64,000 bases of DNA from the NCBI RefSeq assembly GCF_001570525.1, contig NZ_BBXC01000007.1:609364-673363 (forward strand), given 5' to 3'. A program made the position numbers and the translations under genes. Below the pieces are notes generated by a model, which ran no database searches, was not told the origin of the DNA, and saw nothing but the letters and a program-made list of their open reading frames with translations. Each line of letters starts with the position of its first letter. Positions within the stretch are counted from its first letter, which is position 1. Source of the DNA: Herbidospora sakaeratensis. Its GTDB lineage: Bacteria; Actinomycetota; Actinomycetes; Streptosporangiales; Streptosporangiaceae. Shown here piece after piece: positions 1 to 64,000 of the stretch.

Positions 1-2182
1 CGAGCGGCGCCCACAGGTTGGGCACGACCAGGTCGAAGGCGACCGACCCGAGCAGCGGCGCGCCGCCCTCGCCCCGGGAGGCGAGCTCCTCGACGGCCCA
101 CCACACGTGGTTGACCAGCCCCCGGTGGGTGACCTGGACGCCCTTCGGCTTCCCGGTCGAGCCCGAGGTGAAGATCAGGTAGGCCAGCCGGTCGAGGTCG
201 GGCTCGACGTCGACCGGCGTGGTGTCGCCGTCGATCGCGGCGACCTCGACGACCGTGGGGCCGTCGAACCGGGACAGGTACTTGCGCTCGGTCAGCACCA
301 GCGAGGTGGCCGCCGTCTCCAGCATGTCGGCGATGCGCTGCGGCGGGAACGCCGGGTCCATCGGCACGTACGCCGCCCCGGCCAGCCACACGCCCAGCAG
401 CGACGCGATCAGGTCGGGGGAGCGGTCGAGCAGCACCCCGACGGTGCTCTCGGGGGTGACCCCCTCGGCCAGCAGCCGCCGGGCGATCTGGTTGGCGCGG
501 GCGTGCAGGTCGGCGTGGGAGACGTCCCGGCCGGCGAACCGGACCGCGGTCGCGGTCGAGTTCCGGTGCTGCGCGAGCAACAAAGGGAGCGCTCTCTCTG
601 GGTACGGACGCCCTGAGTCGTTCCACGTCCCGAAGATCGTGTCCCGCTCCTCGGGCGTCACCAGGTCGAGCTCGGCCAGCGTGGCCGACGGGTTCGCCGC
701 GATCTGGGCGGCGAGGTGGTGGTAGTGGCCGACCATGCGGTCGACGACCTCGTCGTCGAGCAGGTCGCGCCGGTAGGTGAAGTCGAGCCCCGTGACGTCG
801 CCGTCGAGGTGGACGAGCAGCGACAACTCGTAGCCCTGGTGGTCGACCTCGTGGTCCCAGATCGAGGCGGTCAGGCCGGGCCAGTCGCCGCGCTGGTCGC
901 GGAAGCCGCGTAAGGAGAAGCTCACCGGCAGCGTCAGGCCGACCGCGTCGGCCAGCACCGACAGCGGCAGCTGGTTGCTCAGCGCGCCGCCGACGGCCGC
1001 CCGGATCCGCGCGGCGACCTCGGGGAACGCGGGGTCGCCCGACAGGTCGCCGTGGATCGGCACCGCGTTCACGAAGCACCCGACGACGCCTTCGAGCTCG
1101 CGCCGCCGGCGCCCGCCGTTGGTGGTCGCCAGGGTGACCCCCTCGGCGCCGGTGTAGCGGGCCAGCAACATCGAGAACACCGCCAGCAGGGCGGTGAACG
1201 GCGTGGTGCCCGGCCCGCCGGCGGCCTGCAGCGCGGCGAGGGTGCCCGGGGCGAGCAGGCTCCAGTTCGTGCTGGTACGCCGCCCGTCGGCGACCGGCCG
1301 TTCCCGCCGCACCGGCAGCTCGACCGCCGGGGCGCCGTCGAGGGCCGTCCGCCAGTAGGCGGTGCGCCGGGCGACCGCCTCGGGGGTCAGCTCGGCCCGC
1401 GACCAGGCGGCGTAGTCGGCGTACTGGACCGGCAGCGGAGGCAGCGCGGACAGGGCGGCGGAGGCGCTCCCGGCCGCCTCCCCGGCGAGCGTCTCCGTGC
1501 CGAGCGTCTCCGTGCCGAGCGTCCGCGCGCCGAGGAACTCGCCGTAGAGCGTCGCCAGTTCGTCGGCGAGCAGGCCCATCGACCAGCCGTCGGCGGCGAT
1601 GTGGTGGCACACGACCAGCAGGGCGTGCGACTGCTCGGCCAGCCGGATGAGGGTGGCCGCGACGACCGGCCCGTTCCGCAGGTCGAACCGCCGGGTCACC
1701 GCTTCCGCGGTGATCTCCTGGGCGAGGTCGGGGGCGCCGTGGAACTCCAGCGGCATGGGGAACGGGTCGAGCACCGTCTGGAGCGGCTCGTCGCCGCCCG
1801 GGGCCGGGACGTTCGCGGTCGAGGAGCCCGCCGTCTGGGCGGCCTGCTCGCCGGGAGTCGCGTAAACGGTACGCAGGCTCTCGTGTCGGGCGATCAGGGC
1901 GTCGAGGGCGGCGGTCAGCGCCGGGACGTCGAGCGGGCCGTCGAGCCGCAGCCCCAGAGTGGCGTTGGGGGCCGGGGCCACGCCGTCGAGTTGGGCGCCG
2001 AGCCACATCTGGCGCTGCTCGAAGGAGCAGGCGAGGGGGCCCTGGTCGCGCGGGACGACGGGGATGGGGGATTTCGGACGCGCGGTGAGCAGGCGGGCGA
2101 GGGCCGCCTGGCGCGCGGGGGAGAGCCCGCCGAGGGAGCTACGGGGCGCGGACTCGGGTGTGGATGTGGACGTCACTGCCAC
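1..2182 (-). CDS. Nonribosomal peptide synthetase, N-terminal part (C-A...), runs off the window
   Basis: Only the first ~727 residues are inside the window; the gene continues past base 1. Residues ~25-470 form a condensation domain with an intact active-site motif HHIAADGWS, expected to make a peptide bond between carrier-bound aminoacyl groups. An adenylation domain follows from ~500, with the phosphate-binding core motif (FTSGSTGKPKG) near residue 670; the sequence ends at GSVAFDLVVPNLWAPL, before the specificity residues, so the substrate cannot be read. The start is the GTG at 2182, preceded by GAAAGG 7-8 bases upstream; a second in-frame GTG lies 6 bases further in. Starting with a C domain, it is not a plain loading module: either it follows another synthetase or the C domain takes an acyl starter. 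The promoter region carries a CebR operator and three phased direct repeats. Confidence 0.93.
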   Translation of the reverse strand, partial: MAVTSTSTPESAPRSSLGGLSPARQAALARLLTARPKSPIPVVPRDQGPLACSFEQRQMWLGAQLDGVAPAPNATLGLRLDGPLDVPALTAALDALIARHESLRTVYATPGEQAAQTAGSSTANVPAPGGDEPLQTVLDPFPMPLEFHGAPDLAQEITAEAVTRRFDLRNGPVVAATLIRLAEQSHALLVVCHHIAADGWSMGLLADELATLYGEFLGARTLGTETLGTETLAGEAAGSASAALSALPPLPVQYADYAAWSRAELTPEAVARRTAYWRTALDGAPAVELPVRRERPVADGRRTSTNWSLLAPGTLAALQAAGGPGTTPFTALLAVFSMLLARYTGAEGVTLATTNGGRRRRELEGVVGCFVNAVPIHGDLSGDPAFPEVAARIRAAVGGALSNQLPLSVLADAVGLTLPVSFSLRGFRDQRGDWPGLTASIWDHEVDHQGYELSLLVHLDGDVTGLDFTYRRDLLDDEVVDRMVGHYHHLAAQIAANPSATLAELDLVTPEERDTIFGTWNDSGRPYPERALPLLLAQHRNSTATAVRFAGRDVSHADLHARANQIARRLLAEGVTPESTVGVLLDRSPDLIASLLGVWLAGAAYVPMDPAFPPQRIADMLETAATSLVLTERKYLSRFDGPTVVEVAAIDGDTTPVDVEPDLDRLAYLIFTSGSTGKPKGVQVTHRGLVNHVWWAVEELASRGEGGAPLLGSVAFDLVVPNLWAPL

Positions 2183-2242
2183 GGAGTGGCCTTTCTTTGA
2201 ACGGTCCAAGGCAACCCGAAAAAGGCCGGCGCGATAAGCGCC

Positions 2243-2275
2243 ATCCTAATGTTGCGCTGAGTTGCAGAAAGTTGC
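2243..2275 (-). promoter_or_regulatory. Candidate NRPS promoter with three helically phased direct repeats
   Basis: On the + strand GTTGC occurs at 2251, 2261 and 2271, exactly 10 bases apart. Read toward the NRPS gene, these are GCAAC repeats directly upstream of TAGGAT (2248-2243), a fair -10 element. Direct repeats in register with the helix next to a -10 box are typical of SARP/OmpR-type activators. No activator gene for it is identified in the window. The assignment is inference from spacing. Confidence 0.4.
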
Positions 2276-2294
2276 GGAACCCAATTAACCGTCA

Positions 2295-2308
2295 TGGGAG
2301 CGCTCCCA
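2295..2308. promoter_or_regulatory. CebR operator between the NRPS and glycosyltransferase genes
   Basis: The sequence TGGGAGCGCTCCCA is a perfect 14-bp palindrome, identical to the known CebR-box consensus of Streptomyces and to both boxes upstream of cebE in this window. It lies 113 bases upstream of the NRPS start and ~420 bases upstream of the glycosyltransferase start. CebR repressors release such sites when cellobiose or cellotriose binds. Confidence 0.85.
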
Positions 2309-2615
2309 CTGCACCCCCACAAGAGATTAATGGAACCTATTCGCAACGCGCAAGTGCGCGCCGCGCGCCGTCGGGGAATGTCGGCTTACCCGCGAATTAC
2401 CGATGAGTAAGCGAACGACCCTCCTTCGCTCTGCTGTTGTGCAGGTCAGGCATCCGGGAGCAGGATAGTATAGAACTTAAAAAAAGTCACGACCATGAGT
2501 CTGCCCCACATTCCCGGAGTACTGGAAGCGGTCGTTCCATTATGCGGGATCACCGTTGACAGGAACATGTCGCTGCTGCTTCTTTGGTTGCATTCAGGGC
2601 GGGCATCCGGGAACA

Positions 2616-2629
2616 AGAGAGCGCTTTCT
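2616..2629. promoter_or_regulatory. Weak LacI-type operator-like palindrome
   Basis: AGAGAGCGCTTTCT matches 9 of 14 positions of the CebR box and keeps the AGCGCT core. It lies ~100 bases before the glycosyltransferase start. The rest of the 2183-2728 interval is relatively AT-rich and shows no convincing gene. Confidence 0.25.
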
Positions 2630-2728
2630 CGTCGGAGTATCACCCACCGGCCGCCATCGATGCAAGGGACCAGAAACTTTCATGCGCAACTCACTGTCAG
2701 CCGAAATTCCGGGCGCCGGGCGGGTGGC

Positions 2729-3949
2729 GTGCCGAGGATAATCGCCGTCACCCATGGCACCGACGGTGACGTGATGCCCTTCGTCCGGCTCGGTGCGGAA
2801 CTGCGCCGCCAGGGCCATGAAGTGACCCTGATCACCCACGCGCCCTACCGGGCCGCGGCGGGCGGCCTCGACTTCGCCGCGATCGACACCGCCGAGCAGT
2901 TCGCCCGCCACCAGGCCGACACCGCCCAGCTCATGGACACCCGCAGCGGCCTCGGCTGGCTCGCCTTCTACGAGCGCAACGGCCTGTTCGAGCAGCTCGC
3001 CTTCGAGGTCAAGGCCATCGCCGAACGCCACGAGCCGGGCCGCACCGTGCTGGTCGGCCGGCACACCTCCGCCTTGTCGGTCCGGTTCGCCGCCGAACTC
3101 CTCGGCTGCCCGGTCGCCTGGGTCGCGGTCTCCCCGATCCAGGTCATGGGCGCCCGCCTGGCGGCCCACATGTACGCGACCGAACTCGCCGGCGGCTTCC
3201 AGGCCGTCCGCGACGACCTCGGCCTGCCGCCGATATCCGATTGGCATGGCTGGTTCGCCGGCGCCACGATGGACGTCGGATTGTGGCCCCGCTGGTTCGA
3301 CCAGGCCGGCGCGAAATCCCCGGCGCGATTCGAACTCGCCGGATTCGCCGTGCCCGACGCCGCCTCCCGGGAAACGTTCTCTCCGGACGTCGTCGCCGAC
3401 CGTCCCGTCCTGGTCTCGGGCGGCACCGGGCGCATGCTGAACGCCGACTTCTACCCTTCCGCGCTGAAAGCGGTCGAGGGATTTCCGGCCGTGGTCGTCA
3501 CGCCCTATCCCGAATTGTTGCCCGCGCCGCTGCCCGACGGGGTGCGCTGGTTCGAACGGTTGCCGTTCGACCAGGTCGTACCGGAAGTCAGAGCGGTGGT
3601 GCACCACGGCGGCATCGGCACACTGACGCGCGCGCTGATGGCCGGCACCCCGCAATTGGTGCTCGCCGACGGCGCCGACCGTCCCGACAACGCCGCCCGG
3701 CTCGCCAAACTCGGGCTGGCACGATGGCTTCCGCCCGGGAAATGGCCCGAGGCGGGGGAACAGCTGCGCGACCTGCTCGCATCGGGGGAGCGGCCGGCAG
3801 CACCCGAGGACCTCGACCCGTCGTCGGGCATCACGAGAGCGGCGGCCCTCATTGCCTCGCTCCTCGGCCCGCCGCGCCCGGTTCGTCCCGTCCTCACGGA
3901 ATCCCAGCGCGAAGCGCTCCGACGCCACCTCCGAAAAGGATCCCGATGA
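2729..3949 (+). CDS. GT1-family glycosyltransferase (UDP-glucosyltransferase-like, MGT/sterol glucosyltransferase type)
   Basis: A 406-residue protein expected to move a sugar from a nucleotide donor to a small acceptor in the cytoplasm. The N terminus (VPRIIAVTHGTDGDVMPF) is the family's first beta strand and glycine-rich loop. The C-terminal half has the donor-binding signature HHGGIGTLTRALMAGTPQLV, ending in a DRPDNA segment. The frame is open back to 2495, but GTG at 2729 fits the family's usual N terminus; ATG at 2660 is the alternative and has no clear ribosome site. It overlaps the hydroxylase gene by ATGA and is divergent from the NRPS, so it is a candidate tailoring enzyme of the peptide, like glycopeptide Gtf enzymes. 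The acceptor is unknown; macrolide-type detoxification is another possibility. Confidence 0.85.
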   Translation: MPRIIAVTHGTDGDVMPFVRLGAELRRQGHEVTLITHAPYRAAAGGLDFAAIDTAEQFARHQADTAQLMDTRSGLGWLAFYERNGLFEQLAFEVKAIAERHEPGRTVLVGRHTSALSVRFAAELLGCPVAWVAVSPIQVMGARLAAHMYATELAGGFQAVRDDLGLPPISDWHGWFAGATMDVGLWPRWFDQAGAKSPARFELAGFAVPDAASRETFSPDVVADRPVLVSGGTGRMLNADFYPSALKAVEGFPAVVVTPYPELLPAPLPDGVRWFERLPFDQVVPEVRAVVHHGGIGTLTRALMAGTPQLVLADGADRPDNAARLAKLGLARWLPPGKWPEAGEQLRDLLASGERPAAPEDLDPSSGITRAAALIASLLGPPRPVRPVLTESQREALRRHLRKGSR

Positions 3950-4848
3950 GCTGGCAACCCCATGAGTTACACAGCGACGGCAGGCCGCTGGCCGACTTCC
4001 TGCGCGACACCCCCGTCGACGACCTCCTGGTCGAGAAGAAGGCCCTGGTCTTCCGCGGCTTCGGCGTGACCGAGGCGACGCTCGACCCGCCGATGGACGT
4101 GCTGCTGCCCGACCGGCTGGCCTACGTCCACGGCAACTCCCCCCGCACCAAGGTCGGCCAGAACGTGTACACCTCGACGGAGTACCCGGCCGAGTACACG
4201 ATCTCCATGCACAACGAGTTGTCCTACGCGGCGTCCTGGCCGTCGCGCCTGATGTTCTTCTGCGCCAAGGCCGCCGAGTCGGGCGGCGCGACCCCCGTGG
4301 TCGACGGCGTGACGTGGCTGGAGTCGCTCGACCCGGCGGTGCGGGAGGCATTCGCCAAGGGCGTGCGCTACACCCAGAACCTGCACGGCGGCATGGGGCT
4401 CGGCAAGAGCTGGCAGGAGACCTTCGAGACCTCCGACCAGAAGGCGGTCGAGGAGTTCCTCGACGCCTCCGCCGCCGAATGGACGTGGCGCCCCGACGGC
4501 GGCCTGCGGGTGACCCAGATCCGCCCGGCGACCACGCGTCACCCGGTGACGGGCGTCGAGGTCTGGTTCAACCAGAGCGACCAGTGGCACCCGGCGTCAC
4601 TGGGCGACGAGACGGCGATGATGCTCGCCGAGATCATGCCGCCGGAGGACCTCCCGCAGTCGGTCCAGTACGCCGACGGCACGCCCATCCCGGCCGAGCA
4701 CGTGATCCAGGTGCGCGACCGGGGCCTGGAGCACGCCGTGAACGTCGACTGGCGGACCGGCGACGTGCTGCTGATCGACAACGTCCTGGTCGGCCACGGC
4801 CGCCGGCCCTTCACCGGCTCCCGCCGGGTCCTGGTCGCGATGAGCTGA
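3946..4848 (+). CDS. TauD/TfdA-family Fe(II)/2-oxoglutarate dioxygenase, SyrP/AsnO-like amino acid beta-hydroxylase
   Basis: A 300-residue non-heme iron oxygenase. The iron ligands are visible: an HxE pair (H89-N90-E91 in MHNELSYAASWPSRL) and a distal His near 284 (LVGHGRRPFTGSRR) followed by the 2-oxoglutarate-binding Arg. The HxE form, rather than HxD, is typical of clavaminate synthase, AsnO and SyrP relatives, which hydroxylate the beta carbon of Asn, Asp or Arg, free or carrier-bound, for NRPS products. The start ATG at 3946 follows AAAGGATCCC and overlaps the glycosyltransferase stop (ATGA), so the two are translationally coupled. Its place beside an NRPS supports precursor or tailoring hydroxylation. 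The substrate is not shown by the sequence; the Asp-like A domain at 43.3-44.6 kb is one candidate partner. Confidence 0.85.
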   Translation: MSWQPHELHSDGRPLADFLRDTPVDDLLVEKKALVFRGFGVTEATLDPPMDVLLPDRLAYVHGNSPRTKVGQNVYTSTEYPAEYTISMHNELSYAASWPSRLMFFCAKAAESGGATPVVDGVTWLESLDPAVREAFAKGVRYTQNLHGGMGLGKSWQETFETSDQKAVEEFLDASAAEWTWRPDGGLRVTQIRPATTRHPVTGVEVWFNQSDQWHPASLGDETAMMLAEIMPPEDLPQSVQYADGTPIPAEHVIQVRDRGLEHAVNVDWRTGDVLLIDNVLVGHGRRPFTGSRRVLVAMS

Positions 4849-4861
4849 CCCCAAGTCGAGC

Positions 4862-4892
4862 GGCCGGCCTGGTCGGGAGAGCCGGGCCGGCC
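4862..4892. terminator. Hairpin between convergent genes
   Basis: GGCCGGCC at 4862-4869 pairs with GGCCGGCC at 4885-4892 around a 15-base loop. It fills the 46-base gap between the hydroxylase stop and the oxidoreductase stop, so it may terminate both. There is no clear T-run. Confidence 0.5.
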
Positions 4893-4894
4893 AC

Positions 4895-5494
4895 TCACCG
4901 GGCGACCCCCAGGCCGAAGGGCACCGGCCCCAGCACGCCGAACAGCGGCCGCACCAGCAGCACGAACGCCTCCGGCACCCGGGCCGTGGACAGGTCGCCG
5001 AGGTCGTACACCCACTCCGGCCGCCAGCCCAGGTCGGCGAGCAGCCCCCGGACCGTCGCCCGCGCCCCGGCGTCGTCGCCCGACACGAACACCGCCCGAT
5101 GCGCCGACAGCAGCGCCGGGTCGGCCATGACCTCGGCCGGGCCGACGGTGTTCAGCGTCTTGACCACCCGGGTCTCCGGCAGGGCCGCCTGGATGGTCTC
5201 GGCGAGACTGGCGGCGGGGTGGACCAGCGCGGTCGCGAAGCCGTCGGGCCCCTGCTCGACCGCGTTGGCGACGTCGATCAGGACCTTGCCGGCCAGCTCC
5301 CGGCGCAGCGGGGCGAGGACCTCCAGCGAGTGCCGCCCCGGCGTGGCGTTCACCACCACCTCGCCCGCCGCCGCGTCGGCCGGGGAGGCGCCGCCCCGGC
5401 GTGACCCGACGATCACGCGGTGGCCCGCCGCGGTCCAGCCGTCGGCGAGGGCACGCGCCACGTTCCCGGCGCCGATGATGCCCAGAGTCGTCAT
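4895..5494 (-). CDS. NADP(F420)-binding oxidoreductase, dinucleotide-binding domain
   Basis: A 199-residue Rossmann protein. The N terminus MTTLGIIGAGNVARALADG contains the GxGxxA nucleotide loop, followed by GSRRGG, a pattern that favours NADP(H). Further motifs (NATPGRHSLEVL and VVKTLNTVGPAEVM) match the NADPH-dependent F420 reductase/NpdG-like family. Such proteins pass hydride between NADPH and F420 or a small substrate. The start at 5494 has GGGAG 8 bases upstream; an in-frame ATG at 5509 is possible. It is divergent from an HxlR regulator across 102 bases holding a good palindrome, so it is the likely target of that regulator. Exact substrate unknown. Confidence 0.8.
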   Translation of the reverse strand: MTTLGIIGAGNVARALADGWTAAGHRVIVGSRRGGASPADAAAGEVVVNATPGRHSLEVLAPLRRELAGKVLIDVANAVEQGPDGFATALVHPAASLAETIQAALPETRVVKTLNTVGPAEVMADPALLSAHRAVFVSGDDAGARATVRGLLADLGWRPEWVYDLGDLSTARVPEAFVLLVRPLFGVLGPVPFGLGVAR

Positions 5495-5560
5495 GCGTCT
5501 CACTCCCATGCGAAGGTGGAGTCCCGACGTTAGGGACCGGCCACCCCGAGCTGGAAGAAC

Positions 5561-5583
5561 GCACCAAAAAGTGCCCAGGGCAC
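5561..5583. promoter_or_regulatory. Overlapping palindromes, candidate HxlR operator
   Basis: GCAC-CAAAAA-GTGC (5561-5574) overlaps the perfect palindrome GTGCCC-A-GGGCAC (5571-5583). Both sit just before the hxlR-type start at 5597 and inside the divergent promoter region. Autoregulation plus control of the oxidoreductase is inferred. Confidence 0.45.
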
Positions 5584-5596
5584 CCGAAGGGACCCC

Positions 5597-6013
5597 ATGC
5601 CGACCCAGACGAGCGCACAACGCAGGGAAGAGGCCCGCCACGCCCACCGGGCAGCCGTCGACCTCTGCCCGACCAACCGGGTGCTCGACCGGCTCGGCGA
5701 CAAGTGGGTCGGCCTGGTCCTGGTGGAACTGGAGAAGGGCCGCAGCCGCCACGCCGACCTGGCGCGGGCCCTCGCCGGGGCGAGCCAGAAGATGCTCACC
5801 CAGACCCTTAGGGAACTGGAACGCGACGGGCTCGTCGAGCGGTCGGTGACGCCGTCGGTCCCGGTCAGGGTCGACTACGCCCTCACCCCGCTGGGGGAGA
5901 GCCTGCTGCCCGTCCTCCACACCGTGACCCGATGGGCCACCCGGCACATCGACGACGTCGACGCGGCCCAGCGGGCCTACGATCGGAACCGGACTCCACG
6001 AAGTCACAAGTGA
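5597..6013 (+). CDS. HxlR-family winged-helix transcriptional regulator
   Basis: A 138-residue DNA-binding protein of the HxlR/YodB class. The family hallmark is visible: an N-terminal Cys followed by the first helix (CPTNRVLDRLGDKWVGLVLV), then the recognition segment (ASQKMLTQTLRELERDGLV) and the wing (YALTPLGESLLPVL). In characterised relatives the conserved Cys senses electrophiles or oxidants by alkylation or disulfide formation. The start ATG at 5597 follows GAAGGGA. Divergent orientation to the Rossmann oxidoreductase is the classic arrangement, so it probably represses that gene. The inducer is unknown. Confidence 0.9.
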   Translation: MPTQTSAQRREEARHAHRAAVDLCPTNRVLDRLGDKWVGLVLVELEKGRSRHADLARALAGASQKMLTQTLRELERDGLVERSVTPSVPVRVDYALTPLGESLLPVLHTVTRWATRHIDDVDAAQRAYDRNRTPRSHK

Positions 6014-6067
6014 CTTCCAAGGCCCGGTTGCCACGCTCCTCCCAGACATCGTCTTCAGGAGGAAATC

Positions 6068-6508
6068 ATGTCGCCGATCACCACGCGCCTTCTCGGCGCG
6101 GCCGCCGTCGTGCTGGGCCTCTTATCGGCCGCCGCCCCCGCGCAGGCCACCGAGCTCGACTTCCGCACCCTCTACCTGTTCGAGCACGCGGGCTACGAGG
6201 GGAGGTACCGGCCGGTGCAGACGCTTGAGTGGAACGAACTGGGTCACTTCTGGGTCTACCGGCAGGCCTCCGCGCCCGAACTGCCCCTCTTCAACGACGA
6301 GACCAGTTCGCTGACCAACAACGACTGGAACGCCTGGGTCGTCTACGACGACAAGGACTACCAGGACCGGCGTTACTGCGTCAGGCCCGGCGAGACCGTG
6401 CCCAATCTGAGCGCCCAGCAGTTCAAGTTCAACGACAAGATCTCCTCGGCCAGGCGGCTGGAGAGCGCGAGCTGCGCCGGCTACCCGGCCTTCTTCACCA
6501 CCGGCTGA
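6068..6508 (+). CDS. Secreted peptidase-inhibitor I36 (SMPI/beta-gamma-crystallin-like) protein
   Basis: A 146-residue exported protein. A Sec signal peptide with an AQA cleavage site near residue 27 precedes a small domain with crystallin-like strands (LYLFEHAGYEGRY, then DYQDRRYCVRPGETV and NDKISSARRL). This matches peptidase inhibitor family I36, typified by the Streptomyces metalloprotease inhibitor SMPI, a frequent secreted protein of actinomycetes. Two Cys near residues 103 and 137 could pair. The ribosome site AGGAGG lies at ideal distance. It stands alone; its stop abuts the convergent cebR stop. Actual inhibitory activity is inferred from fold only. Confidence 0.75.
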   Translation: MSPITTRLLGAAAVVLGLLSAAAPAQATELDFRTLYLFEHAGYEGRYRPVQTLEWNELGHFWVYRQASAPELPLFNDETSSLTNNDWNAWVVYDDKDYQDRRYCVRPGETVPNLSAQQFKFNDKISSARRLESASCAGYPAFFTTG

Positions 6509-6528
6509 TCAGGTCGACGCCCTGATCA
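6506..6528. terminator. Hairpin spanning the convergent stops
   Basis: TGATCAGG (6506-6513) pairs with CCTGATCA (6521-6528) around a 7-base loop. It covers the end of the I36 gene and the end of cebR. No T-run is evident, so activity is uncertain. Confidence 0.35.
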
Positions 6529-7528
6529 CCAGGTGGGTGTCGAGGATGACGACCGGCTGCTCCAGCGGCTCGCCGTTGATGCGGGCCACCAGCAGCTGCA
6601 CCATCTGCCGGCCCATCGCCTCGGTCGGCTGGTGGACGCTGGTCAGCGGCGGCTCGGTGTGCAGGGCCACCTTCGAGTCTTCGAAGCCGATCAGCGCGAT
6701 GTCCTGGGGCACCGCGCAGCCCCGTTCGCGCAGCACCCGCAGCGCGCCGACCGCCATCGGGTCGGAGGCCGCGAAGACGGCGTCGAGGTCGGGGTGGCGG
6801 TCGAGCAGTTCGCGCATCGCCGTCGAGCCGCTCTCCTCGGAGAAGTCTCCGTAGGCGACGCGTTCGGTCAGGCCGGTCGCGAGCAGGGCGTCGCGGTAGC
6901 CGGCCAGTCGGTCGACGCCCACGCCCATGTCCTGGGGACCGGCGATGGTGGCGATGCGGGTGCGGCCCTTGCCGAGCAGGTACTTGACCGCCTGCCGGGC
7001 CCCCGCCCGGTTGTCCATGTCGACGTAGCTGTAGGGGTTGAGCCCCACGGGGCGGCCACCGAGGACGGTGGGCACGCCGAGCTCCTCGAGACGTCCCGGC
7101 AGGGGGTCGGCGCCGTGGACCGAGGTCAGCAGGACGCCGTCGACGTGCTGCCCGGTCAGGTAGTGCTCCAGGCGGTCGTGTTCGTTGCGGTTCTGGGCCA
7201 TGCTCAGGATGAGCTGCAGGCCCGTCTCGGCCAGCGCCGACCCGATTCCCCTGATCAGGCCGGCGAAGTAGGGCTCGTCGAACACGCGCTGCTCGGATTC
7301 CGACACCACCAGGGCGATGGTGTCGGTCCGGTTGGTGACGAGGGTGCGGGCCGCCCGGTTGGGGACGTAGCCGAGCTCGTCGATCGCGAGCAGGACGGCG
7401 TCGCGGGCCTTCTCGCTCACCTTCGGCGAGCCGTTGATGACCCGTGAAACCGTTCCTCGCCCGACTCCGGCCCGTGCGGCGACGGCTTCGAGCGTCGGCC
7501 TCGCGACCGAGCGGCGGTCCCCGTTCAT
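6509..7528 (-). CDS. cebR: LacI-family repressor, CebR-like cello-oligosaccharide sensor
   Basis: A 339-residue repressor. Helix-turn-helix residues ~10-60 read TLEAVAARAGVGRGTVSRV and INGSPKVSEKAR, very close to known CebR proteins, followed by a periplasmic-binding-protein-like effector domain ending in PLTSVHQPTEAMGRQMVQLL. CebR represses cellulose-use genes by binding TGGGAGCGCTCCCA and leaves DNA when cellobiose or cellotriose binds. Three perfect copies of that palindrome are in this window: two upstream of cebE and one before the NRPS at base 2182. The gene is last in the cebEFG-bglC-cebR run, 27 bases after bglC, so it would be autoregulated with the operon. Confidence 0.88.
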   Translation of the reverse strand: MNGDRRSVARPTLEAVAARAGVGRGTVSRVINGSPKVSEKARDAVLLAIDELGYVPNRAARTLVTNRTDTIALVVSESEQRVFDEPYFAGLIRGIGSALAETGLQLILSMAQNRNEHDRLEHYLTGQHVDGVLLTSVHGADPLPGRLEELGVPTVLGGRPVGLNPYSYVDMDNRAGARQAVKYLLGKGRTRIATIAGPQDMGVGVDRLAGYRDALLATGLTERVAYGDFSEESGSTAMRELLDRHPDLDAVFAASDPMAVGALRVLRERGCAVPQDIALIGFEDSKVALHTEPPLTSVHQPTEAMGRQMVQLLVARINGEPLEQPVVILDTHLVIRAST

Positions 7529-7555
7529 CAGTCCTGCCCCCTCACCACGTTCACG

Positions 7556-8992
7556 CTATTGTGCCGGACCCCGGAGGCCCCCGTGCCGGATGGTCTCGGC
7601 GTACCAGAGAGCGCTATCTTTCAGGATGCGCGTCTGGGTTGGGTAGTCCACGTAGACTAGGCCGAATCTCTTGCCATAACCCCACGCCCACTCGAAATTG
7701 TCCATGAGCGACCAGGCGAAGTAGCCCTCCAGCGGCACGCCCGCCTCGATGGCCTGGTGGCAGACCCTCAGGTGGGTGTCGATGTAGGCCTGGCGTTCGA
7801 CGTCGTGGATCGCGCCGTCGTCGGTGACCACGTCGTCGTAGGCGGCGCCGTTCTCTGAAATGTACAGAGGGACGGCGGGGTACTCGTCGCGCAGCCGGGT
7901 GAGCACTTCGAGCAGGCCGTTGCCGTCGACCTCCCAGCCCATGCCGGTGACCGGGCGCCCGCCGTTGACGAAGCCGACGTGCTCGTTGCCGGGCCACGCC
8001 GAGCCGGTGTCGGTGGGGGCCGCCGACGCGGACTTGGGGCCGCCCTCGGCGCCGGTGACGGTGAAGCGGCTGTAGTAGTTGATCAGCAGCATGTCGAGCG
8101 GGGCCGCGATCAGCTCCAGGTCGCCGTCCTTGATGTACTCCTCGGGCGCGATCAGCGGCGTCAGGTCGTCGAGGACGTCCTGGGGGTAGCTGCCGCGCAT
8201 GAGGGCGTCCAGGAAGAAGCGGTTCTGCATGCCGTCGATGCGGCGGGCCGCGTCGAGGTCGGCCTCGGTGTCGCTCTGGGGGCTGATCGCGTAGAGGTTG
8301 ACGCAGCCGCCGATCCGCGTGTCGGTGCGCTGGGCCCGCATCGCCTGGACGGCCAGGCCGTGGGCCAGGTTCAGGTGGTGGGCCGCCTTGATCGACTCCG
8401 CCGGGTTCCGGCGGCCGGGGGCGTGCTCGCCCGAGGAGTAGCCGAGGAACGCCGCGCACCACGGCTCGTTGACCGTGGCCCAGTTGGCGACCCGGTCGCC
8501 GAGGGCGCCGTGCACGACGGCCGCGAAGTCCGCGAAGCGCTTCGACAGGTCGCGCGACGGCCACCCGCCCTCGTCTTCGAGGGCCTGCGGCAGGTCCCAG
8601 TGGTAGAGCGTCACCCAGGGCGAGATGCCGTAGGAGAGCAGCTCGTCGACCAGGCGCTTGTAGAAGTCGAGGCCCTTGGCGTTGACCTCGCCCTTGCCGT
8701 CGGGCTGGATCCGCGTCCAGGAGACCGAGAACCGGTAGGCGCTCAGCCCCAGGTCGGCCATCAGCCGGACGTCGTCGCGGTAGCGGTTGTAGTGGTCGAT
8801 CGCCACCGAGGCGTCGTCGCCCTCGACGACCCGCCCGGGTTGCGCGACGAAGGTGTCCCAGATGGAACGGCCGCGGCCGTCGGCCGTGAGGGCGCCTTCG
8901 ATCTGGTAGGCCGACGTCGCGCTGCCCCAGACGAAGCCGGTGGGGAAGACCAGACCAGGGGTGTCGATCTGGGTCTCTGTGTTCTGGGTCAC
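7556..8992 (-). CDS. bglC: GH1 beta-glucosidase, cytoplasmic, cello-oligosaccharide hydrolysing
   Basis: A 478-residue family 1 glycoside hydrolase that retains anomeric configuration and would split imported cellobiose or longer oligosaccharides to glucose. The acid/base motif TVNEPW and the nucleophile motif ISENGAAYDD are both present, as is the N-terminal FVWGSATSAYQIEGA segment. There is no signal peptide, consistent with intracellular action after ABC import. The start GTG at 8992 overlaps the cebG stop (GTGA), which is better than longer readings of the frame. In Streptomyces, BglC also removes the CebR inducer, so it both feeds metabolism and resets the switch. Confidence 0.93.
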   Translation of the reverse strand: MTQNTETQIDTPGLVFPTGFVWGSATSAYQIEGALTADGRGRSIWDTFVAQPGRVVEGDDASVAIDHYNRYRDDVRLMADLGLSAYRFSVSWTRIQPDGKGEVNAKGLDFYKRLVDELLSYGISPWVTLYHWDLPQALEDEGGWPSRDLSKRFADFAAVVHGALGDRVANWATVNEPWCAAFLGYSSGEHAPGRRNPAESIKAAHHLNLAHGLAVQAMRAQRTDTRIGGCVNLYAISPQSDTEADLDAARRIDGMQNRFFLDALMRGSYPQDVLDDLTPLIAPEEYIKDGDLELIAAPLDMLLINYYSRFTVTGAEGGPKSASAAPTDTGSAWPGNEHVGFVNGGRPVTGMGWEVDGNGLLEVLTRLRDEYPAVPLYISENGAAYDDVVTDDGAIHDVERQAYIDTHLRVCHQAIEAGVPLEGYFAWSLMDNFEWAWGYGKRFGLVYVDYPTQTRILKDSALWYAETIRHGGLRGPAQ

Positions 8993-9873
8993 TCCTTGAC
9001 CGCACCTTCCATGAGTCCGCCGATGATCTGGCGGCCGAAAAAGACGAATACCAGCAGAAGCGGAATGATCGACACCGTCGTGCCCGCGAAGATGAGCACG
9101 TAGTTGGTCGAGTAACGGTCGTTCAGGGCCCTCAGCGCGACTTGCACAGTCGGATTGTCCGGCGTGAGCACGATGAGAGGCCAGAGGAACTCGTTCCAGA
9201 TCAGCATGAACGTCTGGATCGCCAGCACGGCCATGCCGGGCCGGACCGCCGGCACCGCGACGTTCCACCAGATGCGCAGGGTGCTCGCGCCGTCGACCCG
9301 CGCGGCCTCCACCAGTTCCCTCGGTACGGCCTGGCGCGTGTACTGCGTCATGAGGAACACCCCGAAACCGTTCACCAGGAACGGCAGGATGACCGCCTTG
9401 AGGGTGTTCGTCCAGCCCAGCGTCACCATCATCTGGTAGAGCGGGACGATGCCCATCTGCTGCAGCGGCACCATCATGGTCAGCACGACCGACAGCAGCA
9501 GCAGGTTGCGGCCTCTGAAGGTGAGCGAGGCGAACGCGAACCCGGCCAGCGTCGAGATGATCACGATGCCGATCGTCACCGTGCAGGCGATGATGATCGA
9601 GTTGACGATGCCCGTCATGAAGTGGGCGTTCTCGGCCTCGAAGACGGCCCTGATGTTCTCGCCCAGGTTGCCGGCCGGGAGCAGCGGCGGCGGCATGCTG
9701 TGCGCGTCCTCGTTGGTGCGGGTCGCGATGACGATCATCCAGTAGATCGGGAAGATCGACAGGAAGATGGCCAGGCCCAGGCTCGCCTTGGTGAGCGTGG
9801 TGGCGCGGAACGGGTCGAGCCGGGAGGTGCCCGCCTTGGCAGCGCGGGGCGCCCGATGTGTGATCGTCGTCAT
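8989..9873 (-). CDS. cebG: ABC sugar transporter permease, CebG-like
   Basis: A 294-residue inner-membrane permease (MalG/UgpE class) with about six membrane helices, the first at residues ~30-50 (LGLAIFLSIFPIYWMIVIA). The coupling loop that contacts the ATPase is visible as EAARVDGASTLRIWWNVAVP (EAA motif). It is translationally coupled to cebF upstream (ATGA) and to bglC downstream (GTGA). With CebE and CebF it would import cellobiose and cellotriose. No ATPase is encoded in the operon, as expected for systems served by a shared MsiK. Confidence 0.9.
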   Translation of the reverse strand: MTTITHRAPRAAKAGTSRLDPFRATTLTKASLGLAIFLSIFPIYWMIVIATRTNEDAHSMPPPLLPAGNLGENIRAVFEAENAHFMTGIVNSIIIACTVTIGIVIISTLAGFAFASLTFRGRNLLLLSVVLTMMVPLQQMGIVPLYQMMVTLGWTNTLKAVILPFLVNGFGVFLMTQYTRQAVPRELVEAARVDGASTLRIWWNVAVPAVRPGMAVLAIQTFMLIWNEFLWPLIVLTPDNPTVQVALRALNDRYSTNYVLIFAGTTVSIIPLLLVFVFFGRQIIGGLMEGAVKE

Positions 9874-10844
9874 CGTGATCTCCCGATGCCGCGGACGATG
9901 GCGAAGTTGATCAGCGCGGTGATCATGATGAGCAGGAACAGGATCCAGGCCGCGGCCGCGGCGTAGCCGTACTGGAAGTCCCGGAAGCCCTCCTTGACGA
10001 TGAACATGGCCACCGTCTGGAACTGGCCCGTCGTGCCGCCGGTCATCAGGCCGGCGCCGAACATCACCGGCTCGGCGAACAGGGTGAAACCGCCGATCGT
10101 CGAGACGATGACGGTGAAGATGATCGTGGGCTTGAGCAGCGGGACCGTGATGCCCCAGAACTGGCGGCGCGGGGAGGCGCCGTCGATCGCGGCGGCCTCG
10201 TAGAGGTCCTTGGGGATCGTCTGCATCGCGGCCAGGTAGATGATCGCGTTGTAGCCGGTCCAGCGCCAGTCGATCATCGTGGCGATGGCGATCCACGACG
10301 ACCACTTCTCGTTCTGCCAGTGGATCGGGTCGACGCCGAACGCGCCCAGCACCCAGTTGACCAGGCCGTAGTCACGGCCGTACAGCTGGGTGAAGACGAC
10401 CGCGACGGCGACCACCGAGGTGATGAGCGGCGCGAGCACGCTCAGCCGCAGCACCAGCCGGCCGCGCAGCTTCTTGTTCAGTGCGTTGGCCAGCAGCAGC
10501 GCGAGCAGCAGCTGCGGCACCGTCGCGATCACGAAGATGCCGACGGTGTTGAGCACCGAGTTCCAGAACTTGTCGTCCGCCAGCAGCTCGGTGTAGTTCT
10601 CCATGCCGATGAACGTCTTGTCGCCGGCGAGCTGCCAGTCGTGCAGCGACACCCAGGCGGTGAAGATCAGCGGGAAGACGCCGAAGATCGCGAACAGGAT
10701 GAAGTAGGGCGAGACGAACAAATAGGGAGTGGCCCGCAGGTCCAGCCAGGACCAGAATCTCCGGCCGCCCGGCGGCCGCGCGTGCCGCCGGGGCCCGGGT
10801 GGCACCGTGCGGGTCCGGGAGCCCGCGTCGACGCTGAGGCTCAT
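9870..10844 (-). CDS. cebF: ABC sugar transporter permease, CebF-like
   Basis: A 324-residue permease of the MalF/UgpA class. A cytoplasmic basic N terminus (~35 residues) precedes the first helix (YLFVSPYFILFAIFGVFPLI), and the EAA coupling loop reads YEAAAIDGASPRRQFWGIT. The start ATG at 10844 follows GAAAGG. It partners with CebG as the heterodimeric membrane channel for cello-oligosaccharides. The gene lies 97 bases after cebE, and that gap carries two strong hairpins that may set a lower permease-to-binding-protein ratio. Confidence 0.9.
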   Translation of the reverse strand: MSLSVDAGSRTRTVPPGPRRHARPPGGRRFWSWLDLRATPYLFVSPYFILFAIFGVFPLIFTAWVSLHDWQLAGDKTFIGMENYTELLADDKFWNSVLNTVGIFVIATVPQLLLALLLANALNKKLRGRLVLRLSVLAPLITSVVAVAVVFTQLYGRDYGLVNWVLGAFGVDPIHWQNEKWSSWIAIATMIDWRWTGYNAIIYLAAMQTIPKDLYEAAAIDGASPRRQFWGITVPLLKPTIIFTVIVSTIGGFTLFAEPVMFGAGLMTGGTTGQFQTVAMFIVKEGFRDFQYGYAAAAAWILFLLIMITALINFAIVRGIGRSR

Positions 10845-10863
10845 CGTCAACCTTTCGTGGAAG

Positions 10864-10925
10864 GAGCGGCCGGGGGGATCCGGCCGCTCAAGTGAGTGAC
10901 CGGCCCCTCGGTGCAGGGGCCGGTC
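10864..10925 (-). terminator. Two hairpins between cebE and cebF
   Basis: Arms GAGCGGCCGG (10864-10873) and CCGGCCGCTC (10880-10889) form a perfect 10-bp stem. Arms GACCGGCCCCT (10898-10908) and AGGGGCCGGTC (10915-10925) form a perfect 11-bp stem. Placed just after the binding-protein gene, they resemble partial terminators or RNA stabilisers common in ABC operons. Confidence 0.6.
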
Positions 10926-10941
10926 GGGCACGGCCGGGGGG

Positions 10942-12282
10942 TCAGCCCGCGGCCTTCACGCCCTCCTCCACGAATCGGGTCCAGGCCTCGTCCCACTTGA
11001 CCGAGCCCTGGTCGGCGCCCACGAGGACCTCCTCGACGGCGGCCTTCACCTGGGCGTGCTTCTCACCGAAGAACACCGGCGCGAGCTTCGCGACCGAGGC
11101 GGCGAAGATCGGGCCGCTCGGGGCGTCGTTGAAGTAGGCGTTCTTCGCGTCGGCGACGGTCGGGTCCTGCTGCGCCGGGATGGCGCTCGGGAAGTTGCCG
11201 CCCTCCTTGAACGCCGCGACCTGGCCGTCCTTCCCGGTCAGGAAGTTGAGGACGTCGGCGGCCTCCTTCGGGTGCTTGCTCTGCGACGGGACCATCAGCC
11301 AGGAGCCGCCCCAGTTGCCGGAGCCGCCGGGCACCGCCGCGACGTCCCACTTCTTGGCGTTGGAGTCGCCGGAGGTGCCGGAGATCACGCCGAGCATCCA
11401 CGAGGGGCAGCCCATGGTGGCGAAGCCACCCTTCTGCATCGCGGTGTTCCACTCCTCGCTCCAGGAGCGGAGCTTGGCGGTCAGACCGGCGCTGCTGAGG
11501 GACTGCACGTAGTCGAACGCGGCCTTGACGCCCGGGTTCTTGTCGACCACGAGGGCCTGCGACTTGTCGAAGTAGTAGAGGCCGCCGTTCTTGCCGGCCT
11601 CCTGGGCGAGCACCGAGTTGTACACGGTGTTGGCGCCGTCGACGAAGCCCGCGTCCGGCACCTTCGCCTTGAACTTCTTGCCGACCTCGAGGTAGTCGTT
11701 CCACGTCGGCCAGAGCTTGGAGACCTCGTCGCGGTTGGTCGGCAGGCCGGCCTTCTCGAACAGGTCGGTGCGGTAGCACATGGCCATGCCGCCGATGTCG
11801 GTGCCGAGGGCGAACAGCTTGCCCTCGGTGTTGAGGCCCACGTCGTACTTGAACGCGGGGTAGTCCGCCTTACGGCTGTCGAGGCCGTACTGACCGAGGT
11901 CGGCGAAGTACTGCGGACGGGCGGCCATGAGGCCCATCGCGCCCTCGTCCATGGCGATGATGTCGCCGGCGCCGCTGCCGGCCTCCAGCCACTGGAGGAC
12001 CTGCGGCAGGTAGGTGTCCTCGAACCGGTCGGTCAGGTTGACGTACTTGACCTGGACGTTCGGGTTCGCGGCGTTCCACTGGGCCACCGCGTCGTCGTAG
12101 GCGAAGTTCTCGCCGCCGCCGAAGGTGTTCAGCGTGATCTCGATCTTCTCGGCAGGGGCCGCGGAGCCGCCCGCGCTAGGTGCCGCTGCGGGTGCCTCGT
12201 CGCCGCCGCAGGCAGCGGCCGTGATGGCCAGCGTCCCTGCGGCCACGGCCGCGAGCACACCGCGGCGCGTGTTGTTCATCAT
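10942..12282 (-). CDS. cebE: Cello-oligosaccharide-binding lipoprotein, CebE-like ABC solute-binding protein
   Basis: A 446-residue extracellular solute-binding protein. The N terminus is a lipoprotein signal with lipobox AAAC near residue 25, so it would be anchored outside the membrane; an Ala/Gly-rich linker follows (GGDEAPAAAPSAGGSAAP). The body shows family 1 sugar-binding features (DAVAQWNAANPNVQVKYV; the segment around WPTWNDYLEVGKKFK). It is the first gene of the ceb operon and delivers substrate to CebF/CebG. The start ATG at 12282 has GAGAGGGG upstream; ATG at 12279 is equally possible. Two perfect CebR operators lie 78 and 208 bases upstream. Confidence 0.92.
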   Translation of the reverse strand: MMNNTRRGVLAAVAAGTLAITAAACGGDEAPAAAPSAGGSAAPAEKIEITLNTFGGGENFAYDDAVAQWNAANPNVQVKYVNLTDRFEDTYLPQVLQWLEAGSGAGDIIAMDEGAMGLMAARPQYFADLGQYGLDSRKADYPAFKYDVGLNTEGKLFALGTDIGGMAMCYRTDLFEKAGLPTNRDEVSKLWPTWNDYLEVGKKFKAKVPDAGFVDGANTVYNSVLAQEAGKNGGLYYFDKSQALVVDKNPGVKAAFDYVQSLSSAGLTAKLRSWSEEWNTAMQKGGFATMGCPSWMLGVISGTSGDSNAKKWDVAAVPGGSGNWGGSWLMVPSQSKHPKEAADVLNFLTGKDGQVAAFKEGGNFPSAIPAQQDPTVADAKNAYFNDAPSGPIFAASVAKLAPVFFGEKHAQVKAAVEEVLVGADQGSVKWDEAWTRFVEEGVKAAG

Positions 12283-12359
12283 TCCGGACCCCTCTCAGGT
12301 GGTTCCCGAATCTGTGACAGAAGGTGGGCTCCCGGCCGATCCCCGACTGCTCAGCAGGT

Positions 12360-12373
12360 TGGGAGCGCTCCCA
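12360..12373. promoter_or_regulatory. CebR operator, proximal, upstream of cebE
   Basis: Perfect palindrome TGGGAGCGCTCCCA, 78 bases before the cebE start. It is identical to the distal copy and to the copy before the NRPS. Confidence 0.9.
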
Positions 12374-12489
12374 CGAAGAGTCCACTATGGGCAACGCACC
12401 CGTCAATATGCCGAAACCTAACTGTTACTCCTGTAACGGTTAGAGGCGTAGAAACAGACATGAATCGACAAAAAGTACATACCCACAGT

Positions 12490-12503
12490 TGGGAGCGCTC
12501 CCA
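12490..12503. promoter_or_regulatory. CebR operator, distal, upstream of cebE
   Basis: Second perfect TGGGAGCGCTCCCA, 130 bases centre to centre from the proximal box. Two spaced sites could allow looping by a LacI-type tetramer or simply strengthen repression. Confidence 0.88.
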
Positions 12504-12518
12504 GTTCATAAAGAACAA

Positions 12519-12551
12519 AGTGGCCCATCTCGCTGAGGGAGACGGGCCACT
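12519..12551 (-). terminator. Intrinsic terminator of the nitroreductase gene
   Basis: AGTGGCCCATCTC pairs with GAGACGGGCCACT, a 13-bp stem with one G-T type mismatch and a short loop. Read on the minus strand it is followed by a T-rich stretch (TTTGTTCTTT). It separates the nitroreductase gene from the ceb promoter. Confidence 0.75.
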
Positions 12552-12567
12552 GGCGGTGGGAGCGTGC

Positions 12568-13173
12568 TCAGATCGTGGTCACGGCCTCGTGGAGGTCGAG
12601 GCGCGGGTTGCGGGCGTACCACGCGTCGGGGCCCGGCTTGCCGATGTTGACCACGGCGAGCACTTCGTGCCGGCCCTCCGGGAAGAACTCCTTCTCCAGG
12701 GCGGCCTTGTCGAACCCGGCCATCGGCCCGGCGGCCAGGCCGTGGGCGCGCACGCCGACGATGAAGTAGCCCACCTGCAGGGCGCCGTTGAAACGGGCCG
12801 ACTCGACCCGGCCGTCGCGGTCGGCGAACGCGTCCTTCGCGCCGGGGAAGTGCGGGAACGTGCGCGGCAGGTGCTCATGGAAGTCGACGTCGGCGGCCAG
12901 GATGGCGACCAGCGGGGCGGTGGCCGTCTTCGCCTTGTTCCCCGGTGACATGTGCTCGACGAGCCTGGCCCGCGCTTCGGGGGAGCGGACGTAGACGATG
13001 CGCAGCGGCTGGTTGTTCATCGCGGTCGGGCCCCACTTGATCAGGTCATAGATCGCGTGCGCGGTCTCGTCGGAGACGGGCTCGTCGGTGAAGGTGTTGG
13101 CGGTCCGCGCGTCGCGGAACAGCAGAGCCTGGCCGGTGGCGTCGAGAGCGGTCTCGGTTGTCATGGCATTCAT
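12568..13173 (-). CDS. Nitroreductase-family protein, RutE/malonic semialdehyde reductase-like
   Basis: A 201-residue FMN-dependent oxidoreductase of the HadB/RutE branch. Diagnostic segments are LFRDARTANTFTDEPVSDE near the N terminus, WGPTAMNNQPLRIVYVRSPE (substrate/FMN pocket) and the C-terminal AVVNIGKPG. RutE reduces malonic semialdehyde in pyrimidine breakdown, but no other rut gene is near, so the role here may be general reduction of aldehydes or nitro compounds. The start ATG at 13173 is preferred to a TTG further upstream; ATG at 13164 is also possible. A MarR gene lies just upstream and CGTGCAAC repeats sit in the 48-base gap, suggesting MarR control. Confidence 0.82.
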   Translation of the reverse strand: MNAMTTETALDATGQALLFRDARTANTFTDEPVSDETAHAIYDLIKWGPTAMNNQPLRIVYVRSPEARARLVEHMSPGNKAKTATAPLVAILAADVDFHEHLPRTFPHFPGAKDAFADRDGRVESARFNGALQVGYFIVGVRAHGLAAGPMAGFDKAALEKEFFPEGRHEVLAVVNIGKPGPDAWYARNPRLDLHEAVTTI

Positions 13174-13217
13174 GTTGCCCAACAACCTTCTTCTCGTGCA
13201 ACATCTTCCCGTGCAAC
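13174..13217. promoter_or_regulatory. Candidate MarR operator before the nitroreductase
   Basis: CGTGCAAC occurs at 13195-13202 and 13210-13217, and a short palindrome GTTGCCCAAC lies at 13174-13183. The repeats fill the gap between the MarR stop and the nitroreductase start. This is inference from symmetry and location. Confidence 0.35.
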
Positions 13218-13221
13218 GAAA

Positions 13222-13683
13222 TTATTCGGTCAAGACCTCCTCGAGCCGGGCCAGCGCCCGCCGCAGCGTCTCCCGCTCGGCGGCCGACAGCGGGGCCTCG
13301 AAGTGCCGGTCGACGACGCGTACGTGCACGTCGACGGCGCGCAGGAAGATCTCCGAGGCCAGCTCGGTGGGCCGGATCAGGGTCACCCGGCGGTCGCCGT
13401 CGTGGCGGCCCCGGGTGACCAGCCCCGCCTTCTCCATCCGGTCGAGCAGCCGGGTCATGCCTCCGCTGGTGAGGGTCAGGTCGAGCGAGTTGATCGCCGT
13501 GCAGGCGCCGTGGTCGCGGTAGAGGCGCAGCAGCACTTCGAACATCACGTGGGTGATCCCGACCTCCTCCTGCAGCGCCCGGTCGATCAGGCGTTCCAGG
13601 GCGGCGGCCGACCGGATGAGGTGGCCGAAGCCGGGGCTCAGCCGATCACATGCGGCGCGTTCTGAGGCCGGGGTCCGATCCAT
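13222..13683 (-). CDS. MarR-family transcriptional regulator
   Basis: A 153-residue winged-helix repressor. The pattern is typical: helix 2 (VMFEVLLRLYRDHG), recognition helix (LTSGGMTRLLDRMEKAGLV) and wing (RGRHDGDRRVTLIRPTEL). MarR proteins usually release DNA on binding phenolics or oxidants. The start ATG at 13683 has the strong site AGGAG 6 bases upstream. That site lies inside the 3' end of the sulfatase gene, so the two genes overlap by 46 bases on the same strand. The nitroreductase downstream is the probable target. Confidence 0.88.
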   Translation of the reverse strand: MDRTPASERAACDRLSPGFGHLIRSAAALERLIDRALQEEVGITHVMFEVLLRLYRDHGACTAINSLDLTLTSGGMTRLLDRMEKAGLVTRGRHDGDRRVTLIRPTELASEIFLRAVDVHVRVVDRHFEAPLSAAERETLRRALARLEEVLTE

Positions 13684-15155
13684 TGCACTCCTGACGGGGG
13701 GAAATCTGAGCGTTCGCCCAAAATCGTATCGGCGACCCGGCAACCCGCCCCCGAGCAGGCGTGCAGCGCGGCCAGACGGCCCGACAGGCCGGCGATCAGC
13801 GCCGGGTCGGCGGTGGCGGCCAGGTTCGTCAGCTGGTGGGGGTCGGCGATCATGTCGTACAGCTGGCGTTCGCCGGTGGCGTACTCGACGTAGGCGTGGG
13901 TCTCGGTGCGCAGCGCCCGGTAGGTGGGCGGGCAGCCGGGCGCGTAGTCGGGCTTGTCGAACTCCACCAGCACCGCGTCGCGCCACGGCACCCGGCGGCC
14001 CTGCAGCAGCGGCACCAGCGACCGGCCCTCGACGAAGCCCGGCACCTGCGCGCCGGCCAGTTCGGCGAAGGTCGGGCCCAGGTCGACCGTCGAGCCCAGC
14101 GAGGTGTCGACCCGCCCGGCCGGCACCCCCGGCCCGCGCACGATCATCGGGACCCGGATGTCCTCCTCGTAGGGCGTCGTCTTGCCCGACCGCAGCCGGT
14201 GCTGCCCCAGGTGGAAGCCGTTGTCGGAGCCGAAGAAGACGTAGGTGTCGTCGAGCTTGCCGGCCTCCTCCAGCGCCGCGACGACCGTGCCGACCAGGTC
14301 GTCGAGGCCCGCCGTGGAGCGCAGCCGGTCGCGGTACATCTGGTCGATGTTGCGCTTCACGCGCTTGGACATGCGCCCGCGCTGCTGCACCCAGAGCGGC
14401 TCGGCCGACACGTCCTCCTGGTTGTACGACGGCGTGCGCGGCGCCTTGACCCCCTCGAAGGCGTCGGCGTGGCGCGGCGCGTGGTTGGCCGGGCGGTGCG
14501 GCGCGGTCGGCGTCAGGTAGAGGAAGAAGGGGTCGCTGCGGCGCACGAACCCGGCCGCCTTCTGGGCCAGCACGTCGGTCAGGTAGTCCTCCGGCTGCTC
14601 GCCGCGCTCGACGATGATGCCGTCGTCGTTGAGGGCGTAGCCGTACTCGCGGTAGAGGTTGGTGACCGGCACCGCCCACTCGTCCCAGCCCGGCGGGATG
14701 TAGGTGCGCGGCACCTCGGGGCTCGGATACTCGTTCAGGTACTTGCCGAACAGGGCCGTGCGGTAGCCGGCGGCCTTCATCCAGGTGCCGATTGTGCTCT
14801 CCTCCAGCGGCTTGAACCGCGGGAAGCCGCCGGTGGGGAACCGGTTGCTGGTCACGCCGTGGCTGTGGATGTACTGCCCGCGCAGGATCGACGAGCGCGA
14901 CGGGCAGCACCACGGGTTGGTCACGTAGAAGTGGGAGAAGGTGGTCCCGCTCGCCGCCAGCCGCGAGATGTTGGGGAAGCGGTGGAGATCGGCCGTGTCG
15001 AGGTCGTCGGCGAGGATGAAGACGACGTTCGGAGGAGCCTTCTCGGACGCCTTCGCGGGCACCTTCGGGCTCGACTTCGCGGTGGCCGGCGTGATGGTCA
15101 GCGGCGCCGCCAGGAAGGCCAGGGCGAGGCCGCACGCGAGACTCCTCTTCAGCAT
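13638..15155 (-). CDS. Secreted sulfatase (formylglycine-dependent, arylsulfatase family)
   Basis: A 505-residue exported sulfatase. A signal peptide (KRSLACGLALAFLAAPLTIT) leads into the metal-binding segment NVVFILADDLDTADLHRFPN. The active-site motif reads CCPSRSSILRGQ; the first Cys of C-x-P-x-R would be converted to formylglycine. Other conserved parts are GYRTALFGKYLNEYP and FGSDNGFHLGQHRL. It would hydrolyse sulfate esters outside the cell; substrate not predictable. ATG at 15155 fits the signal peptide; ATG at 15167 is possible, and neither has a clear ribosome site. Its 3' end overlaps the MarR gene by 46 bases. Confidence 0.88.
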   Translation of the reverse strand: MLKRSLACGLALAFLAAPLTITPATAKSSPKVPAKASEKAPPNVVFILADDLDTADLHRFPNISRLAASGTTFSHFYVTNPWCCPSRSSILRGQYIHSHGVTSNRFPTGGFPRFKPLEESTIGTWMKAAGYRTALFGKYLNEYPSPEVPRTYIPPGWDEWAVPVTNLYREYGYALNDDGIIVERGEQPEDYLTDVLAQKAAGFVRRSDPFFLYLTPTAPHRPANHAPRHADAFEGVKAPRTPSYNQEDVSAEPLWVQQRGRMSKRVKRNIDQMYRDRLRSTAGLDDLVGTVVAALEEAGKLDDTYVFFGSDNGFHLGQHRLRSGKTTPYEEDIRVPMIVRGPGVPAGRVDTSLGSTVDLGPTFAELAGAQVPGFVEGRSLVPLLQGRRVPWRDAVLVEFDKPDYAPGCPPTYRALRTETHAYVEYATGERQLYDMIADPHQLTNLAATADPALIAGLSGRLAALHACSGAGCRVADTILGERSDFPPSGVQWIGPRPQNAPHVIG

Positions 15156-15360
15156 GGGGCAGATCATTGCCGGTGTTACACCTGCGAAAACGTACATTTA
15201 GCAGCGGACCGTGCACGATACGTAGTGGATTCTCCCAACCGGTTGCACCGGTCCAGGCACTCCGGGACAGTGATTCACATGAGATCCGGGGGTTCACGTA
15301 TTCGGCTGTTCACCCGTCGTTCCCTGTCCTGTTGCGATCGGCGGCTACCGTGAGCCCGTC

Positions 15361-16353
15361 GTGAACGGGTCCATGGAGAGTTCTGCGAGTAATGGCGGTT
15401 CGTCCGTCGCGTGGGTCGAGTCCCCGCTGCAGCTGCTCTGCGTCATCGAGGCGCAGCACGCGGGTCTGCTCGGCGACGACGCCGTCGTCGTGCCGCGCTC
15501 GGGCCTGCCCGCGCTTCGGCTGACCCGCAACGAGATCTCCCGCCTCGCGCTGCCCGACGGGCTCAGCTTCGCCGAGCCGTCGGCCAAGATGCCCAAGCCC
15601 GGCCGCTCGTGGGCGGTGGGCGACGCCTTCTCCGGCCGCGTCCAGCTGAGCCTGCTGACCTCCCCGGTACGCCGCCTGCTGCTCGTCGACGACGGGCTGG
15701 CCACCATCCGGCTGCTCGAACTGCTCGCCGAGCGCCGCCCGCTGCTGCGCGCCCGCGCCGTGCCGGGCACCGCGCGCACCGCCATGGGGGCGGTCGCCGG
15801 GGTGCGGCTGCGCCGCCTGGCCCGCCGGGGCCGCCTCACCGTCTTCACCGCGCTGCCGGTGCCCGACGACGTCGCCGACGCCGTCCGCGCCCTCGGCGCC
15901 GCCGTCGTGCGGCACGACTTCCCGTGGTTGCGCAGCCAGCCGGGCCGGCGCCCCCCGGCCGAGAAGACGGTCGTGCTGGGCACCTCGCTGGTGCGCAACG
16001 GGCTCATCCACCGCGAGGCCTACGTGAAGTGGCTGACCGGGCTGGAGGAGCCCGTCGCCTACTACCCGCACCGCCGCGAAGACCCCAAGGACCTCGACCG
16101 GGTGCGCCGCATCGACGGCGTCACGGTCTACGAGAGCGGCGCCCCCGCCGAGATGACGCTGCGCGACCTGCGGCCCGGCCAGCGGGTGCTCAGCCTGCCG
16201 TCGACGGCGGTCACTTCTCTCCGTATCCTGCTGCGGGCACGCGGCGTCTCGGTGGAGACGGTCGACGTGCCGGACGAATGGTGGACCGCCTCGGCGGGCC
16301 CGTCACTCCGCTCCCACCTCCAGCTTTTCGCACACGAAAGAGTCGCTCCTTGA
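15361..16353 (+). CDS. Polysialyltransferase-like surface glycan enzyme
   Basis: A 330-residue cytoplasmic protein with weak resemblance to the polysialyltransferase/GT52-like group: an N-terminal strand with VAWVESPLQLLCVIEAQHAG (the W-V-x-S-P-L-Q-x-L opening recurs in this group) and a later YYPHRREDPKDL donor-type segment containing H and R. No signal peptide is seen. It starts with GTG at 15361 and is coupled by TTGA overlap to a second glycosyltransferase. With the nonulosonic acid operon at 28.4-32.7 kb, it points to synthesis of a sialic- or Kdn-type cell-wall polymer. The exact linkage and acceptor are unknown. Confidence 0.65.
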   Translation: MNGSMESSASNGGSSVAWVESPLQLLCVIEAQHAGLLGDDAVVVPRSGLPALRLTRNEISRLALPDGLSFAEPSAKMPKPGRSWAVGDAFSGRVQLSLLTSPVRRLLLVDDGLATIRLLELLAERRPLLRARAVPGTARTAMGAVAGVRLRRLARRGRLTVFTALPVPDDVADAVRALGAAVVRHDFPWLRSQPGRRPPAEKTVVLGTSLVRNGLIHREAYVKWLTGLEEPVAYYPHRREDPKDLDRVRRIDGVTVYESGAPAEMTLRDLRPGQRVLSLPSTAVTSLRILLRARGVSVETVDVPDEWWTASAGPSLRSHLQLFAHERVAP

Positions 16354-17549
16354 TCCGCGTTTTCGCCGTGGCCGATTCAGACTCCTACCTGAAATGGGCC
16401 GCGGGCCTCGTCGGAGGCGCTCCCGGCGACTGGAAGCTCGAACTCGCCGTGGTGCGCACCCCCATCGCGCCCTCGGAGTCGCAGATCGCCGCCGCGGTCA
16501 GCGGCACCCGCTTCCACGACGTGCCGACGCTGGGCGCGCGGGCGCTGCGCAAGGCCGCCGAGCGGTTCCGCCCCGACGTGATCCTGGTGTCGTGCACCGG
16601 CCCGGTCGTCGACGCGCTGGTCAGCGAGGTGCTGGCCGGGCTGAAGCCGCGCCCGGTCTTCGTCACCGGCCTGCCGGGCATCTCGGTCCCGGCGACCGAG
16701 AAGGCGTGGATCTACCGCAGCGGCTGCGACCTGTTCATCCTCCACTCCGGCCGCGAGGTGCGGGAGTTCGGCGAGATCGCCCGGCGGCTCGGCGGCGGCG
16801 GCCAGGTGGCCCTGGCGCGGCTGCCCTACCTCGACCTGACCGGCCACCCCTCGGCCGGCGAGACCCGCGACCGCGTCGTGTTCGCCACCCAGGCCAAGGT
16901 GCCGGTCAAGCGCGACGACCGCGAGAGCGTGCTGCTGTCGCTGAAGGCGCTCGCCGAGGCCCGGCCCGACCTGCGGGTGGTCGTCAAGCTGCGGGCCCGC
17001 GACGACGAACGCCAGACCCACAACGAGAAGCACCACTACGAGCGGCTCTGGACCACCATGGCCGCCGACGGCCGGGTCCCGGCGGGCCTGCTGTCGTTCG
17101 AGGCCGGGCCGATGCACGAGCACCTGGCCCGCGCCCACGGGTTCGTCACGGTCTCCTCGACGGCGGCGCTGGAGGCCATCGCCCAGGGCGTGCCGCTGCT
17201 GGTGCTGTCCGACTTCGGGGTCAGCGCCGAGATGATCAACCTGGTGTTCGAGGGCTCCGGCTCGCTCGGCACCCTCGACGACCTCGCCAAGGCCGACTTC
17301 CGCACCCCGACCCCCGAGTGGTGCGCGGCCAACTACTTCCACGAGGCCGCCCACAACGACTGGGCCGTGCGCACCCTCGCGCTCGTCGAGGCCGCCCGCG
17401 CGGGCGCCCTGATCCCGTCGTCGTCGCTGCTCGACGGCCCCCAGCACGCCGCCGCCCGCCGCCGCGCCCGGCTGCGCATCGAGGTGCCGCCCAAGGTGCT
17501 GCGCTACGGCTACCGCGCCAAGAAGAAGATCCGCAAACTCCTCAAATAA
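16350..17549 (+). CDS. Putative glycosyltransferase, DUF6716-like
   Basis: A 399-residue protein that begins at TTG 16350, overlapping the previous stop by TTGA and preceded by GAAAGAG. It opens with IRVFAVADSDSYLKWAAGLV and has a GT-B-like arrangement. The central VVVKLRARDDERQTHNEKHH and the C-terminal FVTVSSTAALEAIAQGVP (donor-side S-S-T-A-A-L-E signature) resemble actinobacterial DUF6716 proteins, which are regularly found beside NeuA/NeuB and polysialyltransferase-type genes. The C terminus is very basic (YRAKKKIRKLLK), possibly for membrane contact. Function as a sugar transferase is inferred from fold and company. Confidence 0.7.
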   Translation: MIRVFAVADSDSYLKWAAGLVGGAPGDWKLELAVVRTPIAPSESQIAAAVSGTRFHDVPTLGARALRKAAERFRPDVILVSCTGPVVDALVSEVLAGLKPRPVFVTGLPGISVPATEKAWIYRSGCDLFILHSGREVREFGEIARRLGGGGQVALARLPYLDLTGHPSAGETRDRVVFATQAKVPVKRDDRESVLLSLKALAEARPDLRVVVKLRARDDERQTHNEKHHYERLWTTMAADGRVPAGLLSFEAGPMHEHLARAHGFVTVSSTAALEAIAQGVPLLVLSDFGVSAEMINLVFEGSGSLGTLDDLAKADFRTPTPEWCAANYFHEAAHNDWAVRTLALVEAARAGALIPSSSLLDGPQHAAARRRARLRIEVPPKVLRYGYRAKKKIRKLLK

Positions 17550-17627
17550 CGCTCGGTGAGCTTCCATTGACGCGGATTTGTTCCGGATGACATCGATCGG
17601 CAACGGCCCGCTCATGCACTGAGGGGC

Positions 17628-18905
17628 ATGAGAGTCGACGGTTCCGCCCACCCCGTGGTCGTGATCGGCGGTGGCCAGGCCGGGTTGTCGATGAGCCACT
17701 GCCTGACCCGGCTGGGCATCGGCCACGTCGTGCTGGAGCGCGGCCGCGTCGGCGAGTCGTGGCGCTCCCGGCGCTGGGACTCCTTCTGCCTGGTCACCCC
17801 GAACTGGCAGTGCGACCTGCCGGGATACCCCTACCAGGGTGCCGAGCCCGACGGCTTCATGGTGCGGGACGAGATCGTCTCCTACCTGGAGGGGTATGCC
17901 GCCGCGTTCGCCCCGCCGGTGATCGAGCGGGTGACGGCTTCCCGGCTGACCCCGGTCGAGGGAGGGTTCGCCGTCACGACCGACCGGGGTGTGCTGACCG
18001 CCGGGCAGGTCGTGGTGGCGACGGGCCCCTACCAGACGCCGGTCGTGCCCCGGGTGGCCGAGCGGCTGACCGTGCCGTCGATCCACTCCGACGACTACCG
18101 GGACCCTGCCGGGCTGCCCGAGGGGCCGGTGCTCGTGGTGGGCAGCGGGCAGTCAGGCTGCCAGATCGCCGAGGACCTGTTCCTGGCCGGGCGGACCGTG
18201 CACCTCGCCGTCGGGTCGGCGCCCCGGGTGGCGCGGCGCTACCGGGGGCGGGACGTGGTCGAGTGGCTCGACCTGATGGGCTACTACGACCGGCCGATCA
18301 CCGAGTTCGACGACCCCGAGGCCGTGCGCTCGCGCGCCAACCACTATGTGACCGGCCGCGACGGCGGGCGCGACATCGACTTACGCGCCTTCGCCCGGGA
18401 CGGCATGCGCCTGCACGGACGGCTGAAGGGGATCGCCCACGGTGCGCTCGCCTTCGCCGACGACCTGGCGGCCAACCTCGACCACGCCGACGCGGTGTCC
18501 GAGGGCGTCAAGGACTCCATCGACGCCTACATCGCCTCGAACGGGATCTCGGCGCTCGCCGAGGACCGTTACGTCCCGGTCTGGCGGCCTCCTGACGGGG
18601 GCTCCCAGATCCGTACCGGAGACCTCGGCTCGGTCGTCTGGTGCACGGGCTTCCGTCGCGACCACTCCTGGGTCAGGGTCCCCGTGTTCGACGGGACCGG
18701 CTACCCCGCCCACACGCGCGGGGTGACCCGCTGGCCGGGGCTCTACTTCCTCGGGCTTCCGTGGCAGCACACGTGGGGCTCCGGCCGCTTCTCCGGGGTC
18801 GGCCGCGACGCCGAGCACCTCGCCGGGCACATCGCCGCCCACCTCGCCGGGCGTGCGCCCGCGGCGTCCGGCTACCACGTCCACCCCGAACTGCTGGGCA
18901 CCTGA
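17628..18905 (+). CDS. Flavin-dependent oxidoreductase, MSMEG_0569 family (Nit1C cluster)
   Basis: A 425-residue FAD/NADPH enzyme with the look of a flavin monooxygenase. The FAD loop reads VVVIGGGQAGLSMSHCL, a conserved WRSRRWDSFCLVTPNW segment follows, and the NAD(P) loop is VLVVGSGQSGCQIAEDL at residues ~165-182. The C-terminal FLGLPWQHTWGSGRFSGVG is typical of the MSMEG_0569 family, a fixed member of the nitrilase-associated Nit1C cluster. It is the first gene of an eight-gene run in which most genes overlap or lie within 10 bases. Its role in that pathway is not established; N-oxygenation or oxidation of a pathway intermediate is a guess. Confidence 0.85.
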   Translation: MRVDGSAHPVVVIGGGQAGLSMSHCLTRLGIGHVVLERGRVGESWRSRRWDSFCLVTPNWQCDLPGYPYQGAEPDGFMVRDEIVSYLEGYAAAFAPPVIERVTASRLTPVEGGFAVTTDRGVLTAGQVVVATGPYQTPVVPRVAERLTVPSIHSDDYRDPAGLPEGPVLVVGSGQSGCQIAEDLFLAGRTVHLAVGSAPRVARRYRGRDVVEWLDLMGYYDRPITEFDDPEAVRSRANHYVTGRDGGRDIDLRAFARDGMRLHGRLKGIAHGALAFADDLAANLDHADAVSEGVKDSIDAYIASNGISALAEDRYVPVWRPPDGGSQIRTGDLGSVVWCTGFRRDHSWVRVPVFDGTGYPAHTRGVTRWPGLYFLGLPWQHTWGSGRFSGVGRDAEHLAGHIAAHLAGRAPAASGYHVHPELLGT

Positions 18906-19720
18906 TGATCCGAGACGCCCATCGCCACCTGGGGATCCTGCCCGCCCACCCCTTCTACGGCGGGCCGCCGGTCCGGCCCGACGTCGGCGCCCGCGCCACC
19001 ATCACCGAGCTGCTGCGCGACCTCGACCGCGAGGGCACCGAGCGGGCGCTGGTGATCCCCAACTACGGCGTGCCCGACCCGGCCGTCGCGTTCTCCTTCA
19101 ACGACCTGTGCGTCGAGGCCGCGGCCCGCGACGACCGGATCAGGGCCGGGCTCTGGGTCTCGCCGCTGCCCGCCGACGAGCCGCGCACGCTGGCCGCGCT
19201 CGCCCTCGCCAGCGAACCCGGGGTCCGGGCGCTGAAGCTGAGCTTCCTGCTCGGCGGACGCCCGGCCGACCCCTCGTGCCGGGCGCTGCTCGACCGGATC
19301 TTCACCGTCGCCCGCGACGGGGACCTGGTCGTGCACGTCCACACCTCGCCGGGGGCCGCCTCCGACGTCGACGAGGTCGCCCACCTGGTCGAGCGGTACG
19401 GCGACGCCGTCGCCATCCACCTCGTCCACTTCGGCGGCGGCGCGTCGGGCCACATCAAGCTCGCCGGGTCGCGCTTCTTCGACTGGATCGCGGCCGGCAA
19501 GCGCGTCTACACCGACCTCTCCTGGGCCATCGGGTTCGCCCCGCGCTGGCTGGCCCGCGAGATCGACCGGCGCGGCCTCGGCCACGACCGGTTGTTGTTC
19601 GCCAGCGACGAACCCTGGGGCGACCACCCCGGGGAGCACGCCCGGCTCAGCGCCGCCGTGGGGGACGGCGAGCTGGCCCGGCTGGTCTTCCACGACACCT
19701 TCGAGAAGCTTTATGGATAG
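18905..19720 (+). CDS. Amidohydrolase-2 family metal-dependent hydrolase in the Nit1C cluster
   Basis: A 271-residue TIM-barrel hydrolase. The metal ligands appear in order: HxH (DAHRHLG) at the N terminus, a central His (VHVHTSPG), another His (IHLVHFGGG) and the C-terminal Asp (LLFASDEPWGDHPG). The start ATG at 18905 shares one base with the previous stop (TGATG). The family hydrolyses or decarboxylates amide-like and aromatic acids. Its place between the flavin enzyme and the MSMEG_0572-like gene indicates one operon, but it is not in the basic seven-gene set I recall for this cluster, so it may be a lineage-specific extra step. Confidence 0.82.
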   Translation: MIRDAHRHLGILPAHPFYGGPPVRPDVGARATITELLRDLDREGTERALVIPNYGVPDPAVAFSFNDLCVEAAARDDRIRAGLWVSPLPADEPRTLAALALASEPGVRALKLSFLLGGRPADPSCRALLDRIFTVARDGDLVVHVHTSPGAASDVDEVAHLVERYGDAVAIHLVHFGGGASGHIKLAGSRFFDWIAAGKRVYTDLSWAIGFAPRWLAREIDRRGLGHDRLLFASDEPWGDHPGEHARLSAAVGDGELARLVFHDTFEKLYG

Positions 19721-19730
19721 GAGCCCGGAA

Positions 19731-20243
19731 ATGACCGAACTGACCGAGCTGGAGCAGGCCAGCCTGACCGAGATCCCCCACCCGTCGCTGCCCGACGGGT
19801 CGAGCCTCTACGGCGAGACGAAGGTCTTCCCCGACTACAAGGCCGAGGACGGCGAGACCTACTTCACGCTCGTGCATGGCATCGCGCACGAGTCGTCGGT
19901 CAGCTTCGTGGCGGTCCTCCAGGCGACCCGCGCGCTTCGCAAGGGCTTCGAGTCGGCCATCTACTTCTACGGGCCGGGGTCGTTGAACTGCCTGGCCACC
20001 CGCGGTTTCCCGACGACCGGCAACTCGGCGTTCCCCGGCGAGCACAACATCAACAACTCGCTCAAGACGTTCATCGCCGAGGGCGGCAAGGTGTTCTGCT
20101 GCCGGTTCGGGCTGTCGCTGCACGGCGCCCGCGAGGAGGACCTCATCGAGGGCGTGATCCCGACCCACCCGCTCGACGTGCAGGACGCGCTGATCCATTA
20201 CACCCGCAAGGGCGCCGTCATCAACTCGACGTACATGTTCTGA
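19731..20243 (+). CDS. MSMEG_0572/Sll0783-family nitrogen-starvation response protein
   Basis: A 170-residue protein matching the Sll0783 family, whose cyanobacterial member is strongly induced by nitrogen starvation. Recognisable segments are GSSLYGETKVFPDYKAEDGE, YGPGSLNCLATRGFP and PGEHNINNSLKTFIAEGG; conserved Cys residues occur in SLNCLA and VFCCRFG. There is no signal peptide or membrane segment. The start at 19731 has AGGAG 8 bases upstream, better than ATG 19713. It is a core member of Nit1C clusters. The biochemical role is unknown; a DsrE/OsmC-like small-molecule or sulfur-relay function has not been shown. Confidence 0.85.
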   Translation: MTELTELEQASLTEIPHPSLPDGSSLYGETKVFPDYKAEDGETYFTLVHGIAHESSVSFVAVLQATRALRKGFESAIYFYGPGSLNCLATRGFPTTGNSAFPGEHNINNSLKTFIAEGGKVFCCRFGLSLHGAREEDLIEGVIPTHPLDVQDALIHYTRKGAVINSTYMF

Positions 20244-21301
20244 TGACCGACCGCGTCTCGACCCGCGTCGACGTGGCCATCCGGGGGGTCCGGCTCGACG
20301 CGCCCGTACGGCGGACCGGGGGAGCCGGTCCGTCGGACGACGGGCACCTGCTCGTCGACGGCGCCAACGCGGCGCTGCCCCTCGACCCCGCCAGCCCCTA
20401 CGTCGTCCGCGACGGGCGGCTGCACCTCGGCGGCACCGACCTGGGCGTGGCCGTCCGGCCCGTCCGGCGGCCCCGCTTCTACGACCTGGCGACCGCCGAC
20501 GGCGTGCCGTACGAGAAGATCGCCAAGCTCCACGGGGCCGACGTGCTGGCCACGACCGTGGTGCAGACCTGCGTGCGGTACGCCGAGGAGGAACGTTGCC
20601 GCTTCTGCGCCGTGGAGGAGTCGCTGGCCTCCGGCGCGACCGTGGCGGCCAAGACGCCCGCGCAGCTGGCCGAGGTGGCCGCCGCGGCGGTCCGGCTCGA
20701 CGGGGTGCGGCAGATGGTCATGACGACCGGCACCACGCCGGGCCCCGACCGCGGGGCCAGGGTGCTGGCGCGGTCGGTCCGGGCCGTGCTCGCCGCCGTG
20801 CCGGGGCTGCCGATCCAGGTGCAGTGCGAGCCGCCCGCCGACCCGGCCTGGATCGCCGAGCTGAAGCGGGCCGGGGCGCACGCGATCGGCATCCACGTCG
20901 AGTCGCTCGACGACGAGGTCCGGCGGCGCTGGACGCCCGGGAAGGCGCGCACGCCGCTGGCCGACTACTGGGCCGCCTGGGACGAGGCGGTCCGCGTCTT
21001 CGGCCGCAACCGGGTGTCGACCTACCTGCTGATCGGGCTGGGGGAGTCGGCGGACGAGCTCGTCGCGGGCGCCTCCGAGCTGATCGCCCGGGGGGTCTAT
21101 CCGTTCGTGGTGCCCTACCGGCCGCTCGCCGGGACGCTGGGGCGGCGGGACGGCGTACCGGCGCCCTCGGGGGAATTGGTGCGCGAGGTGACCGAGAGGG
21201 TGGCGGCGATGTTGCGCGGCGCCGGGATGACCGGCGCCGAGCAGGGCGCGGGCTGCGCGGCCTGCGGCGCGTGCAGTGCCCTGGCGACGGCGGGCGGGTG
21301 A
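20243..21301 (+). CDS. MSMEG_0568-family radical SAM enzyme
   Basis: A 352-residue radical SAM protein. The cluster-binding cysteines lie in TCVRYAEEERCRFCAVEES near residue 110 with the unusual spacing C-x8-C-x2-C seen in this family, and a second Cys group (GCAACGACSAL) ends the protein, which may hold an auxiliary iron-sulfur cluster. SAM-contact segments include MVMTTGTTPG and AIGIHVESLDDEVR. The ATG at 20243 shares one base with the upstream stop. It is a core Nit1C gene. The substrate is unknown; a carbon-skeleton rearrangement or cleavage producing the nitrile substrate is a hypothesis only. Confidence 0.88.
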   Translation: MTDRVSTRVDVAIRGVRLDAPVRRTGGAGPSDDGHLLVDGANAALPLDPASPYVVRDGRLHLGGTDLGVAVRPVRRPRFYDLATADGVPYEKIAKLHGADVLATTVVQTCVRYAEEERCRFCAVEESLASGATVAAKTPAQLAEVAAAAVRLDGVRQMVMTTGTTPGPDRGARVLARSVRAVLAAVPGLPIQVQCEPPADPAWIAELKRAGAHAIGIHVESLDDEVRRRWTPGKARTPLADYWAAWDEAVRVFGRNRVSTYLLIGLGESADELVAGASELIARGVYPFVVPYRPLAGTLGRRDGVPAPSGELVREVTERVAAMLRGAGMTGAEQGAGCAACGACSALATAGG

Positions 21302-21305
21302 CGGC

Positions 21306-22733
21306 GTGACCTCCGTCTGCGACGTGCTGCTGTCCGGGCGGCCCGGACCGTCGGCGCACCGGCCGCTCGACGTGCCCGCGCTGCTCGGGGCCGGGCGCGC
21401 GCCCGCGCCGTTCGTCGTCGAGGCGACCGCCGACCGGGGGTGCCTGTACGCCTACCGGCTGCTGCGCCGGCGGGTCTTCGTCGAGGAGCAGGGCCTGTTC
21501 GACGACGACGACCTCGACTACCGCGACGAGGATCCGCGCACGGTCGTGCTGGTGGCCCGCGACGCCGCCGGGGCCGTGCTGGGCGGGGTGCGCCTCGGCC
21601 CGGAGGACGACGGGCCCGACATCGGCTGGTGGCGCGGCTCACGGCTCGTCGTCGACCCCGTGCTGCGCCGCGCCCCCGGGGTGGGGGCCGCGCTGGTCCG
21701 GGCGGCGTGCGCGCACGCCGAGGAGGCGGGGGTGCTGCGGTTCGAGGCCGACGTGCAGGACCGGGCGGTCCCGCTGTTCAGCCGGCTCGGGTGGCGGCCG
21801 GTCCGGCCCGTGCGGGTCGCCGGGCGGCCCCACCAGACGATGCGGTGGCCCATCGGGCGGCTGGCCCGCGCCGCCGCCGGGAAGGCCGCCCTCGGGCCGC
21901 TGCTGCGCGGCCTGTCGCCCGGCGGGCGCGGCTGGGTCGGCGACGACGGCGCGCCGGTGCCCGGCGGCGACCTGATCGCGGCCTGCGACGCGATCCTGCC
22001 GTCGATGGTCGAACGCGACCCCGACTGGGCCGGGTGGTGCTCGGTGCTGGTCAACCTCAACGACCTCGCGGCGATGGGGGCCACCCCGGTCGGGCTGCTC
22101 GACGCGCTCGGCGCGCGGGACGCCTCGTTCGCGGCGCGGGTGCTGACCGGGCTGCGGCGCGCGTCGAGCGCCTACGACGTGCCCGTCCTCGGCGGCCACA
22201 CCCAGCTCGGGGTGCCGGCCGCGCTCTCGGTCACCGCGCTCGGGCGCACCGCGTCGCCGGTGCCGGGCGGGGGCGGGCGTCCGGGTCATCCGGTACGGCT
22301 GACCGCCGACCTCGGCGGCCGGTGGCGGACCGGGTACACCGGCCGGCAGTGGGACTCCACCTCGACCCGCACCACCGGGGACCTGCGCGCCATGCTCGGC
22401 GCGGTCGGCGCCGCCCGGCCCGCGGCGGCCAAGGACGTGTCCATGGCCGGGATCGCCGGCACCCTCGGCATGCTGGCCGAGGCAAGCGGCTGCGGCGCGG
22501 TGCTCGAACCCGCGCAGGTGCCCCGGCCCGCCGGGGTGACCATGGGCGACTGGCTGACCTGCTTCCCGGGCTTCGCCATGCTCACCGCCGGAGGCCCCGC
22601 GCTGCCCGCCGGGCCCGCCGTGGGCGCGGAGTGCGGCGAGCTGGTGACCGGGAGCGGGGTGCGGCTGCGCTGGCCCGACGGGGTGGAGACGGAGGGCGTG
22701 CACGGCGCGGTCACCGGACTCGGAACGGCCTGA
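21306..22733 (+). CDS. MSMEG_0567/Sll0787-family protein, GNAT and AIR-synthase-like fusion
   Basis: A 475-residue two-domain protein. Residues ~35-180 are a GNAT N-acyltransferase (FVEEQGLFDDDDLDYRDEDP, and the acyl-CoA loop APGVGAALVRAACAHAEEAG). Residues ~200-470 resemble AIR synthase/selenophosphate synthetase-like ATP-grasping enzymes (AACDAILPSMVERDPDWAGW, and LGGHTQLGVPAALSVTALG). In cyanobacteria these occur as two genes (Sll0786 and Sll0787); here, as in mycobacteria, they are fused. The GTG at 21306 follows the previous stop by 4 bases. It is a core Nit1C component, presumably acylating and then activating an amide or formyl intermediate with ATP. Confidence 0.85.
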   Translation: MTSVCDVLLSGRPGPSAHRPLDVPALLGAGRAPAPFVVEATADRGCLYAYRLLRRRVFVEEQGLFDDDDLDYRDEDPRTVVLVARDAAGAVLGGVRLGPEDDGPDIGWWRGSRLVVDPVLRRAPGVGAALVRAACAHAEEAGVLRFEADVQDRAVPLFSRLGWRPVRPVRVAGRPHQTMRWPIGRLARAAAGKAALGPLLRGLSPGGRGWVGDDGAPVPGGDLIAACDAILPSMVERDPDWAGWCSVLVNLNDLAAMGATPVGLLDALGARDASFAARVLTGLRRASSAYDVPVLGGHTQLGVPAALSVTALGRTASPVPGGGGRPGHPVRLTADLGGRWRTGYTGRQWDSTSTRTTGDLRAMLGAVGAARPAAAKDVSMAGIAGTLGMLAEASGCGAVLEPAQVPRPAGVTMGDWLTCFPGFAMLTAGGPALPAGPAVGAECGELVTGSGVRLRWPDGVETEGVHGAVTGLGTA

Positions 22734-22742
22734 GGAGGACGC

Positions 22743-23567
22743 ATGACCATTCGGCTGGCGGCCGTCGCCGCCCCGTTCGGCCGGGACCTCGACGCGTGCT
22801 TCGCCCTGATCGAGGCCCTGGCCGCCAGGGCCCGGTCGGAGGGGGTGACCGTGCTGGCGCTGCCCGAGGCGTGCCTGGGCGGCTACCTGGCCGACCTCGG
22901 CGGCTCGGCCGCCGGGCCGCCCGCGCTGCGCCGCGACGGCCCGGAGCTCGCCCGTCTGGCCCGCATCGCCGGCGACCTGGTGATCTGCGCGGGCTATTGC
23001 GAGGCCGACGGGGACGCCCGGTTCAACTCCGTCGTCTGCCTCACCGGCGACGGCGTGCTCGGCCACCACCGCAAGGTGCACCAGCCGCTCCGCGAGGACC
23101 GGACCTACGCGGCCGGCGACGGCTTCACCGCCTTCGACACCCCGGCCGGGCGCATGGGCATGATGATCTGCTACGACAAGGCGTTCCCCGAGTCGGCCCG
23201 GTCGCTGGCCCTCGACGGCGCGCAGATCGTCGTCTGCGCGTCGGCCTGGCCCGCCAGCCGCACCGACCCCGCGCCCGACCTGGCCGACGACCGGTGGACC
23301 CGCCGGTTCGACCTGTTCGACCAGGCGCGGGCGCTGGAGAACCAGGTGGTGTGGGTGTCGGCGAACCAGTCGGGCTCCTTCGGCGACCTGCGGTTCGTCG
23401 GCCGCGCCAAGATCGTCGGGCCGGGCGGGGAGATCCTCGCCGCGACCGGCGTCGACGGCGGGTTCGCGGTCTGCGACGTCGACGTGCCCGCCGTGCTGGC
23501 CGCCGCGCGGCGGTCGATGGGGCATCTGCGGGATCGCCGTCCCGAGGCGTATGCGGCAGGATCGTGA
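22743..23567 (+). CDS. Nit6803-type nitrilase, catalytically complete copy
   Basis: A 274-residue member of nitrilase branch 1, close to the Synechocystis Nit6803 group. All three catalytic residues are present: Glu in LALPEACLGGYL, Lys in HHRKVHQPL and the nucleophile Cys in MMICYDKAFPESARSLAL. The enzyme would hydrolyse a nitrile to the acid and ammonia; a Nit1C nitrilase from Pseudomonas has been linked to cyanide assimilation. The start ATG at 22743 has AGGAGGA in front. It is followed after 3 bases by a paralogue lacking Cys, and the two may form mixed oligomers. Confidence 0.9.
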   Translation: MTIRLAAVAAPFGRDLDACFALIEALAARARSEGVTVLALPEACLGGYLADLGGSAAGPPALRRDGPELARLARIAGDLVICAGYCEADGDARFNSVVCLTGDGVLGHHRKVHQPLREDRTYAAGDGFTAFDTPAGRMGMMICYDKAFPESARSLALDGAQIVVCASAWPASRTDPAPDLADDRWTRRFDLFDQARALENQVVWVSANQSGSFGDLRFVGRAKIVGPGGEILAATGVDGGFAVCDVDVPAVLAAARRSMGHLRDRRPEAYAAGS

Positions 23568-23570
23568 CCC

Positions 23571-24392
23571 GTGCTCCGCATCGCCGCCGCCTCCGCGCAC
23601 TTCGGCCGTGACCTGGAGTTCGACCTCCAGCGGGTCGCCAAGCTCATCGCCGACGCGCGGCAGGAGGGCGCCGGGCTGCTCGTGCTGCCCGACGCCGCCC
23701 TCGGCGGCTACCTCGCCGACCTGCGCGACCCCGACCCCGCCGCGCTGCCGCCCGCGCTCGGCCCCGACGACCCGCTCATCAAACGGGTCGCCGAGCTGGC
23801 CGCCGAGATGGTCGTCTGCGTCGGCTACCGCGAGGCCGACGGGGAGGCGCGGTACAACGCGGCCGTCTGCGTGACCGGCGACGGCGTGCTCGGCCGCCAT
23901 CGCAAGGTGCACCTCCCGGCCGGCGAGATTGCCGCCTACGCGCCCGGCGACCGCTTCGACGCGTTCGACACCCCGGTCGGGCGGCTCGGCATGCTGATCG
24001 ACTACGACAAGACCTTCCCCGAGTCGGCCCGGTCGCTGGCCCTCGACGGCGCGCAGATCGTCGCCTGCCTGTCGGCCTGGCCCACCAGCATCACCAACCG
24101 GGCCCCGCGCATGGCCCAGGACCGCCAGTCCCGTCTCTTCGACCTGTACGACTGCGCCCGCGCCGCCGAGAACCAGGTCGTGCTGGCCTCCTCGAACCAG
24201 ACCGGCACGATGGGCGGGATGCGGTTCCTCGGCCAGGCCAAGGTGGTCGGCCCGGGCGGCGACATCCTGGCCCGGACGTGGTCGAAGGCCGGCCTCGCCG
24301 TCGCCTCGGTCGACGTGGCGGCCGAGATCGCGCAGGCCCGCCGGGTGCTGCGGCACATCGGCGAACGGCGGCCGGAGGCGTACCGGGCATGA
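23571..24392 (+). CDS. Nitrilase paralogue lacking the catalytic Cys (probable pseudoenzyme)
   Basis: A 273-residue protein clearly homologous along its length to the nitrilase just upstream (shared YLADL, GDGVLGxHRKVH, FPESARSLALDGAQIV and AENQV segments). The catalytic Glu is replaced by Asp (LVLPDAALGGYL) and the nucleophile Cys by Asp (MLIDYDKTFPES; codon GAC against TGC in the active copy); the Lys is kept. Without Cys it cannot form the thioimidate intermediate. The frame is intact and nitrilase-length, and it overlaps the next gene by ATGA, so it looks maintained rather than decaying. A structural or regulatory subunit is the likely role. A different chemistry using Asp is not excluded. 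Confidence 0.85.
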   Translation: MLRIAAASAHFGRDLEFDLQRVAKLIADARQEGAGLLVLPDAALGGYLADLRDPDPAALPPALGPDDPLIKRVAELAAEMVVCVGYREADGEARYNAAVCVTGDGVLGRHRKVHLPAGEIAAYAPGDRFDAFDTPVGRLGMLIDYDKTFPESARSLALDGAQIVACLSAWPTSITNRAPRMAQDRQSRLFDLYDCARAAENQVVLASSNQTGTMGGMRFLGQAKVVGPGGDILARTWSKAGLAVASVDVAAEIAQARRVLRHIGERRPEAYRA

Positions 24393-25438
24393 GGATCGCG
24401 CTGCTGACCTACTCGACCCGGCCCCGGGGCGGGGTCGTGCACACCCTGGCCCTGGCCGAGGCGCTGGCCGCCCTCGGGGAGGAGGCCGAGGTGTGGGCGC
24501 TGGGCCGGGGCGGCGACCGCCGGTTCCACCGGGACGTGCGGGTGCCCGTCCACATCGTCGACTGCCCCGACGTGCCCGGCGAGACGGTGGGGGAGCGGGT
24601 GCTGCGCTCGATCGGCCTGCTGCGGGACGCGTTCACGCCGTCGGCGTACGACGTCGTGCACGCTCAGGACTGCATCACCGCCAACGCCGCCGGGTGCTGC
24701 GTCCGGACCGTGCACCACCTCGACCACTTCACGACGCCCGAGCTGGCGGCCTGCCACGAACGTGCCCTGGTCGAGCCGTTCGCCCACGTCTGCGTGTCGT
24801 CGGCGGTGGCGGCGGAGTTGTCGGCGGGCTGGGGCATCGCGGCGTCGGTGATCCCCAACGGCGTCGACGCCGCGCGGTTCGCGACGGCCGACGGGTCGGC
24901 CTGGCGCGACCGGTTCGGCGCCTACGTCCTGACGGTCGGCGGCATCGAACCCCGCAAGGGCTCCCTCGACCTGCTCGAAGCGGCCGCCCTGCTGCCGGAG
25001 TACCCGCTGGTCGTGGCGGGCGGCGAGACCCTGTTCGACTACCGGGGCTACCGGGCGGCGTGGGATTCCCGCGCGGCCGAACTGGGCGTCGAACCGGTCG
25101 TGCTGGGCCCGGTGCCCCACGACGACCTGCCCGGCCTGGTCGCCGGGGCGGCGGCGTTCGCGTTCCCCTCGACGAAGGAGGGCTTCGGCCTGGCGGCGAT
25201 GGAGGCGCTGGCGGCCGGGGTGCCGCTGGTGGTCCGCGACCTGGCGGTCTTCCGCGAGGTCTTCACCGGCGCGGCCCTGTTCGCGACCGATCCGGCGTCG
25301 CTCGCGGCGGCGCTGCGGGAGGCGGTGACGGTCCCGTCGCCGGAGCGGGTGGCGAACGGAAAGGCGCTGGCCGCCCGGCACACGTGGCGCCGGGCGGCCG
25401 AGGCCCATCTGGAGTTCTACCGGGCGCACGTGAGGTGA
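24389..25438 (+). CDS. MSMEG_0565-family glycosyltransferase (GT4-like)
   Basis: A 349-residue GT-B glycosyltransferase and the last gene of the Nit1C-like operon, overlapping the nitrilase paralogue by ATGA. The N terminus MRIALLTYSTRPRGGVVHTL and the donor-site region (VSSAVAAELSAGWGIA, IPNGVDAARFA, then PSTKEGFGLAAMEALAAGVP with the E-x7-E motif) are typical of retaining GT4 enzymes. The family accompanies nitrilase clusters in mycobacteria and relatives, suggesting that the pathway product is glycosylated. Donor and acceptor are unknown. Confidence 0.85.
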   Translation: MRIALLTYSTRPRGGVVHTLALAEALAALGEEAEVWALGRGGDRRFHRDVRVPVHIVDCPDVPGETVGERVLRSIGLLRDAFTPSAYDVVHAQDCITANAAGCCVRTVHHLDHFTTPELAACHERALVEPFAHVCVSSAVAAELSAGWGIAASVIPNGVDAARFATADGSAWRDRFGAYVLTVGGIEPRKGSLDLLEAAALLPEYPLVVAGGETLFDYRGYRAAWDSRAAELGVEPVVLGPVPHDDLPGLVAGAAAFAFPSTKEGFGLAAMEALAAGVPLVVRDLAVFREVFTGAALFATDPASLAAALREAVTVPSPERVANGKALAARHTWRRAAEAHLEFYRAHVR

Positions 25439-25455
25439 GCGCCCGGTGCCGGTGA

Positions 25456-25962
25456 TCAGGCGTCGGCCTCGCAGGCCGTCTCGGTCTCCGCCGTGCACTT
25501 GTCGAAGCCGCCGACCCCGTTGGCCGTGTCGATCCCTCCGTTGCCCTTCAGGATGTCGTCTTCGGAACCCCCGTTGAGCCCGTCGCGGCCCGGGCCCCCG
25601 TTCAGGACGTCGAGCCCCGGGCCGCCCCGCACGGACGACTGGAACCCCGTGTCGTTGGTGAACGTGTCGTTGCCCCCGAGCAGCGAGACGTCCAGGAACT
25701 GGATGACGCCGGAGCACTGGGCCACCGCGCCCGACTTGATGCACCCGGCTCCCACGATGGTCCCCGAGGTGGAGTCGACGGTCAGCGTCCCGTTGAAGAA
25801 GCTGACGTTGACGGTCTCTCCGTCGCCCGTGCCGACGATGAAGACCGTTTTCCCGGAGACGTGGACGGACGTGTCCGTCGCCGCCTGCGCGGGACTTGTG
25901 ACCATCACCAGGCCGGCCGCGACGAGCGCTAAGGCGGTGAGGACACGCTTTGCCAGTGACAT
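25456..25962 (-). CDS. Small secreted protein with RTX-like calcium-binding repeats
   Basis: A 168-residue protein with a clear Sec signal peptide (TALALVAAGLVMVTSPAQA). The C-terminal half has RTX-type nonapeptide units in tandem (GGPGLDVLN, GGPGRDGLN, GGSEDDILK, GNGGIDTAN), which bind calcium and fold into a beta-roll outside the cell. Two Cys pairs are spread through the body. It stands alone, convergent with the Nit1C operon. The repeats are few and no enzymatic domain is present, so a structural or surface role is likeliest. Confidence 0.75.
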   Translation of the reverse strand: MSLAKRVLTALALVAAGLVMVTSPAQAATDTSVHVSGKTVFIVGTGDGETVNVSFFNGTLTVDSTSGTIVGAGCIKSGAVAQCSGVIQFLDVSLLGGNDTFTNDTGFQSSVRGGPGLDVLNGGPGRDGLNGGSEDDILKGNGGIDTANGVGGFDKCTAETETACEADA

Positions 25963-26038
25963 CTGATTTTCCCCCGTCTGGTTGGGTTGACGGGGTCCAG
26001 GAAACCGCGGATGCCGGTGGGCGTCTGCGGATAAATAC

Positions 26039-26902
26039 TCACGGCTCCAGGGACTCGGGGATGGAGTCGCTGTTTCCGCCGGGCCGACCGGTCTTCCCGG
26101 CCGCGTCGTAGATCTTGACCCACTTCACCGTCGGGAACTGCTTCAGGGTCGCGTTGAGGTGGTTGGCGATGGTGAACGTCGCGCCGCCGCTCTTCACCTT
26201 GCCCGTCAGGTAGACCCGCGCGACCTTGTTCGTCACGGTCAGCTTGCTGTAGCCGGTCGCGCCGGAGTTCACGAAGCGCAGCCCGGCCGCCTGCTCGGCC
26301 GCCGTCGGCCCGGCGAAGAGCCGCTGGAGCGCGCCGTTGGCGGTGCTGGGCGGGATCACCGGCCGCGACACGGCCTTGAGCCTGGGCTCGCGGGGCAGGT
26401 CGAGGAAGTACGCCTTCACCGGGACGGTGCGGTAGTTCACCGTGAAGTCGACGACGACCCGGCTCGGCTTGGTCAGCGTGTACATCCGGAAGGGCGCCTT
26501 CTTGGCCAGCCCGACGCCGAACGACAGGGTCGCCTCCCAGTCGCCCGTCCGGACGACCTGGATGACGCCCGGCAGGGCGTAGGTCCGGCGGGCCGCGCCG
26601 TAGGTCGAGCCGCCCGTGTCGTTGTGGCCCCGGGCGTCGAAGAACCGTACGGCCAGCTTCGCCGCGCCGGGCACCGGCACGGTGTGGCCCGAACCGTCTT
26701 CGATCAGCTTGGGCACGTATTCGGCGATCCGCGTGGGTGGCAGCCCGCCCCGGAACTCGAAGACGAGGCGATCGATTCCGGGGTGGCGGTCGGCCCTGAT
26801 CGCCACCAGCTGGGGCACGGTGTCGGCCGCGGCGGCGGCGGGGAACAGGGCGGCGGGGGCGAGCAGGGCTCCGACGAGGAGCAGGGAGCGCAGGGTGGCC
26901 AT
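26039..26902 (-). CDS. Secreted protein with AMIN-like and GerMN-like domains
   Basis: A 287-residue exported protein. After a signal peptide ending near AAAADT, residues ~35-165 read like an AMIN-type beta domain (HPGIDRLVFEFRGGLP and FRMYTLTKPSRVVVDF), and residues ~185-280 like a GerMN domain (ALQRLFAGPTAAEQAAGLRF, then VARVYLTGKVKSGG). Such pairs occur in actinobacterial cell-envelope proteins thought to bind peptidoglycan. The start ATG at 26902 has GGAGAG upstream; the frame opens further to 26923. It lies between two other secreted-protein genes on the same strand. Confidence 0.78.
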   Translation of the reverse strand: MATLRSLLLVGALLAPAALFPAAAAADTVPQLVAIRADRHPGIDRLVFEFRGGLPPTRIAEYVPKLIEDGSGHTVPVPGAAKLAVRFFDARGHNDTGGSTYGAARRTYALPGVIQVVRTGDWEATLSFGVGLAKKAPFRMYTLTKPSRVVVDFTVNYRTVPVKAYFLDLPREPRLKAVSRPVIPPSTANGALQRLFAGPTAAEQAAGLRFVNSGATGYSKLTVTNKVARVYLTGKVKSGGATFTIANHLNATLKQFPTVKWVKIYDAAGKTGRPGGNSDSIPESLEP

Positions 26903-27041
26903 GGTCTCTCCGAGGGTTGTCACGTTCCAGGGACGAGCCGTCCCGGAGCCGTGGGCTCCGGGTGCGGCTGTCCTTAAAGACGCGGCGAACCACTCGTCAG
27001 TTCTCCGGCCGTATGGAGATGTCGCTTCCGGGCAATGCCGG

Positions 27042-28364
27042 TCAGAACGTCCCGCTGAACCGCCCCGGGTTCGTCACCCCCGCACCCGGGCCGAACGTGT
27101 GCCGGACGCCCGTCTTCGTCGTGACGACGTAACCGGTCGCCGTGACGGCGATGTCGGCGGCCTCCGCCGAGCCCTCGGGCAGGTCGCCCAGGTGTTCGGC
27201 GTCGCCGAAGGCGAACACGTTGCCCGCCACGTCGACCATCACGTAGCCCTTGCCGGTCGCGGTGCCCGACATGGCCACGATCGCGCGCTCGAACGTCGTC
27301 GCGTTGCCGAACCACTTCGCCGCGCCGAACGGGTGCACCTGCCCGGCCGAGGTCAGCAGCCAGTAGCCGCCCGTCGTCACCTCGATGTCGACGAACTGCC
27401 CGCTGTAGCCCTCCGGCGAGGCGGTGATCCACACGCCGGGCCCGTAGACCTGGCCCGTCGAGGTCGTCACCAGATAGCCGTTCGGCGCCGCGTCGATCGC
27501 CACCAGCTCACCCTCGGCGGTGGCCGGGCGGGCGACGGGGGGCGCGGCGTCCCCGTACGGGAAGATCTGACCCGACGACGAGAGCAGCCAGTAACCGGCG
27601 CCCGACGGCGTGACGGCGGCGTCGGTGACGCGCCCCGACACGGCCGGGGCCGCGCCGGGCAGGCCGCCGAAGACCTGGCCGGTCGAGGTGACCGCCAGGT
27701 AGCCCGCGCCGAACGGCCGGGCGCCGCCGCCGTTCACCAGCGCCGGGTAGTCGGCCGGGCCGCCGTCGGTCGACAGGATGCCGATGTTCTTCTTCGCGTG
27801 CACGACGCCCGCGACGCTGTACGACGCCCAGAACGAGTCGAGCCGCCCGCCGTGCCAGCGCATCGGGTTGCGCACCACCTGGGAGTTCTGCCCGACGGTC
27901 ACGACGTTCCTGGTGCCGTCCTTGTTGACGGTGACGCGTTCGACCACGACCACGTGACCGGCCGCGCCGCTGCGGTTCATGACGACCATGTCGCCCGGCA
28001 CGATCGCCTTGATCGAGCCGTTGGCCTGCCGCTCCATGCCGAGCGCCGCCGCCCGGGTGAAGATCTGCGAGGCGATGCCGACACCGGAGAAGATCCCCGA
28101 GTGCCAGCCGCGCTTCAGGTAGAAGCGCTGCGGCAGCTCCACGCACTGCCACCAGTTGTAGGAGACGCCGCCGACGTGCCTCTGCCCGGCGCAGCTGGTG
28201 GCGGTGCTGGCGCCGCAGACGGGCACGCCGCCGCCGGCGAACCAGGAGGTGCCCGCGAGTCTCAGCGGAGCCCCCGCCGCCGACGCCTCGGCCGGCGCGG
28301 TGGGGGCGAGCACGCCGGCGGCGGCCATTCCGCCGGCGATGATCTGTTTGAGAGGGGTGGACAT
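27042..28364 (-). CDS. Secreted CHAP-domain protein with a C-terminal repeat region
   Basis: A 440-residue exported protein. Residues 1-30 are a signal peptide. Residues ~45-190 form a CHAP-type amidase region with the catalytic-type Cys and His in YNWWQCVELPQRF and AAGHVVVVERVTV. Residues ~215-440 contain repeats of about 40 residues with the core GYWLLTSAGQVHPFG, like the propeller-type repeats of actinobacterial wall proteins. CHAP enzymes cut peptidoglycan cross-links; the repeats probably bind the wall or a glycan. Role in cell-wall turnover is inferred. Confidence 0.8.
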   Translation of the reverse strand: MSTPLKQIIAGGMAAAGVLAPTAPAEASAAGAPLRLAGTSWFAGGGVPVCGASTATSCAGQRHVGGVSYNWWQCVELPQRFYLKRGWHSGIFSGVGIASQIFTRAAALGMERQANGSIKAIVPGDMVVMNRSGAAGHVVVVERVTVNKDGTRNVVTVGQNSQVVRNPMRWHGGRLDSFWASYSVAGVVHAKKNIGILSTDGGPADYPALVNGGGARPFGAGYLAVTSTGQVFGGLPGAAPAVSGRVTDAAVTPSGAGYWLLSSSGQIFPYGDAAPPVARPATAEGELVAIDAAPNGYLVTTSTGQVYGPGVWITASPEGYSGQFVDIEVTTGGYWLLTSAGQVHPFGAAKWFGNATTFERAIVAMSGTATGKGYVMVDVAGNVFAFGDAEHLGDLPEGSAEAADIAVTATGYVVTTKTGVRHTFGPGAGVTNPGRFSGTF

Positions 28365-28434
28365 AACGGCAAGAGTGCCGAAACCTCACGTCACAGAATG
28401 TGTGGAATACCCCTTTGGTATCACCCGGAACCGA

Positions 28435-29718
28435 TCAGCCTTTGACGATCTGCTTCAGCCGGGCCAGGCCGGTCTTCGGCGGCGGGGGAGGCGGCGGCGC
28501 GGGCCGGTCGATGAGGCCCAGCGCCTCAAGCCGCTTCTTCTTGAAGTAGCGCATCGGCCCGTTGGCCCTGATGTACGCCTCGGCCGCCGGCCGCAGCCCC
28601 GGGTGGGCTGCGCTCTGCATGCAGTAGGCGACCGCGTCGACCAGCCCGGCCGCGTCGGCGACCGAGGGCTCGGTCAGCGTGCCGTCGGCGTCGAGGCGGG
28701 GGACCGTGGCGTCGACGATCGTGACGGGCACCCGGTTGCTGTTCTCGTACGGCGTCAGCCGCTCCAGCAGCAGGTCGGAGCCCACCGTGGCGACCGGCAG
28801 GCCGAAGAAGCGGCGGGCGGTCATCAGGGCCGTGGAGAAGCAGCTCACCACCAGGCGGGCGCGCCGGGAGGCGAACAGGACCTCCGCCGGCGCCTCGTCG
28901 GGCGCCACCGTCAGGCTCGCGTTCAGGCCCGCCGCGATCTGGGCCAGCTCGCGGCCCTGGCGGCGGCCGGCGGCCGGGTGGGGCTTGAAGACGATCGACC
29001 GGTGCCCGCGCGCGATGACGCCGCGGATCATGTCGGCGTGGAGCTTGAACTCCTCGTCGGGGGTGAGGATGCCCAGCGACGACAGGTACTGGCCCAGCAC
29101 GATCGCCTCGCCGTCGGGCATCGGCCCCGACGCCGCCGCGACCCGGCCGACGACGTCGGTGAACGCCCCCGGCGGCACGGCCTGCGGCGGCACGCCGTAT
29201 TCGGTCAGCAGCAGCGGGGTCAGCCCGGGGACCAGGTCGAGGTGGAGGAGGCGGGTGATGCGCTGGGAGATCTCGCCCGGGAGCACGTCGCGGGTCGGGC
29301 TGTGGGCCATCAGGCCGTCGGAGTAGATCGTCAGCATGGCGTCCTTGAACAGGCCCGGCAGGGCCCGCGCGGGCGGCACGATGACCGACTCCAGCACCAT
29401 CTCCTCGATGTGCTCCAGGCCCATCGCCGTCTGCAGGAGGCGGCCGAGCATGGGGGCCTCGATCGACCGGGGCTTCCAGTCGGACGGGTGGAGCGGCGCG
29501 ATGATCTCGTTCCAGGAGACGATCCGGTCGAACCGGTCGCGCAGCGCCCCGAACCCGGGCGCCTCGTCGAGGCCGAGCGCGGCCTCGGGGATGGCGGCGT
29601 TGTTGGTGACGATCAGGACCCGCTCGGCGGAGCCCGGCGGGCCGAAGGCCCCGGCGTCGATGGCCGCCGCCAGGGACATGGCGCCGAAGAACCGCGAGGC
29701 GTGGAAGACCTGCGTCAC
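28435..29718 (-). CDS. Alpha-2,8-polysialyltransferase family protein
   Basis: A 427-residue cytoplasmic protein of the bacterial polysialyltransferase family. It begins TQVFHASRFFGAMSLAAAID. The donor-binding histidine segment is HRSIVFKPHPAAGRRQGREL (KPHP motif), and a downstream serine-rich motif reads VVSCFSTALMTARRFFGLP, as in known polysialyltransferases. The C terminus is proline-rich and basic. GTG at 29718 overlaps the upstream GT2 stop. With NeuA/NeuB-type activities encoded in the same operon, it would transfer a CMP-activated nonulosonic acid to a growing surface polymer. The sugar may be sialic acid, Kdn or a relative. Confidence 0.85.
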   Translation of the reverse strand: MTQVFHASRFFGAMSLAAAIDAGAFGPPGSAERVLIVTNNAAIPEAALGLDEAPGFGALRDRFDRIVSWNEIIAPLHPSDWKPRSIEAPMLGRLLQTAMGLEHIEEMVLESVIVPPARALPGLFKDAMLTIYSDGLMAHSPTRDVLPGEISQRITRLLHLDLVPGLTPLLLTEYGVPPQAVPPGAFTDVVGRVAAASGPMPDGEAIVLGQYLSSLGILTPDEEFKLHADMIRGVIARGHRSIVFKPHPAAGRRQGRELAQIAAGLNASLTVAPDEAPAEVLFASRRARLVVSCFSTALMTARRFFGLPVATVGSDLLLERLTPYENSNRVPVTIVDATVPRLDADGTLTEPSVADAAGLVDAVAYCMQSAAHPGLRPAAEAYIRANGPMRYFKKKRLEALGLIDRPAPPPPPPPKTGLARLKQIVKG

Positions 29719-30653
29719 GAAACCTCCAGGAGCCGGGCGATGTACTCCCGGCGGTCGGGCTCGATGGCGTCGAAGCTCTCCCTGACCATCGCCTCGGGCA
29801 GGCGGCCCAGCCGGTCGGCGCCGCGCGCCTCGAACTTGGCCAGGATCTCGGGCGTGAACCGCTCGTTGTTGGCCAGGTGGTTGTCGAGCAGGGCCAGGAA
29901 GGTGCGCACCACCTTCGGCAGGAACCGCTCCTCCACCTCCTCGAAGACCAGGTCGAAGGCGTCGAAGAAGTGGAGCTGCCGCTCGTCGCCGATCTGGGTG
30001 AGCGACTGCGGCACGCCCCGGCGGTAGAAGACGCCGGCCAGCGAGACCGCCGCGAACGACCGGGCCCGCTGGTGCAGCCGCCAGATCCACGGACGGTCCT
30101 CGGCCGTGTGGAGGCCGCCCGGGAAGGTGAGCAGGTCGCCGAGCGACTCGCGCCGGTAGACCCCGGCCCACGCGTAGGGGTAGTCGACCATCGTCTTGGC
30201 GTCGGGCGGCATGATCGAGTCACGCGGGTCGAGCACCACCCCGCGCCGGGCGACCGGCGCGCGGTGGGTCTCTCTCTTCAGGCCGTTGACCTGTACGTGG
30301 TCGACACGCACGAAGTCGCAGCCCAGACCGTCGATCGCGGCGACGAGGTCGGCCAGGTAGCCCCGGCCGATCCAGTCGTCGCCGTCGAGGAAGGTCACGT
30401 AGCGGCCGGAGGCCAGCTTCAGCCCGGTGTTGCGGGCGTCGGCCAGCCCGACCGGCACCTGATTGCGGATCAGGTGCAGGCCGGGGAGTTCCGCGCGGAA
30501 CTCGTCGGTGATCGCGCCCGTGTCGTCGGCCGAGCCGTCGTCCACGACGATGTACTCGAAGTCGGCGCGCTGGTTGCGCACCAGCGACGTGAGCGCGTCG
30601 GCGATGAAGGGCGCGCCGTCGCGGACCGGGACGATCACCGAAAGGCTGATCAC
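29715..30653 (-). CDS. GT2-family glycosyltransferase
   Basis: A 312-residue GT-A enzyme. The N terminus ISLSVIVPVRDGAPFIADAL, the VDDGS motif and the metal-binding FLDGDDWIGRGYL segment define family GT2. A long C-terminal helical region (~150 residues) ends in REYIARLLEVS. Starts at GTG 30653, overlapping the NeuA-NeuB fusion stop (GTGA), and overlaps the polysialyltransferase downstream, giving a tightly coupled three-gene operon. It likely adds a hexose, or builds the acceptor, for the nonulosonic acid polymer. Confidence 0.88.
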   Translation of the reverse strand: MISLSVIVPVRDGAPFIADALTSLVRNQRADFEYIVVDDGSADDTGAITDEFRAELPGLHLIRNQVPVGLADARNTGLKLASGRYVTFLDGDDWIGRGYLADLVAAIDGLGCDFVRVDHVQVNGLKRETHRAPVARRGVVLDPRDSIMPPDAKTMVDYPYAWAGVYRRESLGDLLTFPGGLHTAEDRPWIWRLHQRARSFAAVSLAGVFYRRGVPQSLTQIGDERQLHFFDAFDLVFEEVEERFLPKVVRTFLALLDNHLANNERFTPEILAKFEARGADRLGRLPEAMVRESFDAIEPDRREYIARLLEVS

Positions 30654-32704
30654 ACGGTCACCCTGCGCAGGCGGGCCCGGGGGGCCTCCTCGCCGGGGAA
30701 GACGCGCTTGACGCCGTCGCCCAGGGCCTTCTCGATGATGCGGATGTCGCGGACGAGGTGCTCCAGGCCGCTCGGCTCCAGCGAGGCGGCGTGGTCGGAG
30801 CCCCACATCGTGCGGTCGAGGGTGATGTGACGCTCGACCGTGACGGCGCCGAGGGTGACGGCCGCCAGCGAGATCTGCAGGCCGCGCTCGTGGCCCGAGT
30901 AGCCCACCGGCACGCCGTAGCGCTCGCGGAGGGTCAGGATCGTGCGCAGGTTGGCCTCCTCGGGAGGCAGGGGGTAGGTCGAGGTGGCGTGCATCATGAC
31001 CAGGTTCTGGGTGCCCAGGATATCGACGGCGGCGTCGATCTCCTCCAGGGTCGACATGCCGGTCGAGAGCAGGATCGGCTTGCGGGTCTCGGCCAGCGCC
31101 CGCAGCAGCTCGTGGTCGGTGATCGACGCCGAGGCGACCTTGTGGGTCAGCACGTTCATGTTCTCGAGGAACTCGACCGACGGGACGTCCCACGGGGAGG
31201 CGAACCAGTCGATGCCCCGCTCGGCGCAGTAGAGCGCGATCTGCTGGTACTCGTCCTTGCCGAACTCGGTCCGGATCTTGTACTCCATGTAGGTCATCTC
31301 GCCCCACGGAGTCTGCCGGATCTGCGAACGCTGCTCCATCGGCACGCAGATCTCGGGCGTGCGCTTCTGGAACTTGACCGCGTCGCACCCGGCCTCGACG
31401 GCCACGTCGATGAGCTTCTTGGCGATCTCGACGTCGCCGTTGTGGTTGATGCCGATCTCGCCGATGACGTAGACCGGGTGACCCGCTCCGAGCAGCTTCT
31501 CGCCGATGGCGACGGCCTTCGGCTCGACCGTGACGGCGCGCGGCCGGAGGGCCGGGGCGGGCGCGGCGGGGGTCGCGGGCCGGGCGGCGAGCACCCGGTC
31601 GGCCAGCTCGCGGACGGCGCCGGCGCCGCCGCTCTGGGTCAGCACGACCCGGGCGGCCTTGCGCACCTCGGCGCGGGCCTCGGGCACGGTGACCGGCCAG
31701 CCGACCAGCGCCATGCAGCCGAGGTCGTTGACGTCGTTGCCGACGTAGGCGACCCGCTCGGGGTCGAGGCCCTCGATGGCCAGCCAGTCGGCCAGCGCGT
31801 TCTGCTTGGCCGACAGGCCCTGCAGCACCGGCACGCCGAGCTTGCGGGCGCGGGCGGCCACGACCGGGTTCTGCTCGGTCGACAGGACCAGCACCTTGAC
31901 CCCGGCGCGCAGCAGCAGCGAGACGCCCATGCCGTCGGCGCGGGAGACGGCGACCATCTCGCGGCCCTCGGAGTCGACGAACGCGCGGTCGTCGGTGTGC
32001 ACGCCGTCGAAGTCGGTGACCACGGCGTCGACGTCGATCGGCAGCGGGGCGTCGACCACGTGGGCCAGCGCGCGCACGATCTCGAGGTCTTCGGGGGTGT
32101 CGATCTCGTGGGCGGTCACGCTCTTGACCGGCTGCACGGCGACGGTGCCGAAGAAGCGGTGGCCGGCCTCCAGGAACCCCTGGGCGCGCATGGCGTAGAA
32201 GGCGCCGGTCTCGCGGTAGTGGGGCTCCCGGTCCTGGCGGCGCGGGCGGGTCGCGGGGTCGTGGTTGACGCCCTCGCCGCCCTCCGTCCAGATGAACTCG
32301 TAGGTCTCAAGACCGGAGAACACGACGTCGGCCTCGCCCGACAGCACCTTCGCCACGGCGGCGTCGACGTCGGCGGGGTCGATGAACGCGCTGGTGCACT
32401 GGACGAGCAGGACGACCTCGGGGGTCTCGTCGAGCGACGACAGGGCGTGCAGGACGGCCGACTCGCTCGACGCGGTCGCACCCGCGATGTCGGCGGGGCG
32501 GTCGACGACCTGGGCGCCGGCGGCCTCGGCGGCGGCGGCGATCCCCTGGTGGTCGGTGCTCACGACCACGGTGTCGACGGACCCGGCGCGGACGAGCGCG
32601 CTGACGGCCCGGGAGACCAGGGGGATTCCTCCGACCCGCTCCAGGTTCTTCAGCGGAACTCCCACCGAACCACCGCGGGCGGGGACAACGGCCAGGACTC
32701 GCAC
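30650..32704 (-). CDS. Trifunctional NeuA-phosphatase-NeuB fusion for CMP-nonulosonic acid synthesis
   Basis: A 684-residue protein with three domains. Residues 1-220: CMP-acylneuraminate cytidylyltransferase (VVPARGGSVGVPLKNL; the usual Lys after ARGGS is Val). Residues ~225-375: KdsC-like HAD phosphatase (VVTDFDGVHTDDR, then AYVGNDVNDLGCM). Residues ~400-684: NeuB-type synthase TIM barrel (VIGEIGINHNGDVEIAKKLI, CDAVKFQKRTPE, GYSGHERGLQ, ERHITLD). The usual C-terminal SAF/antifreeze-like domain of NeuB is absent; the protein ends soon after the barrel. Together these would condense a sugar phosphate with PEP, remove phosphate and activate the acid with CTP. The GTG start follows GAGGAG. Confidence 0.88.
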   Translation of the reverse strand: MRVLAVVPARGGSVGVPLKNLERVGGIPLVSRAVSALVRAGSVDTVVVSTDHQGIAAAAEAAGAQVVDRPADIAGATASSESAVLHALSSLDETPEVVLLVQCTSAFIDPADVDAAVAKVLSGEADVVFSGLETYEFIWTEGGEGVNHDPATRPRRQDREPHYRETGAFYAMRAQGFLEAGHRFFGTVAVQPVKSVTAHEIDTPEDLEIVRALAHVVDAPLPIDVDAVVTDFDGVHTDDRAFVDSEGREMVAVSRADGMGVSLLLRAGVKVLVLSTEQNPVVAARARKLGVPVLQGLSAKQNALADWLAIEGLDPERVAYVGNDVNDLGCMALVGWPVTVPEARAEVRKAARVVLTQSGGAGAVRELADRVLAARPATPAAPAPALRPRAVTVEPKAVAIGEKLLGAGHPVYVIGEIGINHNGDVEIAKKLIDVAVEAGCDAVKFQKRTPEICVPMEQRSQIRQTPWGEMTYMEYKIRTEFGKDEYQQIALYCAERGIDWFASPWDVPSVEFLENMNVLTHKVASASITDHELLRALAETRKPILLSTGMSTLEEIDAAVDILGTQNLVMMHATSTYPLPPEEANLRTILTLRERYGVPVGYSGHERGLQISLAAVTLGAVTVERHITLDRTMWGSDHAASLEPSGLEHLVRDIRIIEKALGDGVKRVFPGEEAPRARLRRVTV

Positions 32705-32973
32705 GGGTCAACTCCTCAAAGGGCGGTAACCCCCCAGGGATGGGGGTCCCAGGAAACCTAGTCACGAGTGTGACCTGAATGGGGTTGCTGAGCTTAACGG
32801 TTATGAACGTACATGTTAACTTTCCGTGCCGTAAGCATCACTTTGATCTCTGTGACCGCTCTGACCAGCCGCTATTTCCCGGCGTTTCAGGGGGTATCGA
32901 GGCACCGAGTACGTCGTTTACCCATAAATCTTGACCCCTACCCAAATGATCAAAATTTAGATAGAAGTCACAT

Positions 32974-33912
32974 ATGAGACGTATTTTGCTGGCGGTGAGT
33001 TTACCTCTGGTTCTCCTTGCCGCCGGATGCTCCGCCGCCCCCCAGGAAAGGCAGGCCCCCTTGACGACCGCCCTCACCCCCCGCGTGGCCGACACCGTCG
33101 CCGTCGACGACCGCCAGGACCTCCTGACGATCGCCTCGGCCGCCCTCGGCCGCGAGGCGCTGGTGTGGGTGCTCAAGCCGGCGGGCTGGACGCCGGGCTC
33201 CACCGGCTGGCCGGTCCTCTACCTCCTGCACGGCTGCTGCGAGCCGACCGGCGACACGTGGCTGACCAAGGGAGAGGCGGCGCGGGTGACCGCCGGCCTG
33301 AAGGCGGTCGTGGTCGTGCCGGAGGGCGGCACGGACGGCTGGTACGCCGACTGGCTCGACGGCCCGAAGTGGGAGACCTTCCACCTGAAGGAGATGCTCC
33401 CCCTGGTGGAGGACCGCTACGGGGTGGGCGGGCGCCGCGCCGTCGCGGGCCTGTCGATGGGCGGCCACGGCGCGATGGGCTACGCCGCCCGCAACCCGGG
33501 CGTCTTCGAGGCGGCGGCGTCGTTCTCCGGGGTGCTCGACATCAGAATGGACGTCCCCGGTTTCTCCTCGTTCCTGAAGGACAACGGCGCCGACCCCGAC
33601 AAGCTGTGGGGCCCCCTCCCGGCCCGCGAGGACAACTGGCGCGCCCACAACCCCGCCGACCTCGCCGACCGACTGAAAGACCTGCGCCTCTACGTCTCAT
33701 CGGGCAACGGCGAACCGGGCGAATTCGACGAGGGAGACGGCACCGACTTCGGCGAACAGTCCATCCTCCGCCAGAACCAGCGCTTCCTCCGCGCCGCGCG
33801 ACTCGCCGGCCTGACGGTCGAAACCGACCTCTACGGCAACGGCAAACACGACTGGCCCTATTGGACCCGCGCCCTCGAACGCGCCCTCCCCACCCTTCTC
33901 CCAGAAGCCTGA
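32974..33912 (+). CDS. Lipoprotein esterase, antigen-85/EstA-like alpha/beta hydrolase
   Basis: A 312-residue exported hydrolase. The lipobox is LAAGC near residue 19, so it should be lipid-anchored. The alpha/beta hydrolase core shows VLYLLHGCCEP (oxyanion region), the nucleophile elbow GLSMGGHGAMGYA and a C-terminal catalytic His in GNGKHDWPYW. This is the tributyrin esterase/antigen-85 fold group that acts on acyl esters, for example of wall glycans. It is divergent from the nonulosonic acid operon over a 269-base gap that is AT-richer than the genes and holds both promoters. A role in trimming O-acetyl groups of the surface polymer is speculative. Confidence 0.85.
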   Translation: MRRILLAVSLPLVLLAAGCSAAPQERQAPLTTALTPRVADTVAVDDRQDLLTIASAALGREALVWVLKPAGWTPGSTGWPVLYLLHGCCEPTGDTWLTKGEAARVTAGLKAVVVVPEGGTDGWYADWLDGPKWETFHLKEMLPLVEDRYGVGGRRAVAGLSMGGHGAMGYAARNPGVFEAAASFSGVLDIRMDVPGFSSFLKDNGADPDKLWGPLPAREDNWRAHNPADLADRLKDLRLYVSSGNGEPGEFDEGDGTDFGEQSILRQNQRFLRAARLAGLTVETDLYGNGKHDWPYWTRALERALPTLLPEA

Positions 33913-34005
33913 TCCCCCTTCCCGCCGCCCACCACTATCCCGCCGCCGAGTTCCACAAGCTTTTCCGTTACGGCTCCGCCTGGCCGGCCACCCGACCACG
34001 CAAGG

Positions 34006-34254
34006 CCACCCGACGTGCCCGCGCAAACCCAGCCTGACGTCGCAGATGCGAGCGGCGGCGGGGCTTGCGCGCAGGGTGAACCGGCCTGCCACCCGACGGG
34101 CCCGCGCAAACCCAGCCTGACGTCGCAGATGCGAGCGGCGGCGGGGCTTGCGCGCAGGGTGAACCGACCTGCCACCCGACGGGCCCGTGCGAACCGAACC
34201 TCCACGTTGTCGGCGTGAGCGGCGGCGGGTTCGGTCGCGCAGGGTGAGTCGACG
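34006..34254. repeat. Non-coding 83-bp tandem repeat, three copies
   Basis: Copies begin at 34006, 34089 and 34172, exactly 83 bases apart, each opening CCACCCGACG. Copies 1 and 2 differ at about two positions; copy 3 diverges in its middle but keeps GCGGCGGG and GCGCAGGGTGA. Each unit contains CGCGCAA and, later, TTGCGCG, so it can form a hairpin. The array lies between the esterase stop and the condensation-like gene stop (33913-34412), where no convincing gene is seen. Confidence 0.85.
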
Positions 34255-34412
34255 CGCCCGCGCTGGTCCCGCACCAGGGGCGCGGGGCACCCGTGTGGCC
34301 GTCGCCGACGTGCCGGCGCGGAAGGCGGCGCATGTACCCGCGCGACGATTCTGGCGGGTGCTGCCGTTCTGGCCGCGCGCTTTTGCCGAAATTTCGGGAA
34401 ATGAGACCGCTT

Positions 34413-35885
34413 TCAGCGCCCCGGTCCTTCGCCTCCCGCCAGGACGTAATGGCGGGGGGTGATCGCCGCCATTCGGCCGGGGAGGAGGCTGAGGCATTTC
34501 GTGTGCAATTCCGCCGGGGTCATGGTCGTCGGCGCGTGGCAGGCGAGGGCGGAATCCACCGACGCGGGAATGCCGCAGGCGTCCGTCACGAGTTTCGTCA
34601 CTTCCGGCAGTGAGACCCATTGGCCATCGCTGAACACCCAGGAATCGTCTCGCTCAATCGGGACGATCCCTGAAATTTCGGGAATAGTCACGGCATTTCC
34701 GTCCCCGGCCGCGATCAATACTTTCGCGATTCCCTCGCCGAGCCTCAGCGCGTCCTCCCTGGGCAGCACGCGCGGGTCGGCCCACAGGGTCAGGTCGAGT
34801 TCGCCGTGCAGGCGGTGCACCCACAACGCCGTCCGGCACGGCAGGGTCGACTCCGGCAGCCACACCGCGCGCACCTCGTCGCCCGTCGTCGCCGGACGCC
34901 CGGTGCGGCCGGTGCCGCTCATGTCGTTGAAGACCAGGTCGCGGGCGAAGAACACGCCGCGGTCGCGTTGCACCCGCTCCATGATGGCGATCAGCGCGTC
35001 CGCGTCGAAGCGGCTGTTCTGGTACGCCCCCAGCGCCGCCCCCCGCACCCCCGCGAGCACCTCCTCGAAGGAGGCCGAGACCGGCACCGGGACCAGGGCG
35101 TCCTGCGCCAGCGGGCCGACGTAGGAGCGCAGGTCGGGGCGGAACCGGTTGGCCGAGATCGACAACACCGGCGTCAGCGGCAGGCCGCCCCGCAGCCCGG
35201 CCAGCGCCGCGTAGGCGGCCAGGACGGCGGCCGAGCCGCTGACGCCCGTCCGGGCCGAGATGCGGGCCAGCGCGCGGGCCGCCCCGGCCGAGCGCACCCG
35301 AAGGCGCGGCAGCCGCCACTCGTGGCCGGTGTCGTCGACCGACACGGTCAGCGTCGAGCGTGGCACCCGCGACAACGCGCCGTCCCAGTAGCGCAGCGCC
35401 GCCTCGGCCCGCTTGCGCCCCGCCGGGGAGGTCTCGGCGAGCGCGACGTCCACGGGCTGGGGCGCGGTGACGGGGTCGAGCGGCTTGCCGACGACGATGT
35501 CGTCCCAGTCGGCCAGCAGCACGGCGAGCCCGGCCGCGTCGGCGGCGCTGTGGGTGGTCACCAGCGTCACCTGGTCGCCGGACACCCCCACCCGCAGCGG
35601 CAGTTCGTGCTCCAGGTCGAACCGGACCGTGTGGTCGGCCTCGGGGCCGAGGGCGATCTCCCCGGAGCCGTGCACCCGCTGCACGTCGCCGTGGAAGGTG
35701 GTCCGGAGCGACTCGTGCCGGCCGACCAGGCGGCGCACCGCGTCCTCCACCGGGATTCCGGCCGGGAGGCCGCGGACAACCCGGTAGTTCATGTGCTCCG
35801 GCGGGTCGGTGCGCACGCAGCGCACCATGTTGGCCTGGCCCATCGTGAGCGGGCCCTCGCGGGCGGGCAGCCCGGAGAAGATCAC
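34413..35885 (-). CDS. Stand-alone condensation-domain-like protein with degenerate active site
   Basis: A 490-residue NRPS condensation-fold protein without A or T domains. The opening LPAREGPLTMGQANMVRCV, the latch-type VFFARDLVFNDMSGTGRTGR and AYQNSRFDADALIAIMERV are C-domain landmarks. The catalytic motif, normally HHxxxDG, reads THSAADAAG: the first His and the Gly are lost, while the His and Asp in HxxxD spacing remain. The last ~100 residues (FSDGQWVSLPEVTKLVTDACG onward) are not assigned. GTG 35885 overlaps the NRPS stop (GTGA), so it is co-translated with the C-A-T-C-A-T enzyme. It may be an inactive scaffold, an esterifying or releasing C domain, or an interface partner. Confidence 0.75.
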   Translation of the reverse strand: MIFSGLPAREGPLTMGQANMVRCVRTDPPEHMNYRVVRGLPAGIPVEDAVRRLVGRHESLRTTFHGDVQRVHGSGEIALGPEADHTVRFDLEHELPLRVGVSGDQVTLVTTHSAADAAGLAVLLADWDDIVVGKPLDPVTAPQPVDVALAETSPAGRKRAEAALRYWDGALSRVPRSTLTVSVDDTGHEWRLPRLRVRSAGAARALARISARTGVSGSAAVLAAYAALAGLRGGLPLTPVLSISANRFRPDLRSYVGPLAQDALVPVPVSASFEEVLAGVRGAALGAYQNSRFDADALIAIMERVQRDRGVFFARDLVFNDMSGTGRTGRPATTGDEVRAVWLPESTLPCRTALWVHRLHGELDLTLWADPRVLPREDALRLGEGIAKVLIAAGDGNAVTIPEISGIVPIERDDSWVFSDGQWVSLPEVTKLVTDACGIPASVDSALACHAPTTMTPAELHTKCLSLLPGRMAAITPRHYVLAGGEGPGR

Positions 35886-38800
35886 TGGGGCCTCCCGTGG
35901 ACGAGCGCGGCGGCCTCCTCGTCGGAGAGCTCGTCGAGCTCGGCGACGATCATCTCCTCCAGCACGGCGGCCAGCTTCTCCACGGTGGGGGAGTCGAAGA
36001 TGACCCTGATCGGCACCTCGATCCCGGTGATGGCCTTGATCCGGGCCAGCGCGCGGGCCGCCAGCAGCGAGTGGCCGCCGATGGCGAAGAAGTCGTCCAG
36101 CGCGCCGACCCCGGTGAGGCCGAGGACCGAGTCGTACACCTCGGCGACCAGGGCCTCGGCGTCGCCGCGCGGTTCGACGTGCCCGAGCGAGGCGCCCGCG
36201 TCGGGCGCGGGCAGCGCCCGTTTGTCGACCTTCCCGTGGGGGGTCAGCGGCAGCGCGTCCAGCCACATCCAGACCGAGGGGATCATGTACGCCGGCAGCG
36301 CGTCGCCCGCCCATTCGGCCAGGTCGGTCCGGGTTCCGGTGACGTAGGCGACCAGCCGGTCGGCGTCGGCCACCACCACGGCCCCGGTGACCGCCGGATG
36401 CGCGGTCAGCCGCAGTTCGACCTCGGCCGGTTCGATCCGGTGGCCGCGCACCTTCACCTGGTCGTCGGCCCGCCCGAGGAACTCCAGCCGCCCGTCGGGC
36501 CGGAAGCGGGCCCGGTCGCCGGTCAGGTAGAGCCGTCCCTCCGGAGTGGGCCGGAAGCGTTCGGCGGTCAGCGCGGGCCGGTTGAGGTAGCCGTCGGCCA
36601 GACCGGAGCCGCCCAGGCAGAGCTCGCCCGGCATGCCCGGCGGCACGGGATGCCCGTGGGCGTCCAGCACCAGCGCCACCACGCCCCCGACGGGCCGCCC
36701 GATCGACGGGCGCTCCTCGTCGGTCACGTCACCGGCCGTCGCGATGATGGTGCCCTCGGTCGGTCCGTAGGTGTTCACCAGGCGGACCGAATCGCCGAAC
36801 CGCGCCCGCCACCGGGCCACGGCCGCGCCGCTCAGCTCCTCGCCGCCGAGGACGACCAGCCGCAGCCCCGGGGGCATCTCGACGTCGAGGGTGACCAGTT
36901 CGTGGAAGTAGGCCGTCGGCAGGTCGAGCACGGTCACGTCGCGCCCGCGCGGCGAGGCCAGGAGGGCCGGCAGCGTGAGCGGCCCGCCGGGCAGCAGTTC
37001 GAGGGTGGCCCCGGCCGCCAGCGCCGGATAGATCTCCTCGGCGTGGGTGTCGAACGAGTAGGCCGCGAACTGCACCACGTGGTCGCCGGGCGTCAGCCCG
37101 TACGCCTCCCGCATCCACGCCACCCGCGTGGCCAGCGCCCGGTGCCCGACCACGACGCCCTTGGGCGTCCCGGTGGAGCCCGAGGTGAACAACACGTAGG
37201 CGGCGTCCTCGTGGCTTCCCCCGGCGGCCTCCGAGCGCAGGAACGCCTTGCGCGCCTCGGGCAGCGCCGGGTCGACCGGCAGGTACGCCGCCCCGGAGGC
37301 CCAGGCCCCCAGAAGCGCCCCGATCCCTTCGGGGGTGCGGTCGAGCCCGACCTCCCGGATCGTGCGCCCGTTCTCGTGGACGGCGATCGGCAGCTCCCCG
37401 TAGGTCACGGTGCGCCCGTCGGTCCGGATGGCCACCGCGCCGGGCCGTTCGGCGATCTGCCGGGCGATCATCGCGGGCACCCGTTCGGGCTCGGGCAGCG
37501 CAGGGCCGTGCCCGGCCTCCTCCAGGAAGGCCCGGTCGGCGTCGGTCAGCAGCGGCAGCTCCGACAGCCGCCGCGCGGGGTCGGCCACCACGCCGAGCAG
37601 CAGCGTCTTCAGCCGGGCGGCCAGGCCCTCGGCCGTGGCGGCGTCGTAGAGCAGGGTGTCGTACTCCAGCTGGACGTGCAGGCCCTCGGCGTCCTGCCAC
37701 GCCTCCAGCAGCAGGTCGAACTTGGCCTGGGCGTGCCCGCTCGGCAGGTCGGTGACGGTCAGCCCGGCGAACGGGCGCGGCACCCGGCCGGTCTCGTGGG
37801 TGTGCAGGATCGCCATCGTCTGGAAGACCGGCGTCCGGGTCAGGTCGCGTTCCAGCCGCAACTCGGTGACCAGTTTCTCGAACGGCACGCCGCGGTGCTG
37901 GAAGGCGTCCAGGACGGTGGTCCGGGTCGCCCGCAGCAGGTCGGTGAACAGCGGGTCGCCCGACAGGTCGCCGCGCAGCACCAGGATGTCGGTCAGGTAG
38001 CCGATCACCGATTCGAGCGCGACGGTGTCGCGCCCGGCGTTGGAGGTGCCGACGAGCACGTCGGTGCGCCCGGTGTGCCGCGCCAGCGTGGTCTGGTAGG
38101 CGGCCAGCAGCGTCATGAACAGCGTCACCCGGTTGTCGCGGGCCAGCGCGACCAGCCGCTCGGTCTCGGGGAGCCCGACGCGGAAGGAGACCGTCGCGCC
38201 CGGCCCGGCGTTGCCGGTGCGGGGCCGGTCGGGGTGCAGGTCGAGCGGGGTCGGCGCGGCCAGCTGCCGCCGCCAGTAGTCGACAGCCGCGCCGGCGTCG
38301 CGGGCCCGCTGCCAGACCGCGACGTCGCCGAACTGCAGCGGCACCGGCGGCAGCTCGACGCCGGAGTAGGCGTCGGCGAGCTCGTCGAGCAGGATGTTCA
38401 GCGACACCCCGTCGCCGGTGATGTGGTGGGCCACCACGCAGAGCACGTGCGCGCCGGGCGTCTCGACCACGGTGACCCGGAGCGCCGGTCCGGCGGTGAG
38501 GTCGAACGGGGTGTTGACCCGGTCGGCGACCGGCCGGGCGGCGTCGTCGGCGGTGATCCACTCGATGACCGGGGTGGTGTCGAGGATCGCGACGACGGGC
38601 TCGCCGTCGACCGCCGGGAAGCTCGTGCGCAGGATCTCGTGCCGCCGCGCGACCGTGGTCAGGGCGTCCTGCAGCCGGGCCCGGTCGAGGTCGCCGGCCA
38701 GGCGGCGGACCAGCCACATGTTGAACCCGGCGTCGGTGTCGGGGTGGAGCCGGTTGAGGAACCAGAGGCGCTCCTGGCCCGCCGACAGCGGCGGCGTGGT

Positions 38801-41785
38801 CCCGGCCGGGCGCGGCCGGGGCACGTGGTCGACCGGCGGGCGGGCCGCGTCGACCTGGGCGGCCAGCCCGGCGACCGTGGGGTGCAGGAACACCGTGCTC
38901 ACCGGCAGCCGGACCGGCAGGCGGGCGATCACCCGGGTGGCCAGCAGCGAGTGCCCGCCCAGGGCGAAGAAGTCGTCGTCGCCGCCCGGGAGCGCGCGGT
39001 TCAGCACGTCGGCGAACACCTTGGCGACCAGCCGCTCGGTCCGCGTCTTCAGCATGCGCGCCGGGGCCGGGGTCGCCTCGGCCTTCGGCAGCGCCGTGCG
39101 GTCGACCTTCCCGTTGGGGGTCAGCGGCAGCGCGTCGAGCACCACGACCCGGCTCGGCACCATGTACGCCGGCAGCACCCGCCGCGTCTCGTCGCCCACC
39201 AGGGAGGCGTCGCCGGTGACGAACGCGACGATCGTGTCGTCCTGGACGGCGCAGACCGCCTGGCCGACCCCCTCGATCGCCTCCAGCACGGTCTCGATCT
39301 CGCCGAGCTCGATCCGGTGCCCCCGGAGCTTGACCTGGTTGTCGGTCCGGCCGAGGAACTCCAGGGTCCCGTCGCCGAGCATCCTGACCAGGTCGCCGGT
39401 CCGGTAGAACCCGTCGGCGGTGAACCGCTCGGCGGTCAGCTCCGGCCGGCCGTGGTAGCCCAGGGCGACCCCGAGGCCGCCGATGTGCAGCTCGCCGGGC
39501 ACCCCGATGGGGGCCGGGCCGCCGTGGGGCGCGACGACGCGGACGACCGTGCCCGGCGTCGGGCGGCCGATGCTGATCGCCTCGGCGTCGCGCGGCACGT
39601 CCCAGGTGGTCGAGTAGATCGTGGTCTCGGTGGGGCCGTAGCCGTTGATCAGGCGGCGGGTGCGGGCGGTCAGCTCCCGGGCCAGCTTGGGTGGCAGGGG
39701 CTCCCCGGCGGTGATCGCGGTGACCGGCGGCCAGTCGGCGGTGAGCAGCACCCGCCAGCCCGACGGCGTCGCCTGCACGTGGGTGACCCCGTGGTCGCGG
39801 ATCAGGTCGCCGACCACCCCGGCGTCGCGGGCGTCGTCGGCGAACACCACCCGCCCGCCGGTGATCAGCGGCAGGAACAGCTCGACGGCCGAGATGTCGA
39901 ACGCGGTGCTGGTGAGCGCCAGCCACACGTCGCCGGGCGTCGACCCGACGACGTCCCGCATGCCGAGCAGCAGATTGGCGAGCGCGGGGTGCGGCACGAC
40001 CACGCCCTTGGGCCGGCCGGTTGACCCCGAGGTGTAGAGAATGTAAGCGGGCGCGTCAGAGGAGGTGGGAGTGAAGTCGGCTTCCGGGACGGCGAGGTCC
40101 TCGTCGCGCAGCACGACCTCCGCGCCTGAATCTTTCAGAATGTATTCAACACGCGCCTGCGGATAGGCCGGGTCGACCGGCAGGTAGGCCGCCCCCGCGA
40201 AGTGGGCCGCCAGCATCGCCACGACGGTCTGCACGCCCCGCGAGGTCCTGATCGCGACCAGCCGCGCGGGCGGCAGCGAGGCGGCGACCGACGTCGCCCA
40301 GCTCAGCAGTTCGCCGTAGGTGACGTCGTCGACGGCGAGGGCGTCGGGGGTGTGTTGGGCCTGCTCGGCGAACAGCGAGGTCCAGGTGGCGACGTCGTGA
40401 CCGGGTGCGCCCCGGCCCTGCTCGGTCAGCCAGGCCCGCTCGGCGGGGGGCAGCAGGTCGACGGCGTCGAGCGGCCGGTCGGGGTCGTCGAGGAGGGCGG
40501 CCAGCAGGGTGGCGAACCGGGCGCCCATGTGGCGGGCGGTGGCCTCGGTGAACAACTCGGTGGAGTAGATCAGCGAGCCGGTCATCGTGCCGTCGGAGTG
40601 GGGCCACAGGTCGAGCGACAGGTCGCAGCGGGCGCCGGTGAAGCCGCTCGGGAACGCCTCGGCGTCGAGGCCGGGGAGCGGGCTCGACACCGTGTCGGCG
40701 GTGTAGCTGTGCAGGGCGAACATGGTCTGGTAGACCGGCGTGCGGCTCAGGTCGCGGGGGAGGCCGAGCTCGGCGATGACGCGCTCCAGCGGCACGTCGG
40801 CGTGGGACATGGCCTCGATCAGCGTCCGCCGGGTCGCCTTGACCGCTTCGGCGAACGTGCCGGCCGGGGCTAATCGCAGCGGGAGCATGTTGGTCAGGTG
40901 GCCGATGACCTGCTCCAGGCCGACGTCGTCGCGGCGGGAAACCGGGGTGCCGAAGCAGAAGTCGTCCTGGCCCGAGTGCCGTGCCAGGAACACCGCGAAC
41001 GCCGTCAGGTAGAGCATGAACGGGGTGGCCCGCATGGCCCGCGCCGTCTCGGCGGCCCGCGCGGCGGTCGCCGCGTCGATCGCCACGATCACCTCGGCGC
41101 CCGCGCCGCCGCGCCGGGCCGGGCGCGGCAGGTCGGTCGGCAGGTCGAGCACCGGCACGTCCCGCAGCCGCTCCACCCACCAGCTGGTGTGCCCCGCCTC
41201 GGGCGCGTGGACCTGCGGTTTCAGCGGTGGGAGCGCTCCAGTTCCGCCGTACGCGTCGGCCAGCTCGCGGGCCAGCACCGCCACCGACAGGCCGTCGGCG
41301 ATGATGTGGTGCAGCGCGACGGCCAGCACGTGGTCGTCGGGGGCCAGCTCGATCAGCACCACCTTGATCGGCGGCTGCGACAGGTCCATCGGCGCGTTGG
41401 CCAGCTCGCGCACCATCTCCCGCGCCTCGTCCGGGCCGGCCGCGCCGAGCCGGGTGATCGGCACCGGCCCCGGGGGCAGCACCTCGGCGGCGGCGGTCGG
41501 GAACCGGGTGCGCAGGTTCTCCTGCCGGGCGGCCGCGGTCTCGAACGCCAGCGCCAGCCTCGGCACGTCGAGGGGGCCGCGCAGCCGGTAGGCGTGGCAG
41601 GTCGTGTAGGACGGGTCTGCGGGGTCGAGCTGGTGCAGGAACCAGAGGCGTTCCTGCCCGGGGGAGAGGGCGCGAGCCAAAGGGAGAACCGCCAAACTAA
41701 AACTGGAAAGTTTGCTTACAGTTAGCGAGATCGCCGTCAGTGAACCACGTGAACGGAGGGAGCGACAAGCCCTCGTCCCGGTCAT
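35882..41785 (-). CDS. Two-module nonribosomal peptide synthetase (C-A-T-C-A-T)
   Basis: About 1967 residues. C1 (residues ~45-430, HHIIADG near 159), A1 (~460-890, YTSGSTGRPKG near 580), T1 (~900-970, GGHS with Ser near 945), C2 (~990-1400, HHITGDG near 1120), A2 (~1420-1850, FTSGSTGTPKG near 1530), T2 (GGHS near 1905). No epimerase, methyltransferase or thioesterase is seen. By eye, the A1 specificity residues read D-I-V-Q-I-A-G-I-Y and A2 D-T-E-L-V-G-T-I-I; neither matches a code I trust. The start is uncertain: ATG 41785 or GTG 41794, neither with a good ribosome site. The N-terminal ~35 residues are basic then hydrophobic and may not be translated. It is divergent from the terminal NRPS across a palindrome. 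Confidence 0.92.
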   Translation of the reverse strand: MTGTRACRSLRSRGSLTAISLTVSKLSSFSLAVLPLARALSPGQERLWFLHQLDPADPSYTTCHAYRLRGPLDVPRLALAFETAAARQENLRTRFPTAAAEVLPPGPVPITRLGAAGPDEAREMVRELANAPMDLSQPPIKVVLIELAPDDHVLAVALHHIIADGLSVAVLARELADAYGGTGALPPLKPQVHAPEAGHTSWWVERLRDVPVLDLPTDLPRPARRGGAGAEVIVAIDAATAARAAETARAMRATPFMLYLTAFAVFLARHSGQDDFCFGTPVSRRDDVGLEQVIGHLTNMLPLRLAPAGTFAEAVKATRRTLIEAMSHADVPLERVIAELGLPRDLSRTPVYQTMFALHSYTADTVSSPLPGLDAEAFPSGFTGARCDLSLDLWPHSDGTMTGSLIYSTELFTEATARHMGARFATLLAALLDDPDRPLDAVDLLPPAERAWLTEQGRGAPGHDVATWTSLFAEQAQHTPDALAVDDVTYGELLSWATSVAASLPPARLVAIRTSRGVQTVVAMLAAHFAGAAYLPVDPAYPQARVEYILKDSGAEVVLRDEDLAVPEADFTPTSSDAPAYILYTSGSTGRPKGVVVPHPALANLLLGMRDVVGSTPGDVWLALTSTAFDISAVELFLPLITGGRVVFADDARDAGVVGDLIRDHGVTHVQATPSGWRVLLTADWPPVTAITAGEPLPPKLARELTARTRRLINGYGPTETTIYSTTWDVPRDAEAISIGRPTPGTVVRVVAPHGGPAPIGVPGELHIGGLGVALGYHGRPELTAERFTADGFYRTGDLVRMLGDGTLEFLGRTDNQVKLRGHRIELGEIETVLEAIEGVGQAVCAVQDDTIVAFVTGDASLVGDETRRVLPAYMVPSRVVVLDALPLTPNGKVDRTALPKAEATPAPARMLKTRTERLVAKVFADVLNRALPGGDDDFFALGGHSLLATRVIARLPVRLPVSTVFLHPTVAGLAAQVDAARPPVDHVPRPRPAGTTPPLSAGQERLWFLNRLHPDTDAGFNMWLVRRLAGDLDRARLQDALTTVARRHEILRTSFPAVDGEPVVAILDTTPVIEWITADDAARPVADRVNTPFDLTAGPALRVTVVETPGAHVLCVVAHHITGDGVSLNILLDELADAYSGVELPPVPLQFGDVAVWQRARDAGAAVDYWRRQLAAPTPLDLHPDRPRTGNAGPGATVSFRVGLPETERLVALARDNRVTLFMTLLAAYQTTLARHTGRTDVLVGTSNAGRDTVALESVIGYLTDILVLRGDLSGDPLFTDLLRATRTTVLDAFQHRGVPFEKLVTELRLERDLTRTPVFQTMAILHTHETGRVPRPFAGLTVTDLPSGHAQAKFDLLLEAWQDAEGLHVQLEYDTLLYDAATAEGLAARLKTLLLGVVADPARRLSELPLLTDADRAFLEEAGHGPALPEPERVPAMIARQIAERPGAVAIRTDGRTVTYGELPIAVHENGRTIREVGLDRTPEGIGALLGAWASGAAYLPVDPALPEARKAFLRSEAAGGSHEDAAYVLFTSGSTGTPKGVVVGHRALATRVAWMREAYGLTPGDHVVQFAAYSFDTHAEEIYPALAAGATLELLPGGPLTLPALLASPRGRDVTVLDLPTAYFHELVTLDVEMPPGLRLVVLGGEELSGAAVARWRARFGDSVRLVNTYGPTEGTIIATAGDVTDEERPSIGRPVGGVVALVLDAHGHPVPPGMPGELCLGGSGLADGYLNRPALTAERFRPTPEGRLYLTGDRARFRPDGRLEFLGRADDQVKVRGHRIEPAEVELRLTAHPAVTGAVVVADADRLVAYVTGTRTDLAEWAGDALPAYMIPSVWMWLDALPLTPHGKVDKRALPAPDAGASLGHVEPRGDAEALVAEVYDSVLGLTGVGALDDFFAIGGHSLLAARALARIKAITGIEVPIRVIFDSPTVEKLAAVLEEMIVAELDELSDEEAAALVHGRPQ
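41228..41241. promoter_or_regulatory. CebR-box-like sequence inside the NRPS coding region
   Basis: TGGGAGCGCTCCAG matches the CebR box at 12 of 14 positions, keeping the whole TGGGAGCGCTCC stretch. It lies ~550 bases inside the NRPS gene starting at 41785. Roadblock repression from coding sites is known for LacI-type repressors. Confidence 0.4.
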
Positions 41786-41829
41786 TGTCCGCACGTGGGG
41801 GGCCGTGCGAAACTGACGATCTCCGCTTA

Positions 41830-41850
41830 ACTGTAAAGACTATTTACAGT
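41830..41850. promoter_or_regulatory. Inverted repeat in the divergent NRPS promoter
   Basis: ACTGTAAA (41830-41837) and TTTACAGT (41843-41850) are perfect 8-bp arms around GACTA. A similar half, TTACAGTTAG, lies at 41716-41725 within the other gene's 5' end. The palindrome is 38 bases before the + strand NRPS start and 44 bases before the - strand start, well placed to control both. The cognate regulator is not identified. Confidence 0.55.
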
Positions 41851-41888
41851 AAGGGAAATTGACAAACCGTCGTCGGAAGAGACGTTCC

Positions 41889-44800
41889 GTGAGCACACTG
41901 TCGGCCGACAAGAAGGCCCTCCTCGCCCAGCGGTTACGACGCAGGGAGGAGACCCGGGCGATACCCCCGCGCGACCCGGCCGCGCCCCTGGTGCTCTCTC
42001 CGGCCCAGGAGCGCCTGTGGTTCCTGGAGCAGTACCGGCCGGGCACCACGACCTACACCGTCCCGCTGACGATCCGCCTCCAGGGCGACCTCGACGACGC
42101 GGTGCTCGAAGAGGCCTTCCACCAGGTCGCGGCGCGGCACGAGGTGTTCCGCACCCGGTTCGCCGCCGACGACGAGGGTGTGCCCGTGGTGACCCTGCGG
42201 CCCGAGGCGGGCGCGGAGTTCCGGCTGGCCGAGGCGGCCACCGACGACGAGGCCCGGGAGATCGTCGAGACCGCGCTGAAGCGCCCCTTCGACCTGGAGC
42301 ACGGCCCGGTGCTGCGTGCCCTGGTGGTGCGGCTCGCGCCCGACGACCGGATCCTGCTGCTGTCGGCCCACCACCTGGTCACCGACGGCTGGTCGCACGA
42401 CATCGTGTTGTCGGAGCTGCTCGCGCTGGCCCGGGGCGAGACGCCCAAGCCCCCGCCGGGCGTCGCCTACGCCGACTACGCCGTCTGGCAGCGCGACCGC
42501 GACCACGCCCGCGACGTCGCCCACTGGCGCGAGCGGCTCAGCGGCGTCCCGGTGCTCGACCTGCCGACCGACCGGCCGCGGCCGCCCGAGATGGGCCACG
42601 CGGGGGCGGTGCACGAGATCCCGGTCGACGTCTCCATCGCCCGCGACGGGACCGTGACCCCGTACATGGTGCTGCTGGCGACCTTCCAGGTGCTGCTGGG
42701 CCGCTACTCGGGCCAGGACGACTTCGCCGTCGCCTCCCCGAGCGCCGGCCGGAGCGTTCCGGAGCTCGACGACGTCGTCGGCATGTTCGTCAACACCCTG
42801 GCCATGCGCGCCGACCTCGCCGGCGACCCGACCTTCGCCGACCTGGTGGCCCGGGTCCGCGACCGCGCCCTCGACGCCTACGCCCACCAGGAGCTCCCAT
42901 TCGACCGGCTGGTCCAGGAGCTGGAGGTCGAGCGCGACGTCTCCCGCTCGCCGATCGCCCAGGTGACGATGGCGCTGCAGAACTGGCGGCAGGGCCTCGA
43001 CGGCCACGGCCTGACCCTGACGCCGTTCCGCGTCGAGGCCGGGGTGAGCCGCTTCGACCTGTCGCTGTACCTCTACGAGCGCCCGGGCGGCTACTGGGCC
43101 CAGTTCGCGTACAACACCGACCTGTTCGACCGGACGACGGTCGAGCGCTTCGCGGAGCACTTCGCGGCCCTGCTGGCCCAGGTCGTCGCCGACCCCGGCC
43201 GGCCGATCTCCTCCTACGCCCTCCCGGCCGGTGACGTGCTCGCCTTCGCCGACGGCGGTTCCGTGGAGCGGGCCGGCACGCTCCTGCACGAGGTGGTGCG
43301 CGGCCCGGCCGATCGGGTGGCCGTGCGCTGCGACGGCGTCGACCTGACCTACGGCGACCTGGCGGACCGTTCCGACGCCCTGGCCGCCCGATTACGCGAC
43401 CTCGGCGCCGGACGCGACGCCCGGATCGCCGTCTGCCTGGAGCAGTCGGCCGAGATCGCGGTCGCCATCCTGGGCGTGCTGAAGGCGGGCGCCGCCTATG
43501 TGCCGCTTGACCCGGCGCAACCCGACGACCGCCTCGCCTACCTCGTCGCCGACGCCGGGATCCAGATCGCCGTCACCCGGCGCGACCTGCCCGGCGTCGC
43601 CCACGCCGTCACCCCGGACGAACGCGGTTCCGGACCGCTGCCTGAGGTCGCCGAGACGGACCTCGCCTACGTCATCTACACCTCCGGCACCACCGGCCGC
43701 CCCAAGGGCGTGGCCGTGCAGCACCGGCAGATCCTCACCTACCTGTCCGGCGTCCGCGAGCGGCTGAACCCCAAACCCGAGGGTTCCTACGCGCTCCTCC
43801 AGTCGCTCAGCTTCGACTTCGGCATCACCGTCTTCTACCTGTCGCTGATGACCGGCGGCACCCTGACGCTGCTCAACCCGCGCCTCCCGGCCGAGGAACT
43901 CGCCCGGACCATGGCCGGGAGCGACTACCTGAAGATCACCCCCTCACACCTGGCGTCGCTGCTGCCCGAGGCCGACGTCCTGCCGAAGGAGCTGCTGCTG
44001 CTCGGCGGCGAGGCGTCCCCGGCCGAGTGGGCCGCCGGCCTGCGGCGGCCGGGCCTGCGGGTGGTCAACCACTACGGCCCCACCGAGGCCACGGTCGGCG
44101 TCACCACCCACGACGTCCACGACGGCGAGACGGGCCTGCTGCCCATCGGCCGCCCGCTGCCGGGGGCCCGCGTCTACGTCCTCGACCCCGCCGGGAACCC
44201 CTGCCCGGTCGGCGTGCCCGGCGAGGTCCACCTCGGCGGCGACCGGCTGGCCCGCGGCTACCTGGGACGGCCCGCGCTGACCGCGGAGAAGTTCGGGCCC
44301 GACCCGTTCGGCCCACCCGGCGCCCGCATGTACCGCACCGGCGACCTCGGCCGCTGGTTGCCCTCCGGCGAGCTCCAGTTCCTCGGCCGCCGCGACCTCC
44401 AGGTGAAGGTCCGCGGCTACCGGGTCGAGCTCGCCGAGATCGAGATCGTCCTGGCCGACCGCGAGGGAGTCGGCCAGGCCGTCGTCGAGCTGCGCGACGA
44501 CCGCCTCGTCGCCTACCTGGTCGGCGAGCAGCGCGACCTGCGCGCCGAACTGGCCGACCTGCTGCCCGACTACATGATCCCGTCGCGGTACGTCTGGCTC
44601 GACGCCCTCCCGCTGAAGTCGCACGGCAAGGTTGACCGCGCCGCCCTGCCCGACCCCGGCACCGACCGCCAGGCCGCCTCGGCGTACGTCGCCCCGGCCA
44701 GCCCGCTCGAACAGGCCATCGCCGACGTCTGGGCCGCCGTGCTCAACGTCGACCAGGTGGGGGCAGAGGACGACTTCTTCGCCCTCGGCGGCCACTCCCT

Positions 44801-47054
44801 GCTGGCCGCCCAGGTCGTCGCCAAGCTCCGCCGCGTCACCGAACGCCCGGTGACGATCATGGACATCTTCAAGTACCGCACGGTCAGGGCCCTGGCGTCG
44901 AGAAAGGACGACGGGCCGAGAAGACTCCTGCATCGCCTCACTCCACCGAGGCGCACGACCACCAACCTCGTCTGCGTCCCGTACGGCGGCGGCAGCGCCG
45001 CGATCTACCAGCCCCTCGCCGACGCCCTGCCCGAGCACGTCGCCCTCTACTCCGTCGCCGTCCCCGGCCAGGAGTGGGGCCTCGACGAGGAGGCGCGGCC
45101 GATCCCCGAGGTCGCCGACGCGTGCGTCGCGGAGATCCTCGAACGGGTCCCCGGCCCGATCGCCCTCTACGGCCACTGCGGCCTCGGCGTCATGCTCGCC
45201 GTCGAGATCACCCGCCGCCTGGAGGCCGCCGGACGCGAGGTCGAGGTGCTGCACCTCGGCGGCGTCTTCCCGTTCTCCCGCCCGGGCTCGGTCGCCGGGA
45301 GGATCCGCACCGCCGCCGAGAAGCTGCGGTCCGACCGCATGTGGGCCAACGGCCTCATCGCCGCCGGCCTCGACGTCGAGGAGCTCGACGACGACCAGCT
45401 CAAGGCGATCATCAAGAACCGCCGCGAGGGCACCCGCGAGGCCGAGGCGTACTTCACCCGGCTCTGGTCGGAGTCGGGCGGCCCGGTCATCAACGCGCCG
45501 ATCACCGCCGTCGTCGGCGAACGCGACCCGGCCACCGAGTTCTACCAGGAGCGCTTCCGCGAATGGCTGCGGCTGGCCCCGGCCAGCTCGTGCGTCGTGC
45601 TCGACGAGGCCGGCCACTTCTTCCTCAAGCACCGCGCCGAGGAGCTCGCCGAGATCGTCACCACCCGCGAGAAGGTGCCCCGCACCCCCGAACGCACCTG
45701 GTGGACCCAGGCGACCTCCGACGAACCGGTCACCGACGAGGGCCCGAAGCCGAGTATGAAGCGGTTCGGCGCGGTCGCCGCCGGGCAGCTCGTGTCGATC
45801 ATCGGCTCGGCCCTGACCGAGTTCGCCGTGCCGCTGTGGATCTACGTCACCACCGGTTCACTGGTCAACTTCGCGCTGTTCTCGGTGATCGGCCTGCTGC
45901 CCGGCATGCTGGTCGCCCCGCTCGCGGGCGTGATCGTCGACCGGTACGACCGCCGCAGGGTCATGCTCGCCGGAGACGTCGGCGCCTGGTCGACCCAGCT
46001 CGCGCTCGGCGTGCTGCTCTGGACCGGGAACCTGCACATCTGGGCGATCTACCCGCTGCTGGCCGTGTTGTCGGTCGCGCTGACCTTCCAGCGGCTCGCG
46101 TACGGCGCGTCGATCCCGCAGCTGGTGCCCAAACGGCTGCTCGGGCACGCCAACGGCGTCGTCCAGATGGTCACCGGCTCGGCCCAGCTCATCGTGCCGC
46201 TGATCGCCACCGGGCTGATGGCCACCATCGGCCTGGAGGGCATCCTGATCATCGACGTCGCCAGCTACACCTTCGCGATCGTCTCGGTGCTGCTGGTGAG
46301 GTTCCCCCGCACGATGGGGCTGCGCCGCCGCGAGACCATCTGGGCCGAGATGGTGGGCGGCTTCCGCTACACCTGGTTCAACCGCAACTTCCGCGCCATG
46401 CTGCTGTTCTTCGCCGGTCTGAACGTCTTCCTGTCGCCGCTGTTCCTGCTGCTCAGCCCGCTGGTGCTGGCCTTCGGCGGCAACACCCTCGACGACGTCG
46501 GCCGGGTGGCCTTCGCCGGCGGCGTCGGCGTGCTGCTCGGCGGGCTCGCGGTGGCGTTGTGGGGCGGCCCGCGCCGCCACCGCATGCGCGGCATGCTGCT
46601 GGCCACGCTCGGGCTCGCCGTCTTCTGCGCCGTCACCGGGCTCCAGCAGAACCTCGTCGTGATCGCGGTCGGCGCGTTCGGCATGTCGCTCGCGCTGACC
46701 GTCGTCAACGGCATCTACGCCACGATCGTCCAGGTCAAGGTGCCGCAGCGGTTCCACGGCCGGGTCATCGCCCTGAACACCCTGATCGCCTGGTCGACCC
46801 TGCCGCTGGCCTTCGGCGTGGTCGCGCCGTTCGGCTCGGAGCTCATGGAGAACCTCGTCGACGGCCCGAAGGGCGCCGGCATCGGGCTCCTGTACGTCGT
46901 CTTCGCCGGCGCCATCGCCCTGATCGCCCTCGTGGCGCTCCGGGTGCCGAGGCTGGCCCGGTTCGACGCCGACGTGCCCGACGCCCCGCCGGACGACCTC
47001 ATCGGTCTTCAGGCGGTGGCGGACCGGCGAGCGGCAGCCGCATCACGAAGCTGA
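41889..47054 (+). CDS. Terminal NRPS module fused to thioesterase and MFS exporter (C-A-T-TE-MFS)
   Basis: About 1721 residues: C (~35-430, HHLVTDGW near 161), A (~450-940, YTSGTTGRPKG near 595), T (GGHS, Ser near 970), TE (~1024-1280) and a 12-helix-type MFS transporter (~1290-1720). By eye the A-domain code is D-F-T-K-L-G-H-V-G, closest to Asp (DLTKVGHIGK) and Asn (DLTKLGEVGK). The TE nucleophile motif is GHCGLG, with Cys (codon TGC) in place of Ser; Asp (GERDPATEF) and His (EAGHFFLKH) complete the triad. MFS motif A reads AGVIVDRYDRRRVMLAGD. GTG 41889 has GGAAGAG upstream; TTG 41859 is an alternative. An internal ATG at 45756 could also yield a free transporter. It would release and export the peptide. 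Its end overlaps the histidine kinase gene by 56 bases. Confidence 0.93.
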   Translation: MSTLSADKKALLAQRLRRREETRAIPPRDPAAPLVLSPAQERLWFLEQYRPGTTTYTVPLTIRLQGDLDDAVLEEAFHQVAARHEVFRTRFAADDEGVPVVTLRPEAGAEFRLAEAATDDEAREIVETALKRPFDLEHGPVLRALVVRLAPDDRILLLSAHHLVTDGWSHDIVLSELLALARGETPKPPPGVAYADYAVWQRDRDHARDVAHWRERLSGVPVLDLPTDRPRPPEMGHAGAVHEIPVDVSIARDGTVTPYMVLLATFQVLLGRYSGQDDFAVASPSAGRSVPELDDVVGMFVNTLAMRADLAGDPTFADLVARVRDRALDAYAHQELPFDRLVQELEVERDVSRSPIAQVTMALQNWRQGLDGHGLTLTPFRVEAGVSRFDLSLYLYERPGGYWAQFAYNTDLFDRTTVERFAEHFAALLAQVVADPGRPISSYALPAGDVLAFADGGSVERAGTLLHEVVRGPADRVAVRCDGVDLTYGDLADRSDALAARLRDLGAGRDARIAVCLEQSAEIAVAILGVLKAGAAYVPLDPAQPDDRLAYLVADAGIQIAVTRRDLPGVAHAVTPDERGSGPLPEVAETDLAYVIYTSGTTGRPKGVAVQHRQILTYLSGVRERLNPKPEGSYALLQSLSFDFGITVFYLSLMTGGTLTLLNPRLPAEELARTMAGSDYLKITPSHLASLLPEADVLPKELLLLGGEASPAEWAAGLRRPGLRVVNHYGPTEATVGVTTHDVHDGETGLLPIGRPLPGARVYVLDPAGNPCPVGVPGEVHLGGDRLARGYLGRPALTAEKFGPDPFGPPGARMYRTGDLGRWLPSGELQFLGRRDLQVKVRGYRVELAEIEIVLADREGVGQAVVELRDDRLVAYLVGEQRDLRAELADLLPDYMIPSRYVWLDALPLKSHGKVDRAALPDPGTDRQAASAYVAPASPLEQAIADVWAAVLNVDQVGAEDDFFALGGHSLLAAQVVAKLRRVTERPVTIMDIFKYRTVRALASRKDDGPRRLLHRLTPPRRTTTNLVCVPYGGGSAAIYQPLADALPEHVALYSVAVPGQEWGLDEEARPIPEVADACVAEILERVPGPIALYGHCGLGVMLAVEITRRLEAAGREVEVLHLGGVFPFSRPGSVAGRIRTAAEKLRSDRMWANGLIAAGLDVEELDDDQLKAIIKNRREGTREAEAYFTRLWSESGGPVINAPITAVVGERDPATEFYQERFREWLRLAPASSCVVLDEAGHFFLKHRAEELAEIVTTREKVPRTPERTWWTQATSDEPVTDEGPKPSMKRFGAVAAGQLVSIIGSALTEFAVPLWIYVTTGSLVNFALFSVIGLLPGMLVAPLAGVIVDRYDRRRVMLAGDVGAWSTQLALGVLLWTGNLHIWAIYPLLAVLSVALTFQRLAYGASIPQLVPKRLLGHANGVVQMVTGSAQLIVPLIATGLMATIGLEGILIIDVASYTFAIVSVLLVRFPRTMGLRRRETIWAEMVGGFRYTWFNRNFRAMLLFFAGLNVFLSPLFLLLSPLVLAFGGNTLDDVGRVAFAGGVGVLLGGLAVALWGGPRRHRMRGMLLATLGLAVFCAVTGLQQNLVVIAVGAFGMSLALTVVNGIYATIVQVKVPQRFHGRVIALNTLIAWSTLPLAFGVVAPFGSELMENLVDGPKGAGIGLLYVVFAGAIALIALVALRVPRLARFDADVPDAPPDDLIGLQAVADRRAAAASRS

Positions 47055-48360
47055 CCCCGCCGGGCACCGGCTCCACCCGGACCGTGCCGTGGTGGGCCTC
47101 GACCACCTCCCGGGCGATGGCCAGGCCGAGGCCCGTGCCGCCGCGCATCCGGCTGCGGGCCGTGTCGAGCCGGGTGAACCGCTCGAAGATGCGCTCGCGG
47201 TCGGCCTCGGGGATGCCCTCGCCGTCGTTCTGCACCGTCAGCACGGCCTGGTCGCCCTCGGTGGCCAGGCTGACGGTGACCTCGCTGGCGGCGTGGCGGT
47301 CGGCGTTGTCGAGCAGCTCGCCGAAGGCCCGCGCGAGCTGCGGCTCGATCGCCTCGACGACCACGCCGGGCTCCAGGCGCAGCTTGCGCGGCATGCGCTC
47401 GGAGCTCGGCTTGAGCCGGGCGCCGACCAGCCCGGCCAGGTCGACCCGCTCCTTGACGTTCGCCTCGGCCGAGCCCACCCGGGCCAGGAACAGCAGGTCG
47501 GTGCAGATCGCCTCCAGCCGGTCGGTGTCGCGCAGCGCCGCCTCGATCGCCTCCGGCATGTCCTCGACGTGCAGCCGGCCGCTCTCCAGCTGGGCCCGGA
47601 TGCCCGCGATGGGGGTGCGCAGCTCGTGGGAGGCGTCGGCGGCGAACTGGCGCTGCTGCTCCACCGCCCGCTGCATGCGCCCCAGGGTGGCGTTGGCGGT
47701 GCGGGCCAGCCGGGCGATCTCGTCGTCGCCGGGCGGGACCGGCACCCGCCGGGTGAGGTCGCGGGCGGTGATCTCGGCCAGCTCGTTGGTGATGTCCTCG
47801 ACCGGGTGGAGGGCCCGGCCGGTGATCCGCCAGGCCAGCCAGCCGATCAGCGCCGTCAGCAGGGCGACCTGCACGGCGATGGCCAGGGCCAGGCTACGGG
47901 TGGTGAGGAAGCTGGGGGCTTCCCGGGCTGCGTACACGACCTCGCTGTTGGCGTCCGTGGTCGCTCTTATACCGACTCCGTAGACGCAGTTCCTCTCCGG
48001 CAGCATGCACGAGGTGAACCGGATGATCCGGTTGTCGGGGGCCGGCCAGACGGCCGTGACCGGCGGCAGGTCGCGGGCCGGGTTGCTCGACTCGATCACC
48101 CGGCCGCCCGGGGCGACGACCTGCACGTAGGTGATCTCGTCGCGGATCGGGATGGGGGAGGGCACGACGCCCATCCGGATCTCCGCCGACACCTGCGAGG
48201 CGACGTTCTGGCTCGACTCGAAGATGTTGTCGATCACCAGCCTGCGGGTGATCAGGTTGCCGCCGACGCCGACCGGGATCAGGATCAGCAACGCGATGGC
48301 CACCGCGACGAGCGTGAGGCGCGCGCGGATCGAGCGGGTCCGCAACCAGGGGAGGGACAT
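46999..48360 (-). CDS. Two-component sensor histidine kinase
   Basis: A 453-residue membrane kinase. One helix at ~15-38 and another at ~158-182 bracket an extracellular sensor region of ~115 residues containing two Cys (TSCMLPERNCVYGV) that may form a disulfide. HAMP linker, then the dimerisation H-box (FAADASHELRTPIAGIRAQL), N-box (GELLDNADRHA), and G-boxes (NDGEGIPEADRERIFERF and GGTGLGLAIAREVV) are all present. No response regulator gene adjoins it in the window, so it is orphaned here or its partner lies elsewhere. It converges on the NRPS-MFS gene and overlaps its last 56 bases, so the transcripts would be antisense at the ends. Confidence 0.9.
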   Translation of the reverse strand: MSLPWLRTRSIRARLTLVAVAIALLILIPVGVGGNLITRRLVIDNIFESSQNVASQVSAEIRMGVVPSPIPIRDEITYVQVVAPGGRVIESSNPARDLPPVTAVWPAPDNRIIRFTSCMLPERNCVYGVGIRATTDANSEVVYAAREAPSFLTTRSLALAIAVQVALLTALIGWLAWRITGRALHPVEDITNELAEITARDLTRRVPVPPGDDEIARLARTANATLGRMQRAVEQQRQFAADASHELRTPIAGIRAQLESGRLHVEDMPEAIEAALRDTDRLEAICTDLLFLARVGSAEANVKERVDLAGLVGARLKPSSERMPRKLRLEPGVVVEAIEPQLARAFGELLDNADRHAASEVTVSLATEGDQAVLTVQNDGEGIPEADRERIFERFTRLDTARSRMRGGTGLGLAIAREVVEAHHGTVRVEPVPGGVSFVMRLPLAGPPPPEDR

Positions 48361-48530
48361 CCCTTGAGGCTACTCACCGTGATCTCATCGCGCCGCCCCG
48401 ACAACACCAAAGGTCGGCCAAGCCCCGGGCGGGATTCGGCTGCCGCCTTATGCTGGACATCCTTCCGGAACACGACCGAAACGTGCGTAAGCCAGTGTGG
48501 TGGTCGGCGGGGGAAGAGAGGAGGCTGGTC

Positions 48531-49145
48531 ATGCTGCTGCGTCTGCGGGTGTCGCTGCCCGATCGGCCGGGAGTGCTCGGCCAGGTGGCCCGGGCCTTCG
48601 GGGTGATGGGGGCCGACATCCTCCAGGTGACCGTGCTCGAACGCGAGGGGGGCCGGGCCATCGACGACTTCACCGTCTCGTGGTCGGCCGTCTTCAGCGC
48701 CGACGAACTGCGCGACCGCATCGGCGTCGTGCCCGGGGTCAAGGTCGAGGCGGCCTGGCCCACCCGGGAGACGCCCGGCGCCAGCCCCGACTACGACCTG
48801 CTCGGCCACGTCGCGGCCGAACCGCAGCGGGCCGTGCTCACGCTGGTCGACGCGGTGCCCGACCTGGTCAGCGCCGAATGGGCGGTCGCCGTCGACTGCG
48901 CGTCGGGAGAGGTCGTGCACGGCAGCTGGCAGGCCCCGGAGACCCTCCAGGCCGCCCGGCTGACCGCGCCCCGCGCGACGGCGTTCTCCGAGGGCACGCT
49001 CAACCTGCTCAGCGTGCCGATCGGCGACCTGTGCCTGGTCGTGGCGCGACGGCAGGGCCCGGCGTTCCACCGGGCCGAACAGGACAAGATGACCCGGCTG
49101 GTCGGCGTGGTCTCGGTGCTCGCCCACGCCGGGGCGAGCCGCTGA
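48531..49145 (+). CDS. ACT-domain protein
   Basis: A 204-residue cytoplasmic protein. The N-terminal ~75 residues are an ACT domain (LLRLRVSLPDRPGVLGQVAR, then MGADILQVTVLEREGG), which commonly binds amino acids. The remaining ~120 residues (DAVPDLVSAEWAVAVDCASG and VPIGDLCLVVARRQGPAFH) look like a degenerate GAF-type sensor. ATG 48531 has GGAGG at good distance and fits the ACT start better than an upstream ATG at 48450. A regulatory role is likely but the target is unknown. Confidence 0.75.
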   Translation: MLLRLRVSLPDRPGVLGQVARAFGVMGADILQVTVLEREGGRAIDDFTVSWSAVFSADELRDRIGVVPGVKVEAAWPTRETPGASPDYDLLGHVAAEPQRAVLTLVDAVPDLVSAEWAVAVDCASGEVVHGSWQAPETLQAARLTAPRATAFSEGTLNLLSVPIGDLCLVVARRQGPAFHRAEQDKMTRLVGVVSVLAHAGASR

Positions 49146-49153
49146 CGCCGGTG

Positions 49154-50440
49154 TTATCGACGGGGCGGGTCGATCCGCGCGCCGGTGTGGGTGAACAACA
49201 TCAGCCGCGACACGTCGACGGCCACCCGGGCGTGCTCGCCCGCGCGCCACGACGGCCGGGCGCCCAGCCGGACGATCAGGTCGGCCCGGCGGTGCGACCC
49301 GAGCCCGTTCGGGCCGGGCTGCGGGCCCGACGGGGTCTCGTCGGCCTCGATGTCGTTGTTGAACAACCGCCGCATCATCGACCGCGTCTTCGAGCCGTTG
49401 GCGCCGCCGTTCGCGGCGCGGAACCTCGGGTCGGGCGGCTCGGGCACCGCCACCGCCGGGATCCCGCACTCGACGTAGGCCAGCCACTCGTGGCCGTGGT
49501 ATTCGAGCGTGCGGACCCGGCCCATGAACATCGGGCCGTCCATGCCCTCGGGCATCGGCGCGAGCGCGTCGGGCCGGATGCCCACGATGATCTGGCTGCC
49601 GGTGTGCTGTGACACCGCGTAAGCGCGTGGATCGGTCCAGGGCATCGTGATCTGGTGGGTGCCGAAGTCGAGCATTATGAACTGGTTCTGTGGTGTACGC
49701 ACCGTGGCCGCCAGCAGGTTGAGCTGCTGCGAGCTGAGGAACGCCGCCGTGAACGCGGTCGCCGGGTCGTTGTAGACCTGCGCGGGGGTGCCGATGTCCT
49801 GCAGCACGCCCCGGTTCATGATCGCGATCCGGTCGGCCAGCGTGAGGGCCTCGATCTGGTCGTGCGTCACGTAGATGGTGGTGACGCCGAGCGCGCGGAC
49901 GAGGCTGGAGATCTCCATGCGGAGCTCGGTGCGCATGCCCGCGTCGAGGTTCGAGAGGGGCTCGTCCATCAGGAAGAGCGACGGCTGACGCACTATGGCA
50001 CGGCCCATCGCCACCCGCTGGCGCTGGCCGCCGGAGAGCGTTCCAGGCCGACGGTCGAGGGTCTCGTCGATGTGCAGCGCCTTGGACAGTTCGACGACGC
50101 GGTCGCGCACCATCTGCGGATCGGCCTTGGCGATCTCCAGGGGGAAGGACAGGTTCCCCCGCACGGTCCGGTGCGGATAGAGGGCGCCGTTCTGGAAGAC
50201 CATCGCCACGTCGCGGTCGCGGGGCGCCAGGTGGTTGGCTATCTTGCCGCCCAGCCACAGGTCGCCGTCGGTGATGTCCTCAAGACCGGCGATCATGCGG
50301 AGCAGCGTCGACTTCCCGCAGCCCGACGGGCCGAGTAACACCAGCAGTTCGCCGTCCTCGGCGCGCAGATTCATCCGGTCCACGGCCAGGAATCCGCCTG
50401 GGTAGATCTTGGTGACGTTGTCGAGGACGACCTGGCTCAT
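49154..50440 (-). CDS. Sugar ABC transporter ATPase, MsiK/UgpC-like
   Basis: A 428-residue ATPase of the carbohydrate importer class. Walker A GPSGCGKST, Q-loop VFQNGALYP, signature LSGGQRQRVAMGRA, Walker B LFLMDEPLSNLDAG and the switch His (VTHDQIEAL) are intact. The C-terminal regulatory part carries an unusual ~45-residue hydrophilic insertion (PEPPDPRFRAANGG onward) and is longer than typical MsiK (~375). It stands alone with no permease or binding protein nearby, as expected for a shared ATPase; CebEFG at 9-12 kb lacks one. ATG 50440 is preceded by GGAAGGGAACGAG. Partnership with CebFG is inference. Confidence 0.85.
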   Translation of the reverse strand: MSQVVLDNVTKIYPGGFLAVDRMNLRAEDGELLVLLGPSGCGKSTLLRMIAGLEDITDGDLWLGGKIANHLAPRDRDVAMVFQNGALYPHRTVRGNLSFPLEIAKADPQMVRDRVVELSKALHIDETLDRRPGTLSGGQRQRVAMGRAIVRQPSLFLMDEPLSNLDAGMRTELRMEISSLVRALGVTTIYVTHDQIEALTLADRIAIMNRGVLQDIGTPAQVYNDPATAFTAAFLSSQQLNLLAATVRTPQNQFIMLDFGTHQITMPWTDPRAYAVSQHTGSQIIVGIRPDALAPMPEGMDGPMFMGRVRTLEYHGHEWLAYVECGIPAVAVPEPPDPRFRAANGGANGSKTRSMMRRLFNNDIEADETPSGPQPGPNGLGSHRRADLIVRLGARPSWRAGEHARVAVDVSRLMLFTHTGARIDPPRR

Positions 50441-50866
50441 AGGTTCTCGTTCCCTTCCGGGCGCGCAGTGCCCGGAGCCCGCCATCTGGGTGATTGATGA
50501 GGTAGTACATCGTGTGGGCACGGTCCATGTCCATACATGTCGTGAAAAACGGGAGGCCCAGAGGTTACCGGGGTGTTGCCGGGACGAGGGGTGAGCCAAT
50601 CAGACGGCGGTGTCCCGGTGTTCCGGAAAGCCCGAAACCCCGTGAGCTGCGCCTGGAGCCCCAGCTCCCTTGCGGAACTTCCTGCTGGTTTTCACGTCGT
50701 TCAACGTCATCGGCTGACATTTCCCGAAACGCCGACATGAAAGGTTCATTTGACTTCCGGCCCTGACAAGGGCGGATCAATGGTGAGCGGCCTACTTTCT
50801 GCAATGCGAAGAACAGGTGAAGTAGCGTTCCTGGCCCGAACGCCGCCCGGCGGTGAGGATACGCGC

Positions 50867-51889
50867 ATGAACAACGCCCGGCTCGCCGACATCGCGGTGC
50901 AGGCGGGGGTCAGTGAGGCGACCGTGAGCCGTGTGCTCAACGGGAAGGCGGGGGTCTCCCCGTCGACCCGGCAGGCCGTCCTCACCGCCCTCGACTTCAT
51001 GGGGTACGAACGCCCGCTCCGATTACGCCAGCGCAGCAACGGCCTGATCGGACTGGTCACCCCCGAGCTGGACAACCCCGTCTTCCCGGCCTTCGCGCAG
51101 GCGGTCGAGAAGGCCCTGGGCCAGCACGGCTACACCCCGGTCCTGTGCACGCAACTGTCCGGCGGCGCCCCCGAGGACGAGTTCACCGAGATGCTCATCG
51201 ACCGGGGCGTCAGCGGCATCGTCTTCATCTCCGGCCTGCACGCCGACGCCACCGCCCGCATGGACCGCTACACCCGGATGACCGACCGGGGCCTGCCGAT
51301 CGTCCTGGTCGACGGCTACAACGAGGCCATCCAGGCGCCCTTCATCTCCCCGGACGACCGGCTGGCCACCCGCCTGGCGGTCCGCCACCTCGTCGACCTC
51401 GGGCACGAGCGCATCGGGCTCGCGCTCGGCCAGCGCCGGTTCGTCCCGGCCCTGCGCAAGATCGAGGGTTTCCGGCAGGCGATGACCCACCTGCCCCGGG
51501 CCGCCGACGCCGACGACCTGATCGAGCACAGCCTGGCCACGGTCGAGGGGGGCCAGGCGGCGGCGGGGGCGCTGTTCGACCGGGGCTGCACCGCCGTCTT
51601 CTGCGCCAGCGACCTGATGGCCCTGGGCGCGATCAGGGCCGCCCGGCAGCGCGGGCTCAACGTGCCCGGGCACGTCTCGGTGGTCGGCTTCGACGACTCC
51701 CCGCTGATCCCGTTCACCGACCCGCCGCTGACGACCGTGCGCAAGCCCATCGGCGCGATGGCCTCGGCGGCCGTGGAGACCCTGCTGGAGATCGTCGACG
51801 GCGCGCCGTCGAAGAACCTGGAGCTGATGTTCCAGCCCGAGCTGGTGGTGCGCCGCTCGACCGGGGCCAGGCACGGGAAGGGCCCGTGA
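50867..51889 (+). CDS. LacI-family transcriptional regulator
   Basis: A 340-residue repressor. The helix-turn-helix (ARLADIAVQAGVSEATVSRV, then LNGKAGVSPSTRQAVL) precedes a sugar-binding effector domain (GLIGLVTPELDNPVFPAFAQ; VVGFDDSPLIPFTDPPLTTV). It begins at ATG 50867 with GAGGA 8 bases ahead. The gene lies between the MsiK-like ATPase (divergent, 426-base gap) and the Entner-Doudoroff operon (convergent), so it may control sugar uptake. I see no clear palindromic LacI site in the 50441-50866 gap, so its operator is open. It is distinct from CebR. Confidence 0.88.
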   Translation: MNNARLADIAVQAGVSEATVSRVLNGKAGVSPSTRQAVLTALDFMGYERPLRLRQRSNGLIGLVTPELDNPVFPAFAQAVEKALGQHGYTPVLCTQLSGGAPEDEFTEMLIDRGVSGIVFISGLHADATARMDRYTRMTDRGLPIVLVDGYNEAIQAPFISPDDRLATRLAVRHLVDLGHERIGLALGQRRFVPALRKIEGFRQAMTHLPRAADADDLIEHSLATVEGGQAAAGALFDRGCTAVFCASDLMALGAIRAARQRGLNVPGHVSVVGFDDSPLIPFTDPPLTTVRKPIGAMASAAVETLLEIVDGAPSKNLELMFQPELVVRRSTGARHGKGP

Positions 51890-51914
51890 CGTCCTGGTTG
51901 GGTGTCACGGGCCC
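51880..51914 (+). terminator. Terminator after the LacI-family gene
   Basis: GGGCCCGTGAC (51880-51890) pairs perfectly with GTCACGGGCCC (51904-51914) around a 13-base loop. The stem begins within the last codons of the regulator gene. There is no long T-run, as usual for actinomycetes. Confidence 0.7.
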
Positions 51915-52000
51915 GGTACCCATGGCCGTGTTTCCGGGTTGCGGACGCGGGCATGGCCGCCAGCTTCGGCCGAGGGAGGATGGCCTGGCTGGCGAGGCTG

Positions 52001-52615
52001 TCAACGGAGCCTGGCGGCCTCCGCGGCGAGTTTCTCGATGACGGCGTAGTCTCCGGCGGCCAGCGCGTCGGCGGGCGTGAGCCAGGTGCCGCCGACGCAG
52101 CCGACGTTGGGCAGCGCGAGGTAGTCGGGGGCGGTCGCCAGGCGGATGCCGCCGGTGGGGCAGAACCGCACCTCGGGCAGCGGGCCGCCCAGGGCCTTGA
52201 GGTAGCCGACGCCGCCGGCCTGCTCGGCCGGGAAGAACTTCATCTCCCGCAGGCCGCGCTCGAACAGCGCCATGACCTCGGTCGCGGTCGCCACGCCCGG
52301 CAGGAACGGCACGCCCGAGGCGGTCATCGCGTCGATCAGGGCGGCCGGGGAGCCGGGGGAGACCAGGAACCGCGACCCCGCCTCGACGGCGGCCGCGACG
52401 TCGGCGGGGCGGCGGACCGTGCCGGCGCCCACGACCGCTCCCTCGACCTCGGCGGCGATCCGGCGGATCGACTCCAGCCCGGCCTCGGTCCGCAGGGTGA
52501 CCTCGATGACCGGCAGCCCGCCCGCCACGAGGGCGCGGGCCATCGGCACGGCGGTGTCGACGTCGTCGATCACGACGACGGGCACCACGGGGGCGAGGTC
52601 GAGGAGGGAACTCAT
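52001..52615 (-). CDS. eda: KDPG aldolase (2-keto-3-deoxy-6-phosphogluconate aldolase)
   Basis: A 204-residue TIM-barrel class I aldolase that splits KDPG to pyruvate and glyceraldehyde 3-phosphate, the last step of the Entner-Doudoroff route. The catalytic Glu lies in [19 protein letters not shown], and the Schiff-base Lys in [14 protein letters not shown] (MKFFPA motif); PTGGI is the phosphate site. It overlaps glk by ATGA (52612-52615), giving the order edd-glk-eda. The inserted glucokinase gene is a variation on the usual edd-eda neighbour pair. Confidence 0.93.
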
Positions 52616-53571
52616 ACGTACTCCACACTAGTGGCCCGCTGCTGGAGCCAGGCGGCCGCACCCGTCAGAGCGGGCTGCTCGGCGACGATCAGCGAGGTGG
52701 CGATGGCGGTCAGATAGTCGGACAGGGCCGGGCCGGTCAGCTCGAACCGGGACCGGAAGTCGCTGCCGCGGACGCGGTCGACGATCCGGGGCAGCACCCC
52801 GCCGCCCAGGTAGACGCCGCCGCGCGCGCCCAGCGTGAGCGCGACGTTGCCGGCGAAGCCGCCCAGCAGGGCGAGGAACACCTCGACGGTCTCGTGGCAC
52901 AGGTCGTCGTCGCCCGCCACGATCTCGGAGGCGCTCTTGCGGGTGGTCTTGATGCCGCGCACGAGCGCCAGGCCCCGGTGCAGCCGGGGCAGGCCCGAGC
53001 CCGAGAGCAGGTGCTCGGCGTCGACGTAGGGCAGGCCGTCGGCGCGCAGGGCCTTGACGATCTCGAACTCCAGGTCGGTCACCGCCGGGACGGACACGTG
53101 CCCGCCCTCGCCCGGCACCGGCACCCAGCCGTCGCCGGCCGGCACCAGCCCGGCCACGCCCAGCCCGGTGCCGGGCCCGAGCACCGCCTTCACCATCCCG
53201 GCCGCCGGCGCCGGGCCGCCGAGCGGCACCAGGTCGTCGCCCGCCAGGTGGGGCAGCGAGATCGCCAGCGCCTCGAAGTCGTTCAGCACGTGCGACTGCG
53301 GGATGCCGAGGCCCGCCACCGAGCCCGACCACGAACCGTTGGTCAGCGTGTAGTGGTCACCCTTGACCGGCCCGGCGATCGCCACGCACGCCGCGCCCGG
53401 CCGCGCGCCGTCGGCGTGGTCGGCCAGGTAGGCGGATATCGCGTCGGGCAACGTCGGGTGTTCCGCCACGTTGAGGACGGCCACCGCCTCGGGCGCCGCA
53501 CCCCGCCCGGAGACGATTCCAAAACGTGCATTGGTGCCGCCGATGTCGGCGACGAGCCAGGGGTAGCTCAC
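52612..53571 (-). CDS. glk: Glucokinase, Glk (PF02685-like) type
   Basis: A 319-residue glucokinase of the proteobacterial/cyanobacterial Glk type rather than the ROK type usual in actinomycetes. The phosphate loop [14 protein letters not shown], substrate segment [14 protein letters not shown] (catalytic Asp), and [13 protein letters not shown] with GEGGHVSV are intact. The ROK zinc motif CxCGxxGC is absent. It converts glucose, for example from BglC action, to glucose 6-phosphate. It sits between edd and eda; its ATG directly follows the edd stop. The type and position suggest the operon came as a unit from, or was shaped like, gram-negative versions. Confidence 0.92.
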
Positions 53572-55395
53572 TTAGAACCCTCCGAAGATGCTGGCACCGC
53601 GTTCCGCGGGTCCAACCGTACGACGGAAGGCGGCAAAAAGCTCGCGTCCGGTTCCCACCCATTTGTCGTCGGGTTTCGCGGCGCCGTCGGGGGTTCGGGT
53701 GCTCAGGTCGGCCAGCACGTCCAGGGTTCCGGCGGTCGAGTCGAGCCTGATCGGGTCGCCGTCCCTGATCAGGGCGATCGCGCCGCCGTTGGCCGCCTCG
53801 GGCGACAGGTGGATCGCGGCCGGGACCTTGCCCGACGCGCCCGACATACGGCCGTCTGTAACGATTGCGACCTTCTGTCCGCGGTCGAGCAGCACGGCCA
53901 GCGGCGGGGTCAGCTTGTGCAGCTCCGGCATGCCGTTGGCGCTCGGCCCCTGGTAGCGGACCACCGCGACGAAGTCCTGCCCGTCGAGGTCGCCGGCCTC
54001 GAAGGCGCGCAGCAGGTCGAGCTGGTCGTCGAAGACCTTCGCCGGGGCCTCGATCACCAGGTGCTCGGGCTTGACCGCCGACACCTTCGAGACGGCCCGG
54101 CCCAGGTTGCCGCCGACCATGTGGATGCCGCCGTCGGGCGAGAAAGGTTCATCGGCGGGCCGCAGCACCGACAGGTCGCCGCTGCCCTCGGCGCGCTCGG
54201 TCCAGACGAGCTCGCCCTCCTTGAGCTCCGGCGCCGACCGGTAGTGGCCGAGCCCCCGCCCGGCCACGGTCAGCACGTCGTCGTGCAGCAGCCCGGCGTC
54301 CAGCAGCGTGCCGATGAACACCTGCATGCCGCCCGCGGCGTGGAAGTGGTTCACGTCGGCTTCGCCGTTGGGGTACATCCGGGTCAGCAGCGGCACGACC
54401 TTCGACAACGCCGCCATGTCGTCCCAGGTCAGCGTGATGCCGGCGGCGTTCGCCATGGCGACCAGGTGCATGGTGTGGTTGGTCGAGCCGCCCGAGGCCA
54501 GCAGCGCGACGACGGCGTTCACGATCGCCTTCTCGTCGACGACGTGGCCGATCGGGGTGTACTCCTCGCCGTGCGCGGTCAGCTCCACCACCCGCTTCGC
54601 GGCGGCGGCCGTGAGCGCGTGGCGCAGCTCGGTGCGCGGGTTGACGAAGGTCGAGCCCGGCAGGTGCAGGCCCATGACCTCCATCAGCAGCTGGTTGGAG
54701 TTGGCGGTGCCGTAGAAGGTGCAGGTGCCGGGGGAGTGGTAGCTGTCGGCCTCGGCGTCGAGCATCTCGGCGCGGCCGATCTTGCCCTCGGCGAACGCCT
54801 GCCGGGCCCGCGCCTTCACCTTGTTCGGCAACCCCGACGTCATCGGCCCGGCCGGCACGAACATCGCCGGCAGGTGCCCGAACCGCAGCGCCCCGATGAA
54901 CAGCCCCGGCACGATCTTGTCGCAGACGCCCAGCAGTAGCGAGGCGTCGAACATGTCGTGCGAGAGCGCGATGGCCGTCGACATGGCGATCACGTCGCGG
55001 CTGTAGAGCGACAGCTCCATGCCCGCGCGGCCCTGGGTGACCCCGTCGCACATGGCCGGCACCCCGCCGGCCACCTGCGCGACACCCCCGGCCGCCCGGA
55101 CCGCCTTCTTGAGTTCCGGCGGGTAGCTCTCGTACGGCTGGTGCGCCGAGAGCATGTCGTTGTACGACGTCACGATCGCCACGCCCGGCCGGGTGGAGGC
55201 CCGCAGCAGCGGCTTGTCGTCACCGGCGGCGGCGAACCCGTGCGCCAGGTTGGCGCAGCCCAGATGGCCCCGTGCGGGCCCCCGTCGACGCAGCTCGGCC
55301 GCGTCGGCGTCCACACGGGACAGGTAGGCGGTGCGGGACTCCCGGCTGCGATCGGCGATGCGTTGGGTGACCTCGGCCACGGCCGGGTGTGTCAT
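53572..55395 (-). CDS. edd: 6-phosphogluconate dehydratase
   Basis: A 607-residue dehydratase of the IlvD/Edd family that makes KDPG from 6-phosphogluconate. Iron-sulfur ligands are expected in [20 protein letters not shown] and [19 protein letters not shown], both intact; the C-terminal [20 protein letters not shown] is the family signature. The length is as expected for Edd. The ATG at 55395 is preceded by AGGAGGG. It is the first gene of edd-glk-eda and divergent from a ROK regulator. No glucose 6-phosphate dehydrogenase or lactonase gene is in the window, so 6-phosphogluconate must come from genes elsewhere. Confidence 0.94.
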
Positions 55396-55456
55396 GACGT
55401 GCCCTCCTCAATACGGACAAGGGGGACATTAGCCCGAACCTTAGGTATTCATCAAG

Positions 55457-55488
55457 CCGACTTTTGTAACCTAGAATGAATAAGTCGG
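55457..55488. promoter_or_regulatory. Inverted repeat between edd and the ROK regulator
   Basis: CCGACTT (55457-55463) and AAGTCGG (55482-55488) are perfect 7-bp arms 18 bases apart in the 112-base AT-richer divergent region. The spacing fits two half-sites on one DNA face. It is a candidate operator for the adjacent ROK protein. Confidence 0.4.
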
Positions 55489-55507
55489 TGAACTTACGTC
55501 AACCACT

Positions 55508-56656
55508 ATGCTTGAGGCGATGCCACGTATGTCACGGATTGCCACCACCGGTGAGGTGCTCCAGCTGATCCGCGGCGGAGAGGCGACGACCCGCGCCGAG
55601 ATCGGCCGCGTCACCACGCTCTCCCGCCCCGCGGTCACCCACCGGGTCAACGAGCTGCTGCAACGCGGCCTCGTCGTGGAAGACGCCGAGGGCCCGTCGA
55701 CCGGCGGCCGGCCTCCGGTGCGCCTGCGGTTCAACGCCTCGGGCGGCGTCGTGGCGGTCGCCTCACTGGGCGCCAGCCGCACCCAGATCGCCCTGTGCGA
55801 CCTGGCCGGCGATGTGATCGAACGCACAGACCTGGTGATCGACGTCGAGGAGGGCCCCGACGCCGTTCTCGGCCTCGTGATGGACACCTGGGAGAAACTG
55901 CTGGAGGGCCGCGGCCCCCTGGCGGGCGTCGGCCTGGGCGTGCCGGCCACCGTCGAATACGCCCGCGGCCGCACCGAGTCGGCCCGCGTGATGGCCTCGT
56001 GGACCGGCGTGGAGATCCCGCCCCGCATCGCCAGGCGTTTCCCCGTCCCGGTCCTGGTCGACAACGACGTGAACGTCATCGCGATGGGCGAACACCGCGG
56101 CGTCTACCCCGACCAGGACGACCTGCTGTTCGTGAAGGTCTCCACCCGCATCGGGGCGGGCGTCGTCTCCAGCGGGGCCGTGATGCGCGGCGCGCTCGGC
56201 GCCGCCGGCGAGATCGGCCACATCCCGGTCCGCGACGGCGGGGGAGTGTTGTGCCGGTGCGGCAACCTCGACTGCGTCGACTCGGTGGCCAGCGGCACCG
56301 CCATCCTGCGCACCCTGCGCGAACGCGGCCGCGACGTGGAAACCCTCGCCGACGTGACCGCCCTGGTCCGCCAGGGCGACGCCGAGACGATGGCCGTGGT
56401 CCGCCAGGCGGGGCGCTGGCTCGGCGAGGTCATCGCCAGCGCGGTCAACCTGCTCAACCCGTCGGTGGTGGTCCTGGGCGGCGACGTGGCCGAGATGTTC
56501 CAGCCGCTGGTGTCGGGCGTGCGCGAGGTCGTCTACCGGCGCTCCACCCAACTGGCCACCCGCAGCCTCCGCATCGAACGCAGCCGCCTGGGCCCGGGCG
56601 CGGGCATCACCGGCTGCGCCCTGCTGGTGATCGACCGAATCCTCGAAGAGATCTGA
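55508..56656 (+). CDS. ROK-family transcriptional regulator (NagC/XylR-like)
   Basis: A 382-residue regulator. The N-terminal winged helix (ATTRAEIGRVTTLSRPAVTH) is joined to a ROK sugar-binding domain with VLVDNDVNVIAMGEHRG, AAGEIGHIPV and the zinc motif CRCGNLDCVDSVASG. The ATG at 55508 lacks a clear ribosome site; ATG 55529, with GAGG 9 bases upstream, may be the real start, which would drop seven residues. Divergent from edd-glk-eda, it probably responds to glucose or a phosphorylated sugar and controls that operon. Confidence 0.88.
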   Translation: MLEAMPRMSRIATTGEVLQLIRGGEATTRAEIGRVTTLSRPAVTHRVNELLQRGLVVEDAEGPSTGGRPPVRLRFNASGGVVAVASLGASRTQIALCDLAGDVIERTDLVIDVEEGPDAVLGLVMDTWEKLLEGRGPLAGVGLGVPATVEYARGRTESARVMASWTGVEIPPRIARRFPVPVLVDNDVNVIAMGEHRGVYPDQDDLLFVKVSTRIGAGVVSSGAVMRGALGAAGEIGHIPVRDGGGVLCRCGNLDCVDSVASGTAILRTLRERGRDVETLADVTALVRQGDAETMAVVRQAGRWLGEVIASAVNLLNPSVVVLGGDVAEMFQPLVSGVREVVYRRSTQLATRSLRIERSRLGPGAGITGCALLVIDRILEEI

Positions 56657-56729
56657 CGGGGACGACCCCCGAACCCCCGCACCCTCCGGGACCACCCGAT
56701 CACCCTGATCGTGTGACGATCAGCCTTTC

Positions 56730-57455
56730 TCAGTGGGCGCAGACCAGGCAGGCCAGCGCGTGCTCCAGCGCCTCCGGGCTCTGGGCCGGTGACGGCCACG
56801 GCATCCGGACCAGCCGGTCCTGCCCCGCTCTGACCGTCGCGCCGTAGCGGTCGAGTTCCCACAACCACGCGTCCGGGGCCGGTTCGCCCATAAGGCGTTC
56901 CACGGCGGCCACCAGTTGGGCCCGGTGTGCCGAGTTCACGTGGTGGAGCATGCGTTCGGCCTGGTCGAGGAAGGGGTCGGGGTCGGCGTCCAGGTAGTCG
57001 TCGGAGTCGAGGATGCCCGACTCCGTGCCCGTCAGGTACACGACGTCGGCCACGTCCAGCCGCAGCAGGCGCGGGGCCCGGCCGGTGTTCTCGATGACGG
57101 CGAACAGGTCCTCGTCGGGGCAGCGCTCGGCGATGGCGACGGCCGTCTCGCGGACCTCGTGGCCGGGGACCGTGGAGGCCCAGCCGCGGATCTTCAGCAT
57201 GCCCCGGGCGCGTTCGGTCCCGCCCATGGTGCGGGTGGCGACCAGGTCGACGGTGACGGCCAGGTCGTCGCGGCAGCCGTACAGGGCCTCGTCGGGTTTG
57301 ACCAGCAGGACCGGGCGGCCCTTGGCGTCGACGCCGCCGCGGGCGGGGAGCGCCGTCAGCTCGGAACCGGCCACCGCGACGTGCGTGGGCGTCGCCGTCG
57401 CGGCCAGGGTGCGGACGCGTTCGGTGATCGGGGGAGCCGAGACGGGCTGGGTCAT
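56730..57455 (-). CDS. HugZ/DUF2470-like protein, probably heme- or iron-related
   Basis: A 241-residue cytoplasmic protein with a split-barrel region (KGRPVLLVKPDEALYG and DDLAVTVDLVATRTMGGTER) and a C-terminal DUF2470-type segment (AERMLHHVNSAHRAQLVAAV), as in HugZ-type heme oxygenases and pyridoxamine-oxidase-like proteins. A Cys-His end (CLVCAH) could bind metal. The ribosome site AAGGAGAG fits ATG 57455. A perfect IdeR/DtxR box lies 22 bases upstream, so expression should rise when iron is short, in line with heme-iron recovery. Enzyme activity is not proven by sequence. Confidence 0.72.
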   Translation of the reverse strand: MTQPVSAPPITERVRTLAATATPTHVAVAGSELTALPARGGVDAKGRPVLLVKPDEALYGCRDDLAVTVDLVATRTMGGTERARGMLKIRGWASTVPGHEVRETAVAIAERCPDEDLFAVIENTGRAPRLLRLDVADVVYLTGTESGILDSDDYLDADPDPFLDQAERMLHHVNSAHRAQLVAAVERLMGEPAPDAWLWELDRYGATVRAGQDRLVRMPWPSPAQSPEALEHALACLVCAH

Positions 57456-57476
57456 CGTGACTCTCCTTCAGTCTGT

Positions 57477-57495
57477 TAAGGTAAGGCTTACCTTA
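57477..57495. promoter_or_regulatory. IdeR/DtxR iron box
   Basis: The 19-bp palindrome with arms TAAGGTAAG and CTTACCTTA around a central G fits the consensus TWAGGTWAGSCTWACCTWA at every position. A second partial site (GGTTACCTAA) overlaps downstream at 57501-57510. It lies 22 bases before the HugZ-like gene and 31 bases before rpsD, so it could act on both. Confidence 0.85.
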
Positions 57496-57526
57496 GCAAG
57501 GGTTACCTAACCACAGAGGAGTGCAC

Positions 57527-58141
57527 GTGCGCTACACGGGTCCGAAGGTGCGGTTGTCGCGGCGGGCGGGCGTCCCGCTGACCCGCAAGGCCGTGAAGTA
57601 CTTCGAAGCGCGGCCCTACCCGCCCGGGGAGCACGGCCGGAAGACCAACCGCCGCAACGTCGGCGACTACGGCATGCGGCTGATGGAGAAGCAGAAGCTG
57701 CGCTGGTACTACGACGTGTCCGAGCGCCAGCTGCGCCGCTACTGGGACCTGGCCGTGCGCCGCCCCGGCCGCGCCGGCGAGGAACTGATCGCCATCCTGG
57801 AGACCCGCCTGGCCTCGGTCGTGCTCCGCTCGGGCCTGGCCCCGTCGATCTACGCCGCCCGCCAGTACGTCAACCACGGTCACATCACCGTCGACGGCCG
57901 CAAGGTCGACATCCCCAGCTACCTCGTCAAGCCCGGCCAGGTCATCGGCGTGCGGGCCAAATCGCGGCAGCTGCAGCCGTTCGTCGCCGCCGCCGAGGGG
58001 ATCTACGCCGACGAGCGCCCGGCCGCCTTCCTCTCGATCGACCTCAAGGAGCTCACGGTCACCCTGCTGCAGAAGCCGGTCCGCGAGCAGATCGCCCTCC
58101 CCGTCGACGAGCAGCTCGTCGTGGAACACTACTCTCGGTAG
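57527..58141 (+). CDS. rpsD: 30S ribosomal protein S4, cysteine-free form
   Basis: A 204-residue ribosomal protein S4, primary 16S rRNA binder and translational regulator. The conserved FEARPYPPGEHGR and the S4 RNA-binding domain (LETRLASVVLRSGLAPSIYA, ARQYVNHGHITVDGRKVDIP) are complete. The N terminus lacks the four zinc Cys of the C+ form. GTG 57527 has GAGGAG 5 bases ahead; GTG 57521 is too close to it. The gene is alone, away from the S13-S11-rpoA operon, and starts 31 bases after an iron box shared with a divergent gene, an odd setting for a ribosomal protein. Confidence 0.95.
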   Translation: MRYTGPKVRLSRRAGVPLTRKAVKYFEARPYPPGEHGRKTNRRNVGDYGMRLMEKQKLRWYYDVSERQLRRYWDLAVRRPGRAGEELIAILETRLASVVLRSGLAPSIYAARQYVNHGHITVDGRKVDIPSYLVKPGQVIGVRAKSRQLQPFVAAAEGIYADERPAAFLSIDLKELTVTLLQKPVREQIALPVDEQLVVEHYSR

Positions 58142-58245
58142 CCTTTGGCCCGGGATCGCCGTATTTCCCGGGGTCCCCGGGGATTCGTTCGACCGCGATT
58201 ACGCTCGCCTGCTGTTCCTGTTCGCTTCCCCCGGGGGCAAAAACG

Positions 58246-59004
58246 GTGCGCGAGCGTGTCCGGTACATCATCGAGTCCAAGCGGTTCCAGCAGGCGATCA
58301 TCGCCGTCATCCTGATCAACTCGGCCGCCCTCGGCGTGGAGACCTCCGCCGACGCGATGGCCCGCTACGGCGACCTCCTCCACATGATCGACCGCGTCTC
58401 CCTGGCCATCTTCGTCGTGGAACTGGCCGCGCGGCTCTACGTCCAGCGCGGCCGGTTCCCGCGCGACCCGTGGAACGTCTTCGACTCCATCGTCGTGGCG
58501 GTCTCGCTCATGCCGGCCGCCGGCGGGCTGACCGTCCTGCGGTCGCTGCGGGTGCTGCGGGCGCTCCGGCTGGTCTCGGCGGTGCCGAGCCTGCGCCGGG
58601 TGGTGTCCGCGCTGCTCACCGCCGTTCCCGGCGTCGCCTCGATCGCGGCCCTGCTCGGGCTGGTCCTGTACGTCGCCGCGGTCATGGGCACCCGCATGTA
58701 CGGCCACGTCGCCCCCGACTACTTCGGGAACCTGCAGACGTCGTTGTTCACCCTGTTCCAGATCATGACCGGCGACGGCTGGTCGGACATCACCCGCCAG
58801 GTCATGACGGTCTACCCGTCGGCCTGGATCTTCTTCGTGTGCTTCGTCCTCATCTGCACCTTCGTCGTGGTGAACCTGTTCATCGCGGTCGTGGTGAGCG
58901 CCATGGACGAGGAGGAGGTCGAGGTCAGCGAGCGCATCCTGGCCGAACTGGCCGAGCTCAGAGAAGAGGTCAGGTCGCTGCGCGAGCCCGCAGGCGCGCC
59001 GTGA
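58246..59004 (+). CDS. Voltage-gated cation channel subunit, BacNav/ion-transporter family
   Basis: A 252-residue six-helix channel subunit, expected to work as a homotetramer. S1 is near residues 15-35, and the S4 voltage sensor has Arg every third residue (LRSLRVLRALRLVSAVPSLR). The pore reads TLFQIMTGDGWSDI: the filter TGDGWSD differs from NaChBac TLESWAS and resembles calcium-selective CavAb TLDDWSD, with Asp at two ring positions. S6 is FVVVNLFIAVVVSAMDEEEV, followed by an acidic coiled coil (residues ~225-248) typical of BacNav tails. Starts at GTG 58246. It overlaps the convergent LtrA gene by 35 bases. Confidence 0.9.
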   Translation: MRERVRYIIESKRFQQAIIAVILINSAALGVETSADAMARYGDLLHMIDRVSLAIFVVELAARLYVQRGRFPRDPWNVFDSIVVAVSLMPAAGGLTVLRSLRVLRALRLVSAVPSLRRVVSALLTAVPGVASIAALLGLVLYVAAVMGTRMYGHVAPDYFGNLQTSLFTLFQIMTGDGWSDITRQVMTVYPSAWIFFVCFVLICTFVVVNLFIAVVVSAMDEEEVEVSERILAELAELREEVRSLREPAGAP

Positions 59005-60163
59005 TCTGCGGGAACCAGACCTGCCATCCGGCGACCGCGAGCAGGCCGAGCACCAGCCCCCAGCCGGGGAGCGGCAGCAGCCCCAACACCGCCGGACCGA
59101 GCACGGCGGGCAGCGTCCACCCGAGCAGCCAGCCGATCCTGGCCTTCGAGGCGGCCGCGACGATGCCCGACGTGAGGAAGTAGACGATCGTCCCGCCGCA
59201 GAGGGTCCACTTCACCGCCTCCTCCAGGTGGCCCTCCGGGTGGGCGACCAGCGCCCCGAGCCCGGCGGCGACGGCCGCGATCCCCGCGGTCATCGCGAAG
59301 TGGCTCGGCAGCGTGACCTTCGCCTTCATCTCCTGTACTGGGGCCGCCGACGCCCCGTACCGGAGAGTGAGCCACCAGAAGCAGACGAGCAGCCCGAACC
59401 CCGCCATCGCCGACACGGCCAGCGGGCGGGTCCACTCGATCTCCGAGGTGGCCAGCACGACCTGCATGACCGCCTCGCCCAGCACGATGATCACGAACAG
59501 CCCGAGCCGCTCGGCGAGGTGGTCGCCGTCGACCCGCGCGGGCTGCGGCAACGTGAACGGCCGCCGCCTGAGGCCGCGCGCCTCCTCCCGCTTCCGGTGC
59601 TCCTCGAACCGCTTGGTGATCCGGCTGAGCTGCTGCTCACTGTCACCGCCGCGCAGGAACGAGAAGACCAGGTCGAGCGCGATGCCGACGCCCCACAACC
59701 AGTAGCGGTTCACCGGCTCGTGCGCCCAGATCGAGATCACCCACGGGATCAGCCCGGCGCCGTTCTGCGCGGCGGGCCAGCCGCCGAAGAACGTATTGGT
59801 GGAGCCCCAGGTGGAGGTGGCCAGCAGGCGGCAGTAGACGTAGGCGATCGCGAACGCGGTCCCGTGTTCCCCGGTTGCCTCCGGCACCGACGCGGCCATG
59901 ACCGCGATCCCGAACATCGCCGCCAGCATCGCCCGCTGCCGGGTCTTCGGCCCGGCGACGTTGGCGTAGAGGGTGAAGGAGGTCCAGACGCTCCAGATGG
60001 CGTAGTAGAGCCCCAGGAACAGCAGCACCCGCTGGACGTCGAGGGGATGCTCCGGCGTGGGATGCAGGATGTGGGCCAGCTGCGCGACGGCCACCACGAT
60101 GATCAGGTCGAAGAACAGCTCAAGCCAGCTGGCATGGCGCTCGGCCGATTCCATCTCAGACAC
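58970..60163 (-). CDS. LtrA-family (low temperature requirement A) membrane protein
   Basis: A 397-residue integral membrane protein with about 10 helices. The family signature is at the N terminus (ASWLELFFDLIIVVAVAQLA), and the conserved HLAERLGLFVIIVLGEAVMQ lies mid-protein. LtrA was named from a Listeria cold-sensitivity locus; the function is unknown, and a transporter or exporter role is only supposed. A basic cytoplasmic loop (RITKRFEEHRKREEARGLRR) splits it. GTG 60163 is used; ATG 60154 is equally likely as neither has a strong ribosome site. It overlaps the channel gene tail-to-tail by 35 bases. Confidence 0.85.
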   Translation of the reverse strand: MSEMESAERHASWLELFFDLIIVVAVAQLAHILHPTPEHPLDVQRVLLFLGLYYAIWSVWTSFTLYANVAGPKTRQRAMLAAMFGIAVMAASVPEATGEHGTAFAIAYVYCRLLATSTWGSTNTFFGGWPAAQNGAGLIPWVISIWAHEPVNRYWLWGVGIALDLVFSFLRGGDSEQQLSRITKRFEEHRKREEARGLRRRPFTLPQPARVDGDHLAERLGLFVIIVLGEAVMQVVLATSEIEWTRPLAVSAMAGFGLLVCFWWLTLRYGASAAPVQEMKAKVTLPSHFAMTAGIAAVAAGLGALVAHPEGHLEEAVKWTLCGGTIVYFLTSGIVAAASKARIGWLLGWTLPAVLGPAVLGLLPLPGWGLVLGLLAVAGWQVWFPQITARLRARAAT

Positions 60164-60249
60164 GCACAGGAATGTACGCGTTGCGCGCTCCGCCACATAA
60201 CCGGCCAGGGGCGGTGCGGCGGAACGCCACGGCGGTGCCCGGCGTCGGT

Positions 60250-60807
60250 TCAGGCGATTCCGAGCCGTTCCAGCTGGCGTTCCATCGGTTCGGCCCCCGG
60301 GCGGTTGTCGATCTCCACGTGATCCACGACGGGCGGCTCGTCGACCTTGATCGCTCTGATGTAGTCGCCGAAGGCGGCCAGTTTGCCGCGATCCCGCTCC
60401 AGCCCCCGGGCGACGATGCGCTCGCGCAGGGTCGCCGCGTCGGAGCGGACCCAGAGCAGCCTGATGTCGCCGCCGCCGAGTTCCTCGGCCCATTCGTCCC
60501 AGCGGGTCTTCGAGTGGACCTGGCCGGTGAAGGGGCCGCTCAGCAGGACGGGCGTGCCGTGCCGCCGGATCTCCCGGGCGGTGGCGGTCATGCCCGCGTA
60601 TTCGTGCCTCTTGATGTGCTCGTCGTACCAGGGACCCTCGCGCTCGCCCTCGTCTCGCCCGGCGGCGGCCAGGATCGCGCTGACCATTCCGCCGTACATG
60701 GTGTCCTTGTCGAGCAGGGCGGGCACCGGGTCGAGGCGGGCCAGCAGGAGCTCACCCAGAGTGGTCTTGCCGCTCCCGGGCGGGCCCGCCACGATCCAGC
60801 AGGTCAT
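60250..60807 (-). CDS. P-loop kinase/ATPase-like protein (AAA_33 type)
   Basis: A 185-residue protein with an N-terminal Walker A (TCWIVAGPPGSGKTTLGELL), a lid-like arginine region (ATLRERIVARGLERDRGKL) and the segment LLWVRSD, as in small nucleoside, sugar or protein-modifying kinases of the AAA_33 group. The substrate is not predictable. It overlaps the small upstream gene by ATGA (60804-60807), which itself overlaps a subtilase gene, so the three are one translation-coupled operon. A role in controlling or following the protease is inferred from linkage only. Confidence 0.78.
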   Translation of the reverse strand: MTCWIVAGPPGSGKTTLGELLLARLDPVPALLDKDTMYGGMVSAILAAAGRDEGEREGPWYDEHIKRHEYAGMTATAREIRRHGTPVLLSGPFTGQVHSKTRWDEWAEELGGGDIRLLWVRSDAATLRERIVARGLERDRGKLAAFGDYIRAIKVDEPPVVDHVEIDNRPGAEPMERQLERLGIA

Positions 60808-61052
60808 CGGTCCTTCCTGGGCGGCCCCATCGGCTCGATCTTCGGATCGGCCCACGGGCCGTCCATCGCCTCCGGGGTCGCCGTCAGCCGGTGGGCGGCC
60901 ATGGCGCTGACCCGCAGGCCGTAGAGGCCGTGGTCGGGGTCGATCGCCACGACGCCGTAGCCGACGTCGACTTCTTCCTTTTTCAGCCGCAGTTCGCGCA
61001 GCGCCATGTCCAGGGTGGCGCCGCGTGGCAGCCGTACCGTGATCAGAACCAT
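60804..61052 (-). CDS. Small uncharacterised protein between protease and kinase genes
   Basis: An 82-residue protein I do not recognise. It has an alpha/beta N-terminal half (VLITVRLPRGATLDMALREL, VGYGVVAIDPDHGLYGLRV) and a Pro/charged tail (MDGPWADPKIEPMGPPRKDR). No signal peptide or Cys. The start is ATG 61052 or GTG 61055; both overlap the subtilase stop, and the end overlaps the kinase start. Its size and tight link to an S8 protease suggest a chaperone or inhibitor-like partner, as I9-type propeptides are of similar size, but similarity to them is not evident. Confidence 0.65.
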   Translation of the reverse strand: MVLITVRLPRGATLDMALRELRLKKEEVDVGYGVVAIDPDHGLYGLRVSAMAAHRLTATPEAMDGPWADPKIEPMGPPRKDR

Positions 61053-62413
61053 CACGCAACAACTCCGGTCGCCCTGGCATGCAGGGCCTCGACGATGCCG
61101 GGCACGTTCACGACTCCGTATCCGTAGTCGTAGTCATACCCCAGCACACCACGATCATCGGCACTTCTCATCAGCAAAGTCCTCAAATCGGACGGTGAGA
61201 GCACCGTGGACGGCACCCGCGACCGGATCGCCGCCACGACCCCGGCCGCGACCGGGCAGGCCGCGCTGGTGCCGGAGTCGGGCTCGCCGGGCCCGAACGC
61301 CCCCGACCCGGCGAAATGGGTGTAGGCCGCCAGGTCGGGTTTGCGGTCGGCCAGGCGGCCGGGGCCCTGCGAGGAGTAGCCGACCCGCTCGCCGGTCACG
61401 TCGACCCCGGCCACCGACAACACCGCCGGGTGGGAGTTGGCCCCGGTGATCGGCTGGTCGGGGTAGGCGCAGCGGCCGTCGGGGCACTCGCGCCCGCAGT
61501 TCCCGGCCGCGAACAGGATGTCGGCCCCCGCGGCGGCCAGCGAGCCGACGATCAGGTTGAACGGGTGGGCGGGGTTGTCGGAGTAGTTGCCGGGGTGGCC
61601 GGGCGGGAAGTCCCAGTCGGGGGAGAAGGAGCCCCAGCTGTTGGTGACCACGAGGGCCCGCGACTCGGCGGGCTGGGCGTCGAGGACGGTGCGCAGGTGG
61701 GCGAAGGCGGCCATCGCGTCGGACAGCAGGCCGTCGAGCGCCGAACCGCCGGGACGGCGCGACAGCAGCACCGGGATGTCGATCACCGACGCCTTCGGAG
61801 CCGCCAGAAGCGCGTCGAAGGCGCACATCGTGCCGTGGTCGACGTCGAACTCGCCCGGCCGGCCGGACACGCCGTCGGGCGACCAGCTGCGCTCCCGGTC
61901 GAGGACGAAGTCGCCGCCCAGCGCGTTCGACACGTGGCGCTGGTTCACCCCGGTGTCGGTGACGGCCAGGGCGACGCCGGAGCCGTCGTACCCCTCGGCG
62001 TGGAGCCGTTCGACGGCGAGCAGCCGGCGCACGTCGCGCCACCCGCCGACGGGGCCGTCGCCGCCACAGGTGAGGGAGGTCTGGATGACCGGGTCGGCGT
62101 AGACGCCGACCACCCCGCCCCGGCCGGGCAGCAGGGCCAGCCGGGTCGACACCTCGTCGTCGGCGATCTCGCCCCGGACCAGCACCGAGGCGTCGCGGGG
62201 CGCCATCGAGAAGATCAGCGGCTGGTTCAGCGACAGCGGGTCGCCGCCCGCGCGGGCGGGCAGCGGCCGGGGCACCGCGACGGGGGTGAACGTGGGGTCG
62301 AGCAGCACGCCGGGCAGCCCGTTGACGACGTCGGCCGCGGTGGCCGTCACCGCGGGATCGGCGACCGCGGCGACCACGTCGGGGGCAGGGCGAAGCTGGA
62401 CGAGCACGCGCAT
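61052..62413 (-). CDS. S8 (subtilisin-like) serine peptidase without signal peptide
   Basis: A 453-residue subtilase. The triad is complete: Asp in ALAVTDTGVNQRHVS, His in FDVDHGTMCAFDAL and Ser in DSGTSAACPVAAGVVAAIR; the oxyanion Asn lies in LFAAGNCGREC. A ~125-residue N-terminal domain (RVLVQLRPAPDVVAAVADPA onward) precedes the catalytic core. There is no signal peptide or transmembrane segment, so it should act in the cytoplasm. An extra Cys-rich loop (CGRECPDGRCAYPD) may bind metal or form disulfides. The start is ATG 62413, or ATG 62425 twelve bases upstream. It is the first gene of a coupled protease-small protein-kinase operon. Confidence 0.9.
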   Translation of the reverse strand: MRVLVQLRPAPDVVAAVADPAVTATAADVVNGLPGVLLDPTFTPVAVPRPLPARAGGDPLSLNQPLIFSMAPRDASVLVRGEIADDEVSTRLALLPGRGGVVGVYADPVIQTSLTCGGDGPVGGWRDVRRLLAVERLHAEGYDGSGVALAVTDTGVNQRHVSNALGGDFVLDRERSWSPDGVSGRPGEFDVDHGTMCAFDALLAAPKASVIDIPVLLSRRPGGSALDGLLSDAMAAFAHLRTVLDAQPAESRALVVTNSWGSFSPDWDFPPGHPGNYSDNPAHPFNLIVGSLAAAGADILFAAGNCGRECPDGRCAYPDQPITGANSHPAVLSVAGVDVTGERVGYSSQGPGRLADRKPDLAAYTHFAGSGAFGPGEPDSGTSAACPVAAGVVAAIRSRVPSTVLSPSDLRTLLMRSADDRGVLGYDYDYGYGVVNVPGIVEALHARATGVVA

Positions 62414-62541
62414 GGGGGGTTCCATCCGGTCAGCGGGACGCGACGCCCACCAATCTCGCGTACGCCCGTCACCCGGTCCACCGGACGAACTACGGCCAAT
62501 CCACTCCGTACCCGCCGATACCTCCGCAGTGGTACGACGAT

Positions 62542-63987
62542 CTAACTTCCCGGCTTGTGCAGCACGACGAAGCCGTCGCGCTCGAACACCACCATGTAGC
62601 CTGCCGCCCGGCGCTCCTCGACCGACTTCTTCGCGTCGTCGACCGACCCCCACGGCCACGCCCACTGCCCGAGGTCGGCCAGCACCCACGGGGCGCCGCG
62701 CGGGGTCGGCTCCCAGACCAGCACGGTCGTCCGGTGGGTCAGCATCGGGCCCATGTGGTTGGGCGCCTCGACCACCACGCCGTCGGGGATCACGGCCATC
62801 GCCTGGTACGCCGCCGCCGCGCGGTCATGGGGCTGGTAGAAGCCGGGGTCGGCGAGCTGGTCGAAGGCGAACCGGGGGACCTGCGTCAGCCCGGCGACGG
62901 CCACCGAGGCCGCCCACGCGATCACCGCGATCCGCTTGGCCTCCTCGCCGGTCACGCGTCTGCGCAGCCGGGTCGCGCCGTCGACCCCGGCGCAGAAGAC
63001 GATCGCCACGACGAAGGCGTTGTAGTGGTAGTCGGTCGACCACCACAGGCTGTTCTCGGAGACGAGCCGCTCCAGCACCATCGGCGCGGCCGCCAGCACC
63101 AGCGGCGAGAACAGGCACAGGAACAGGGTCAGCCAGCAGAGCAGCACCAGGGTGTCGATCTTGCCGGCGTCGCCGAACACCAGATGGAGGGTGTTGAGGG
63201 GGTCGCTGACCAGCTTCCCCACCGCCGCCGGGAGCGAGTCGCCGAGGTGGGTGTAGCGCCAGTGGTTGTCGTTGGAGCCCCCCGCCCACGGGATCAGCAC
63301 CCCCCGGATCAGCGCCAGCGCGCCGAGGCCCATCACGGCCACGATCGCGCCGTCGAGCCGCCGCCGGGTCAGCGCGAGCGCCGCGCCGAAGCCGATCAGC
63401 ATCAGCCCCATGTCCTCCTTGACCAGCAGCAGCCCGAACGCCGCCAGGTAGGCGGGCAACCGCCGGCCCCGGTCGAAGCGCTCGATCATGATCGCGCTCA
63501 GCACCGGGACGAACATGACCTCGTGGACGTCGAAGTTGACCGCCTGCGCCACCGGGAACGACACCGCGTACGCCCCCGACACCAGGTAGGCCGCCACGAC
63601 CCCCAGCCGCCTGCGGGCGTACAACCACAGGAACGGGATCGCCGCGGCGAACAGGGCCGCCTGGCAGATGATCAGGGTGCGCGGGCTGTCGTGGATCGCG
63701 TAGAAGGGCGCGAGCAGCGCGTAGACGGGGGAGAAGTGGTCGGCCAGCTGGAGGAAGTCGAGCCCGTAGCCCTTCTGCACGCCGACCGAGGGGGCGTGGG
63801 GCAGCCCGAACGAGGCGTAGCCGCGCACCGCCTGGTCGACGATCACGAGGTCGAAAATGGTGGCCCGGAACGTCCCTAATCTCACCAGGCCGAGCACCGC
63901 GTAGGTCACCGCCGACACCCAGGCCAGTGACCAGACGCCGATGCGATGAGGGGTCAGATGGCGGGTGAGCGGGAGGAACACCCTCAC
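62542..63987 (-). CDS. DUF2079-family multispanning membrane protein, possibly 5'-incomplete
   Basis: A 481-residue integral membrane protein with about 9-10 helices. DUF2079 landmarks are FDLVIVDQAVRGYASFGLPH, FLQLADHFSPVYALLAPFYA and NFDVHEVMFVPVLSAIMIER, including the D-x-x-x-x-D-Q and DHFSP patterns that recall GT-C glycosyltransferases and mannosyltransferase-like proteins. The C-terminal ~120 residues form an exposed domain (VVEAPNHMGPMLTHRTTVLV). The function is unknown; lipid-linked sugar transfer at the outer membrane face is a guess. GTG 63987 is the first visible start, but the frame stays open to the window edge, so the true start may lie beyond 64000. Confidence 0.82.
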   Translation of the reverse strand: MRVFLPLTRHLTPHRIGVWSLAWVSAVTYAVLGLVRLGTFRATIFDLVIVDQAVRGYASFGLPHAPSVGVQKGYGLDFLQLADHFSPVYALLAPFYAIHDSPRTLIICQAALFAAAIPFLWLYARRRLGVVAAYLVSGAYAVSFPVAQAVNFDVHEVMFVPVLSAIMIERFDRGRRLPAYLAAFGLLLVKEDMGLMLIGFGAALALTRRRLDGAIVAVMGLGALALIRGVLIPWAGGSNDNHWRYTHLGDSLPAAVGKLVSDPLNTLHLVFGDAGKIDTLVLLCWLTLFLCLFSPLVLAAAPMVLERLVSENSLWWSTDYHYNAFVVAIVFCAGVDGATRLRRRVTGEEAKRIAVIAWAASVAVAGLTQVPRFAFDQLADPGFYQPHDRAAAAYQAMAVIPDGVVVEAPNHMGPMLTHRTTVLVWEPTPRGAPWVLADLGQWAWPWGSVDDAKKSVEERRAAGYMVVFERDGFVVLHKPGS

Positions 63988-64000
63988 ATCGTCCCAGAAC

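Follow-up and report, generated by a model that had tools for sequence, protein, structure and literature searches.

The 14-bp palindrome at 2295-2308, which lies between a non-ribosomal peptide synthetase (NRPS) gene and a divergent glycosyltransferase gene of Herbidospora sakaeratensis, is very likely a direct operator of the CebR/CelR-type repressor. As predicted from sequence, the repressor would keep the NRPS operon silent until cello-oligosaccharides relieve it, and the natural product is probably made while cellulose is eaten. The initial annotation had proposed this gating of the NRPS through CebR, and as a prediction it finds support in the regulator and the operator, in the cellulase regulon, and in conservation across genera. 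Sites, conservation, regulon content and the DNA-binding helix were computed here; binding, inducer, repression and product we infer.

The features concerned are the following. All lie in the window, by which we mean the whole stretch of 64,000 nucleotides that was analysed (C7:609364-673363 of the host genome, G000).

1..2182, minus strand: NRPS gene, 5' part (C-A-T-TE-MFS, 1812 aa; the gene runs ~3.3 kb past the window edge)
584..597, unstranded: AGGGAGCGCTCTCT within the coding sequence of the NRPS; differs from the operator at 3 positions and from the second type of palindrome at 1; kept in the 6 other Herbidospora loci
2295..2308, unstranded: operator, exact 14-bp CebR/CelR-type box TGGGAGCGCTCCCA; the predicted NRPS start is 112 bp downstream of its end
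2616..2629, unstranded: second palindrome AGAGAGCGCTTTCT, 99 bp before the predicted GT1 start
2729..3949, plus strand: glycosyltransferase, GT1-type, EryCIII-like; predicted start 2729
3946..4848, plus strand: TauD-family dioxygenase (hydroxylase), by profile match
6509..7528, minus strand: CebR/CelR-type LacI-family repressor (Pfam LacI, 57.6 bits; recognition helix AGVGRGTVSRVING as in 5ysz)
7556..9268, minus strand: GH1 family gene in the bglC position, by profile match
7606..7619, unstranded: AGAGAGCGCTATCT, palindrome of the second type with 1 mismatch, 77 bp before the cebR start
8989..9867, minus strand: cebG, ABC permease, by profile match
9870..10931, minus strand: cebF, ABC permease, by profile match
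10942..12282, minus strand: cebE, extracellular solute-binding protein, by profile match
12360..12373, unstranded: operator copy 1 on the cebE side, exact TGGGAGCGCTCCCA
12490..12503, unstranded: operator copy 2 on the cebE side, exact TGGGAGCGCTCCCA

Operator copies and the genes beside them

An exact search of the 64 kb located TGGGAGCGCTCCCA at 2295-2308, 12360-12373 and 12490-12503 alone, which confirms that the palindrome is intact at three places, two before cebE and one before the NRPS, as had been claimed. Base composition (71.8% G+C) predicts 0.0009 exact copies per 64 kb and 0.12 per 8.6 Mb. The whole genome contains 16, and a control of the same composition, the palindrome reversed without complementing, occurs 0 times. 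In 21 related genomes, 308 exact sites compare with 1 for the reversed control. Matches with up to 3 mismatches were discarded as evidence, as their number in the window (8) is no greater than in shuffles (mean 7.4). The informative weight therefore rests on the exact copies.

The genes beside the 16 sites are a cellulose regulon in outline. Six of the sites belong to cellulase genes, namely a GH48-CBM2 gene (1), GH9 (2) and GH6 (3, on contigs C21 and C22). Others are found at cebE (two), the NRPS of the window, a mutarotase gene after the NRPS operon, a CBM2 protein and a second NRPS at C8:564597. Further neighbours are a LacI gene with a divergent gene for a family-5 solute-binding protein, another LacI gene that adjoins a DUF305 gene, an MscL-type gene, and either a HATPase-domain gene or the gene beside it, whose 542-aa product has no Pfam match. 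Since two other LacI genes thus adjoin exact sites (C9:318933 and C19:165706), cross-binding is possible. At several sites the operator-to-gene distance is uncertain, because the site falls inside a mechanically predicted ORF start. At the NRPS, an exact box lies close upstream of the first gene, in a genome with a CebR/CelR orthologue accompanied by cebEFG and GH1 and with sites at cellulase genes, and the box is conserved across species; these are the marks of a regulon member.

The mutarotase site (C7:600179) is the fourth exact copy of the NRPS locus. It sits 9.2 kb before the first base of the window, between the GH1 gene that closes the NRPS operon and the mutarotase gene. The two cebE operators are spaced 130 bp apart, a distance that recurs at five other Herbidospora loci and at two loci of a second genus (g28), one of which has 1 mismatch in the second cebE site. 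This spacing may reflect repressor looping. A 2-mismatch operator was also seen at 41228, inside the first of two long divergent ORFs (1970 and 1721 aa) that span 35882-47054 of the window.

On the GT1 side, the control region carries the palindrome at 2616. Its g28 counterparts read AGAGAGCGCTCTCT or AGAGAGCGCTCTCC, and its core AGAGAGCGCT is invariant in 12 of 12 aligned sequences. Within 1 mismatch of AGAGAGCGCTCTCT the genome holds 14 sites (control 0), three of them in the NRPS locus and four beside a GH1/sugar ABC-transporter/LacI set at C9:222000-236000. These sister sites depart from the CebR box at symmetrical positions and form a related but different type. A similar palindrome stands before further sugar transporters of S. 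roseum and T. bispora in the available portion of a 2012 CelR survey (PMC3377646). Because the GT1 side has its own, different palindrome, each direction may obey a LacI regulator of its own, in the case of GT1 the sister regulator. The earlier view that a glycosyltransferase-hydroxylase pair shares the NRPS control region is thus borne out in part. Both genes are real, but the GT1 side has the palindrome at 2616 and TauD is not a constant partner, being present in 7/7 Herbidospora loci but found in just 2/5 of those of g28 (L031 and L081). The set at C9:222000-236000 (L117) has the look of a sister regulon, with GH1, a sugar ABC transporter, two LacI regulators, a ROK regulator and a CBM6 protein.

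The NRPS operon and its relatives

According to Pfam, the NRPS comprises condensation, adenylation, carrier and thioesterase domains and a fused MFS exporter, with its predicted start at 2182. It is the first gene of an apparent minus-strand operon, NRPS-ACP-GT4-E1alpha-E1beta-E2-GH1, in which gene ends overlap or nearly do so. The carrier protein has 107 aa and the E2 is of the lipoyl type; GT1 and TauD are transcribed divergently from this operon. Read by eye, the A-domain signature is DLPKVAEVGK, with the same residues in four g28 genomes, and is close to what we take to be asparagine codes of adenylation domains. For 10 proteins, none of the listed NCBIfam models passed its cut-off except those for a generic adenylation domain (in the NRPS, for which the best 25 of 105 matches were seen) and for GH1 beta-glucosidase. 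A simple promoter scan recognised no sigma-70-like promoter in 2100-2800. The NRPS leader contains, between operator and start codon, a terminator-like stem followed by a T run (2227-2243, minus strand); the control region has 2 terminator-like sites against 0.8 in shuffles, which is not clearly above chance. Near the NRPS operon, outside the window, a 1390-aa protein with NACHT and further P-loop matches is encoded (L013 868-5040).

A search with GT1 retrieved six named species of Herbidospora, a genus of the Streptosporangiaceae, at 89-96% identity. The operator is exact in the NRPS/GT1 interval of 7/7 Herbidospora. As the whole control region is 96% identical, however, conservation of the operator within the genus is weak evidence. 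In g28, the operator is again exact between NRPS and GT1 in 5/5 cluster-bearing genomes, and here the flanks have diverged. Across 12 aligned intervals from the two genera, 227/546 positions are invariant, and so are 14/14 positions of the operator. Fully invariant 14-mers number 6/533, and the operator falls in the second longest invariant run. The longest is ACTTAAAAAAAGTCACG (window 2475-2491), which at 17 bases in the 12 sequences of both genera exceeds the operator run. In one g28 genome (G027), which has the operator, just 183 bp separate the NRPS start from the carrier-protein match; the NRPS there is therefore missing or misassembled, and the genome was kept in the count of five.

The ceb genes and cebR are found within the stretch examined in 4/5 g28 loci, and neither cebR nor ceb genes in the stretch examined of L080. 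In H. solisilvae the operator is intact and no ceb gene was found in the ~9 kb beyond TauD. Three of the five g28 loci carry a 1-mismatch operator within the cebR coding region (L031 4121, L032 5162 and L033 8858), for which autoregulation is a possible explanation.

Loci that combine a carrier-protein gene with GT1 were gathered by protein queries (GT4, and the GT1 of the C8 cluster), not by operator. GT4 relatives occur in 22/345 genomes of the order, and the DNA of all 22 was inspected; as a marker in a class sample, GT4 was found in 2/394 genomes, both Herbidospora, and so gave no sign of a spread outside the family. A multi-module type, with carrier, GT1, GT4, E1, E2 and multi-module NRPS genes, has the exact operator in 4/4 loci of genus g4 and 2/3 of g32, between the carrier gene and the NRPS side, and a best match with 3 mismatches in G108 (g32). 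The distance to the carrier-protein start is 37-39 bp in five of these g4/g32 loci and 114 bp in the sixth. All six have an extra 1-mismatch site, 217 bp off in the four g4 loci and 206 bp or 175 bp off in the other two. G338 has carrier and GT1 and no operator in the 562 bp upstream that were examined. In G051 and G232, the stretch examined yielded a GT4 relative and neither GT1 nor E1/E2 matches, and no site with ≤2 mismatches.

The second NRPS of the host genome (C8:564597) is a paralogue, 40% identical and with the same domains, and is followed by a carrier protein, GT1 (50%), another NRPS and GH3. The operator of this cluster is exact in 7/7 Herbidospora, 82-126 bp before the NRPS start, and has 1 mismatch in 2/2 g28 genomes with a cluster of this type. 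Relatives of the C8 GT1 occur in 19/345 genomes of the order. Six of these are g4 genomes with another kind of carrier-GT1 pair, in which an exact site follows GT1 (6/6) and precedes the carrier gene (5/6); in G228, the site after GT1 alone is exact, with 1 mismatch in the site ahead of the carrier gene. Three of these loci (G228, G100 and G205) were followed further, and all three have an adenylation protein beyond the pair. An FAD enzyme and an NRPS come next in G100 and G205, and the G100 NRPS ends in a reductase (Pfam) with an MFS exporter behind it. No NRPS match was found in G228 beyond the lone adenylation protein. One g4 GT1 match (G201) contains an in-frame TGA, and its locus was retained in the count.

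The resulting 35 carrier-plus-GT1 loci consist of 12 of the window kind, 7 multi-module loci, 9 like the C8 cluster, 6 with the g4 pair just described, and G338. Of these, 31/35 carry the exact operator (30 without G228), spread over four genera, and 33/35 have it with ≤1 mismatch. Each Herbidospora genome holds two such loci. Orthologues within a genus are not independent, so the independent contexts come down to four architectures in four genera. The single NRPS-linked site of the initial annotation is confirmed, and it has company: a further copy precedes the paralogous NRPS cluster, and two more locus types in other genera carry the operator too.

In the proposed model, CebR would, without cello-oligosaccharides, occupy the 2295 site as well as the cebE and cellulase operators, and the NRPS operon would be off. 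Cellobiose or cellotriose, imported by CebEFG, would release CebR, and the NRPS operon would then be expressed together with the cellulases. The predicted product is a small glycosylated peptide. Here, the TauD enzyme could hydroxylate an Asn-like residue chosen by the A domain, and the carrier protein could, with the pyruvate-dehydrogenase-like trio, supply a short acyl unit. Both clusters of the genome encode GT1 and a glycoside hydrolase, which suggests that the product may be glycosylated and later trimmed.

The repressor and rival readings of the site

The minus-strand order of solute-binding protein, two permeases, GH1 and the LacI gene is the ceb layout. Together with the Pfam match and the 5ysz helix, this agrees with the earlier assignment of 6509-7528 to a CebR-type repressor. 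The true start of GH1 probably lies further downstream than in the 7556..9268 call, because cebG ends at 8989. By sequence, the closest solved relative of CebR is the LacI-family regulator 5ysz (E 1.3e-124, 418.7 bits), presumably Thermobifida fusca CelR; in the alignment, the recognition helix AGVGRGTVSRVINGS is identical, and the stretch LGYVPNRAARTLVT is identical too. The LacI domain (PF00356) has 42 matches in the genome, 41 over cut-off, in a scoring that took in 150/179 first-look candidates. DNA-binding domains were read for the 41 above cut-off; the one match below it is partial. The 5ysz-type helix is absent from all 40 read besides CebR, and the nearest is that of L056, VSRGTVSRVLNG.

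This abundance of paralogues raises the question whether another LacI-family protein is the main occupant of the site, in which case the signal would be a different sugar. With 42 domain matches among the 150/179 candidates scored, two LacI genes beside exact sites, an L056 helix similar to that of CebR, and sister AGAGAGCGCTCTCT-type sites beside GH1, ABC-transporter and LacI genes, there are grounds for such an occupant. We nevertheless consider it unlikely, since CebR alone among the 41 domains has the 5ysz helix, 8/16 exact sites belong to cellulase genes or cebE, and at symmetrical positions the sister sites have other letters than the CebR box.

The site could also be bound but silent, a decoy or remnant without effect on the NRPS promoter, or could act on another transcript. 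Its distance to the predicted start codon is 112 bp; the region gave no promoter in the scan and contains other conserved blocks, such as ACTTAAAAAAAGTCACG. The recurrence of the operator in four locus architectures, mostly near the first gene (37-39 bp, or 82-126 bp for the second NRPS), makes this very improbable. A chance occurrence, with which the shuffle-like count at 3 mismatches would agree, is a negligible prospect given 16 exact copies against 0.12 expected and a control of 0, and recurrence at corresponding places in other genera. Direct repression by CebR is thus the reading we prefer.

Known systems and wider meaning

The domain set of the thaxtomin NRPS includes an N-methyltransferase domain. 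In the NRPS of the window, Pfam finds C, A, T, TE and MFS and no methyltransferase, and the host belongs to a family other than that of Streptomyces, in line with the earlier expectation of a different family and product. The precedent that had been cited is upheld as far as excerpts of the literature go: in Streptomyces scabies, a LacI-family cello-oligosaccharide repressor, CebR, acts directly on the thaxtomin (txt) NRPS cluster through a near-identical 14-bp box (PMC5332605, PMC9953190, PMC12527672). The 14-mer studied here is itself given as the CebR box in the accessible parts of two papers (PMC5332605, PMC4898821). The txt boxes described in one of them are imperfect (gGGGAGCGCTCCCA and cGGGAGCGCTCCCA), lie at +1507 in txtB and at -786/-899, and are argued to be bound more weakly (PMC5332605, in part). 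In Herbidospora, by contrast, the box is perfect, is located 112 bp upstream, and belongs to another cluster in a non-Streptomyces family, with several genera sharing it. With a perfect consensus in a promoter-proximal position, the response of the NRPS should match that of a cellulase gene and differ from that of the thaxtomin genes. For S. scabiei, the available text names thaxtomin as the sole cello-oligosaccharide-induced specialised metabolite under direct CebR control (PMC9953190, PMC8914351).

The CelR regulon of Thermobifida fusca and other actinobacteria is a second parallel, with the same kind of site before the ABC transporter-beta-glucosidase-regulator operon and cellulases, and with CelR-type sites also in Streptosporangium roseum (PMC3377646, in extract). 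The portion of that survey at hand reports no site at an NRPS promoter, and mentions as a possible case a CelR site within the coding region of a polyketide synthase of A. mirum (PMC3377646). Within the open-licence literature, we found no report of CebR control of NRPS clusters in Streptosporangiaceae. Thaxtomin makes a CebR-controlled NRPS cluster known; a perfect, promoter-proximal and cross-genus version in another family, as predicted here, would be new within that literature.

In naphthyridinomycin-type pathways, E1/E2 and a carrier protein supply a two-carbon unit, with a ketose-derived unit passing to the carrier protein. The operon resembles these in gene content, its NRPS being accompanied by E1alpha, E1beta, a lipoyl-E2 and a free carrier protein. 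It differs in that E1 and E2 are separate genes, and in its two glycosyltransferases and GH1 gene.

We tentatively extend the model, with some doubt, to a class of glycosylated non-ribosomal peptides that would belong to the cellulose-utilisation regulon of Streptosporangiaceae by ancestry. Its four carrier plus EryCIII-like architectures would be held by CebR/CelR and released by cello-oligosaccharides. GH1 or GH3, present in both clusters of the host genome, could unmask a glucosylated, self-protected peptide and so arm a weapon or public-goods guard during cellulose digestion. The loci suggest that the direct hold of the cellulose repressor on peptide synthesis is an old arrangement in this family of soil actinomycetes. 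They also point to cellobiose or cellotriose as a concrete elicitor of the uncharacterised clusters of four genera, and offer a natural comparison of perfect, conserved boxes with the imperfect boxes of a plant pathogen.

The consensus of CebR is printed differently, as TGGGACGCGTCCCA, in an excerpt that also gives TGGGAACGTTCCCA for a second regulator, CebR2 (PMC9953190). The 1-mismatch forms TGGGAACGCTCCCA resemble this CebR2 sequence on one side.
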